40,792 nt of DNA from positions 1-40,792 of the forward strand of contig NZ_LITT01000019.1 of assembly GCF_001636845.1 (NCBI RefSeq), given 5' to 3'. Shown piece by piece: positions 1-40,792 of this stretch (the stretch's first letter is position 1; every line of letters starts with the position of its first letter). The position numbers were made by a program, and so were the translations under genes. This DNA comes from Clostridium ljungdahlii (GTDB lineage: Bacteria > Bacillota > Clostridia > Clostridiales > Clostridiaceae). Under the pieces are notes generated by a model. The model saw nothing but the letters and a program-made list of their open reading frames with translations. It was not told the origin of the DNA and did not search any database.

Positions 1-21
1 TTTTCCCACTAAACTTCGATG

Positions 22-53
22 AAAAAAGTGGTATTCAATACCATCATTTTTTT
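22..53. terminator. Bidirectional terminator-like hairpin
   Basis: A 7-bp inverted repeat (TGGTATT / AATACCA) is bracketed by A6 on the left and T7 on the right, so it could end transcription in either direction. The rest of 1-248 is somewhat more GC-rich than the genes that follow. It holds no gene I can support; a TATAAT-like -10 lies near 202-207 ahead of the next gene. Confidence 0.45.
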
Positions 54-248
54 GGAAAATTTTCGCCAAGGTTTCTTAGAATTGACGCAGAAATGCGGGG
101 TGAGAGGGTGTGTTTTCGTCAGGGTTTGATGGGTGAGTACATAGTAAGAACGATTTTTTGATGTTAAGGGATTTTTATGAAAAAAATGGTTAAACATGAC
201 ATATAATGATATAATATACTATATATTTATATTTTAGGGGGAGCTCAA

Positions 249-773
249 TTGGAAAGAGATTTTAGATATTTGAGAGACAAATATGGTGATGCAGGTGCCC
301 GTGAAGTATTTGAAAAGATATGTGTACAACTAATGCAGTTAAAATTTAAAGATGCTTATCCTGTCGATGTATCACGGGGAGACGATGGCATAGATATTTT
401 TATTGGAGATTTTTCAGATAGTATTGATGTATATCAATGTAAATATTTTATCGATGGAATAGGAGATTCTCAAAAATCTCAGATAAGAGAATCATTCAAC
501 ACTGCAGTATCGACAGATAAGTACAAGCTTAATAATTGGTTTTTATGTTTACCATGTGTATTAAATGAGAAAGAACATATATGGTGGTGGAAATGGAAAA
601 AGAAAATGGAGGATAAGTATAATAGAAAAATCAAACTATATGATGGAAGCTTATTGATTACACAATTAAAAAAGTATAAGTTATATGATACTTTATTTGA
701 TAATGAAACAAAAATTTTATTAAACCAGATATTAGAATATCTGCAAGACAAAAAAGGTATTATCGAGAAGTAA
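249..773 (+). CDS. ABC-3C/Lamassu-type effector, nuclease domain (frameshifted from its C-terminal part)
   Basis: The N-terminal region is a restriction-endonuclease-like domain. A GDDGID motif at residues 44-49 is followed by Q-C-K at 63-65, the D...(E/Q)xK pattern of PD-(D/E)xK/Cap4-type nucleases, so double-stranded DNA cleavage is the inferred activity. The start is TTG, chosen because AGGGGGAG lies 5 nt upstream. The protein stops at 174 aa, but the next reading frame continues it: one extra A in the A6 run at 750-755 would join both into about 325 aa, the length of a complete effector. Three further genes follow tightly and form an ABC-three-component operon. Family assignment rests on motifs plus gene order. 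The frame break may be natural, a sequencing error, or bypassed by slippage. Confidence 0.7.
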   Translation: MERDFRYLRDKYGDAGAREVFEKICVQLMQLKFKDAYPVDVSRGDDGIDIFIGDFSDSIDVYQCKYFIDGIGDSQKSQIRESFNTAVSTDKYKLNNWFLCLPCVLNEKEHIWWWKWKKKMEDKYNRKIKLYDGSLLITQLKKYKLYDTLFDNETKILLNQILEYLQDKKGIIEK

Positions 774-781
774 TATATGAA

Positions 782-1225
782 ATGGATGATGTATCGGAAT
801 TAGAATATGATGATTGCATATTTATAAAAAAACTTGAATGTGCTAATATCTATGAAAATGAAATTTGCAAAAAAGAATTTTTTAATGCTGAGATAGCTAA
901 AAGTATAATTGAAAGTAAAGGTAATCCAGATGATTTAAAAATGTATTCACAACTAAAATCAAAAATAAAAAGTTTATGGTATCCTCAATATATACAATAT
1001 GCTCAAGAAAAAAATGGTAATATTTTATTAGCAAAAACATATGAAAGAATAGAGGAATTAGATACCACAACACTTAAAGCTACAGATGATATTTCGCTTA
1101 TTGCTAAAAAGGGAATGCTACATCAGCTTTCGGATGAATGCAAAGTAGGGTGGTTAAAAAATTATGAAGAAAAGTTAGAAAGTTATTTAAAGAAAGGGGA
1201 AAATGATATTGGACAATCAGAATAA
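782..1225 (+). CDS. ABC-3C effector C-terminal domain (second half of split effector)
   Basis: This 147-aa frame resembles the C-terminal domains of ABC-3C effectors, which connect the effector to the middle component. The segment near its end with GMLHQLSDECKVGWL (about residues 111-125) has the helix pattern I associate with those domains. It has only a weak ribosome site (GAGAAG, 765-770) for its ATG. Reading its frame backwards without stop reaches the A6 run inside the preceding gene. I therefore infer that this is not an independent gene but the displaced C-terminus of the nuclease. Its stop overlaps the next start by 23 bp, implying translational coupling. Confidence 0.6.
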   Translation: MDDVSELEYDDCIFIKKLECANIYENEICKKEFFNAEIAKSIIESKGNPDDLKMYSQLKSKIKSLWYPQYIQYAQEKNGNILLAKTYERIEELDTTTLKATDDISLIAKKGMLHQLSDECKVGWLKNYEEKLESYLKKGENDIGQSE

Positions 1226-1718
1226 TTCTTTAATAAGTAATATTATTATGGATTCAATTAGAATATTAATTCTTATATCAAAGTTTGAAGTAAAAAAAAC
1301 ATTTAAGTTAACTATGGATAAAATAATGCTTTATGATTATTACATGAAATTTCCTAATACTATGATAAATACAAATAACTTAAATGTTAATATAAAATAT
1401 GATTTTTATGAGTATTATTCTTTTTATCATTGGAAACCAATAGTAAGTGAGTATAATAAAGTTCTTAGATATTTAATATCAAAAGGTTTTATAGAATGTA
1501 ATTTTGATAAAAAAGTTTCTTATTATATGATAACTAATATGGGAAATGAATTTTTAGGAAAATTAAGCTCAATGTACAAAGAATCCTTGGAAGTCTTATC
1601 AGATTTCGTCAAGAACAATATTTCTAAGAAAAGTGATAGTGAAGTTGAAAATGAGATATTAATGAAAACCGGTATCATAAATAGATTTGGGGGTGAGGAA
1701 TATGGGAAAACAGTTTAA
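1203..1718 (+). CDS. ABC-3C middle component-like protein
   Basis: A 171-aa protein lying between the effector and the ATPase, the position and size typical of ABC-3C middle components (LmuC-like), which bridge the two. Residues about 20-120 look helical with a winged-helix flavour (KVLRYLISKGFIECNFDK, then YYMITNMGNEFL), similar to small wHTH-type middle components. The start ATG has AAGGGGA just upstream and overlaps the preceding gene by 23 bp; the 3' end overlaps the ATPase gene by 17 bp, so the operon is fully overlapped. The family call is mainly from context; sequence recognition alone is weak. Confidence 0.55.
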   Translation: MILDNQNNSLISNIIMDSIRILILISKFEVKKTFKLTMDKIMLYDYYMKFPNTMINTNNLNVNIKYDFYEYYSFYHWKPIVSEYNKVLRYLISKGFIECNFDKKVSYYMITNMGNEFLGKLSSMYKESLEVLSDFVKNNISKKSDSEVENEILMKTGIINRFGGEEYGKTV

Positions 1719-3606
1719 ATTAAAAAAACTTTCATTAATAGGTACACGAAAAAATTATGAAGTTATATTTAAGGATGGGTTAAATTATATATCGGGTCCA
1801 ACTTCAACTGGCAAAACTTCAATATTAGAGATGATTAATTATGCGTTGGGTTCGGAAAAACATAAAAATTATATTGAGATTGGACAAAGCTGTATAGCAG
1901 TTGAGCTTGAGATTGAAATAAAAGATTGTAAATATAAAATTAGAAGAAAATTGTTTGAATTTAATGAACCAGTTGCAGTATTTGCTTGGAATTCTCAAAG
2001 TAATACATTTGAATTGTTGGATACATATGAGATTGATATACCAAGTAATCCTAAATCATTATCAGCTTTTCTGTTGGAAAAGCTTGATTTGTCAAATATA
2101 AAAGTTGCAAAACAAGAATTTAGCTTTAGGGATTTATTTAAATTTTCATATTTAAAACAAACAGAAATTGACAATGAAAATATTATGGGTGAGAAGAATT
2201 GGCAAACTTCAATTAAAAGAAAACCAACATTTGAAATAATTTTTAATATGTACGATAAATTAGTGGCCGAACTTAAAACAAGTTTAAAAGTAAAGAATAA
2301 AGAATTAAGGGAACTTCAAATTAAAAATAAAGGAATTAGTGAATTCTTAGAGCGAATAGATGTAGTTGATTTAAAAACGTATTTCAAAAAACGACAATAT
2401 GCAGAGAGCAATATATTAGAGAAGCAAAAACAGCTTGAAGATATAAAAAGAACAAATAATACTAATGATGAAATTTCACTTAGCCTTCAAAAGAGAATTG
2501 TAAACTTAAAGAATAGTATTGAAAAGATTGAGAAAGACATAAGTGACCAAAAACAATATTTAAATAAATTACAGATGTTAAAAAATCAGTATATTAGTGA
2601 AGTACATAAAATCGATTTTATAATTGAAGGTTATAAAACACTTGATAAATATGATTATATTTTGTGTCCCAGCTGTTTACAGCCTATAAATAAGAATGAT
2701 GATTTGCATACATGTAGCCTATGTGGTAGAGAAAAAACTGAGTTAAAAATAGATGAAATATTACAGTTTAAGCAAGATAAGAAAAGATTTATTAAGAAGC
2801 ATAAGGAATTAGTTGAATTTATAAAAAGGGAAGAAAAAAATTTGCAAATTCTCATAAAGAAAAATTCTGGATTTAAGGCTGATTTGTTAAATTTAGAGAA
2901 AGAGCTATTGTATTTACAAAAAGACTATGTAAATCCGTATATCGAGCAAATCGAACAACTAAATTATGAAATTGGTGAATTAAATAGAGCTTTAAGAGAA
3001 TTAGATAATGACCATAACTTATTTATTGAATTAGATAGAATAAATAAGTTATATGATAGTAAACAGCAGTCAATCAAAGATTTAAATGAGAAAATAAAAA
3101 ATACTGAGAATAGTTCTGTAAATAGAGACGAATTAATTAAGGATTTGTCAGGGTTATTAAGTGGAATTTTGGATGCGTTTGCTTTTCCTAAATTAGAAAA
3201 TGCATATATTGATGAAAAAACTTATTTACCTTATGTAAGAGGCAGGTTATATAGGGATTTAGGTAGTTTAGCCAGTGTTACTTTGATAACAATGGCATAC
3301 TATTTAGCAATTACTATTAAGGCAAGAAAAGAAGAATTCAATCATTTAGGGTTACTTATAATTGATTCTCCAAGAAAAAACTTGGGAGCTAAGGCAAGTG
3401 AAGAAGGCTTCAAGGATGAAGAAATATTTAATTCAATAGTTAGATGTCTTATAAAAGTTGGTAAGGATTATGAAGAGAGTATTCAATTAATTGTTGTTAA
3501 TAATGGTTATCCAGCCTTCCTTGATAAGATTAATATTATTAAAGAATTTGATGGAGATGGTACAAAAGGACTACCATATGGATTAATAGATGATATTAAA
3601 AATTGA
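1702..3606 (+). CDS. ABC-3C/Lamassu SMC-like ATPase (DUF3732-type)
   Basis: A 634-aa SMC/Rad50-like ATPase. Walker A GPTSTGKTS is at residues 32-40. A long charged coiled coil runs from about 190 to 500 and is interrupted at about 321-341 by a four-cysteine zinc-ribbon/hook (CPSC...CSLC). The second ATP-binding half near 551-560 contains LLIIDSPRKN, a Walker-B-like segment seen in DUF3732 proteins. In ABC-3C/Lamassu systems this subunit is the DNA- or replication-intermediate sensor that licenses the nuclease. The ATG at 1702 is preferred over the in-frame TTG at 1687 because GTGAGG precedes it. All sensor motifs look intact, unlike the split effector. Confidence 0.85.
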   Translation: MGKQFKLKKLSLIGTRKNYEVIFKDGLNYISGPTSTGKTSILEMINYALGSEKHKNYIEIGQSCIAVELEIEIKDCKYKIRRKLFEFNEPVAVFAWNSQSNTFELLDTYEIDIPSNPKSLSAFLLEKLDLSNIKVAKQEFSFRDLFKFSYLKQTEIDNENIMGEKNWQTSIKRKPTFEIIFNMYDKLVAELKTSLKVKNKELRELQIKNKGISEFLERIDVVDLKTYFKKRQYAESNILEKQKQLEDIKRTNNTNDEISLSLQKRIVNLKNSIEKIEKDISDQKQYLNKLQMLKNQYISEVHKIDFIIEGYKTLDKYDYILCPSCLQPINKNDDLHTCSLCGREKTELKIDEILQFKQDKKRFIKKHKELVEFIKREEKNLQILIKKNSGFKADLLNLEKELLYLQKDYVNPYIEQIEQLNYEIGELNRALRELDNDHNLFIELDRINKLYDSKQQSIKDLNEKIKNTENSSVNRDELIKDLSGLLSGILDAFAFPKLENAYIDEKTYLPYVRGRLYRDLGSLASVTLITMAYYLAITIKARKEEFNHLGLLIIDSPRKNLGAKASEEGFKDEEIFNSIVRCLIKVGKDYEESIQLIVVNNGYPAFLDKINIIKEFDGDGTKGLPYGLIDDIKN

Positions 3607-3820
3607 TATTTATTATGTTGAAAATTATATTTTTATATGAAATTAGATTTTTGTTTGAGACATCTGTGTAATTTTAATAAAAAATATTTAGAGAGATATA
3701 GTAATATTAACATGCTTAAAATTGACATAAAAATAAATTTAAGGAACAATTAAAAATTATTAAAGAACTATATTTAAAATAAAGGCTATGTTTTAACATA
3801 ATATTGAAATGTTACGAAAA

Positions 3821-3849
3821 TTAACGGGTGAATATCATTCATCCGTTAA
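3821..3849. terminator. Hairpin terminator between convergent genes
   Basis: A 13-bp stem (TTAACGG.TGAAT with ATTCA.CCGTTAA, one G-T wobble) with a 3-nt loop. It lies downstream of both the ABC-3C operon and the minus-strand membrane gene and could serve both. The 3607-3820 stretch before it holds no gene that I can see. Confidence 0.6.
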
Positions 3850-3872
3850 AACGTTTTACAAGAAAAATCCAT

Positions 3873-4064
3873 TTATATTATTTCGTTTGGATATAGATAA
3901 TACCAAATATTAATTACTAATGCAATACATGTGACTGCTATAATTCCTGCTGCTACAGGCAATGTTATTCTCTGAGAAAGTTTACTAATTATATAAAATA
4001 TAATTGCATCATTTAACATAACAACTAATACACTTCTAATAATAAGTTCTCTTAAAATATTCAT
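3873..4064 (-). CDS. Small two-span membrane protein, function unknown
   Basis: A 63-aa hydrophobic protein with two likely membrane segments, about residues 10-28 (RSVLVVMLNDAIIFYII) and 36-56 (VAAGIIAVTCIALVINIWYYL). The start is well supported: AAGGAG lies 8 nt before the ATG on the minus strand. It is oriented against the ABC-3C operon and convergent with it, with a shared terminator between. I do not recognise a family. The nearby defence operon and nuclease make an accessory or toxin-like role possible, but nothing in the sequence demonstrates that. Confidence 0.6.
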   Translation of the reverse strand: MNILRELIIRSVLVVMLNDAIIFYIISKLSQRITLPVAAGIIAVTCIALVINIWYYLYPNEII

Positions 4065-4140
4065 AGTATTAACTCCTTTTTATAAAATACCATACTAATA
4101 ATGTAACATATTATAGTTAATCTATACTTTAATTATACAA

Positions 4141-4172
4141 ATATCGTTTTTTCCCTTACAAAAAAACGATAT
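4141..4172. promoter_or_regulatory. Perfect 12-bp inverted repeat upstream of divergent genes
   Basis: Arms ATATCGTTTTTT (4141-4152) and AAAAAACGATAT (4161-4172) with an 8-nt spacer lie between the minus-strand membrane gene and the RecU-like gene, with a TATAAT at 4192-4197 downstream. The position suits a shared operator; a terminator is less likely because no T-run follows either arm. Confidence 0.35.
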
Positions 4173-4227
4173 ATAAAATGGATAATATGTATATAATATA
4201 TAAGTTTAAAAAAGAGAAGAGGATTTT

Positions 4228-4713
4228 ATGCAGAACCAAGGAAAAAAATTCGAACAAGATTTTTACAATAGTTTTCTCAGCTCCCACAAAAAGGTGTTTA
4301 TATACCGTTTAAGAGATTCAAGCAGTGCATGGAATATAGGCGAAAAAGGTAGATTTACCATAAGCAATATGTGCGATTTTATTGCATTTTATAAAAAGTT
4401 ATTGTTGTTAGAATTAAAAAGTTTTAGAGGAAAAAGTTGTCCTTTTACCAATATAAAAAAACATCAAGTAGTGGAAATGTATAACAGTCAAAAGAATTGT
4501 GATGATGTAAAAGCATTCTTTATATTTAACTTTAGAGATTTAAAAGAGACTTATGCTGTTAATATAAATTATATATATAATATTTATACAGAGAGGACAA
4601 GAAAGAGTGTGTCTTTAAATTTTTGTAAGGAGAATGGTACATTAATAGGGCAGGAAATAAAAAGAACAAGATATAGCTATAATTTAAAGAAGTTTTTAGA
4701 AGATATTGCTTAA
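4228..4713 (+). CDS. RecU-like Holliday-junction resolvase-family nuclease
   Basis: A 161-aa protein resembling the RecU/phage-type resolvase branch of the PD-(D/E)xK superfamily. It begins with GKKFEQDFYNSF, the N-terminal glutamate region of RecU. The core MCDFIAFYKKLLLLELKSFRG (about residues 50-70) supplies D...E-x-K, and IKKHQ follows, as in RecU. Predicted activity is metal-dependent cleavage of branched DNA. It is near RecU length but lacks the long extensions of chromosomal RecU, so it is probably an accessory or phage-type copy. GAGG is placed correctly before the ATG. Confidence 0.7.
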   Translation: MQNQGKKFEQDFYNSFLSSHKKVFIYRLRDSSSAWNIGEKGRFTISNMCDFIAFYKKLLLLELKSFRGKSCPFTNIKKHQVVEMYNSQKNCDDVKAFFIFNFRDLKETYAVNINYIYNIYTERTRKSVSLNFCKENGTLIGQEIKRTRYSYNLKKFLEDIA

Positions 4714-4803
4714 TTCATAGCAGGATAAACCCATGCTTTTTATTCCTAATTAATAGTTTCAAGTTACTATATTCTTCTATCAGGTAAAGAAATTATTTTA
4801 GAT

Positions 4804-4870
4804 AATGTCATTTCCTATAAGTGATTTTGCTCAAAAAAAGCAATGTTACATATAGGAAGAGGCATTTTTT
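4804..4870 (+). terminator. Long imperfect hairpin terminator
   Basis: Nested pairing segments (AATG/CATT, TTCCTATA/TATAGGAA, TTGC/GCAA) end in a T6 run. It follows the RecU-like gene. The remaining sequence up to 5025 carries no gene I can support. Confidence 0.55.
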
Positions 4871-5025
4871 ATTGTTTAACTTTAATTTCTATGGGAGTAG
4901 TATCCATTATTAAATTCAAATTAAGAAATAAATTATAAATTTGAGGACAAGTGTATATGATATAAAAAATAATAAAAAAGGAGTTATTTAAAAGTAACTA
5001 CTATAAAAAGAGAGGATGAATTTAA

Positions 5026-5475
5026 ATGGAAAATACCCAAGAAAGCTTTGGAAGCCTAATTAAATACCTTAGAAAACAAAAAGGAATGAGCTTAAAAGAG
5101 CTCTCAGACATTACCAATTTAAGCTGCAGTTATATTAGCAGAATGGAAACGGAAGAAAGAGTCAACCCTACCATATATTGTATACAAAAATTGATGGCCG
5201 CACTAAATATAGATATAAGTACCATAGAAAATCTTTTCCCTTTTTCACCCGAAGAGAAGATTAAGAAAGATATTGATACAATCGAAGATTTATTGTTAAA
5301 TGAAAGATATTTATTTGGACAAAAAGAGGCGAGCATAAGTGTCAAATTATCTTTAAGGGAATTAATAAAGATACTTGAGGAATATGTTACAAAGGAAGCT
5401 TGTGATAGAGAAGATGAAACTAATATTTTACAACAGGCTGATAACCTTAAAAAAGAAATAAGAAAGTCTATATAA
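5026..5475 (+). CDS. XRE-family transcriptional regulator
   Basis: A 149-aa protein with an N-terminal Cro/C1-type helix-turn-helix at about residues 8-65: GSLIKYLRKQKGMSLKELS, then LSCSYISRMETEERVNP containing the recognition helix. The C-terminal half is helical and charged and may dimerise or sense a ligand. GAGAGG precedes the ATG, and a terminator follows at 5497-5534. It is single-domain and lies directly ahead of a possible nuclease gene, so local control of that gene is plausible but unproven; the terminator between them argues against simple co-transcription. Confidence 0.85.
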   Translation: MENTQESFGSLIKYLRKQKGMSLKELSDITNLSCSYISRMETEERVNPTIYCIQKLMAALNIDISTIENLFPFSPEEKIKKDIDTIEDLLLNERYLFGQKEASISVKLSLRELIKILEEYVTKEACDREDETNILQQADNLKKEIRKSI

Positions 5476-5496
5476 ATAAGAAACGTATAATAATTT

Positions 5497-5534
5497 TAAC
5501 TTCCACATGGTTTTACACATTTGGAAGTTATTTT
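5497..5534 (+). terminator. Intrinsic terminator after XRE gene
   Basis: A 9-bp stem TAACTTCCA / TGGAAGTTA (5497-5505 and 5522-5530), followed by TTTT. Confidence 0.6.
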
Positions 5535-5552
5535 ACTATGGAGGAGATTGAA

Positions 5553-6524
5553 ATGAGCTTTGACGGAAGTAGGAGAGAATACTTATATTCGATTTATATA
5601 AAGAAGAACCCGACAGAGTTGTCTGAAAAAATAGGAATAATCTTAAGTGAAAATGATATTATGTTAGAACGTGTTTATGTTGATAAAAATTTTAAGAGAC
5701 GAGTTGATATAAGTGCTGCAGAAAAAGAAAAACAATTATTTTGCGAGATGCAGTTGACAAAATCCGATGAAATACACTATAGGCAAATTGTAGAATTAAT
5801 AAGTTTGGCAAAAAATGATAAAAGTACATTAATAGCTTGGATAGCTACAGAATTTACAGATAAGTATATAACAGAATTAAAGCAATTAATTATTACGAAT
5901 TCTAAAAAAAACATCGAATTACTATTTCTAATTATTAATAAAGATGTTATTAAGCAGCTTGTAGAAATAAATAAATGCAACAAATATAAACAGATAGAAA
6001 TGCTTAAACAACTAAATAATATTAAGGAACATTTTTTATTAATTAGTAGTATAAAAAACTATTATAATGTAAGTAAAGTAAATAGTGTAAAAGATGATAT
6101 TAAGGTCATGTCGTATAAACAAAAAATTTTGATAAAAATTTGCAAAAGACTGAGACAGGATTGTAGTAATCAAGGTAATGTTTATCAATATAAGGATGTT
6201 ACAGGAAATTGCTTTATTATGGGAACGGGATATGGTGGAATAGACTATAAAGTTATGGCAGATAGAAGAAATCGCATTGGCATTGTTTTGGCATTTAATA
6301 ACATAAAAAGTAAAAAAGCCTATTACAAGTTAAAGACAAAGCGTGAAAAGATTGATGACGAGTTTGATTTTATGCTGGATTGGAATGATGAATATAATCA
6401 AATAGCTACATTCTTAGCACTTGGATGGTTTAATGATAAAGAAAAAATAATTTTGATATTTTGTAGAATTGTTAAGCGATATCTATACTGCTTTGATAAA
6501 TATTTAGAAGAAGTTTTAAAATAA
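5553..6524 (+). CDS. Possible PD-(D/E)xK-fold protein, function unknown
   Basis: A 323-aa protein I do not recognise by name. The first 90 residues contain RRVDIS (D52) followed by FCEMQL (E65-x-Q67) and a helix with HYRQIVELISLA. This matches the D...(E/D)x(K/Q) core of nuclease-fold domains that use Gln in place of Lys. The C-terminal part (about 185-323) carries an aromatic-rich domain with GGIDYKVMAD and FLALGWFND. The ATG at 5553 is chosen over 5538 because GGAGGAG lies 6 nt upstream. It sits among defence genes and could be a restriction factor, but this is inference. A strong terminator follows. Confidence 0.5.
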   Translation: MSFDGSRREYLYSIYIKKNPTELSEKIGIILSENDIMLERVYVDKNFKRRVDISAAEKEKQLFCEMQLTKSDEIHYRQIVELISLAKNDKSTLIAWIATEFTDKYITELKQLIITNSKKNIELLFLIINKDVIKQLVEINKCNKYKQIEMLKQLNNIKEHFLLISSIKNYYNVSKVNSVKDDIKVMSYKQKILIKICKRLRQDCSNQGNVYQYKDVTGNCFIMGTGYGGIDYKVMADRRNRIGIVLAFNNIKSKKAYYKLKTKREKIDDEFDFMLDWNDEYNQIATFLALGWFNDKEKIILIFCRIVKRYLYCFDKYLEEVLK

Positions 6525-6529
6525 TATTT

Positions 6530-6587
6530 AAAAAGTATATAAAATAAAAATCAGTATATACGCTGATTTTTATTTTATATACTTTTT
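6530..6587. terminator. Strong 25-bp perfect hairpin terminator
   Basis: Two perfectly complementary 25-nt arms (6530-6554 and 6563-6587) with an 8-nt loop, A-rich on the left and T-rich on the right. A diverged copy (10195-10250) precedes the second CWB2 gene, so it belongs to the duplicated unit. Confidence 0.8.
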
Positions 6588-6757
6588 TGTGTATTATAAG
6601 ATACATTTTGTAAGAAAAAAGTATAAAATAAAATGTTTTTTACAAATTCGACAGAAAAATACAAAACATTTATTAAATCAATGCTATAATTTAGTTAAAT
6701 AGGAAATAAATTTTTAATAAAATACTAATTAATATAATAATTGAATAGGGGGACATT

Positions 6758-8074
6758 ATGAAAAAACCATTAAATAAGAACATTTTAATAGCTATATCAT
6801 TTTTAGTTGTTGGAATATTAATCAGTTTTAATTCAAAGGTGAGTGCTGATGCAACACCAACAATAACAAGAATAAATGGAAGTAATGTATATGATACAGG
6901 CATTAAGGTAAGTCAGAAAGGATGGACAACCTCAGATAATGTTATTTTGGCAAGTTCAGCAGATTTTCCTGATGCATTATCTGGTACATCTTTAGGTATA
7001 AAAGTTGATGCACCAATACTTTTCACAGACACAAACACTTTTAGTGATAATACTTTAGCCGAAATAATCAGGTTAAAAGTAAAAAATGTTTACATCCTTG
7101 GGGGTACTTCTTCAATATCACAAGCAGTGGAGGATGAAATTAAAAGCAAAGGTCTAACAGTAGAAAGACTTGGAGGGTCAGATAGGTTTGCTACAGCAGT
7201 ACAAGTTGGAAAGGCTGTTGAGAAAATAGGCAATTCTAAAACTGTATTTTTAGCTAATGCATATAACTATCCTGATGCTCTTTCAGGCTCAACCTTTGCA
7301 GGAAAAACAGGAAGTCCTATACTTCTGACAGATGGTAATTCTCTTAACGAACAAAGCAAGCAAGCTTTAAAGGACTGGGGAATTGAACATGTAAATATAC
7401 TGGGAGGGGAATTCGTTATGTCTTCCAATATATTGAATGAGCTTGTGGATATGGGCATCACTGTTAATCGTTTTGGTGGAACTGATAGATACCAGACTTC
7501 TCAAGCAATGGTTAATAATTTTGCTTCTTCTACAGAAGGGCTTACTTTGGCAACAGGAAAGGATTTCCACAATGCTCTTGTAGCTTCTGTATTGGCAGGT
7601 AAAATGAATTACCCTCTAACATTAATGGACAATGACTGTAGTTCAACAGAAAAAAGTTTTGTTGAAAATAAAAATCTTATAATTGTTGGAGACTATGGTT
7701 TAACTGTAGATGAACCAGGTTATACTGGCAGTCAAATAAAACAAAAGTTATATAGTTTAGGTTTCTTTGATAAAAGAGGAGGCATGGCTTTAAATAAGTA
7801 TGGTTCGCAAGGAGTAGATGAGTATGATGGTGTAACTTATTCCACATATCACGATAGCAGAGATATAAATATATCAATTTATGCAAGCAATTCAGAAATA
7901 GATACAAAAATACACACCATGTTAAATTGGATACTTCCTACTAAAGGAGATACTTTATTTTCTATATTAGAGAATCCCAATTTGAACTCTCAAACTCTTG
8001 AATTGGATGGAAGAACTATTTCCATAACGGTTCAGCCTGCTTTTATAAGTATAAATTTTGGACCAATTAAGTAA
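6758..8074 (+). CDS. Exported CWB2-repeat cell-wall protein (copy 1)
   Basis: A 438-aa surface protein. A signal peptide (KK at 2-3, hydrophobic core about 9-24, VSA|D site near residue 30) is followed by three CWB2 repeats at about 35-305. These are recognisable from ILASSADFPDALSG, ILGGTSSIS and VERLGGSDRFATA and their later variants; CWB2 repeats anchor proteins non-covalently to clostridial cell-wall polymers. The C-terminal 115 residues are a different, unrecognised domain beginning around GYTGSQIKQKLYSLGF. GGGGGAC precedes the ATG. A close paralogue lies 3.7 kb downstream with the same flanking hairpins, so the gene was duplicated with its control region. The C-terminal domain has diverged most, suggesting it carries the specific function. 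Confidence 0.88.
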   Translation: MKKPLNKNILIAISFLVVGILISFNSKVSADATPTITRINGSNVYDTGIKVSQKGWTTSDNVILASSADFPDALSGTSLGIKVDAPILFTDTNTFSDNTLAEIIRLKVKNVYILGGTSSISQAVEDEIKSKGLTVERLGGSDRFATAVQVGKAVEKIGNSKTVFLANAYNYPDALSGSTFAGKTGSPILLTDGNSLNEQSKQALKDWGIEHVNILGGEFVMSSNILNELVDMGITVNRFGGTDRYQTSQAMVNNFASSTEGLTLATGKDFHNALVASVLAGKMNYPLTLMDNDCSSTEKSFVENKNLIIVGDYGLTVDEPGYTGSQIKQKLYSLGFFDKRGGMALNKYGSQGVDEYDGVTYSTYHDSRDINISIYASNSEIDTKIHTMLNWILPTKGDTLFSILENPNLNSQTLELDGRTISITVQPAFISINFGPIK

Positions 8075-8078
8075 AGCT

Positions 8079-8122
8079 AAAGATATTAGTTTTAGAATTA
8101 ATTCTTAACTAATATCTTTTTC
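8079..8122 (+). terminator. Terminator of CWB2 copy 1
   Basis: A 13-bp stem AAAGATATTAGTT / AACTAATATCTTT followed by further T residues. Confidence 0.65.
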
Positions 8123-8210
8123 TTATTAGTATTATTATTGTATATAACTACTTTAATTAAAAATATATAGATGATTTTAAGGTAGATTAGTTAAATTTTA
8201 TAACATAATC

Positions 8211-8325
8211 AGGATTCCCCCTACCTGTAAGCGGCAGCATAGGTGGGGGATTTAGTAAATTTCAGTAGGGGAAATAGATACCTCCACTGAAATATCGAGC
8301 GAAGCGAGTTCACAAGACACTCAAC
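8211..8325. other. GC-rich structured block, candidate orphan IS200/IS605-type end
   Basis: Three consecutive foldable segments stand out from the AT-rich surroundings. CCCCC.ACCT pairs with AGGTGGGGG (8217-8226 with 8241-8249). ATTTCAGT pairs with ACTGAAAT (8259-8266 with 8286-8293). A GAGCGAAGCGAG hairpin follows. Such GC-rich subterminal hairpins resemble ends of IS200/IS605-family elements and their omega-RNAs. No tnpA or tnpB gene is present nearby, so it would be a solo end. Assignment is by resemblance only. Confidence 0.4.
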
Positions 8326-8358
8326 CAATATAATAGATAAGAAAGAATGGTGATAAAA

Positions 8359-9356
8359 TTGAAAAACTATAAATAAAAATTTATTAGTAATAAAGGTATT
8401 GGCACTTATGTTTTTATTTATACTAATATTAATTGCATATCCTATAAAGGTTTATGCGGCAACCGGACTTATTGAAGATTATGATGATTCTAAATACTAT
8501 AAGTAAAACAGGAATTCCTACAGTAATGCACTTTAATTCAAATGGAAAAAATCAATTAGATTGGTACGATGGTAAAAGTGATATAAGCAATATGGTGTTT
8601 TTGGAACAATATAAACATCTTAGATGGTATTCACCTGTTCCCATTCTTGCTGAGGCTCAAATGTCCAATACTTGTACTTTATGCTAATATGTATGAAAAT
8701 GTATATAATTATTCAAATGGAGATAGGTTTAAGCCTTTTTCAAAACGTATAGTTAACGATGTTAGTGAGGCAATGTAATTTATGGTGTTGGAGTAACAAA
8801 TAATTGTGAGCGATATAAAGGAGTAAACGGAGAATGGAGATACATGGGGTATTCAAGTTTAGGTAATGAAATAAGTAACCCATATTTTCCACCAGACCAT
8901 ACATCAAATGCAACGCCAGGAGATTATGGATATGATTTATCCCCTTGGACTTATTCATTAGCATGTCCAAGTGGAGACACTAAGTGGGATAATCCAGATG
9001 ACGATGCATATTATCCCGTAAAACTTGATGCTTTAAGAAAGCTAATACAGCAAGAACCAACGATGAATGCTACGTGTGCAGAAACTTGGGCAAAGTATCT
9101 TTCATTAAGAAGTGACCCAACTATGACAACAGCAGTGTTTGTTGGTTCAATAGGTGGCGGAACTTATTATGGAGACCTTGTTCTTCGTGAAAGTGACAAT
9201 GATATAAGAAATTTAAGAATAGTTTACGAAGTAGTTAAAGATAAGGAGACAGGAGCTATTCTTGGAACTTTTACAAGAAATGCACATAATCCTGATAACT
9301 ATATACCATCTGTAGCAACTAATAAAAAAAAGTTTTTAATTTACTTAAGAGCTTAA
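8359..9356 (+). pseudogene. Frameshifted gene for an exported protein
   Basis: Pieces of one coding sequence lie in several frames. A short start (TTG 8359) runs into a stop, but removing one A opens a signal peptide (hydrophobic core, then VYA|ATGL). The reading then continues as a segment with YDGKSDISNMVFLEQYKHLRWY (about 8515-8680), a segment around 8685-8778, and a long terminal frame (about 8790-9356) with PYFPPDHTSNATPGDYGYDL and VFVGSIGGGTYYGD. At least three frame changes make a functional product unlikely. The protein family is not recognised; the signal peptide implies export. It lies between the two CWB2 copies and upstream of the Fic gene. Confidence 0.65.
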
Positions 9357-9390
9357 TATAATATATTAATGTTAGATAGGAGCTTTAGTA

Positions 9391-10152
9391 ATGTTTTATA
9401 ATGAGGCCATAAAGGTTTGGAGAAAAGGAAAAACAAAAACTATGTTAAATAGGTTTTTTGTGAAGTTTACATATTCGTCTAATAAAATAGCAAATAATGA
9501 AACCAGGCTTCGAGATGTAGAAACAGTTTTTAAAGGGGAAAAGGTTACTACTTTTGAAGTAAATAAAAAGACAATTAAAGAGATAGAAAATCATAGGGAT
9601 TTTTGTAATAATATTTTACATTTAGCTGAAGAGAATAATAGGAAATTGTCTATTGAGTTAATTAAAAATGTTCATTATTCTTTAATGAAGGATTGTTTTA
9701 CAGAAGAATTATTATATAAAGGAGAAAAACCAGGAGAATTTAAGAAAGATGATTATATCGTTAATTTAACTAATGCAGATGTATCTTCATTAAAAATTGA
9801 GAAAAATCTAAACTTATTGATTAGAGCGATTAATGATGTAGATATTAATAAAAGTAATGTTTTAAAGATAGTCGGCTATTTTATATGTTCCTTTCAAGTC
9901 ATACATCCATTTGCTAATGGTAATGGAAGGGTAGGAAGAGTGTTACTCAACTATTTACTTATAGGAAATAATTTACCTCCAATTATTATTTTTGAAATTG
10001 ATAAGGAAGAATATTATTTGGCATTAGAATACTTTAATAATAGGAAAAATATTAGTAAAATGGTGGATTTTCTGGATGAACAGGCATATAAGACGTGGGT
10101 TAAAAATTATAATATTAAAAAGAAGAATCTTAAAGATTTTTTGGATAATTAA
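9391..10152 (+). CDS. Fic-domain protein (probable AMP-transferase)
   Basis: A 253-aa protein with the full Fic active-site motif HPFANGNGRVGR at residues 172-183. The catalytic His and the GNGR phosphate-binding turn are intact. Fic enzymes usually transfer AMP from ATP to hydroxyl side chains of target proteins. The N-terminal helix that in many Fic proteins holds the inhibitory [S/T]xxxE[G/N] motif reads S30-N-K-I-A34-N35 here, so the inhibitory Glu appears to be Ala. AGGAG lies 10 nt before the ATG. It has no signal peptide and no visible antitoxin gene beside it. It may act as a toxin or a regulator; targets cannot be read from sequence. Confidence 0.88.
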   Translation: MFYNEAIKVWRKGKTKTMLNRFFVKFTYSSNKIANNETRLRDVETVFKGEKVTTFEVNKKTIKEIENHRDFCNNILHLAEENNRKLSIELIKNVHYSLMKDCFTEELLYKGEKPGEFKKDDYIVNLTNADVSSLKIEKNLNLLIRAINDVDINKSNVLKIVGYFICSFQVIHPFANGNGRVGRVLLNYLLIGNNLPPIIIFEIDKEEYYLALEYFNNRKNISKMVDFLDEQAYKTWVKNYNIKKKNLKDFLDN

Positions 10153-10194
10153 TATTAGTAAACTGATTGTTTTTAAAAATCTAAATAATATTTG

Positions 10195-10252
10195 AAAAGT
10201 ATATAAAATGGAAAACAGTGTATATGCTGATTATCATTTTATATACTTTTTT
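10195..10252. terminator. Hairpin terminator, diverged copy of the one at 6530
   Basis: A perfect 16-bp outer stem (10195-10210 with 10235-10250) plus a CAG/CTG inner pairing, ending in T6. It terminates the Fic gene and marks the left edge of duplicate copy 2. Confidence 0.75.
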
Positions 10253-10422
10253 GCGCATTATAAGATATATTTTGTAAGAAAAGAGTATAAATTAAAATGT
10301 TTTTTACAAATCCGACAGAAAAATATAAAATATTTATTAAATCAATGTTATAATTTAGTTAAATAGGAAGCGAATTTTTAATAAAATATTAATTAATATA
10401 ATAATTTAATAGGGGGGACATT

Positions 10423-11754
10423 ATGAAAAAATTATTAAATAAGAACATTTTAATAGCTATATCAATTTTGATTGTTGGAATATTAATCGGTTTCAATACA
10501 AAGGTGAGTGCTGATTCAACGCCAACAGTAACAAGAATAAATGGAAGTGATGTATACGATACAGGTATTAAGGTAAGTCAGAAAGGATGGACAACCTCAG
10601 ACAATGTTATTTTGGCAAGTTCAGCAGATTTCCCTGATGCACTGTCTGGTACATCCTTAGGTATAAAGATTGATGCACCAATACTCTTCACAGAAACAAA
10701 CACTCTTAGTGATAATACTTTAGCCGAAATAATCAGGTTAAAAGCAAAAAATGTTTATATCCTTGGGGGTACTTCTTCAGTATCACAAGCAGTAGAGGAT
10801 AAAGTTAAAAGTCAGGGCTTAACTGTAGAAAGACTTGGAGGGTTAGATAGATTTGCTACGGCAGTACAAGTTGGAAAGGCTGTTGAGAAAATAAGCAATT
10901 CCAAAACTGCATTTTTAGCTAATGCATATAACTATCCTGATGCTCTTTCAGCATCAACCTTTGCAGGAAAAACAGGAAGTCCTATACTGCTTACAAATGA
11001 GAATTCCCTTAATGAACAAACCAAGCAAGCTTTAAAGGATTGGGGAATTCAGCGAGTAAATATACTGGGAGGGGAATTCGTTATGTCTTCCAATATATAT
11101 AATGAACTTTTGGATATGGGTGTAACTGTTAGTCGCTTTGGTGGAGCTGATAGATACCAGACTTCTCAAGCAATAGTTAATAATTTTGATTCTTCTACAG
11201 AAGGACTTACTTTGGCAACAGGAAAGGATTTTCACAACGCTCTTGTAGCTTCTGTATTGGCAGGCAAAATGAATTACCCTCTAACATTAATAGATAATGA
11301 TTGTAGTTCAACAGAAAAAAGTTTTGTTGAAAATAAAAATCTTATAATTGTTGGAGATTATGGTTTAGCTATAGATACACCAGTTGTAGATGCACCAGGT
11401 CATACTGGTAATCAGATAAAGCAAAAATTATATAGTTTAGGATTTGTTGATAAATATCCTAATGTAGTTTTAAATAGATATGGTTCAAAGGTGTTAGATG
11501 ACTGGGATGCAGTTTCGTATGGTGTAGGTTCTGGAGATGTTGATATGGGACTTGGAATTATGGCAAGTAATCCAGAAATAGATGCTAAAATACATACCAT
11601 CTTAAATTGGATACTTCCAACTCAGGGAGATACTTTATTTTCTATATTACAAAATCCTAATTTAAAATCTCAGACTATTGAACTGGATGGCAGAACAATA
11701 ACTATAAAAGTTGAACAAACTTTTATAAGTATTCTTTTTAGTCCAATTAAATAA
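10423..11754 (+). CDS. Exported CWB2-repeat cell-wall protein (copy 2)
   Basis: A 443-aa paralogue of the protein at 6758, nearly collinear. It has a signal peptide ending VSA|D near residue 30, three CWB2 repeats to about residue 305 (DFPDALSG, ILGGTSSVS, VERLGGLDRFATA), and a C-terminal domain starting near GHTGNQIKQKLYSLGF. It is slightly longer because of a few inserted residues at the repeat/C-terminal junction. The upstream 200 bp match those of copy 1, so both copies probably share regulation. The C-terminal domain differs clearly (for example GSGDVDMGLGIMASN instead of a SRDINISIYASN-type stretch). Wall location is by CWB2 binding; ligand unknown. Confidence 0.88.
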   Translation: MKKLLNKNILIAISILIVGILIGFNTKVSADSTPTVTRINGSDVYDTGIKVSQKGWTTSDNVILASSADFPDALSGTSLGIKIDAPILFTETNTLSDNTLAEIIRLKAKNVYILGGTSSVSQAVEDKVKSQGLTVERLGGLDRFATAVQVGKAVEKISNSKTAFLANAYNYPDALSASTFAGKTGSPILLTNENSLNEQTKQALKDWGIQRVNILGGEFVMSSNIYNELLDMGVTVSRFGGADRYQTSQAIVNNFDSSTEGLTLATGKDFHNALVASVLAGKMNYPLTLIDNDCSSTEKSFVENKNLIIVGDYGLAIDTPVVDAPGHTGNQIKQKLYSLGFVDKYPNVVLNRYGSKVLDDWDAVSYGVGSGDVDMGLGIMASNPEIDAKIHTILNWILPTQGDTLFSILQNPNLKSQTIELDGRTITIKVEQTFISILFSPIK

Positions 11755-11761
11755 AAATTAG

Positions 11762-11804
11762 AGATATTAGTTTTAGGAATAATCCTTGACTAATATCTTT
11801 TTTT
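11762..11804 (+). terminator. Terminator of CWB2 copy 2
   Basis: A stem AGATATTAGT / ACTAATATCT followed by a T7 run; homologous to the terminator at 8079. Confidence 0.7.
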
Positions 11805-11929
11805 ATTTAATTTTTCTAACTTGGTATTTATATAAATATGGTATTAATAAAGCTTTTAGAGTAAGTAAAATGATACAACGTTAGGAAATTTGGTTAATAA
11901 TAAAAAAGAAGTTTTAGAGAGGTATATAA

Positions 11930-12166
11930 ATGAGAATAATCAATATTAGTGTTTACAGTTCAAACAAGTTACTAATCGAGTTATCTAATGGAGAACATAG
12001 AATATTCGATATATCTAAATACTTTGATGGAGAAGTATTTAAAGCATTAAAGGATGTTAATGAGTTAAAAAGATTTAAGGTTGAGTTTGAATGCATAGAG
12101 TGGATTTGTGGAGCCTCATTAAGCAAAGATACATTATTAATTAAAAGCATAATTAAGGAAAAATAA
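11930..12166 (+). CDS. DUF2442-like small protein
   Basis: A 78-aa protein with the layout of DUF2442: a beta-hairpin start, KLLIELSNGEHRIFDISKY (about residues 13-31), then VFKALKDVNELKRFKV and a conserved Trp before a short C-terminal strand. DUF2442 proteins are often found next to DUF4160 genes in toxin-antitoxin-like pairs; no such partner is visible here. AGAGAGG precedes the ATG. Function is unknown. Confidence 0.7.
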   Translation: MRIINISVYSSNKLLIELSNGEHRIFDISKYFDGEVFKALKDVNELKRFKVEFECIEWICGASLSKDTLLIKSIIKEK

Positions 12167-12398
12167 ATTAAGTATGGATACGACTAATTCGTTGTAAAAA
12201 TTGCTTATAATGTTGATGTAAAATCGAGCTGCATTTGGTAAAATAGATATGTAGTTATAATAAAAAAATAAATGGATTTATTTATTATAGCAAAGAAAGT
12301 GCAAAAAAATGATAATAAATTAGAACAATTTGATATAGATTTAGCTGAGAGATTAAAAATTATAATAAATTAAGTTTAAGAAAATAGGAGGAGTTAAA

Positions 12399-12560
12399 AT
12401 GGCAAGTATTCGAGGAAAATATAAAGGTAAAGTGGCAACTAATGAAATAAGAAAGGAAACCCGTACTATCACTAAAATTAACCTTAAATCTGAAGTTGAA
12501 AAGGAAAATGAACGGATATTAAAATTAATGTGGGAACTTTATGGAATACACTTCGATTAA
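12399..12560 (+). CDS. Small basic protein, MxSIR family (copy 1)
   Basis: A 53-aa protein with a strong ribosome site (AGGAGG about 6 nt before the ATG). It begins MASIRGKYKGKVATNE and ends in a predicted helix with ENERILKLMWELYGI. A relative at 32269 shares the M-x-S-I-R start, K-V-x-T-N, and E-x-I-L-K-L near the end, so this is a genuine small-gene family on the element. The basic N-terminal half suggests nucleic-acid binding, which is inference only. Confidence 0.55.
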   Translation: MASIRGKYKGKVATNEIRKETRTITKINLKSEVEKENERILKLMWELYGIHFD

Positions 12561-12586
12561 TATTTATAACAGTACTTACGCAAAAA

Positions 12587-12623
12587 CTAAAATCTAAGAT
12601 ATATTAATAGTTTTAGATTTTAG
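12587..12623. terminator. Inverted repeat, possible terminator
   Basis: Perfect 11-bp arms CTAAAATCTAA (12587-12597) and TTAGATTTTAG (12613-12623) downstream of the small gene; there is no long T-run, so the terminator role is uncertain. The rest of 12561-12852 shows no gene. Confidence 0.35.
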
Positions 12624-12852
12624 ATGCTTCTAAAGAGTTGTTGATACGAGGCTTTAGAAAGATTTAGTATTAATATATGACAGATACATCTAAAACATTA
12701 ATAATTAAATTGGATATCTTTATTATATTTAATCTTTATATTACAATTATATAAACTTGGCAAGGTAATTATAAGCTTTTGAGGGTCCTATAATGTTTTA
12801 GTTATAGTTTAAAATATTACTCTAAGTTAAAAAAGGTGAAGAGGTGTAAACT

Positions 12853-13038
12853 ATGGAATCATTGGAAACATTTAATTTAAACGGAATTGAAAGCAAAATT
12901 GAAGTGGCTGAGAATTTTGCAAGAATGAAGATGGCTGTAGATATAGGTATAAAAATGATAGACTCGAAGTATGATGATAAAATAATTGCAGAAATAACAG
13001 GATTAAGTCTTGCAGATGTAAAGAGTATGAAACCTTAG
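12853..13038 (+). CDS. Small protein resembling the C-terminal tail of Rpn/PD-(D/E)xK transposase-like proteins
   Basis: A 61-aa protein. GTGAAGAGGTG precedes its ATG. The segment KIEVAENFARMKMAVDIGIKM followed by IIAEITGLSLADVKSM resembles the helical tail (degraded tandem helices ending in a GLSxxEI-type turn) found at the end of Rpn-family proteins. The nuclease domain is missing, so this may be a separately encoded tail, a remnant, or an unrelated helical protein. A perfect hairpin follows at 13056-13084. Confidence 0.45.
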   Translation: MESLETFNLNGIESKIEVAENFARMKMAVDIGIKMIDSKYDDKIIAEITGLSLADVKSMKP

Positions 13039-13055
13039 AAAAAAGAGAAGCCTAA

Positions 13056-13084
13056 TTCAATATTTAATAGGTATAAATATTGAA
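13056..13084. terminator. Perfect 10-bp hairpin after small gene
   Basis: Arms TTCAATATTT and AAATATTGAA with a 9-nt loop directly downstream of the preceding gene. No T-run follows. Confidence 0.4.
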
Positions 13085-13501
13085 TATTCATGTATAAAAA
13101 TAAATTGTAAGAATATTCACAACTACCCCCGAATCATAAACCTATATACTGCTAAAAAATAAACTCTATTTTATGGAAAACAAGAATTAAGAGCTTTAAG
13201 TATATAAACAATAAATAATATATAAATAACAATATGTGTAATACATAAATACTTATGTGATATAAAATATTTTTTGTTTTGAACACCTTAAAAGATAAAA
13301 CATAATATGTACTATAAAACATATATGATATTCGAGTGTATATACTCTTTTAAGAACTTATATAAGAAGAAAGGTATAAAGACATTAAGAAGCCTATATA
13401 ATTAATCATATAGGCTTTAAATTGAATATTTTAATAATGAATATATAATACTTACTTCACAGGTATATATATGTTCTACTAATAATAAATTCACCAACAT
13501 G

Positions 13502-13541
13502 AAAAAATAGTAATTGTTAATATCTACAATTACTATTTTTT
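13502..13541. terminator. Perfect 16-bp hairpin with flanking A/T runs
   Basis: Arms 13502-13517 (A6 then TAGTAATTGT) and 13526-13541 (its complement ending in T6), 8-nt loop. It could terminate transcription in both directions. Confidence 0.6.
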
Positions 13542-13868
13542 ACAATCAGTATTTTATTTTCATACAAAATTTTTATAAGTAAGAGTATAATTATGTAAAA
13601 AATATTTTGAATTAAATTGTATATTTTTACATGACATGTTACATATATTGTAGATAATTATATGTAATATAATATTTGAATACGAAATAAAAACAAAAAT
13701 TGTTAAGTTTAGTAACAAGTTATGTAATTTTACATATGTTAAGTAATAACAAGTTACAAATTAATTCCTGATTTTGGTAAGACTTGCTACGACCGTTTAA
13801 TTATATAAATCTCCTAAATATTTTTATAAAATTATAAAAAATATAAAATATGAAGGAGAAAATGAATA

Positions 13869-14786
13869 ATGCCATTATTAGAAGATGAAATTATTAATAA
13901 AGCTAAGTCGGTTGATTTAAAAAGCTTTTTAGAAAGCCAAGGTTTTAATTTTATTGAAGAATCTACAAATAACTATCGTTCTAAAGAAGAACATACTCTT
14001 GTAGTTACATATAAGTATGAGACACCTATATATTTTTGGTATAAATATGGTCAACAAGGCAATATTATAAATTATGTTATGTCAAATATTACAAGCAATG
14101 ATTTTAGAAAGGCAGTCAAGTATTTATTAAAAGATAGTATTAATAGTACAAGACAAACTTTATGCTATAAAAAGAATTCTGCAGAAACTAAGAGAGCAAG
14201 TATAGATATTAAATATTCTACTAATGAAATTAAACATGTATATGGTTACTTATGTAAAACGAGAGGGATAAATGCTAAAGTAATAAATGAATTTATAAGT
14301 AAAGGACTATTAGGGGAAGATGAAAGGCATAATGCACTTTTTTTACATCTAAATGAAATGAATAAGGTAGTTGGAGCAGATAAGTGTGGCACAAATAGTT
14401 ATATTAATACAAGATTTAAAGGTGTTGTGTCAGGTTCTAATCAAAATTATGGATTTGCATACAAAATTGGTACTAAGTTTAAAAATCTTATGGTGTTTGA
14501 GGCACCAATAGATTTAATATCATATTTTCAGATAAATCAAAGCATCTTGCATAATTGTTTACTATTATCTACTGGTGGCTCAGCTAAAATAAATATAATT
14601 CAAACATATATAAGTATATATGAATCAATTGACACTATTTGTGTTTGTACAGACAATGATGATTCAGGTCATAAGGCTTATATGAATATTAAAAATCAAT
14701 ATAGAAATTGTAATGTTATGGATGGTAGGCAAGAGTTGCGAAGCAAAGGAGTTAAGGACTTTAATGAATTGCTTATGAAAAGATAA
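13869..14786 (+). CDS. DUF3991/TOPRIM primase-like protein
   Basis: A 305-aa protein of the type found on plasmids and conjugative elements. The N-terminal part (about 1-100) looks like the DUF3991 CHC2-like region (VDLKSFLESQGF, TPIYFWYKYGQQGNIINYV) but without clear zinc cysteines. The C-terminal TOPRIM domain (about 207-280) shows MVFEAPIDLISYF, supplying the catalytic Glu, and CVCTDNDDSGHKA, supplying the DxD metal-binding acids. The likely role is primer synthesis or DNA processing for element replication or transfer. AAGGAG is 10 nt before the chosen ATG; an out-of-frame ATG lies 7 nt earlier. A terminator follows. Confidence 0.78.
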   Translation: MPLLEDEIINKAKSVDLKSFLESQGFNFIEESTNNYRSKEEHTLVVTYKYETPIYFWYKYGQQGNIINYVMSNITSNDFRKAVKYLLKDSINSTRQTLCYKKNSAETKRASIDIKYSTNEIKHVYGYLCKTRGINAKVINEFISKGLLGEDERHNALFLHLNEMNKVVGADKCGTNSYINTRFKGVVSGSNQNYGFAYKIGTKFKNLMVFEAPIDLISYFQINQSILHNCLLLSTGGSAKINIIQTYISIYESIDTICVCTDNDDSGHKAYMNIKNQYRNCNVMDGRQELRSKGVKDFNELLMKR

Positions 14787-14824
14787 TAAAATCAAAAGAA
14801 AAAGAAAAAATATAATAAAATTTG

Positions 14825-14856
14825 GCTCATATTTTTAAAAGATGTGAGCTTTTTTT
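14825..14856 (+). terminator. Intrinsic terminator after TOPRIM gene
   Basis: An 8-bp stem (GCTCATAT with ATGTGAGC, one wobble) followed by T7. The remainder of 14857-15158 holds no gene that I can support. Confidence 0.7.
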
Positions 14857-15158
14857 AGTTTGATTAAGACATTTTTGCTGATATTAAAATTTCAATAAGA
14901 AGACATGTAATTACTTTATTTTTCTTTTTTCTTCCACTGCTTTTTTTATTTTATAAGGATTTATTCAATATAGTGACAATTTTACTAAGAATAAGAAGTA
15001 CTCGGACTTTGTAGAACATCTAAAACATAGAAATGTGTTTAATTAAAATTTATAATTGGATAAAAACATTCAAATGATAACGTGGTTAGATATATAAATA
15101 TAAAACAGAGTAATTTTTTATAGGTAATCGTTCGGAGAGGTAGAATAGGAGAAATTTT

Positions 15159-16253
15159 ATGGATAGAGTTAAAAGAATTAAGAAAGCACAACAGGCTGTT
15201 GGTACAAACAATAAATATAAGCAATATTTTATTAATAATAAGGAATATATAAAAAGATTATTAGCTGTTAATAAAGACGTTTCTACAGTAGATGAAGCAA
15301 TGGTACTTATTAGACAAATAGATTTTAGATATATTTTTGGGTTGGATGTTTTAATGGAAAAAACCTTTATGTGTGAATTTATGTATAAGGAACAGTGTAA
15401 ATCTTTTGCTTTTAAAACTGAAAAAGAAGCAGATAAAGTTATAGAAAAAGAAAGTGTAAAATATACTGGTAGAGAAGTATGCATATCAGGCTATGAGAGG
15501 TTTGGAATGAAAGTTAGGGAACTAACGATAAAAGGAGATAATTTAGAAGCATGGGTAAGCTATAGTATTAATAAAAATAAATATTTATATATGGTTGGCG
15601 ACAAAACTAAAGAAAATTACTGCGCTAACATTGATTTTGATGTATTAGATTTGTATCAAATTTTTATAGGTTGTGATATTAGAAAAGTTATACAGGATTT
15701 GAGTAAATTATTAGAAATAAGGATAACGGAACTTGAAATAATTAGAGATAAATATAATAGATGCAAGAAATTTATAAAAGGTAACTTAACTAAAGATAAT
15801 TTTCCAGCCTTATTTGAATTGATATCTGTACATATAGCTAAATTAGAAATAATATTAGATGAAGGTATAGAGAAGCTCTATTGGCATACCAAAAGTGAAA
15901 CAGGTATGGCATTTTCTATGTCACTTCAATATATTGCTGGTATAATGAAGAAAAGTAAAAGTACAATAAATCCCGTAATTAACACATTTGCTTTACTTGG
16001 TTTAATACAGAAACCAAATTTAAATCAAGTAAAATATACTAAATGGAATAGAAATGAAATAACATATTTTTATATTCCAGAATATAATCAAGAGTTGTTT
16101 GAAAAGGGAGAACAATTAGCAAAAATAATGCTTTATAGCGGAAAACGTACCACTGCAAGTTGTTTTTCATATATGATTTGTAAAGCTAAATTTGGAGAAG
16201 AAGTAGCAAATTTAATATTTAAAGATAAAGTGATAAAGGCAAGAGCAAGTTAG
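15159..16253 (+). CDS. Winged-helix protein, possible replication initiator
   Basis: A 364-aa protein I do not recognise by name. The first half mixes charged helices and strands without known motifs. The region at about 247-290 (MAFSMSLQYIAGIMKKSKST, then INTFALLGLIQKPNL) has the helix-turn-helix-wing pattern of replication-initiator and MarR-like domains: a scanning helix, a recognition helix, and an ALLGLI strand. Placement between a TOPRIM primase-like gene and a RecD2-like helicase on a plasmid-like element makes a replication-initiator role attractive, but a transcriptional role is equally compatible. AGGAG precedes the ATG, and its stop codon is embedded in a terminator stem. Confidence 0.5.
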   Translation: MDRVKRIKKAQQAVGTNNKYKQYFINNKEYIKRLLAVNKDVSTVDEAMVLIRQIDFRYIFGLDVLMEKTFMCEFMYKEQCKSFAFKTEKEADKVIEKESVKYTGREVCISGYERFGMKVRELTIKGDNLEAWVSYSINKNKYLYMVGDKTKENYCANIDFDVLDLYQIFIGCDIRKVIQDLSKLLEIRITELEIIRDKYNRCKKFIKGNLTKDNFPALFELISVHIAKLEIILDEGIEKLYWHTKSETGMAFSMSLQYIAGIMKKSKSTINPVINTFALLGLIQKPNLNQVKYTKWNRNEITYFYIPEYNQELFEKGEQLAKIMLYSGKRTTASCFSYMICKAKFGEEVANLIFKDKVIKARAS

Positions 16254-16269
16254 TGCTTCTGCCTTTTTT
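16235..16269 (+). terminator. Terminator overlapping the end of the winged-helix gene
   Basis: AAAGGCA (16235-16241) pairs with TGCCTTT (16260-16266), with inner GAGCA/TGCTT pairing, then T residues. The stop codon (16251-16253) lies inside the loop. Confidence 0.6.
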
Positions 16270-16375
16270 ATATTTAATAAACTCGAACGAGGTAGAACAG
16301 CTTATCTATATAAAGAATATTGCTTATATGCCATAATCAATTTGTAACTAAAGAAAAGGAGAAGTTATAAATTGA

Positions 16376-18151
16376 ATGAAAAAAGATAATGTAAATAGAA
16401 ATTTAACAATTAAGGAAAAACTTATATATGAGTTTGGCGATATTGGGGAACAAGTAGTAGATGAGTTAATTGTAGATTATGGTATGGATATAACAAATAT
16501 GGTTAATGATAGAGCATATATATTAAGTCATTATGCAATCTCTTTTAAGGTAATAAAAGAGATAATAGAAAAGTGCAGTGTTAATAAAGATGAAGATTAC
16601 AAAAGTAGAAATATTGTTGCAGCTGCAATTATTTACATTAATGAGTGCATGGCTAAAGAAGGGCATGTATTTACATATAAAAGCGAATTAGAGGATAGGC
16701 TTAAAGAATTAGGGGTATTAAATGACGAAAAATTATTAGATAAAATATTAGATTTTTTAAGTGCTGAAAATGAAATAGTTTTGTATAGAGATTTAAATGA
16801 AAATACTTGTATATATCTAAGCAGGCTATATAATTCTGAAGTTAAACTTGCGGAATTAATAACTAATTTTGTAGAAGAAAATAAGAAGATTAATTATGAT
16901 TTAGATAAGGTTGAGAAATTTATAAAAAGTTATATATCAAAAAATATTAGATTAAATAATTTACAACAGAAAGCAGTTAAGATGTCTCTTTCTAATAAAA
17001 TAACGTGTATAGCAGGAGTAGCTGGCAGCGGGAAAACAACAGTAATAAAAGCAATTGTAGAAGGATTTAAATATTTAAAATGTAATAATATCCAACTCAC
17101 TTCCTTTACTGGAAAGGCAGTCGAAAGAATGAGCTGTATTACTGGGGTTCAAGGTTCAACTATACATAGATTATTAGGAATAGAAAGAGAAGATAACAAC
17201 AATTTTCGAAGTATTAAAGCAGATGTGCTAATAGTAGATGAAATAGGAATGATAGGGTTACAGTTGTTTACAGATTTGATGATTAGTGTGAAAGACAACA
17301 AGAATATTAGAATTGTAATCGTTGGGGATAAATTTCAGCTGCAATCTATTGACCCTGGAAGTGTACTAAAAGATTTAATAAAAAGTGGGGTAATCCCTGT
17401 GGTTTATTTACAAGACGTTGTTAGACAGCAAAAGAATAGTTTAATAATTAGTAATGCAAATAAAATAATTAAAGGCATAGGCATAAATGGTGAAAAGTCT
17501 GGAATATGGTTAAAGAAGAATGAATTTGAATTTATAAATGCAGATGGAGAAAATATTAAGGAAAAAGTAATAGGAGCAGTAGAGAAATTACTTAATAAAG
17601 GGACAAGTATATATGATATACAAGTAATGTCTCCTGTTAAGAAAGGAAATAATGGTGTAGAACAATTGAATAGGGAAATAGCTAATGAATTTAATCCTAT
17701 CCAAGAAAGAGATATTTATAAATTGGGGATATTGGACCCAGTAATTGTAGTAAGAAATAATTATCGAAAAAATATATTCAATGGACAGAAAGGAATAGTT
17801 AAAAAAGTGTTGAGAAATATGACTGAGATAGAATCTGTAACAATTGATTTTAGTGGCAAAGAAATAACATTTAAAAAAAATGAAGTTGAGGATATAGAGG
17901 TGGCATATGTTTCTACTGTACACAAAATGCAAGGCAGTGAATCCAAGGTAATAATAATGATAGTAGATAAGGAACATAAAAGAATGTTAAGCAGAGAATT
18001 ATTATATGTTGCAGTAACAAGGTGCATTGAAAGGATAATAATAATAGGGAATAAGGATACTTTTAATGAAGCGGTAAAAAGAGTAATTAAAGAAAGAAAT
18101 TCATTATTGTCAGATAGAATAGAGGAGAATATATGTATACTAAAAAAATAG
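16376..18151 (+). CDS. RecD2-like superfamily 1 DNA helicase
   Basis: A 591-aa protein. Walker A GVAGSGKTT is near residues 215-223, motif II VDEIGMIG near 286-293, motif III VGDKFQLQSIDPGS near 318-331, then VVRQ. The C-terminal part has MSPVKKGNNGVEQLN and the UvrD_C_2-type motifs VSTVHKMQGSE and LLYVAVTRC. The family translocates 5'-3' on single-stranded DNA. It is shorter than chromosomal RecD2 (usually over 700 aa), with a reduced N-terminal region, as is common on mobile elements, where it may help replication or TraA-like processing; no relaxase domain is present. AAGGAG lies about 14 nt before the ATG. Confidence 0.88.
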   Translation: MKKDNVNRNLTIKEKLIYEFGDIGEQVVDELIVDYGMDITNMVNDRAYILSHYAISFKVIKEIIEKCSVNKDEDYKSRNIVAAAIIYINECMAKEGHVFTYKSELEDRLKELGVLNDEKLLDKILDFLSAENEIVLYRDLNENTCIYLSRLYNSEVKLAELITNFVEENKKINYDLDKVEKFIKSYISKNIRLNNLQQKAVKMSLSNKITCIAGVAGSGKTTVIKAIVEGFKYLKCNNIQLTSFTGKAVERMSCITGVQGSTIHRLLGIEREDNNNFRSIKADVLIVDEIGMIGLQLFTDLMISVKDNKNIRIVIVGDKFQLQSIDPGSVLKDLIKSGVIPVVYLQDVVRQQKNSLIISNANKIIKGIGINGEKSGIWLKKNEFEFINADGENIKEKVIGAVEKLLNKGTSIYDIQVMSPVKKGNNGVEQLNREIANEFNPIQERDIYKLGILDPVIVVRNNYRKNIFNGQKGIVKKVLRNMTEIESVTIDFSGKEITFKKNEVEDIEVAYVSTVHKMQGSESKVIIMIVDKEHKRMLSRELLYVAVTRCIERIIIIGNKDTFNEAVKRVIKERNSLLSDRIEENICILKK

Positions 18152-18390
18152 GGAATTTTATGAGAAAGTTGAAGCAAGTTTTTATATAATAGCTTTTGGA
18201 TATTCTAATGAATGTCACGCATGGTTAGATATGATGAAAATTAGGAGATATATAGACCAGTAAACATACTCACAAAAAGATAATTTTACTTGGATAGGTA
18301 AATATAAAAAAATATTAACAGTTTCAAGTTGATATTGACAATAGTTGACGAAACCAATATCATTTATAATTGAGGAGTGTGTGTACTACA

Positions 18391-18981
18391 ATGGAAAATG
18401 AACAAATTAAAAATGAAAATAATAGTAGTAATATAACATTTGGCAGTATTATCCGAAGAGAGCGGAAGAAGAGTGGAAAATCTTTAAAGGAAATCGAAAA
18501 AGAGATGACTGTTAAAGTTAAAAAAGTTAAGGATGGAAAAGAAGTTATTGAGGAAGATGCCTTAATTACAGCGTCTTATTTAAATAGGATTGAAAATGAA
18601 AATCGAGTTAACGTATCTTTTAATTTGGTATGTCTACTTATAAAAAAGTTTAATTTAGATTTAATTGAAGTGTTTAAAAGTTTTGGATATGGTGATATAA
18701 TAGCTAACAATATGAAGCAAAATAGCATAAAGCAAGATGATATTGAAACTATTTTAAAGGAAACTAATTTTGAAGCTCCAATTATAATAGACGGTAAAGA
18801 AGAAAAAAAGGTACTTACAAACAATGAAAAAGATATGATAGCAACAATTTTAAATGATGTATTTAAGTATGGAATATCAAATGAAGAAAGTATAGTATAT
18901 GTTTTAACCAAATTATTAAATGATATGGATTGCTATAAAAAAAGTAGAAAAAGGTTAGCTGATGATTTAAAAAAGATATAA
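18391..18981 (+). CDS. XRE-family regulator with an inserted loop in the HTH
   Basis: A 196-aa protein. An N-terminal HTH begins with FGSIIRRERKKSGKSLKEIE and resumes with LITASYLNRIENENRVN, separated by a charged insertion of about 20 residues (VKVKKVKDGKEVIEED). An insertion between the second and third helices of a Cro/C1 domain is unusual. The C-terminal part is helical with an acidic stretch. AGGAG at 18373-18377 supports the ATG at 18391 rather than the TTG at 18370, which overlaps that ribosome site. Upstream, GATATTG and CAATATC flank the promoter region and could be its own operator. A perfect 15-bp hairpin follows the gene. Confidence 0.75.
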   Translation: MENEQIKNENNSSNITFGSIIRRERKKSGKSLKEIEKEMTVKVKKVKDGKEVIEEDALITASYLNRIENENRVNVSFNLVCLLIKKFNLDLIEVFKSFGYGDIIANNMKQNSIKQDDIETILKETNFEAPIIIDGKEEKKVLTNNEKDMIATILNDVFKYGISNEESIVYVLTKLLNDMDCYKKSRKRLADDLKKI

Positions 18982-19068
18982 CTATTTTGGTAGTTAAAGT
19001 TGCATTTATTATAAACTTGTTGATATAAAACTATAATAGAAATCTTATAAATATGGAAAAACTAATAT

Positions 19069-19107
19069 AAAAGGAATGTAAATATCATATAAATTTACAT
19101 TCCTTTT
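19069..19107. terminator. Perfect 15-bp hairpin terminator
   Basis: Arms 19069-19083 and 19093-19107 (AAAAGGAATGTAAAT and its complement), 9-nt loop, ending in TTTT. Confidence 0.7.
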
Positions 19108-19118
19108 GACTTAAGTCA
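19106..19118. promoter_or_regulatory. Palindrome TTGACTTAAGTCA, copy 1 (candidate operator)
   Basis: TGACTTAAGTCA is a perfect 12-bp palindrome that recurs 82 bp downstream over a promoter. It abuts the terminator of the XRE gene. Confidence 0.5.
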
Positions 19119-19187
19119 TTTAATTTGTGCTTTGATTATGGATTTTGCTGACCAACATATATATGAAAAAAGTTTTTAAAAAAAATG

Positions 19188-19216
19188 TTGACTTAAGTCA
19201 ATAAAACGGATATAAT
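19188..19216 (+). promoter_or_regulatory. Near-consensus promoter overlapped by palindromic operator (copy 2)
   Basis: TTGACT (19188-19193) and TATAAT (19211-19216) are 17 nt apart, an almost ideal sigma-A promoter. The -35 is embedded in the palindrome TTGACTTAAGTCAA (19188-19201). A repressor bound there would block RNA polymerase. It drives the genes from 19269 onward. The XRE protein encoded just upstream is the nearest candidate ligand, by proximity only. Confidence 0.7.
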
Positions 19217-19268
19217 ATATATATCGGAGTTAATAGAAAACCAAAAATAAAAGAAAGGGAGTCTAAAG

Positions 19269-19488
19269 ATGAAAAACTATTATAGTAATGATATTAATAA
19301 CTATAAGAGCAACCAAAGGAGCTGACTTAATTTACAATGTGAATATAGACAAGCTACTTGAAAAAATATATAAATTTGATTCATTTAGGAGCTTTACTGT
19401 AATAAGAATGGCTTTTGAATTTTGGAGCAAAAGAAAAAGTATTTTTGATGTAGAAAAATTATTAAAAGAAATATTTGGAACAAAATAG
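19269..19488 (+). CDS. Small gene downstream of the regulated promoter, frame uncertain
   Basis: AAAGGGAG precedes an ATG at 19269 that opens only 18 codons (MKNYYSNDINNYKSNQRS). A second frame open from 19288 to 19488 gives a plausible 66-aa end containing VNIDKLLEKIYKFDSF and KSIFDVEKLLKEIFG. One missing base near 19315-19320 would join them into a protein of about 72 aa. Either a short leader peptide precedes a separately started gene, or a single small gene is frameshifted. No family is recognised. A perfect 10-bp inverted repeat follows at 19496-19523. Confidence 0.35.
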
Positions 19489-19495
19489 CAAAAAA

Positions 19496-19523
19496 TTAAG
19501 TTAACTTTGCCAGGTTAACTTAA
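19496..19523. promoter_or_regulatory. Perfect 10-bp inverted repeat
   Basis: TTAAGTTAAC (19496-19505) and GTTAACTTAA (19514-19523) with an 8-nt spacer, between the small gene and the next gene. It could be an operator or a weak terminator; no T-run follows. Confidence 0.4.
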
Positions 19524-19621
19524 CCGCTAAAATAAAAATAAATTATAAACACACAAACATTATAAATCAATATATAGATAATTTCAATAAGATTTCAATA
19601 AGAATGGAGGATTTTAATGAT

Positions 19622-20143
19622 ATGAAGGTTATTATAAGTAATAACGCTAAAAAACATATGAAAGTTCATGAGACTGATTTTGTAGTTAATTGGAAGGAGT
19701 TATTAAAAAAGTGTGAGATTGAAGGAAAGTTTGATAGTTTAAATAAATCCTTTGAAATAGTAAAAATCGAATTTGAATATAACATAGGGTACTGTAAGTG
19801 CATACAGACAAAACCAGAAGATGAAATAGTGTTTGCTAAGAGAACAGGCAGAGAGATTTATTCCAGGCTTGTAAAAAATAGAAGAGCTGAACTTGTAAAG
19901 TCAATTGTTTTTATTTTAAACAAAAATAGAAATAATGATGAAGAATATTTTTTGATAACTGCTTTCCCAGCCAGCCAAAGTTTTAAAGAGCCAGAAGATT
20001 TAAACATTAAGTCAAAAAATGAATTAAAGGAATGCTTACAATTTTGGAAAGGGCATGCACTTATATATGATGAAAACATAATAGATATTGATAGTATTAA
20101 AGACTATTGTCCATATAAGAATTTGTATATTGCAGTTGCATAA
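19622..20143 (+). CDS. Unrecognised 173-aa protein
   Basis: I do not recognise this protein. It starts MKVIISNNAKKHMKVHETDF and has a beta-rich middle with GYCKCIQTKPEDEIVFAKR, followed by LVKNRRAELVKSIVFILNKNR and FLITAFPASQSF. The pattern of short strands ending in a C-terminal CPYKNLYIAVA tail is compact and single-domain. The ATG at 19622 is chosen over 19604 because GGAGG lies 11 nt upstream of it. It appears to belong to the transcription unit controlled by the palindrome-overlapped promoter. No membrane segment or signal is visible. Confidence 0.6.
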   Translation: MKVIISNNAKKHMKVHETDFVVNWKELLKKCEIEGKFDSLNKSFEIVKIEFEYNIGYCKCIQTKPEDEIVFAKRTGREIYSRLVKNRRAELVKSIVFILNKNRNNDEEYFLITAFPASQSFKEPEDLNIKSKNELKECLQFWKGHALIYDENIIDIDSIKDYCPYKNLYIAVA

Positions 20144-20196
20144 TGATGGCTTAAGTGATAAGAAAGTTAAACTAAGATGAAAAGGAGAAAATAAGA

Positions 20197-21110
20197 ATGG
20201 ATGAAAAAAAGAAAGTAATAGTAAAATATCTTTTAATGAAGATGGAAGAAAAAACAGTATTTTATTAGGTGGAGATGGACAAGAAATTCAAGAGATTGAA
20301 GCTGAGGTTTCAGAGAGAATTTTGAAACTTGCTAATGTAGATACTAATGGAAATATATATTTAAATATTGGATTTATATTTTCAGAGTATAAGAATCATT
20401 TAGAAAATATACTTGTTGATTATATTAAAAAAGAGGATGAATGTGGAAAATATTTAACAGAAAAAATGAGGAAAAAGCGTTTTGATAAAGTTCAAGAAGT
20501 TAACGAACTGTTGACTTGGGAAGAAAATAGAAGAGAAAATTTAAAAAAATTAGAAGAAAAGTATCAGCCATTTATTGATGAAAGAGATAAAAGAGAAGAA
20601 GAATTTAGAAAAGAAAGAGAGAGAGTTGAGGAAATTAGAAGAGAACAATCTCTAAGAGAAAGAGAAGAAGAGGATAAACGCTTAAAAATAAAAGAAGAGA
20701 ACGAACGCAAAGAAGAACTCAAAGAGTTAGAAAAAGAAAAGAAAAAAGAAGAAGCATTTGGTCAAGAAAGAGATAAATGGATTGCAGCATATGGAAGTCA
20801 GTATTTAAAACAAGCTATAAAATTAAAATATGATGTAGATTCTAAGTATGTAATAGAGAGAGCTAAGAAAGAGTTTCCTGATTATGATTGTGACATAAAT
20901 GATAATGCAGGCTGGAGTGAATGTTGTAATCCAACTGAGAAATCTATTGAAGAAGTAGTAAAACTAATAGAAAATGGCAATGAGGCAGAAATAGTATGGC
21001 TTACAAATCCAGCTGATTCAGATTATCAAGATGATTTTCAAGAGAGAGAGGCTATAGCTATAATAAATTACTTAGGAAAATATGACTTAATTAAAAGTAT
21101 AAAATATTAG
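20197..21110 (+). CDS. Coiled-coil protein of unknown function with a -1 frameshift at A AAA AAG
   Basis: AAAGGAG precedes an ATG at 20197 (MDEKKK) whose frame ends after 23 codons. A -1 shift at the heptamer A AAA AAG (20205-20211) enters an open frame to 21110, giving about 304 aa. The joined product has a folded N-terminal part (ILLGGDGQEIQEIEAEVSER), a highly charged Glu/Lys/Arg coiled coil (about 105-190), and an acidic C-terminal domain with KEFPDYDCDINDNAGWSE. The alternative is a TTG start inside the frame at 20322, which has no convincing ribosome site. The frame break is a one-base loss in an A7 run or programmed slippage. Function unknown. Confidence 0.6.
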
Positions 21111-21310
21111 ATATACTAATGTTTTGGGGATTAATTAAATAAGATGGATTGCAGACTATGAAAATTGGCATCAGAAGTAGTTAAAAAGTTAATTCAGAAT
21201 AAAATTGAGCTTTCAAAATACAAGACACTGTTCTTTATTATTTTACTTAATAGAAAGATATTTGTTAGAAATTCAGATTTCTTAATAATCTTGCAAATAC
21301 ATATATCAGA

Positions 21311-21347
21311 ATATTCAGTATATTCATATTGCGAATATACTGAATAT
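21311..21347. promoter_or_regulatory. Perfect 15-bp inverted repeat
   Basis: Arms ATATTCAGTATATTC and GAATATACTGAATAT with a 7-nt loop, in the 315-bp gap between the coiled-coil gene and the next gene. No T-run follows, so an operator or RNA element controlling the downstream gene is likelier than a terminator. I see no credible gene in 21111-21425. Confidence 0.45.
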
Positions 21348-21425
21348 AAGAAAATAATTAATTAGAATGAAGATGAATGAACTATATTCATAATTATTTG
21401 TATAGAGAAAGGTTGAATATAAGAA

Positions 21426-22004
21426 ATGGTTAAAAATAATATAAATCAAATTTTAAGAATAGATGGTAAGAATGTTTTTCTCGAAGTTATGAATAATGCT
21501 TTCCAAATCAACAAAGTACAGATAAATTTTGTTAAATATGATTTGAAACTTGAAAAAAATAGCAGACAGTTAATAAACATTTCTTTATATATAGATATTG
21601 ATAAAATATTGATATTAGCAAATGACATATTAAGTGGTAGGTTAGCTGCATTAGCTAAACAGGCAAATAACATAAAAGAAAAAAGTGGGTATAAATACTG
21701 CAAAGAAATTTATGCCGATATTGGAGGAGTGTCAGCAGTAAAATTAAAAGAGCGTGGAAAAGAGCGGCCAGATGGAAAGTGTCTATTTAGAAGATTTAAA
21801 ATAACACCTGGTGATAAGGTAAATTGGATTTTTTCTGGAGAGATAGGAGCAGGAGAAGAGAGTGAAACAGGACTAATTATTCCTCAGGATAAGCCAGAAG
21901 AAATTGTTAGAGTACCTTTGAATGATGAAGACTTAAAGAAATTTGCATTAGTATTGAAAAGCCATATTCAGGCGTACTTAACATCGCTTTATATAAAAGA
22001 GTAG
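21426..22004 (+). CDS. Unrecognised 192-aa protein
   Basis: I do not recognise a family. The N-terminal half alternates strands and helices (INKVQINFVKYDLKLEK, ISLYIDIDKILILANDILSG). The middle has GGVSAVKLKERGKERPDGKCLFRRFKI, and the end is a soluble helical segment. It has no membrane segment. AAAGG lies about 13 nt before the ATG. It sits in a same-strand series of unknown genes between the regulated promoter at 19.2 kb and the restriction locus, and the next gene begins after a 46-bp gap. Confidence 0.6.
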   Translation: MVKNNINQILRIDGKNVFLEVMNNAFQINKVQINFVKYDLKLEKNSRQLINISLYIDIDKILILANDILSGRLAALAKQANNIKEKSGYKYCKEIYADIGGVSAVKLKERGKERPDGKCLFRRFKITPGDKVNWIFSGEIGAGEESETGLIIPQDKPEEIVRVPLNDEDLKKFALVLKSHIQAYLTSLYIKE

Positions 22005-22050
22005 AAAAGAATAAACAAACTAAAAAACAAAAGCATAGGAGGAATAATTT

Positions 22051-22611
22051 ATGAAAAAAGTAATAGTTGAGAGATTAGATGAATCTACAAATGATATAAA
22101 AGAATATGAAGTTATTGCAGAGGAAGAGGCTATAGAAGCTATTGATGATTTTAATATAGCAGAAAATGTAGTTGATAATTCAATCTATGATTATGGCTAT
22201 ACGGTTGAAATAAATCTGAAAACAGGTGAAATATATGCAGGCATAGATGATGGAACATTCAGCCTGGGAGATACTACTACAATTAGATGCATTTATCACC
22301 AAGACGCGTATGATGATGGTCCTTTCATTGGCGACTCTATAAGAAACGAATATTGTGAATTTGAGGCATTTAACGAACAATATCAAGATTGGGTTAATGG
22401 AATAGAAAGAAAATATGACTATGAATTTAATAGTGACTATTATAATGATGAATATGAGGCTTTTATTGTTGAAGTATTAGAGGAAGATATTTATGAGTTT
22501 AAAAGAAATTATTATATAGAAACATTTGAGTTTGAAATGGGGATTCACTTTGACATCTATGAAGATACCCATGAATTTTACGAAGAAGCTAAAGCAATAA
22601 TAGAATTGTAA
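22051..22611 (+). CDS. Very acidic unrecognised protein
   Basis: A 186-aa protein dominated by Asp, Glu and Tyr, with almost no basic residues after the first 25 (for example NSDYYNDEYEAFIVEVLEED). AGGAGG is positioned correctly before the ATG. Such strongly acidic small proteins on mobile elements are sometimes DNA mimics that block restriction enzymes or other DNA-binding proteins. Its position 300 bp upstream of a type I restriction locus makes an anti-restriction role worth testing, but the sequence gives no direct proof. A large hairpin follows. Confidence 0.6.
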   Translation: MKKVIVERLDESTNDIKEYEVIAEEEAIEAIDDFNIAENVVDNSIYDYGYTVEINLKTGEIYAGIDDGTFSLGDTTTIRCIYHQDAYDDGPFIGDSIRNEYCEFEAFNEQYQDWVNGIERKYDYEFNSDYYNDEYEAFIVEVLEEDIYEFKRNYYIETFEFEMGIHFDIYEDTHEFYEEAKAIIEL

Positions 22612-22641
22612 AATAAATGTAATTTAACAATTTTATAAATT

Positions 22642-22709
22642 AATCCTGTTTAATTTGATATGAAACTTATAAAATATAGAAGTCTTTCATATGCAAGTTA
22701 AGCAGGATT
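22642..22709. terminator. Large nested hairpin
   Basis: AATCCTG/CAGGATT, TTAA/TTAA and ATATGAAA/TTTCATAT pair in register (22642-22665 with 22685-22709), separating the acidic gene from hsdM. The rest of the gap to 22911 holds the hsdM promoter region but no gene. Confidence 0.55.
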
Positions 22710-22911
22710 TAATCATTTTTATTGAAATTTAAGTATGGCATTGAATTATATATTATTATACAATTGCAACTTTATTTACAATATTCATTATTAGTTACAG
22801 CAGATAAACTACTTACTATAGACAATAAGATATAGGATTGTGATAAAATGTAGTAAGTTAGAAGATTATTAGTTTTATATTAAATATATATTTTAAGAGG
22901 AGAAAAAGATT

Positions 22912-24429
22912 ATGGAGAAACTAACATTACAACAATTAGAATCAAAGCTTTGGGAGTGTGCGGATGTTCTTAGAGGAGAATTATCAGCGACCCAATACAT
23001 GGACTACATATTTGGAATGTTATTTTTAAAAAGGATGAATGATGAATTTGTTTCCGAAAGGAAGATTAGATTTAATGAGTTTAAAGAGGAAGGTATGGTT
23101 GAAGAAGAAATAGAAGAACTTTTAAATGATTCGTCTATTTATGAAACTTTCTATATTCCAGAACAAGCAAGATGGGATAAGTTAAAAAATTTAAATTTAA
23201 ATATAGGACCCGAACTTGATAAAGCGTTTAAAGCTATAGAGGACGAACCTAAAAATAGTGAACTTATAGGAGTTTTAACTACGGTTAATTATAATGATAA
23301 GGAACGTGTACCTGATAAAAAACTTAGCCAATTGTTACTTATTTTTGATGGTATGAATCTTTCAAATAAATATCTTGAATCAGAAGATATTTTAGGAGAC
23401 GCTTACCAATATTTAATTAAACAATTTGCAGATGAAGGAGGCAAGAAGGGAGGAGAATTTTATACTCCAACAGAAGTAGTTAGGGTAATGGTTAATTTAC
23501 TGAAGCCACAAGAAGGTGATAGAGTGTATGACCCAACTTGTGGTTCTGGTGGTATGTTAATTCAGAGTATTCGATACATAAAAGAGCATAGTGGAAATTA
23601 CAAGAATGTATCTCTTTATGGCCAGGAAATAAATCTTTCTACCTGGGCAATTTGCAAAATGAATATGTTACTTCATGGAGCAAAAGGAGCTGACATACAA
23701 AAGGGAGATACCATAAGAGAACCTAAACATACAGAAGGTGGAGTTTTAAAGACATTTGACAAGGTTCTTGCCAATCCTCCATTTTCATTGAAGAATTGGG
23801 GACGTGAAGAAGCAGGTGTTGATGAGTTCCATAGATTTTCTTATGGAGTACCACCGAAATCTTATGGAGATTTAGCATTTGTATCTCATATGGTGGCAAG
23901 TTTAAATGTAAAAGGTAAGATGGCGAGTGTAGTGCCTCATGGTGTGCTTTTTAGAGGTGGAGCGGAGCAGAAAATAAGAACAGGATTTTTAAAAGATGAC
24001 TTAATAGAAGCTGTAATAGGATTACCTCAAAATATATTCTACGGTACAGGTATTCCTGCAGCTATAATAGTTATTAATAAGAATAAGGATGAAGATAAAA
24101 GAAAAAAGGTTTTATTTATAGATGGAAGTAATGATTTTGTTAAAGATGGAAATAAAAATAAGATTAGAGACGAAGATATAGATAAAATAGTTAAAGTTTT
24201 TGATGAATATAAAGATGTAGAAAAATATGCAAGCGTAGTTAATTTAAAAACTATAGAGGAGAATGATTATAACCTTAATATTAGCCGATATGTTGATACT
24301 ACAGAAGAAGAGGAAGAAGTAGATATTGACTTAGTTTTACAGGATATCAGAGAATTAAAAATGAAGATGGCAGACTCAGAAGAAAAACTTAACGGATACC
24401 TTGAAGAGTTGGGATTTGAGATTATTTGA
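22912..24429 (+). CDS. hsdM: Type I restriction-modification DNA methyltransferase subunit
   Basis: A 505-aa HsdM. The N-terminal helical domain is followed by AdoMet motif DPTCGSGGM near residues 207-215 and catalytic NPPF near 288-291, both intact. It methylates adenine N6 at the site chosen by HsdS, protecting self DNA, and assembles as M2S or R2M2S. Its length is usual for the family. GAGGAG precedes the ATG. It heads the operon but is separated from hsdS by two extra genes, an unusual arrangement. A short repeat-like motif (AAGCGGCAAGT) follows its stop, similar to sequence near hsdR. Confidence 0.95.
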   Translation: MEKLTLQQLESKLWECADVLRGELSATQYMDYIFGMLFLKRMNDEFVSERKIRFNEFKEEGMVEEEIEELLNDSSIYETFYIPEQARWDKLKNLNLNIGPELDKAFKAIEDEPKNSELIGVLTTVNYNDKERVPDKKLSQLLLIFDGMNLSNKYLESEDILGDAYQYLIKQFADEGGKKGGEFYTPTEVVRVMVNLLKPQEGDRVYDPTCGSGGMLIQSIRYIKEHSGNYKNVSLYGQEINLSTWAICKMNMLLHGAKGADIQKGDTIREPKHTEGGVLKTFDKVLANPPFSLKNWGREEAGVDEFHRFSYGVPPKSYGDLAFVSHMVASLNVKGKMASVVPHGVLFRGGAEQKIRTGFLKDDLIEAVIGLPQNIFYGTGIPAAIIVINKNKDEDKRKKVLFIDGSNDFVKDGNKNKIRDEDIDKIVKVFDEYKDVEKYASVVNLKTIEENDYNLNISRYVDTTEEEEEVDIDLVLQDIRELKMKMADSEEKLNGYLEELGFEII

Positions 24430-24476
24430 TTTAAGCGGCAAGTAAAAAAGGTTAAAAGTAAGGAGGTAAAGTTTGA

Positions 24477-24737
24477 ATGAAGTGGAATGAGGCGAGAAAA
24501 GTATATCCAAATAAATGGCTTTTATTTGAAGCTATAGAGGCTTGTTCTGAGGGTGGTAAAAGAATTGTTGAGGAACTTTCAGTTATAAATGTATATGACA
24601 ACGGAAAAGAAGCTCTTAAAGAGTATGCAGAGAAGCATAAAAAGGATAAAAGTAGAGAGATGTACGTTTATAATACTAAAAATGAACAATTATTAATAGA
24701 AGAAAGAAACTGGATTGGAGTGCGAAAGAATGGTTAA
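24477..24737 (+). CDS. Small protein paired with the aspartic protease
   Basis: An 86-aa protein with a strong AAGGAGG site before its ATG. It is built of two short alpha/beta units (YPNKWLLFEAIEACSEGGKR, then MYVYNTKNEQLLIEERNW). Its end overlaps the protease start by 8 bp, so the two are translationally coupled and probably act together. I believe this pair occurs elsewhere in Clostridia, though I cannot check that here. A role as substrate, regulator or partner of the protease is possible. No enzymatic motif is visible. Confidence 0.65.
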   Translation: MKWNEARKVYPNKWLLFEAIEACSEGGKRIVEELSVINVYDNGKEALKEYAEKHKKDKSREMYVYNTKNEQLLIEERNWIGVRKNG

Positions 24738-25119
24738 ACTTGATTTGAAATATGGACTTCCATTTTGCACAGTTAGTCTTTCTTATAATGGAAAAAAGAT
24801 AAGTATTGACAATGTACTTTTAGATACTGGTTCAGGTGGTACTGTATTCAAAATGGATGTAGTTGAGGAAATAGATATAACAATAGAAGATGATGATGTC
24901 ATTGAAACTATTTCAGGTGTAGGCGGTTCGGAATTTGTATATAAAAAAGAGGTAGATTCAATAGCTTTAGGTGACTTGGAGCTTCATAATTTTAAAGTAG
25001 AAGTAGGAGTTATGGATTATGGCTTTGAGATAAATGGTATATTGGGAATGGATTTTATGAAAAAAGTAGGAGCGATAATTAATTTAGATGGAATGAAAGT
25101 AACTAAAGGTAATAGGTAG
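24730..25119 (+). CDS. Retropepsin-like aspartic protease inside the type I RM operon
   Basis: A 129-aa single-domain aspartic protease of the retropepsin (clan AA) fold. VLLDTGSGGTVF carries the catalytic DTGS at residues 32-35, and the C-terminal EINGILGMDFM is the hydrophobic-hydrophobic-Gly strand that pairs with it. As a single-lobe enzyme it should work as a homodimer. TGGAG supports the ATG at 24730 over the TTG at 24715. It is inserted between hsdM and hsdS, whose start follows within 4 bp, so it should be co-expressed with the restriction enzyme. Proteolytic control of restriction is an inviting inference, not shown. Confidence 0.82.
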   Translation: MVKLDLKYGLPFCTVSLSYNGKKISIDNVLLDTGSGGTVFKMDVVEEIDITIEDDDVIETISGVGGSEFVYKKEVDSIALGDLELHNFKVEVGVMDYGFEINGILGMDFMKKVGAIINLDGMKVTKGNR

Positions 25120-25122
25120 GTG

Positions 25123-26502
25123 ATGGCAGTGAAAAAAGTTAGAGCAGGACTTGATTCAGATAAGAAAGAACAAATAACAGAGAATAATGAGAATGAAGTT
25201 AAGAATGAAAAGTTAAGATGTAGAAGTGGATATAAGATGACTGAATTAGGTGAGGTACCAGAAGAGTGGGAAATTAGGAAGTTTGGTGATGTTCTTTCAT
25301 TTATGAAGAGCGGGTTATCAAGAAATCTAAAGGAAGAGGATGTTGGAATTCCTTGTATAAGGTCTAATAACATGGTAAACGGAAAAATTGATAAAGCTGA
25401 TTTAAAATATTGGTTCTTAAAAGATGATAAAGGTGCCAATATTGATGATTATGTATTAGATGATGGCGATATATTAGTGAACTTTATTAATAGTATAGCT
25501 CAAATTGGAAAAACATGTATTTATAGAAATATTGGTAGAAAATCAATTTACACAACTAATATATTTAGAATTAAGGTTAATACACAGTTAGTAGATAATA
25601 AGTTTTTTTATTATTATACTCAAACTAATAAATATAACATGGATATAGGGTTAATAACTAAACCAGCAGTAAATCAAGCAAGTTTTACATCGGTAGATTT
25701 TAAAAACATAATAATACCTATCCCTTCTATTAAGGAACAACAAAAAATCTCATTAATCATATCCTCCGTAGATGAGCAAATAGAAATAAGTGATAATCTT
25801 ATAGAAAAAACGAAGAAACTTAAAAAAGGGCTTATGCAGAAGCTTTTTACAAAAGGAATTGGACACAGCAGATTTAAGAATACGGAGATTGGGAGAATAC
25901 CAGAAGAATGGAGTTCTGAATGTAGCTTTATAAATATAAAATCAGGTTTTGGGTTTAAATTAAATGAATATGTTGAAAATGGAATACCATTAATTAGAAT
26001 TAATAATGTTATGTACGGTAAGATTACAGATGAAGATTTATGCTTTCTACCACAAACATATTTAGAAGAATATAAAGAATTTGTACTTAAAAAAGGAGAT
26101 ATATTAGTAGCTTTGAATAGACCAGTTACAAATAATCAGCTAAAAATTGGTAAAGTGGTAAATGAACCTGCGATTTTATATCAAAGAGTTGGTAGATTAG
26201 AAATGGATTTAGAAAAATATAATCCGAATTTTTATTTCCAATATTTGCAGAGTGACTATTTTATAAATATATTGACAAGTTCACTTGTAGGTTCTGACCA
26301 ACCATATATAAAAACTTCTGAATTCTCAAAAATATATTTTCCAGTACCAACATTTGAAGAACAACAAAAAATATCATCAATTCTATCCTCTGTAGACGAA
26401 CAGATAGACCAATATGAAGCTAAAAAAGAAAAACTACAAGAACTAAAAAAAGGACTTATGCAGAAACTCTTGACAGGAAAAATCAGAGTGAAAGTTTGTT
26501 AA
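25123..26502 (+). CDS. hsdS: Type I restriction-modification specificity subunit
   Basis: A 459-aa HsdS with two target-recognition domains, each preceded by the typical entry motif (TELGEVPEEWE near residue 40, TEIGRIPEEW near 260). Each ends in a helical spacer with EEQQKIS...VDEQI and LKKGLMQKL. It recognises a bipartite DNA site and bridges HsdM and HsdR. The first 30 residues are an additional charged extension. ATG at 25123 is preferred over GTG at 25120. Both domains and both conserved repeats are intact. Short tandem repeats follow the stop. Confidence 0.93.
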   Translation: MAVKKVRAGLDSDKKEQITENNENEVKNEKLRCRSGYKMTELGEVPEEWEIRKFGDVLSFMKSGLSRNLKEEDVGIPCIRSNNMVNGKIDKADLKYWFLKDDKGANIDDYVLDDGDILVNFINSIAQIGKTCIYRNIGRKSIYTTNIFRIKVNTQLVDNKFFYYYTQTNKYNMDIGLITKPAVNQASFTSVDFKNIIIPIPSIKEQQKISLIISSVDEQIEISDNLIEKTKKLKKGLMQKLFTKGIGHSRFKNTEIGRIPEEWSSECSFINIKSGFGFKLNEYVENGIPLIRINNVMYGKITDEDLCFLPQTYLEEYKEFVLKKGDILVALNRPVTNNQLKIGKVVNEPAILYQRVGRLEMDLEKYNPNFYFQYLQSDYFINILTSSLVGSDQPYIKTSEFSKIYFPVPTFEEQQKISSILSSVDEQIDQYEAKKEKLQELKKGLMQKLLTGKIRVKVC

Positions 26503-26616
26503 GTGACAAATGACAAGAGATAAGTGACAAAGTAAGAGTGATAAGTGACAAGTTAAAAATCAATGGTAAAAAGTATAACTTGAAACTTAAAACTTGTCAC
26601 TTGAAATTTGTCACTA
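26501..26616. repeat. Degenerate short repeats before hsdR
   Basis: The hsdS-hsdR junction contains several variants of AAGTGACAA/GATAAGTGACAAG, ending with the inverted form (AACTTGTCACTTG), so the stretch can also fold. The same motif recurs as a cleaner tandem array after hsdR. Confidence 0.6.
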
Positions 26617-26636
26617 AAAATGGGGGGTGTGAGAAA

Positions 26637-29600
26637 ATGCCTAACTTGGGTAATGAAGAAACTCTTGTAGAGCTTCCTGCAATCAAATACATAAAAGATA
26701 TTTTAAATTATGATTTTATACATGGAAAAGAATTAATTCCTGAGAATGGAGAACGAGATTCTTTAACTGAGGTTATATTAGTTAAAAGGCTTGGAAATGC
26801 ATTAAAGAGATTAAATCCATGGATTGATGAAGGAAATCTTCGTAAAGCTGTTAGATTTTTAAACAGACCAGAAAATTTAGGTACAAGTCTTTTAGAGATA
26901 AATGAAAAGCTTTATGATGCTATAGTAGACTTAAATTATACTGTAGACCAGGACATTTATGGCAATGGTCAAAAGAAACCTCAGACAGTACACTTTATTG
27001 ACTGGGATAGTGTTGATAATAATGATTTTTTAGTTACAAGGCAATTTGAGGTAAAAACTCAGTTTGGAAAGTCTATTTTTCCTGATATAGTTGTTTTTGT
27101 TAATGGAATACCTGTAGTTATACTTGAATGTAAGTCTCCTTTTTTAGAAAAAGCTAAAAATGAAAATATAGGTAAAAAAGAAGCATTTGAGCAGCTTAAA
27201 AGATATATGAATGAGAGAGATATTAATGTTGTGGAAGGCAATCCAAGGCTTTTCTATACTAATTTTTTTACTGGTATCTTAAATAAGTATCATGCTTATG
27301 TGGGAACAATCAGCTCAAAATACAATCACTATCTGGAGTGGAAAGACCCTTATCCATTTAGCAAGGATAATGTAAAAGATGTAGATGATTTTGGACAAAA
27401 TTTATTTATTCAAGGTTTATTAGAAAAGAAGAATCTTTTAGATATAATGAGAAATTTTTTAATATTCGAAACTGATAATAATGTAACTGTTAAAAAAATC
27501 GCCAGATATCAACAGTTTAGAGCTGTTAATAAAGCTATTCATAGATTAAAAAGTGGAAAAGATTCTCTATCAAGAGGCGGAGTAGTTTGGCACACTCAGG
27601 GTTCTGGAAAATCTTTGACTATGGTAATGCTTGCAAGAAAGATAAAAAGAACTAATGAACTTTCTGATGCTACTATAGTTGTTATAACAGATAGAATTGA
27701 TTTAGATAAGCAGATATATGGAACATTTTTGAGAACTTTATCTAAAATTACTACACCAGAGAGAGCTGATAAAATATCAGTCATGAAAGAGCTTTTATCA
27801 AAGGCCCAACCTAAAATTATCATGACTACTATTCAAAAATTTGAAAGTGAAGCAGAAGAAAAGGAAGTAGTTGAAAATGCTATAAAGGTTAGGAAAAAGT
27901 TTGCCAAACCATATGAAGTTTTAACAACAAAATCTAATGTTATTGTACTTTCTGATGAAGCTCACAGAAGCCAATATAAAGATACAGCAGCAAATATGAG
28001 AACGGCTCTGCCTAATGCAACTTTTATTGGATTTACGGGTACTCCTATAGATAAACAGGATAAATCAACTCCAAGAACTTTTGGAGGATACATTGATAAA
28101 TATGGGATTAAAGAAGCTGTAGATGATGGTGCTACTGTAAAAATAGTATATGAAGGAAGAAGACCAGAGCTCCATATAAAAGGTGAAAGTTTAGATAAAT
28201 TGTTTGATGAAGCTTTTGAAGATAAAAGCGATGAAGAAAAGGAAGCAATAAAGCAAAAATATGCTAATAAAAAAGCAATAATTGAAAATGATGATAGAAT
28301 TAATGACATTGCGGTAGATATACTTAAACATTACAGGGATAATATAATGCCTAATGGCTTCAAAGCTCAAATTGTATGTGCAAGCAGAGAGGCCTGTGTT
28401 AAATATTATAATGCTTTAAAGAAACATATGAAGGAAATTATAGGTGAGGATTTAGGGGTTAAAGTAATATTTTCTGGCAAGTTAAACGACCTCACTCATT
28501 TAAAAGAACATTTTACAACCAAAGCAGAGCAAGAGGCAATAATCAGTAGATTTAAGCAGCCAATAGAAAAGGACAAGCTGTGCTTTATTATAGTAAAAGA
28601 TATGCTCTTAACTGGGTTCGATGCACCTATAGAGCAGGTTATGTATTTGGATAGACCATTGAAAGAGCATAATTTATTACAGGCTATTGCAAGAGTAAAT
28701 AGAACTTGTACAATGAATATTAATCGTAAATTAGATGATAATGAAATTAAAAAGGAAAGTATTGTAAAGCAGTGTGGTTACGTTGTTGATTATTATGGTG
28801 TATCTGATTATTTAGAAGAAGCTTTAGATATTTTTGATAAAGAAGACTTAGGTGAGCCAATGCAATCTATGGAGGACTTATATAAGGAAATGCTTTCTTA
28901 TAGAGAAGATGTTATGAATATGTTTAAGGGTAAGGATAAAAACAATCTTGATGAATTAATCAAGGGATTAGAACCGCAGGATAAGAGAGCAGAGTTTGAA
29001 ATTGGATATAAGCGATTTTCAGGTGCAGTAGAGGCATTACTTCCGTCACATGCTGGAACAGATATTTTAAATGATGTAAAATGGCTTGGTTATATTAGAG
29101 CAGGAGCTAAAGCAAAGTATAGTCCGCAAGAAGAATTGGATATAAGCGATTGTGGTGAAAAAGTGAGAAAAATAATAGAAGAACATTTGAAATCTCTTGG
29201 TGTAATTCAGTGGATAGAACCAATTACATTATTTGAAGATGATTTTAAGACTAAAATTAATACTTTAAAATCTGATGAAGCTCAGGCTTCTGCTATGGAA
29301 CATGCTGTTAAACATGCCATTAGTGTAAAGATGGATGATAACCCAGTATTTTATACAAGCTTATTGGAAAAACTTCAAAAGATACTTGATGAAACTAAAA
29401 ATGATTGGATTGAAAGAAAGAAGAAGCTTGAAGAATTTATTGAAAGAGAAGTTGAAAAAGGTACGAAATCTCAATCAGAAAACTTAGGTTTAGATGAAAA
29501 AGAATATGCCTTCTTTGAAGTAGTAAAAAAATATATTGAGAGTGAAGAGCATCGAGATGATGTTGTTAAAGAAGAAGCAGAAATTTATATAAGCAATGAA

Positions 29601-29834
29601 ATTATAGAATTGTCTAAAAGTATAGCCGTAGATGTGCGTAAAGTAGTAGTAGATAATTATGTGGTGGACTGGACAAATAATCAGACTAAAACTTCTGACA
29701 TAGAGAGGGCTATATTTATGCTACTTAACAAGAAGTATTTTAAGCAGATACCACTTAAAAGTAGAAGGAATATGATACAACCTTTATTAAACTTAGCTAA
29801 AAAACACTATTCGATAGTAGCAAGTGATAAGTGA
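26637..29834 (+). CDS. hsdR: Type I restriction enzyme translocase/endonuclease subunit
   Basis: A 1065-aa HsdR. The N-terminal nuclease core has FPDIVVFVNGIP and ILECKSP (PD...ExK, about residues 147-166). The SF2 motor has HTQGSGKSLTM (about 318-328), SDEAHRSQY (about 438-446) and TGFTGTP; a helical C-terminal domain binds the M/S core. It translocates DNA with ATP and cleaves unmodified DNA at a distance. The ATG at 26637 is chosen because GGGGGGTG precedes it. An in-frame upstream ATG at 26538 would translate the repeat region. The last codons fall into the downstream tandem repeat, which supplies the stop. Confidence 0.95.
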   Translation: MPNLGNEETLVELPAIKYIKDILNYDFIHGKELIPENGERDSLTEVILVKRLGNALKRLNPWIDEGNLRKAVRFLNRPENLGTSLLEINEKLYDAIVDLNYTVDQDIYGNGQKKPQTVHFIDWDSVDNNDFLVTRQFEVKTQFGKSIFPDIVVFVNGIPVVILECKSPFLEKAKNENIGKKEAFEQLKRYMNERDINVVEGNPRLFYTNFFTGILNKYHAYVGTISSKYNHYLEWKDPYPFSKDNVKDVDDFGQNLFIQGLLEKKNLLDIMRNFLIFETDNNVTVKKIARYQQFRAVNKAIHRLKSGKDSLSRGGVVWHTQGSGKSLTMVMLARKIKRTNELSDATIVVITDRIDLDKQIYGTFLRTLSKITTPERADKISVMKELLSKAQPKIIMTTIQKFESEAEEKEVVENAIKVRKKFAKPYEVLTTKSNVIVLSDEAHRSQYKDTAANMRTALPNATFIGFTGTPIDKQDKSTPRTFGGYIDKYGIKEAVDDGATVKIVYEGRRPELHIKGESLDKLFDEAFEDKSDEEKEAIKQKYANKKAIIENDDRINDIAVDILKHYRDNIMPNGFKAQIVCASREACVKYYNALKKHMKEIIGEDLGVKVIFSGKLNDLTHLKEHFTTKAEQEAIISRFKQPIEKDKLCFIIVKDMLLTGFDAPIEQVMYLDRPLKEHNLLQAIARVNRTCTMNINRKLDDNEIKKESIVKQCGYVVDYYGVSDYLEEALDIFDKEDLGEPMQSMEDLYKEMLSYREDVMNMFKGKDKNNLDELIKGLEPQDKRAEFEIGYKRFSGAVEALLPSHAGTDILNDVKWLGYIRAGAKAKYSPQEELDISDCGEKVRKIIEEHLKSLGVIQWIEPITLFEDDFKTKINTLKSDEAQASAMEHAVKHAISVKMDDNPVFYTSLLEKLQKILDETKNDWIERKKKLEEFIEREVEKGTKSQSENLGLDEKEYAFFEVVKKYIESEEHRDDVVKEEAEIYISNEIIELSKSIAVDVRKVVVDNYVVDWTNNQTKTSDIERAIFMLLNKKYFKQIPLKSRRNMIQPLLNLAKKHYSIVASDK

Positions 29835-29890
29835 CAAGTGATAAGTGACAAGTGATAAGTGACAAGTGAGAAGCGGCGAGCTGCAAGTTA
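29818..29890. repeat. Tandem 14-bp repeats overlapping the end of hsdR
   Basis: About three head-to-tail copies of a unit close to ATAAGTGACAAGTG, followed by a degenerate tail (AAGCGGCGAGCTGCAAGTTAG). The first copy contains the hsdR stop codon. It is related to the repeats at 26501-26616 and, more weakly, to the sequence after hsdM. Confidence 0.75.
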
Positions 29891-29917
29891 GAAGTTAAGG
29901 GGATTGATGTTTGAATT

Positions 29918-30631
29918 ATGAAATTGAAGTTTAAATATGGAACAACGGATATAGTATTTAATGTAGTATTTAAGAATAGAAAGACGATGGAAATAGCTAT
30001 AGAACCACCTAATATTATCACTGTTACTGCTCCAATAGGAACAAAAGAAGAGGAAATACTTAAAAAAGTTGAGAGCAAAGGAAGTTGGATTATCCAAAAG
30101 ATATATTCTTTTAAACATATGCAGTATAGGCATATTGAACGGGAATTTGTTAATGGAGAATCCTTTATGTACTTAGGAAGAAATTATTCACTACAAATAG
30201 AAGTGAATTCAGAGATTAAAAAGACAGAAGTAAAGTTGTATCGTGGTAAATTTATAGTTAAAGCAAGTAATAAAAATGATGAAGATATTAGAAATGCTAT
30301 GGAACAATGGTATAGGGATAAGTCCGAGGACGTAATAACTTCAAGAATTAAATACTATCAGAGATTTTTTAATATACAGCCTGTGAATATTAGAATTAAG
30401 GAACAGAAAAAAAGGTGGGGAAGCTGTACATCAAAGAATGAATTACTATTTAATTGGAGATGTATAATGGCTAAGTCTAATGCCCTTGATTATATAGTAG
30501 TCCATGAAATGTGTCATATGTACCATAAAAATCATTCAAAAGAGTTTTGGGAGTTTGTAGCTTCTGTACTTCCAGATTATGAAGTGAGAAAAGAATGGCT
30601 GAAAAATTATGGAGTTAGGATGGATTTATAG
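29918..30631 (+). CDS. YgjP/DUF45-family metallopeptidase
   Basis: A 237-aa protein of the YgjP (M48/WLM-like) family. The zinc motif HEMCH is at residues 196-200, with the third ligand in NHSKEFW (H206). KRWGSC (about 167-172) precedes, as is typical of this family. These proteases are frequent next to type I restriction genes, as here; substrates are unknown. The ATG is the only in-frame start and has just a weak, distant ribosome site. It is followed by a perfect terminator shared with the convergent partition genes. Confidence 0.88.
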   Translation: MKLKFKYGTTDIVFNVVFKNRKTMEIAIEPPNIITVTAPIGTKEEEILKKVESKGSWIIQKIYSFKHMQYRHIEREFVNGESFMYLGRNYSLQIEVNSEIKKTEVKLYRGKFIVKASNKNDEDIRNAMEQWYRDKSEDVITSRIKYYQRFFNIQPVNIRIKEQKKRWGSCTSKNELLFNWRCIMAKSNALDYIVVHEMCHMYHKNHSKEFWEFVASVLPDYEVRKEWLKNYGVRMDL

Positions 30632-30735
30632 AGTTAAAAAATAAAATTTTAAAAACAGGTAAAAATAATTATAAATTGCTTCAAAATCCAGGAAAAGTTA
30701 TAGTATTAAAGTATGTTAGTATGTAATTTATATAA

Positions 30736-30787
30736 ATATCAAAGAAAGATGGACATGCTTTAGTATTGTCCATCTTTCTTTTGATAT
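30736..30787. terminator. Bidirectional terminator between YgjP gene and parR
   Basis: Perfect 15-bp arms (30741-30755 and 30767-30781), extended by ATATC/GATAT, with A-rich and T-rich outer ends. It serves both convergent genes. Confidence 0.8.
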
Positions 30788-30790
30788 TTA

Positions 30791-31081
30791 TTAGAATAAA
30801 TCATTAATTAAGGATTTGTCATCTTCTGTAAGTGAATTTATTACATCATTATTTGTAATTACTGGAGAATTATTATTTGAAGAATAGTTATTTTCTTTTA
30901 GAACTTTCTTTATAATCTCTTCAATTTTACCTTCAAACTCTGGATTTAGGATATCTTTATTATTCATTTTAGACCGTATAAGTTGGCAGATGTAGTTACT
31001 TATATTATCCTTTGTTTTTAAATAATCATATATATCTTTATTACATTTGGAAAAACTGATAGATAATTTCTTAGTTAGCAT
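30791..31081 (-). CDS. parR: ParR-like partition adaptor
   Basis: A 96-aa protein immediately downstream of, and overlapping by 11 bp, the ParM-like gene, the usual place of the DNA-binding adaptor. The N-terminal strand-helix-helix (KKLSISFSKCNKDIYDYLKT, then NISNYICQLIRSK) fits a ribbon-helix-helix fold that binds the centromere. The acidic, disordered C-terminus (about 75-96) would contact the filament. AGAGGT precedes its ATG. Family membership rests on context plus the N-terminal pattern. Confidence 0.7.
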   Translation of the reverse strand: MLTKKLSISFSKCNKDIYDYLKTKDNISNYICQLIRSKMNNKDILNPEFEGKIEEIIKKVLKENNYSSNNNSPVITNNDVINSLTEDDKSLINDLF

Positions 31082-32051
31082 GTTTTACCTCTAAAATATT
31101 TAAGAAAGATAAACAATTAGAAAATTGACCATCTTCTTCTATTGTTGCAAGCGGATATTGATTGAGTATATAATCCTTTAAGAGCAATGCCCCACCTCCA
31201 CAGAATACAAGATTCATATTATTAAATGTCAAACCTCTGCTTCTGCCATAATTAAATATTTCAGATATATGATTAATAATTAAATTTTGAATAACTTTTT
31301 TGCTTTCTATTTTCTTTATACCTGATATATAAAGACATCCATCATTTTTTAATATCTCTTCTACATCATCATCGCTTACCAGTATTCCATATGTAGAGGT
31401 TAAGGTTTCAGCAATTTTTGACCTTAAAACATTGATACCAGAGTTAGAGATATTCATGCTATTTAATTCTGGAACTAATTTATTAAATGTGCAATAATTT
31501 ATGTTTAAAGAGCCTATGTCTATAACAGTAACTCTATTGTATTTAAAGTTATTTGTATGAGCATATAAACTTCCCATACCTTCTGGTAAAATTAGTAAAG
31601 AACTAATTTTAAATACATAGGTTGTTCCATTAACTTTCATCGAGATTATATTATTATTATTTTGCATAAACTTTTTATAATTTTCTTTTAATACATTGTT
31701 TTTATATCCATTAATGGGTATGTTTAGAGCTAAATCTATTTTAGGTAAACCATACTTTAAAGTGTCTGTCTTAGCAATTATTTTACAAATTGCAAGGTAT
31801 ACACTTAATTTGTGGTTTATTGTATGTTTTGTTATTTGGTAGTTGCAGGAGCTTTCGGAGACCATGTCGCCTATAAGGTAAGATTTTCCTTCAAACTGAA
31901 CTAAATATGAGTTTGATGTTATGTCTACACCTAAATCAGAAATTTCTTTAATCTTAGTTCTAAAAATAACTTTTTCAATTTTATTTCTCATTTTAATTAT
32001 TGCTTTTGTTGCAGATTTGCCAGAATCCACTGCTATTAATAATTCTTTCAT
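31071..32051 (-). CDS. parM: ParM/Alp-like actin-family plasmid segregation ATPase
   Basis: A 326-aa actin-like protein. Phosphate loop 1 is AVDSGKSATKA (residues 7-17), phosphate loop 2 is VTVIDIGSLNINY (about 170-182), and the adenosine motif is LVFCGGGALLL (about 281-291). Such proteins polymerise with ATP and push sister plasmids apart through the ParR-centromere complex. It is typical length for a divergent clostridial Alp/ParM. AGGAGG precedes the ATG. The gene pair is strong evidence that this DNA is, or was, a low-copy plasmid. Confidence 0.88.
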   Translation of the reverse strand: MKELLIAVDSGKSATKAIIKMRNKIEKVIFRTKIKEISDLGVDITSNSYLVQFEGKSYLIGDMVSESSCNYQITKHTINHKLSVYLAICKIIAKTDTLKYGLPKIDLALNIPINGYKNNVLKENYKKFMQNNNNIISMKVNGTTYVFKISSLLILPEGMGSLYAHTNNFKYNRVTVIDIGSLNINYCTFNKLVPELNSMNISNSGINVLRSKIAETLTSTYGILVSDDDVEEILKNDGCLYISGIKKIESKKVIQNLIINHISEIFNYGRSRGLTFNNMNLVFCGGGALLLKDYILNQYPLATIEEDGQFSNCLSFLNILEVKHAN

Positions 32052-32065
32052 CTTTGCTTCCTCCT

Positions 32066-32268
32066 ATAAGGGTTTAAGTATTTTTATATAATATACAGTA
32101 GAAGTATGAATTATTACTAAATAATCGTGCTAAATAAGTTTAATGGGAGCGAATAAGAAGGAATAATTCGTATGATGCAATATTTGTTTATATGCAACAA
32201 CAATATTGGATAATTTTTGGTATAATTTATATATAATAAATTATCTTTAAAGAAAGAAGGTAATAATA
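32066..32268. promoter_or_regulatory. Candidate centromere and promoter region of parMR
   Basis: The gap upstream of parM, where parC usually lies. It contains CTAAATAA twice, AATAATCG/GAATAATTCG-like elements, and the inverted pair GCAATATTTG/CAACAATATTG around 32178-32208. The repeats are short and not regularly spaced, so the assignment is by position. Confidence 0.35.
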
Positions 32269-32421
32269 ATGACAAGTATTCGACGAGATAAAGTAACAAC
32301 TAATGGAAAAAGAAAGAAAATAACGGTTCCAGATGATATTCTAAAATCAGACCCACTCCTCAAGAAAAATGAGCTAATATTAAAATTACTTCGAGCACGT
32401 TATAGGATATATTGGTATTAG
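32269..32421 (+). CDS. Small basic protein, MxSIR family (copy 2)
   Basis: A 50-aa protein beginning MTSIRRDKVTTNGKRKKITV and ending in a helix with KNELILKLLRARY. It shares M-x-S-I-R, K-V-x-T-N and the E-x-I-L-K-L element with the 53-aa protein at 12399. AGAAGG precedes the ATG. It is transcribed away from parM and shares its upstream region, so it could be regulated with partition. Basic and small; nucleic-acid binding is a guess. Confidence 0.5.
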   Translation: MTSIRRDKVTTNGKRKKITVPDDILKSDPLLKKNELILKLLRARYRIYWY

Positions 32422-32495
32422 CAAAAGGAAAGTATTCAAATTATGATGACATGGGATAAGTTGTATGCATAATTTGAATCTTACAGGAAAAGAGC

Positions 32496-32711
32496 ATGAA
32501 TAGAGAAAAATTAATGAAAATAATAGTATATATATCTAATATACTTATAGTCATTTCAAAAGTAGAATTGTTTTTATGCTGCTTACTTACCAGCATTGCT
32601 ATTGTTAGAGAACAAGTGGAAATTGTTGTATTTTTATTAGAAATGATTGGTTTGTCTATACTTACATTACAAATAAGCAAATATTTAAAAAACTATTTTA
32701 GCAGAGAATAG
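32496..32711 (+). CDS. Small membrane protein, two predicted spans
   Basis: A 71-aa protein with hydrophobic segments at about residues 8-34 (IIVYISNILIVISKVELFLC) and 40-60 (VEIVVFLLEMIGLSILTLQI), and a basic C-terminus. AGGAAAAGAG precedes the ATG. Its 3' end overlaps the left arm of an 18-bp hairpin. I do not recognise a family. Size and topology would fit a small holin-like or toxin-like membrane protein, but nothing specific supports that. Confidence 0.5.
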   Translation: MNREKLMKIIVYISNILIVISKVELFLCCLLTSIAIVREQVEIVVFLLEMIGLSILTLQISKYLKNYFSRE

Positions 32712-32749
32712 CAAATAAATAAATTGATTTCCTAAAATAGTTTTTTAAA
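32684..32749. terminator. Perfect 18-bp hairpin between convergent genes
   Basis: Arms 32684-32701 and 32732-32749 (TTTAAAAAACTATTTTAG and its complement), overlapping the end of the small membrane gene. The A/T-run edges suit termination in both directions. Confidence 0.7.
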
Positions 32750-32780
32750 TAAATATGAAAAAATTGGGAATAGTTTGTAT

Positions 32781-33032
32781 TTATAATATCTGAGCTTCTT
32801 CAATTAATTTATTTTTTTTGAGAAGATAATATTCTACAATGGATTTTTGGTCTAAGACTTCTTTATTTAGATTTCCTAAGCAACTTAAATTATTTGCAAT
32901 TCGTTGATTTACCTTAGCTATAGCAGATTTTAAAGCTTTTTCTTTACTATCAAATATATTTTTGTTGTTAATATCGAACTTATTACACTCAACTTCCTGA
33001 ATAATAAAATTTTTAATTTCCCATGCGTTCAT
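32781..33032 (-). CDS. Small helical protein of unknown function
   Basis: An 83-aa protein starting MNAWEIKNFIIQEVECNKF, with a Lys-rich helical remainder (SKEKALKSAIAKVNQRI). GGAAG lies 7 nt before the ATG at 33032 on the minus strand, so this start is preferred over the TTG at 33047. No family recognised. It is transcribed away from the direct-repeat region that begins about 45 bp beyond its start. Confidence 0.5.
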   Translation of the reverse strand: MNAWEIKNFIIQEVECNKFDINNKNIFDSKEKALKSAIAKVNQRIANNLSCLGNLNKEVLDQKSIVEYYLLKKNKLIEEAQIL

Positions 33033-33079
33033 TTTATCAACTTCCAATCCATGCTAATATAAAGATTTATAATTAAATA

Positions 33080-33290
33080 ACAAAAATATAAACCCTACTT
33101 ATTGTTTTAAATAAAAAATAAGAAAGGGTTTATATTTTTTACACACATATTCACACACAACGTATTCTTAAAGGTTAGATTTTCCTAACTTAATATTTAT
33201 TATATCAGAATTCTATTAATAAATCACGCTCAATATAGTCAATATTGTGTAAAACTGAGAGTCTTTCAGATTGAGTATTTAATTGTGGCA
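33080..33290. repeat. Long direct repeat, copy A (left part)
   Basis: About 200 bp recognisably matching 38054-38245. It opens with a 15-bp hairpin (33082-33096 with 33125-33139), then CACACAC, ATTCTTAAAGGTTAGATTTTCCTAACTT, and a stretch through TCAATATAGTCAATATT. After about 33290 copy A carries about 450 bp that copy B lacks, then resumes at about 33738 with the tRNA-like block. Confidence 0.75.
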
Positions 33291-33737
33291 CTGACTTACC
33301 ATATGAAGATGTAATTAATTTGTAGTATAGAAAAAGTATAGGATTATACAGATGCCTTTTGACTTAAAAAATATAAGTGTAATGAAAATAAAGAAGAAAT
33401 AGCATGTTATAAATTGCAAAAACAATAAAAAAAGATTATAATGAATGGATACAAATTACTGTAATTAAGCTATATTATAGTAATTAAATCAAGTGAAATA
33501 CTAAATATTGATGTTAAAAATTTTAATTTAAGATTTAAATACTATTAATAATATCGTTTGCCCAGGTCGTAGGTTCGATTCCTGCACTCCCTACGTTCAT
33601 AATCATAAGTATTTGTGCTATTAAGCAACTTAGTGATGCTACAGTTAAAATTACTATTGGTAACTTAATTGCAACTTGCAAGGAAGAATACGGAAGGATA
33701 TGGTGCGTTATGAATATTATATTTACAATTATAGCTC
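33291..33737. other. Segment present only in repeat copy A
   Basis: About 450 bp with no supported gene apart from the tRNA-3'-half-like fragment. It interrupts copy A relative to copy B. A frame open for about 58 codons ends in the tRNA-like block but lacks a start and ribosome site. Confidence 0.45.
33557..33594 (+). tRNA. tRNA 3'-half-like fragment (not a complete tRNA)
   Basis: GTAGG-TTCGATT-CCTGC forms a canonical 5-bp T stem and 7-nt T loop. It is followed by ACTCCCT, which can pair with the 7-nt GGGGAGT that begins the tRNA-5'-half-like block 190 bp downstream, and then A. The preceding bases include TTTGCCCAGG, which could be an anticodon-arm remnant. No 5' half lies upstream, so this is a fragment, attachment-site relic or permuted half. 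Confidence 0.5.
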
Positions 33738-33750
33738 TATGTGGCGTTTG

Positions 33751-33843
33751 CGGGGAGTTAGCTCAGAGGTAGAGCATGTGATAAAGTAAATCAGCATAGA
33801 GCTGAATCAAAATACAGCACCTAAGTGAAATGGTGCTTTTTTT
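33751..33843 (+). ncRNA. tRNA-5'-half-like small RNA with terminator (copy A)
   Basis: GGGGAGT-TA-GCTC-AGAGGTA-GAGC has the acceptor strand, two-base linker, D stem and D loop of a tRNA. Next comes ATGTGAT, a 7-nt loop AAAGTAA, then ATCAGCAT: a 7-bp stem with one bulged G in place of an anticodon arm. AGAGCT follows and can compete for the D stem. The end is an intrinsic terminator, GCACC...GGTGC-T7 (33817-33843). A second copy at 38261 keeps all helices, with compensating changes in the terminator. No T arm or acceptor 3' strand follows, so it is not an ordinary tRNA. Confidence 0.6.
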
Positions 33844-34143
33844 ATACGCATAATTATATATTAGAATTTAAATTTGTAAAATATATCATTATGTATTATT
33901 TGGTTATACATAAATAAGTAGATAAGATTATTGGGTAAAATAGTTCAAGGAATTTTAAAATTAGGATTTGTTAGACTAAAGTAGGGATAAACAGTACTCA
34001 CATACTTGTAAATTTAGTCGTGTGAGGTTATCCATAACGTAGAATAATATAATTTTTTAATCATTTGATTAAAAAAAATAATAAAAAATTAAGAAAGGTA
34101 GAGTTTGCGAATTTTATTATTTTCGCAATTAGGTAAATAAAAT

Positions 34144-34857
34144 ATGATTTTTTATAGAGGAATAACAGTTGAACCAATTAAAGCAAATAAAATTATTGAA
34201 CATATAAAAACAAATGGAATTACAGGTGAGGAAGCAGTTTCTTATTCTGTCCACGATGTAAAAGGCAATATATCAACTCTTTTAAATAATTCTAATCTTA
34301 ATTTAGAAATGACCAGACCTTCGAGAGTTATTCATACTAAGGATGGTCTTTATAGAGAATATATAGATTCTAATAATTGTGTTTGTTGTTCAAGTGATAT
34401 AAATACCGCAAGATATTATGCAAACATACACAACAAAAGTAAGATTAATACAAAACCATTGATAATCAAGTTTGAAATGCCTATATCAGAAGTATACATA
34501 GACGGAAGAGATTTTCTTCATTATGCATTTGGCAAAGATGACATAAATAAGGTTCTTCCAATACTCGAAGATTTATATGGTTCTAATATTATAGACTATT
34601 ATAAAAGAGCAATTACGAAAAAAGATATACAATATAGAGCTGCTATTGTAGACCTTGTTTGTCAAGATGAAAGTATTATTACTGACCATTATAATAATGA
34701 TAAGTGTATAAAAGGTAGATATAATACAGAGTTTAAATCGGCGTTTATGGTAAAAGCCCCTATACCTCCAAACAATATTATTGAAATATTACAGGAGGAA
34801 TATCTACAACCTAACACCATAGCTTATAGCATATCAGACTTATATAAGCTATGTTAA
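34144..34857 (+). CDS. Unrecognised protein with weak ADP-ribosyltransferase-like motifs
   Basis: A 237-aa protein. It opens MIFYRGITVE (Y-R-G, the place of the first-strand Arg in ADP-ribosyltransferase folds). It later has CCSSDINTARYYANIH (about residues 80-95), resembling the S-T-S strand and following helix of that fold, and then IIKFEMPISEVYIDGRDF. No definite catalytic Glu motif is evident, so the comparison is tentative. The ribosome site before the ATG is weak. It is the first gene of the repeat-bounded cassette. If an ADP-ribosyltransferase, it would be a toxin or defence effector; otherwise the function is unknown. Confidence 0.5.
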   Translation: MIFYRGITVEPIKANKIIEHIKTNGITGEEAVSYSVHDVKGNISTLLNNSNLNLEMTRPSRVIHTKDGLYREYIDSNNCVCCSSDINTARYYANIHNKSKINTKPLIIKFEMPISEVYIDGRDFLHYAFGKDDINKVLPILEDLYGSNIIDYYKRAITKKDIQYRAAIVDLVCQDESIITDHYNNDKCIKGRYNTEFKSAFMVKAPIPPNNIIEILQEEYLQPNTIAYSISDLYKLC

Positions 34858-35077
34858 TAATAATAAGGATATGTCCATTATAAAGTGTGTTATATATTTT
34901 TAAAAAAGAATTTTAAGCTTGTAAGAAAAGCAATGGATGAAGAAAATGGTAGCCTTAAATTAAGAAATGTTTATAAAATAGGATAAGAGGAAAACTATTT
35001 TTATAAAGAATAAACTGGAATAATAAAGATAAGTGATTTTATAAGAGTTGAACTAAAAATACAAGATATAGGTGGGA

Positions 35078-35938
35078 ATGATTTTGAATATTATTCAGTT
35101 ATTAAGAATGGATAGATTTGATACAAATAAAAAAACAATGCTGATTAGGCATACAAGTGGAGAAGTTTATGACATTAATGAGATTTATGAAAATGGGGAA
35201 CTGCTAAATTATCAAAGTGTTCAATCACAGGATGTTTTTAAAGATATTCAATATATAGTAGCGTTTATAGCCACAAGAGGTACGAAAGCTAAATTTGTTG
35301 GAATATATGAAATAATTAGAAAATCTAAAGTTAAAGATGAAAAAGGGACAACTAAATTTGTAGAAAATTTAGGAATAGAAAACTTCTATACAGATAATAA
35401 GTTTTATTATGAACAAAAAGAAACAACTTATCTTTCAGATTTAAAAGATAGATTGATAATTGAGTGGGGAAAAGGAACTGTTAAGTGGCACCAGAAATTA
35501 CGGAAAAAAGAGGTGGTTGAAATATTACCAAAGGGTTATTATGACAATTTTCCAGGATTTGAAAACATTATTTTAAAGTATAATGAATTAAAGAAAATTA
35601 TAAATAACCCAGATGCTAATAAAGAGTGGCACACAATGTTATCGTCGGTAGCGGGAATTTATTTGATTTTAGATAGATTAACTGGTAAGCAATATATTGG
35701 CTCAGCATATGGAAAGGAAGGTATTTTAGGACGTTGGAAAGAGTATTGTAAAAATGCAGATGGAGGTGATAAAGTATTATTGAAATTGTTAAAAAATAAT
35801 CCTAATTATAGTAAAAACTTTCAATATTCTATACTAAGAACACTATCCAAAACTATTACTGAGAAGGAAGCAATTTCTATAGAAGCAATTTACAAAAAAA
35901 AATTAGGCAGTAAAGCATTTGGACTAAATTTAAATTGA
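35078..35938 (+). CDS. GIY-YIG nuclease with an N-terminal domain of unknown function
   Basis: An approximately 286-aa protein. The C-terminal domain (about 190-286) is a GIY-YIG nuclease: AGIYLILDRLTGKQYIGSA, then GILGRWKEY with the catalytic Arg, and a Glu-containing helix (KEAISIEAIYKKKLG). The N-terminal about 185 residues form an unrecognised domain with DIQYIVAFIATRGTKAKFVG, likely a target- or nucleic-acid-recognition module. GGTGGG lies just upstream; the GTG at 35072, ATG at 35078 and TTG at 35084 are all possible starts. The intact nuclease motif and neighbours of unknown function suggest a restriction-type role. It is 44 bp upstream of the next gene. Confidence 0.78.
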   Translation: MILNIIQLLRMDRFDTNKKTMLIRHTSGEVYDINEIYENGELLNYQSVQSQDVFKDIQYIVAFIATRGTKAKFVGIYEIIRKSKVKDEKGTTKFVENLGIENFYTDNKFYYEQKETTYLSDLKDRLIIEWGKGTVKWHQKLRKKEVVEILPKGYYDNFPGFENIILKYNELKKIINNPDANKEWHTMLSSVAGIYLILDRLTGKQYIGSAYGKEGILGRWKEYCKNADGGDKVLLKLLKNNPNYSKNFQYSILRTLSKTITEKEAISIEAIYKKKLGSKAFGLNLN

Positions 35939-35982
35939 AAATATATAATTATAAAAAGTATAGTAGAAAAGGATAGAATAAA

Positions 35983-37443
35983 ATGAATTTTAGAGATTTG
36001 GTAGAAAAAATATATAAAAATAAAGAAAGTGAAGTAAATAAAAAAGGCATAGAAGATGCAGATAGGACAAAGTTTAGTAAAAAAAGTATAAAAAAGAGAC
36101 TTGAAAAAATTTATAATAATTTAGAAGATAAAGATAATTTCCTTAGCAGATTTCCGATACAAATATATAACGAAGAGATAAAACTTAAATTAATAGAGTA
36201 TATATTTAATAAAATTGAATGTTGTGGACAAAGACAAATAATTCATAATATAAACAGAAAGATATTAGGCAAAGGCAAAAAAACTACCATAGATATAGAT
36301 TATAAGAAGTTTTATAGCTATTATAAAGATAGTGACAATAGTAATGATGAAAATGCATACTTAAGCTCATATGAAAGGTTTATTAATATTAATAGAGGAG
36401 TGATTAGATTAAACCACAATATAATTGATAAAATAAATGAAGTAATTTTTTATAATTCTCAAGTATATAAAGAAATTAGAACTGAAAACAATATACTTAA
36501 AGCAATGGGAATTAAGAAAACGAGACAAAATGCGTTAAATGAAGTAAAAGCATATACTAAGTTAATATATGATTCATGGATACAAGCTTTAATATACATA
36601 ATCATAACTAATAAAGAGATTCTTAATAAAAATGATATTATAGATGAACTATTAACTCTACAAAATAACATGGTTGAACGATTAAAAGAAGTAGAGAAAG
36701 AAAATATCAACAAATATTCAAAAATGCAATTCAATAAGGAAGACGAGAAACTTATATTTGATTATGCAATAGAAAGATTTGATATATTTGTTATGTGGAT
36801 GGAAGAAAGTAGTTATTGTACAGAGTATGTTGATATTTTAAAAAATTTAGAAAAAGAGATGAAGGAAAATCAAGATATGTTTAGACCTATAAAGAAAGAA
36901 TTTGAAACAACTAAACATATGAGAATAGCAGATAGTGATAAATTGAAAAATATTATTTGCGAAGGACAAAAAGTTTATCAGTATAAACAAAAACTTGAAG
37001 AGACAAAAAAAGCTATTAATATTTTTAAGAAATATGGCGGACGTAATATTGATGAAAAAAACGTTCGAGACTTAAAGGTGTTTTTTAGGGAAATCTACAT
37101 GAATGATAATAAATATAGTAAGAGGTCAAAAAAAGCAATTGGGATAATGAGAGACTATTATGCTCAGTTAGATTCAAAAAAAATTGAAGTGGAAGTATTT
37201 GAAAAAAACTTAGATTATATTTTTATTAGGGAGAAAATAAACAGAGGTTTTTTTAGAGAAAATGATTTAAGTTACGTATATATATTGAAAAATGAAATAC
37301 AAAAAAATGCTATTAATTTATTTTTAGAATTATATAAGTTATATGATGAAACGTTAATTCTTGAATGGTGTAATAGACTAAATAGTATTTTATTTAACAA
37401 TTTAATTTGTTTACTTAATGAAAAAGCAAAATTTTTAGTATAG
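35983..37443 (+). CDS. Large helical protein of unknown function
   Basis: A 486-aa Lys/Glu/Asn-rich protein that I do not recognise. It is predicted mostly alpha-helical with coiled-coil-like stretches (about 195-245 and 300-365). AAGGATAG precedes the ATG by 7 nt, and it follows the GIY-YIG gene by 44 bp on the same strand, so the two are probably co-transcribed. No membrane segment or enzymatic motif is apparent. Size and context suit a recognition or scaffold partner for the nuclease; this is inference from position only. Confidence 0.6.
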   Translation: MNFRDLVEKIYKNKESEVNKKGIEDADRTKFSKKSIKKRLEKIYNNLEDKDNFLSRFPIQIYNEEIKLKLIEYIFNKIECCGQRQIIHNINRKILGKGKKTTIDIDYKKFYSYYKDSDNSNDENAYLSSYERFININRGVIRLNHNIIDKINEVIFYNSQVYKEIRTENNILKAMGIKKTRQNALNEVKAYTKLIYDSWIQALIYIIITNKEILNKNDIIDELLTLQNNMVERLKEVEKENINKYSKMQFNKEDEKLIFDYAIERFDIFVMWMEESSYCTEYVDILKNLEKEMKENQDMFRPIKKEFETTKHMRIADSDKLKNIICEGQKVYQYKQKLEETKKAINIFKKYGGRNIDEKNVRDLKVFFREIYMNDNKYSKRSKKAIGIMRDYYAQLDSKKIEVEVFEKNLDYIFIREKINRGFFRENDLSYVYILKNEIQKNAINLFLELYKLYDETLILEWCNRLNSILFNNLICLLNEKAKFLV

Positions 37444-37571
37444 TTTTTTTGCAAAACTCATTCCTTAAAAGTTGTTTTAATTTAGGTATAATTTAATAAA
37501 ACATACCATGATTAGTATAGATGCAATATTTATAATAATTATAATTAAAATAAAAAGGGAGTGTTTGCATT

Positions 37572-37952
37572 ATGGAAATGTTAAAGGGAAGAATTGTTGA
37601 AATCGAAAAAAATGTTCATACAGGAGTTTATATAAAACAAGGAGTTAAGGAAAATAAACAGTATGAATATGAAAATAATCCTAAGACACCAGGAGGTAAT
37701 GGTACTTATGCAATTGGACACGAATACTACGGTACGACAATAGATGTCAAAGTATATGTTTATGACTTAGATAAATGTTTTTCTTGGGATATAAAAGATT
37801 ATATATTAGTAGTCAATAATAAAAAAAGAATTTCTGAAAAACTATTAAATTATGTTATTAAGAATAATAAAGGAAAAAAAGTAAAGTTGCAAATTGATGG
37901 ACAATATATTGGCTTTTACTATTCACAGTTGGAAGTTGCATGTAATTACTGA
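37572..37952 (+). CDS. Unrecognised 126-aa protein
   Basis: A beta-rich protein starting MEMLKGRIVEIEKN. The middle has ENNPKTPGGNGTYAIGHEYY and VYVYDLDKCFSWDIKDYI, and the end has KKVKLQIDGQYIGFYYSQL. GGGAG lies upstream of the ATG. It is small, soluble and without known motifs. It is the last gene of the repeat-bounded cassette. Immediately after its stop is GAATCCTGC-AGTTCCCC, which resembles the 3' end of a tRNA. Confidence 0.5.
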   Translation: MEMLKGRIVEIEKNVHTGVYIKQGVKENKQYEYENNPKTPGGNGTYAIGHEYYGTTIDVKVYVYDLDKCFSWDIKDYILVVNNKKRISEKLLNYVIKNNKGKKVKLQIDGQYIGFYYSQLEVACNY

Positions 37953-38053
37953 ATCCTGCAGTTCCCCAACAAAGCTTGATGTCATCTCCTCAGTGGTTAA
38001 GATTAATCCAAATCCTAAAACGAATAAAAAATTATAATTAAATATAGTAAATG

Positions 38054-38258
38054 ACAAAAATATAAACTCTACTTATTGTTTTAAATAAAGAATAAGAAAG
38101 GGTTTATACTTTTCACACACAAAAACATTCTTAAAGGTTAGATTTTCCTAACTTAATATTTATTATATCAGAATTTTATTAATAAATTACTCTCAATATA
38201 GTCAATATTATGTAAAATTAGGAATCTGTTAGATTGGTGTATTTAAGATGTGGTGTTT
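38054..38258. repeat. Long direct repeat, copy B
   Basis: Diverged copy of 33080-33290 continuing without interruption into the second tRNA-like block. The hairpin (38056-38070 with 38099-38113) is conserved with a compensating wobble. Copies A and B bracket the cassette at 34144-37952 in direct orientation. Confidence 0.75.
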
Positions 38259-38260
38259 GA

Positions 38261-38348
38261 GGGGAGTTAGTTCAACGGTAGAGCATGTGATAAAGTAAAT
38301 CAGCATAGAGCTAAAATCAAAATTATAGCATCTTTAAGATGCTTTTTT
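38261..38348 (+). ncRNA. tRNA-5'-half-like small RNA with terminator (copy B)
   Basis: GGGGAGT-TA-GTTC-AACGGTA-GAGC keeps the D stem through a G-T wobble. The bulged stem around loop AAAGTAA is identical to copy A. The terminator is GCATC...GATGC-T6: a C-G pair of copy A is replaced by T-A on both strands, evidence that pairing is under selection. The region between this RNA and the recombinase gene (38349-38505) shows no gene. Confidence 0.6.
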
Positions 38349-38505
38349 AATATACGTAATTAAAAAAATGCGTTGCCTATCTTCAACACAACATAATTGG
38401 AAATATGTTGTTTTAGAGGTGGTTTTGGTGATAAAATTTATATGTAAGTGATACATAATTACTATAAATAAGGTTAAATTTAAGTGCAACATAATTACAA
38501 GGAAG

Positions 38506-39369
38506 GTGGAGACAATATTCGATTTAGATAAATTTAAAAAATATCTTTTAAAAGAACGTAAAAGTGAAAACACTATAAAAAGTTATATCATTAACATAAA
38601 TGAATATATTAAGTGGTTTAATGATAGTTATGGATTAGAAGTTACAAAACTTTATAGAGAAAATGTATTAGATTATAAATCTTACTTATTAAATATTAAA
38701 AAGTTTAAAGGAAGGAATCTAAATGCAAGAACAATTAATGTAAAGTTAAGTTCATTAGTAGCTATAAATAAATTTTTAATAGAGGAAGGTATTCAGCAAG
38801 AATTAGTTATTAACAATAAAGATACAATAAAGGTACAACAGGAATATGCTAATCCATGCATAGTGGAGAAAAAAGATGTAGAAGCTTTTAGACAAAAAAT
38901 ATTAGAGGCAGGAGAAAAAAGGTTATATGCTTTAGCAACTTTAATGTCATATTCTGGATTAAGGATAACAGAGTCACTTAGCATAAAACTTGCGGATATA
39001 TGTTTGGAAGGGAAGGAAATTATCATCCGTAAAGGTAAAGGAAATAAGCAAAGGGTAGTTTATATAAATACTAAAATTGTTGAAGCATTAAAGGCTTACG
39101 TGAAAGTAAGAAGAGATGACAGTGAATTTTTATTTGTTTCCAGAGAAAGTAAAAATTTAAGTAGGTCAGTGGTTAATAGAGAGTTTAAAAAATATAGCAA
39201 TGTTATAACGCCTCATATGCTTAGGCACTATTACTGCAGCCATGCACTGGATATGGGATATTCTGTGGCTGAAGTCGCATATCAAGCGGGGCATAGAGAT
39301 ACAAGAACTACCCTTATCTATACAAATCCATCAAGGAAGAAGCTTAAAGAAATGGCAGAATTACTATAA
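38506..39369 (+). CDS. Tyrosine recombinase (XerC/D-like)
   Basis: A 287-aa site-specific recombinase. The N-terminal SAM-like DNA-binding domain has FKKYLLKERKSENTIKSY. The catalytic domain has SGLRITE (Arg, about residue 151), the RKGKGNKQR strand Lys, HMLRHYY (H-x-x-R), GHRDTRTT (His), and nucleophile Tyr272 in LIYTN. All key residues are present. It may resolve plasmid dimers or integrate the element; the tRNA-like fragments nearby would suit an attachment site. The GTG start is not firmly fixed, because AAGGA lies very close to it. Confidence 0.88.
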   Translation: METIFDLDKFKKYLLKERKSENTIKSYIININEYIKWFNDSYGLEVTKLYRENVLDYKSYLLNIKKFKGRNLNARTINVKLSSLVAINKFLIEEGIQQELVINNKDTIKVQQEYANPCIVEKKDVEAFRQKILEAGEKRLYALATLMSYSGLRITESLSIKLADICLEGKEIIIRKGKGNKQRVVYINTKIVEALKAYVKVRRDDSEFLFVSRESKNLSRSVVNREFKKYSNVITPHMLRHYYCSHALDMGYSVAEVAYQAGHRDTRTTLIYTNPSRKKLKEMAELL

Positions 39370-39395
39370 TGATACAATATAATAATAGAATAGAT

Positions 39396-39454
39396 AATGC
39401 ACTATGGTAATCCCTTTAAAAAAAAGTGGGTTTTTTTACTATAGTGCATTTTTT
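39396..39454 (+). terminator. Intrinsic terminator after recombinase
   Basis: AATGCACTAT with GTAA (39396-39410) pairs with TTAC and ATAGTGCATT (39436-39450), followed by T residues. Confidence 0.7.
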
Positions 39455-39549
39455 ATTCTTTTTTTGCCATAAGTATAACAATATTAGAGTTAAAGATAAG
39501 CTTAGGCTATGTTAAAAGCTTTAATTTTTATTTTATGTATTAGAAAGAA

Positions 39550-40266
39550 GTGAAACTATTGAGTTTAAAAGTAACAACATTTAGTAGCAAGGGAAGAGTT
39601 ACAAGGATATATGGATATAAAACTAAGAGAATTCATCATATTCAAAGTGATAATCAATTAAGGGTTTTTCTCATATTGGAATGGAATGAGAGTGTTAAGG
39701 ATATTGAGGAAAATGTAGAGCTTAAAGACTTGGAAATTATTATTAATGATGTAGAGAATTTAAGATTGGACAAATTTACAGATAAGGAAACAGGAAAGTT
39801 ATATCAGCTTCATACTAATTTTTTGGTGACGATTAAAAGAAGTAACATAGAAGAACAGGTTGCAATATCAGTTAAGGGCTTATCAGAACTTAAAAGAAAA
39901 ACTGTTATTGAAAAGATGGAAATTGAGAGAAGATATTGGAATAGTAAAGGAATATTATTTTATGTAGTGACGGAAAAGCAGATTGATAAACAATTTGTAG
40001 ATAATATTAAGTGGGTTAGAGAAACGTTAATGGATAGAGGTATAAAAGACAAAAGAGAATTAGCAGAAAGCTTATGCTATTTTTTACAAGAAAACAGAGA
40101 AAGAAAGCTGAATGAAGTTTTAGAAAAGTTTGATACTAATGTTGGAGCTAATGAGGGAACTGCTCTTTTTATCTTTAGGTATTTGATAGGAATAAAAGAG
40201 ATTGCAGTAGACATGGAGAAAAGTATCAATTTAGATGAAATAATTTCAATTTTGATAAAATTTTAG
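39550..40266 (+). CDS. tnsA: TnsA-like protein with altered catalytic residues
   Basis: A 238-aa protein collinear with the endonuclease subunit of Tn7-like transposons. The N-terminal nuclease domain has FLILEWNESVKDIEENVEL and ISVKGLSEL, followed by the characteristic VIEKMEIERRYWNSKGI and the C-terminal TnsA domain. In the family the nuclease uses Glu, Asp and Lys. Here the first position appears as Q36 (SDNQLRVF, where E is usual) and the second as N90 (HTNFLVT, usually TDFL); K109 is kept. Start GTG at 39550 or TTG at 39559. A tnsB stub follows. It may be a decayed transposon gene or a DNA-binding protein without cleavage activity. Confidence 0.8.
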   Translation: MKLLSLKVTTFSSKGRVTRIYGYKTKRIHHIQSDNQLRVFLILEWNESVKDIEENVELKDLEIIINDVENLRLDKFTDKETGKLYQLHTNFLVTIKRSNIEEQVAISVKGLSELKRKTVIEKMEIERRYWNSKGILFYVVTEKQIDKQFVDNIKWVRETLMDRGIKDKRELAESLCYFLQENRERKLNEVLEKFDTNVGANEGTALFIFRYLIGIKEIAVDMEKSINLDEIISILIKF

Positions 40267-40285
40267 GTTGTTGAGGTGATGACTA

Positions 40286-40495
40286 ATGCTTTTTAGAGAA
40301 AATATGATATTTAAATTAGAAAGTGAGGAGTATAGAATTGTAGGAAGTGATTTTATTAGAAGAAATATTTTTGCTATTGAATTATGTGGGCAAGTTAGAT
40401 GGCTAAAGTGGACCCCTTTGTCAAGACAATTTTTTAGTATATTTATAGTTAGGTCAATAAACATGTATTCTAATAAATTATCTAATAATATTTAA
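40286..40495 (+). pseudogene. Truncated tnsB-like gene (N-terminal stub)
   Basis: A 69-aa frame directly after tnsA with GAGGTGAT before its ATG, where tnsB normally starts. The opening LFRENMIFKLESEEYRIVGSDF resembles the short N-terminal beta domain of clostridial TnsB proteins. The DDE transposase core is absent: the frame ends next to a hairpin-rich element and an IS3-type transposase end. I infer that an insertion destroyed tnsB. Assignment depends on position more than on sequence. Confidence 0.5.
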
Positions 40496-40497
40496 GA

Positions 40498-40623
40498 TTA
40501 CTTTCCTTTAGATATTCTCAACTTGTAGGTAAAGATTATGTCAGGGACTTGCCATCGTAGATGGTGCATCAGCATCCTTGATATCATCTTTATCTACAAG
40601 TATTATTTTTAATAGGAAAGTAA
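40498..40623. other. Hairpin-rich terminal segment of the IS3-type element
   Basis: Outer arms TTACTTTCCT/AGGAAAGTAA (40498-40507, 40614-40623) and inner arms ACTTGTAGGTAAAGAT/ATCTTTATCTACAAGT (40521-40536, 40586-40601, one G-T wobble) enclose further pairing (CCATC/GATGG). It is probably the downstream non-coding end of the insertion sequence, or a separate palindromic element. Confidence 0.5.
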
Positions 40624-40627
40624 CCAA

Positions 40628-40792
40628 CTAATTACTGAAATATATTTCAGCTGGGGTTTTATAGTCAAGGCTCTGGTGGGGTCTCTTATAATTATAATAT
40701 TTTAAATAATTATTGATTCCTGTACGTGCTTCACGAGGGCTTTCATAATCTTGCAGATAAATATTTTCATACTTAAGGCTCCGCCATAACCA
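40628..40792 (-). CDS. IS3-family transposase OrfB, C-terminal end (runs off the window)
   Basis: On the minus strand the last 54 codons read WLWRSLKYENIYLQDY, then REARTGINNYLKYYN and RPHQSLDYKTPAEIY. This is the conserved C-terminus of IS3/IS150-group rve transposases (the RPH-x-SL-x-Y-x-TPAE signature). The rest of the element lies beyond the right edge. It is convergent with the tnsB stub. Confidence 0.88.
   Translation of the reverse strand, partial: WLWRSLKYENIYLQDYESPREARTGINNYLKYYNYKRPHQSLDYKTPAEIYFSN

Follow-up and report, generated by a model that had tools for sequence, protein, structure and literature searches.

A probable permuted tRNA-like RNA on clostridial mobile DNA

What is a sequence that resembles the 5' half of a tRNA, and ends in a terminator, doing twice in one stretch of bacterial DNA? 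The question arises in a Clostridium ljungdahlii contig (NZ_LITT01000019.1, assembly GCF_001636845.1, positions 1 to 40,792), whose whole 40,792 nt are hereafter called the window. A first-pass annotation described two such copies and took them for a tRNA mimic without T arm or 3' acceptor. The copies are real, with 91% identity across 68 nt (33739-33806 and 38248-38315), and each carries, as described, the acceptor-like GGGGAGT, a TA linker and a D arm. A bulged hairpin, identical in the two and with AAAGTAA as its 7-nt loop, comes next, and the end of each copy resembles an intrinsic terminator. The description of a mimic made of a 5' half only was mistaken: in copy 1, a T arm and a 3' acceptor strand lie upstream, so that the complete unit (33557-33843) has both a T arm and an acceptor stem, and it is copy 2 that is incomplete. 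The features, all on the plus strand, are as follows.

33074..33273, +: duplicated block upstream, made up of an inverted repeat (33082-33139) and a repeat of 110 nt; its counterpart is at 38048-38236
33557..33593, +: tRNA 3' half, with leader TTTGCCC, then AGGTC; retained in G046, G087, G070 and G112
33569-33585, +: T arm, stem 33569-33573/33581-33585, loop TTCGATT 33574-33580
33586-33592, +: acceptor 3' strand ACTCCCT, then A
33594..33751, +: linker; 159 nt between acceptor strands, 156-159 nt across five units
33599..33772, +: open frame across the linker, 57 codons, whose TAG stop falls within the 5' half, in its D loop/D arm
33752..33775, +: tRNA 5' half, copy 1; a D-stem G-C is A-U in G112
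33752-33758, +: acceptor 5' strand GGGGAGT, then TA
33761-33775, +: D arm GCTC-AGAGGTA-GAGC
33776..33797, +: hairpin ATG-TGAT-AAAGTAA-ATCA-G-CAT, at the place of the anticodon arm
33816..33843, +: intrinsic-terminator-like stem AGCACC/GGTGCT plus T run, copy 1
38048..38236, +: the upstream block again, with the copy-2 5' half directly after it
38261..38284, +: tRNA 5' half, copy 2: GGGGAGT, TA, D arm GTTC-AACGGTA-GAGC; no permuted motif here
38285..38306, +: copy 2 hairpin, same sequence as in copy 1
38327..38348, +: copy 2 terminator AGCATCT/AGATGCT plus T run

The copy 1 unit is thus circularly permuted, running from tRNA 3' half through 159 nt to 5' half, hairpin and terminator. Its two acceptor strands pair at 7/7 positions, and if transcribed, the unit could fold into a tRNA's upper half, with a 7-bp acceptor stem, a T arm with a TTCRA loop and a D arm with GG. 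A scan for the permuted motif gave one match in the window versus 0 in 500 dinucleotide shuffles of it, and one match in each of four homologous loci versus none in 75,989 bases of control loci. The permuted layout is well supported; the role of the RNA is a guess. ARAGORN predicted no tRNA gene in the window or in the five units, CCA is not encoded, and Rfam gave no gathering hit in the window.

Copy 2 looks like a partial duplicate, a deletion derivative that has neither 3' half nor linker. The duplication is more extensive than first annotated and includes the upstream block, which adjoins the 5' half in copy 2 but lies ~465 bp from it in copy 1, with the 3' half and linker inside. Deletion between short TGTGGC repeats, found in copy 1 near 33286 and 33741, may have removed the intervening part. 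Comparison of the two copies had also been read as evidence of selection on structure through compensating changes. In the D stem, where GCTC becomes GTTC, GAGC is unchanged and a C-G pair becomes U.G, which is consistent with pairing but does not compensate. The terminator stems do contain one true double change, as claimed, but such stems say little about selection. The short window copies fold no differently from shuffles (z -1.21 and -0.44), and by themselves they do not show selection on structure.

Homologues provide a broader comparison. A covariance model, R1, built from four units (copy 1, G046, G087 and G070) recovered a fifth, G112, at 190 bits in a search of 225 genomes of the order, and matched copy 2 at model positions 192-250 only. 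With R2, built from all five, the units score 263-314 bits and everything else 56 or less. The unit is thus found in 5 of 225 genomes, the window's own included. Outside the five units and copy 2, weak model matches fall on ordinary tRNA genes at every locus examined (L072-L093, L095, L096, L099-L103, L105, L109, L110 and L115-L117; G084:C23:18730 and G081:C11 were left out). Thirteen further genomes of the genus, in addition to the window's own, gave no match. In blastn against 206 genomes of the family, at least 147 had matches at E<=0.01; among the matches listed, the 5'-half stretch reached E<1e-8 only in G087, G046 and G070 besides the window, and the others were short pieces. Exact and degenerate patterns had no match in viral contigs, and 600 pattern stretches there included no relative of the linker peptide. 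The G046 unit had no match in plasmid and phage records, and a 161-nt window query met one plasmid and 13 phage records in 24-30-nt pieces, partly annotated tRNA genes. In genome contigs, a 34-nt core found nothing, and alignment of the linker peptide identified 3 of 154 pattern stretches as relatives, taken to be the G046, G070 and G112 loci.

All five units retain the acceptor, T and D arms in permuted order; a single T-stem pair is mismatched in G046, and acceptor pair 1:72 in G070. G112 is the most divergent unit, and three of the five sequences are close to copy 1. Some substitutions among the homologues are paired, in keeping with what the first-pass annotation expected of a selected structure: there are three double (compensatory) changes in the tRNA-like stems, all from G112, and none among the first four rows. 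Relative to the others, G112 has G-C for A-U in the T stem and A-U for G-C in the D stem; pair 1:72 is C-G in G112, G.U in three units and A x A in G070.

When the acceptor, T and D stems are enforced with standard pairs only, the permuted fold is the minimum-energy fold in two of five units (G112 and G070) and lies above the minimum by 0.6 kcal/mol in G087, 2.4 in copy 1 and 3.5 in G046. The G112 fold beats all 200 shuffles (z -3.35), and that of G046 does not stand out from its shuffles (z -1.10, 26 of 200). An RNAalifold consensus of the five units misses the acceptor stem and has an unfavourable covariation term (+0.6). A competing helix between GCUCUAUG in the linker and CAUAGAGC in the trailer is retained in 95% of cells and has one double change of its own, and a helix, P1, can form between the linker end GCTCTATG (33734-33741) and CATAGAGC (33795-33802). 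From sequence comparison, we consider a permuted tRNA-like RNA probable, and hold back from greater confidence because only three double changes fall in the tRNA-like stems.

No unit has an anticodon arm. In the hairpin at its place, both strands belong to the 5' half, and the loop varies: 7, 8 and 7 nt in three units, shorter or different in G070 and G112. In none of the five do the rejoined halves give a whole cloverleaf with an anticodon. In every unit, pairing of leader with trailer can extend the helix past 1:72 by 2-4 pairs, after a mismatch in four. This outer stem, also considered as a stand-in for an anticodon stem, is part of the minimum-energy fold in G112 and G070 and is mismatched in the others. 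Lacking both an anticodon arm and an encoded CCA, the unit is not a tRNA.

tmRNA provides another precedent: it has a tRNA-like elbow without an anticodon, a G3.U70 pair and a D loop without a stem, and its two-piece form has a permuted gene order. By the features tested, the unit is not a tmRNA. All five units have G3-C70 in place of G3.U70 and a full 4-bp D stem, tmRNA covariance models matched nothing beyond an 18-nt piece of the T arm in G112 (17.4 bits versus a gathering score of 47), and inspection of the trailers by eye found no tag reading frame common to all five. Among other Rfam RNAs, T-box included, nothing relevant appeared at gathering or permissive thresholds apart from that 18-nt match. 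In excerpt, the literature places permuted tmRNA in some bacteria and phages (PMC9004378) and has its two-piece form made as one precursor that is then split in two; the unit resembles it in being permuted in the gene and in having a tRNA-like elbow without an anticodon. Permuted tRNA genes have been described in algae and archaea, with 1 to 74 bp intervening (PMC3978253, in the portion available). They share with our unit the order of 3' half, intervening sequence and 5' half and the complementary acceptor strands, whereas the unit lacks an anticodon arm, has 159 nt between its acceptor strands, resides in bacterial hosts, and adds a hairpin after the 5' half and, in four of five cases, a terminator-like site. 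Jakobid mitochondrial tmRNA without an mRNA-like region is comparable as a tmRNA cut down to its tRNA-like part, but it is organellar. Viral tRNA-like structures are also tRNA mimicry by a genetic parasite, but sit in RNA virus genomes as far as the excerpted account goes (PMC5723415), whereas the unit is permuted and in bacterial mobile DNA. raiA RNA was set aside, its published description, in the part available, giving another layout. No title or abstract opening in the partly covered literature on permuted tRNA, tmRNA and tRNA mimics describes such an RNA.

The strongest alternative, which we nevertheless consider unlikely, is one of two-piece processing: RNase P and RNase Z (or 3' exonucleases) would cut a permuted precursor at both acceptor ends, as in permuted tmRNA, freeing the linker, possibly as a small mRNA, and leaving a two-piece tRNA-like body. 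The gene order matches that of two-piece tmRNA and, in excerpted accounts, of permuted tRNA genes; the T loop, D loop and 7-bp acceptor stem are typical of substrates, and the linker holds an open frame. Against processing stand the missing CCA and the leader/trailer pairing, since pairing that extends the acceptor stem inhibits RNase P complex formation, according to the available part of one study (PMC9433436).

A slightly less likely alternative is that the unit has no RNA function and is a relic of two adjacent tRNA genes or of a tRNA attachment site on a mobile element. tRNA genes are common integration sites for integrases, three loci have a tyrosine recombinase near the unit, and neighbouring tRNA genes do yield the same permuted motif (58 matches across host tRNA loci L004-L033, which overlap one another). 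A relic fits poorly with the absence of outer tRNA halves from all five units, the linker held at 156-159 nt and the compensatory changes in G112. As for an attachment site, the 31-nt 3' half, at up to 3 mismatches, occurs in the draft genome of the window's host only in the window itself. No single parent emerged from a comparison with 104 tRNAs: the 5' half most resembles Gly, Val or Thr types, and the closest tRNA to the 3' half is tRNA-Met(cat) in copy 1 and G070 and tRNA-Ser in G112.

The linker invites another alternative, less likely again, in which the unit is a cis-acting leader: a linker peptide ends in the D arm, and the ribosome switches between P1 with the tRNA-like fold and the terminator, controlling downstream genes. 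One P1 strand lies inside the frame, which is open and TAG-ended in all five units; a simple simulation of neutral change gives it a probability of 0.0025 of staying open. Some of the conservation may therefore be coding. Same-strand genes follow in the window, G046 and G087 and, more distantly, in G112. Against this, the units share no start codon, substitutions by codon position are 30/30/44 (p 0.15), the peptide has no Pfam or PHROG match, and the next gene in G070 is convergent.

A terminator-like site lies 36-39 nt past the D arm in four of five units (the scan missed that of copy 1, as its loop limit was 8 and the actual loop is 10); G070 has no near terminator, only one at 76 nt common to a convergent gene. 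An extended -10 promoter-like site lies upstream of the 3' half in G087, and none directly before it in copy 1 or G046; promoter-like matches are not above shuffles.

All five units appear to be on mobile DNA. TnsA and a tyrosine recombinase are near the unit in three of five loci, with cargo that differs between loci and is defence-like in two, the window (where it includes UzuA) and G087. The first-pass view of a structured tRNA-like element beside a recombinase, TnsA and defence-like cargo thus holds, its 5'-half-only form excepted. Its suggestion of a decoy or RNA antitoxin against tRNA-cutting enzymes finds encouragement in these two neighbourhoods, but is improbable, as neighbours vary by locus, tRNA cutting is demonstrated for none of them, and the lack of an anticodon arm available for cutting argues against a decoy for anticodon nucleases.

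Our preferred reading, held at a little under even weight, is that 33557-33843 is the gene for a ~300-nt structured RNA of clostridial mobile elements, a tRNA mimic. A single RNA would be transcribed from just upstream of the 3' half and would display a tRNA elbow and an acceptor-like helix whose end is closed by the linker. Mimicry as its function is a tentative proposal: the RNA might bind a tRNA-recognising factor, to the benefit of the mobile element, candidates being RNase P or RNase Z, EF-Tu, a modification enzyme, the ribosome or a tRNA-cutting toxin. The unit may possibly represent a new bacterial RNA class, a permuted, anticodon-less tRNA mimic of mobile elements in which the linker caps the acceptor stem and is possibly translated, and which forms a fixed part of a platform that exchanges anti-phage cargo beside a tyrosine recombinase and Tn7-like genes. 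If so, mobile elements would evolve tRNA mimics in permuted, anticodon-less form, and the unit would supply a small RNA to probe against RNase P, RNase Z, EF-Tu or tRNA-cutting toxins.

Both stretches that the first-pass annotation took for a tRNA-5'-half-like RNA with a hairpin and terminator-like end were correctly described. Window 33739–33806 and 38248–38315 are 91% identical across 68 nt, and each runs from GGGGAGT-TA-D arm through a hairpin (ATG-TGAT-AAAGTAA-ATCA-G-CAT) to a stem and T run resembling an intrinsic terminator. A tRNA 3' half ahead of copy 1 had been overlooked.

Features of the window, with matching repeats in L064 (the locus in genome G087) and L065 (another locus)
31071–32051, partition protein
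33557–33593, tRNA 3' half: T arm GTAGG-TTCGATT-CCTGC, then ACTCCCT
35072–35938, UzuA-like protein (PADLOC UzuA, E 1.1e-92), cargo between copies 1 and 2
38373–38410, TTGACTAT(C/G)TTCAAC-like repeats; also L065 9143 and 11077, L064 10510 and 7804
38506–39366, tyrosine recombinase
about 39550–40266, TnsA endonuclease, near the contig end

The ACTCCCT of the 3' half pairs with GGGGAGT of copy 1 at 7 of 7 positions, one of them G.U, and in this unit the 3' half comes first and the 5' half second, with 159 nt between them. Scanning for this permuted arrangement located one place in the window (the 3' half at 33557 with copy 1) and one in each of four homologous loci, whereas 500 dinucleotide-shuffled windows and 75,989 bases of control loci gave no hit. 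Clusters of host tRNA genes gave 58 matches because neighbouring tRNA genes necessarily produce the permuted layout. The outer tRNA halves expected of such neighbouring genes are absent from all five units, with no D arm in the preceding 90 nt and no T arm in the following 130 nt.

Across 206 family genomes, blastn found three homologous units (in genomes G087, G046 and G070). Applied to 225 genomes from the order, a covariance model of these and copy 1 (R1) recovered one further unit, in G112 (190 bits). Five of the 225 genomes therefore carry a unit, the window's own included. A model built from all five (R2) scored them at 263–314 bits, copy 2 at 56 bits and everything else below 45. R2 was also run on samples of 391 genomes of the class (E<=1e-4) and 398 of the phylum (E<=1e-6), sets that overlap that of the order; besides the window it matched only ordinary tRNA clusters.

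Selection on structure, suggested earlier from the two window copies, is unproven on those copies alone: the D-stem change yields U.G with its partner unchanged, and both folds are ordinary against shuffles (z -1.21 and -0.44). Among the four units other than G112, no pair changed on both sides. With G112 added, 6 of 28 pairs did (shuffles, mean 2.8; slid controls, 0–3). Two of these lie in the hairpin, where 30% of cells are paired, and are not counted because the columns are misaligned; one, from G070, lies in P1, a helix competing with the acceptor stem. The other three fall in tRNA-like stems, all through changes in G112, which affect pair 1:72, one pair of the T stem and one of the D stem. 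Leader and trailer can add 2–4 pairs past 1:72 in all five units, directly in G112 and after a mismatch in the rest.

Enforcing the acceptor, T and D stems costs nothing in G112 and G070, and 0.6, 2.4 and 3.5 kcal/mol in G087, copy 1 and G046. The G112 fold is better than 200 of 200 shuffles; that of G046 is no better than its shuffles. Against the permuted fold, RNAalifold's own consensus contains P1 and omits the acceptor stem, and its covariation term is unfavourable (+0.6). P1 pairs GCUCUAUG of the linker with CAUAGAGC 3' of the hairpin and is retained in 95% of cells; it and the acceptor stem could coexist only as a pseudoknot or as alternative states. Combining the layout, the chance control, the fold and the few but fitting substitutions, we consider a permuted tRNA-like RNA probable.

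The linker is open in one frame in all five units (55–57 codons, ending in TAG), as happened in 0.25% of 20,000 neutral simulation runs started from the consensus, a rough figure given the star tree. Against coding, changes are distributed 30/30/44 over codon positions (p 0.15), the five frames share no start codon, and three tested peptides matched nothing in Pfam or PHROG. A terminator-like stem and T run lies 36–39 nt 3' of the D arm in four units; in G070 the sole terminator found is 76 nt away, where it serves a gene running convergently. A promoter-like site with an extended -10 precedes the 3' half in G087, and such sites in three scanned regions did not exceed shuffle level.

Copy 2 matches only R1 positions 192–250, mainly 5' half and hairpin, and its fold favours a different pairing. 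An upstream repeat block adjoins it. The simplest history would be a duplication, after which a deletion between TGTGGC repeats removed the linker and the 3' half. Within the duplicated block is a terminator-like inverted repeat (33082–33139 and 38056–38113; 28-nt arms, 79% complementary at 33082–33139).

At 40,792 bases, the window is the complete contig C20 of a draft genome totalling 4.36 Mb. It also encodes primase/helicase-like and exonuclease V-like proteins, and appears to be a plasmid or comparable element, probably with a Tn7-like element cut off by the contig end. Two similar long genes (6519–8133 and 10183–11814) and their flanks form a duplication with a spacing of about 3.66 kb, in which blocks of at least 200 nt are 81–92% identical. 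Elsewhere, AAGTGAYAAGTGACAAG-type short repeats (26480–26587 and 29801–29901) flank a 1098-aa gene, by eye a putative type I restriction subunit.

A family test identified TnsA in the window, G046 and G087. G046 and G087 match each other over a block upstream (75%), the RNA block (85%), the recombinase (78%) and one additional block (67%); the stretch from RNA to recombinase has no match. That stretch encodes an LRAT-domain protein and one protein lacking a Pfam match in G046, and in G087 a KAP NTPase matching candidate defence family PDC-S49. The window's UzuA-like protein has a GIY-YIG match slightly below the Pfam cut-off. Between recombinase and TnsA, G087 encodes a protein (L064 5557–6897) with many PADLOC kinase-type defence matches (best model mad6, E 1.5e-29; PD-T4-6, E 3e-26). 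The G070 and G112 units lie among putative phage genes, as read by eye. Immediately upstream of the G112 RNA is a 252-aa protein (locus L097, 9116–9874) with no match in Pfam, PADLOC or PHROG, whose start may resemble that of PIN nucleases.

The TTGACTAT(C/G)TTCAAC-like repeats flank RNA and cargo and precede the tyrosine recombinase; in G046 and G087 they lie upstream of the RNA and ahead of the recombinase, with exact copies in G046 and some degeneracy in G087. Some precede CAACATAATT..AATATGTTG near-palindromes, and the 8-mer alone also occurs elsewhere. Judged by position, they may be where the recombinase acts in a platform whose cargo is exchangeable.

That the units are relics is unlikely. 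We class them as neither tRNA gene nor tmRNA because defining features of both are absent. tmRNAs have a G3.U70 pair and a D loop without a stem, and the pieces of two-piece tmRNA are permuted, as here. The unit has neither of those tmRNA features and matched no tmRNA model at gathering threshold; it also contains no anticodon, a defining feature of tRNA genes. ARAGORN found no tRNA gene in the five units or the window, and no Rfam family matched the window at gathering threshold. Circularly permuted tRNA genes have the same gene layout (PMC3978253), and permuted tmRNA is reported for certain bacteria and phages (PMC9004378). Our overall explanation is tentative, and the permuted RNA would act as a mimic on a tRNA-binding factor.
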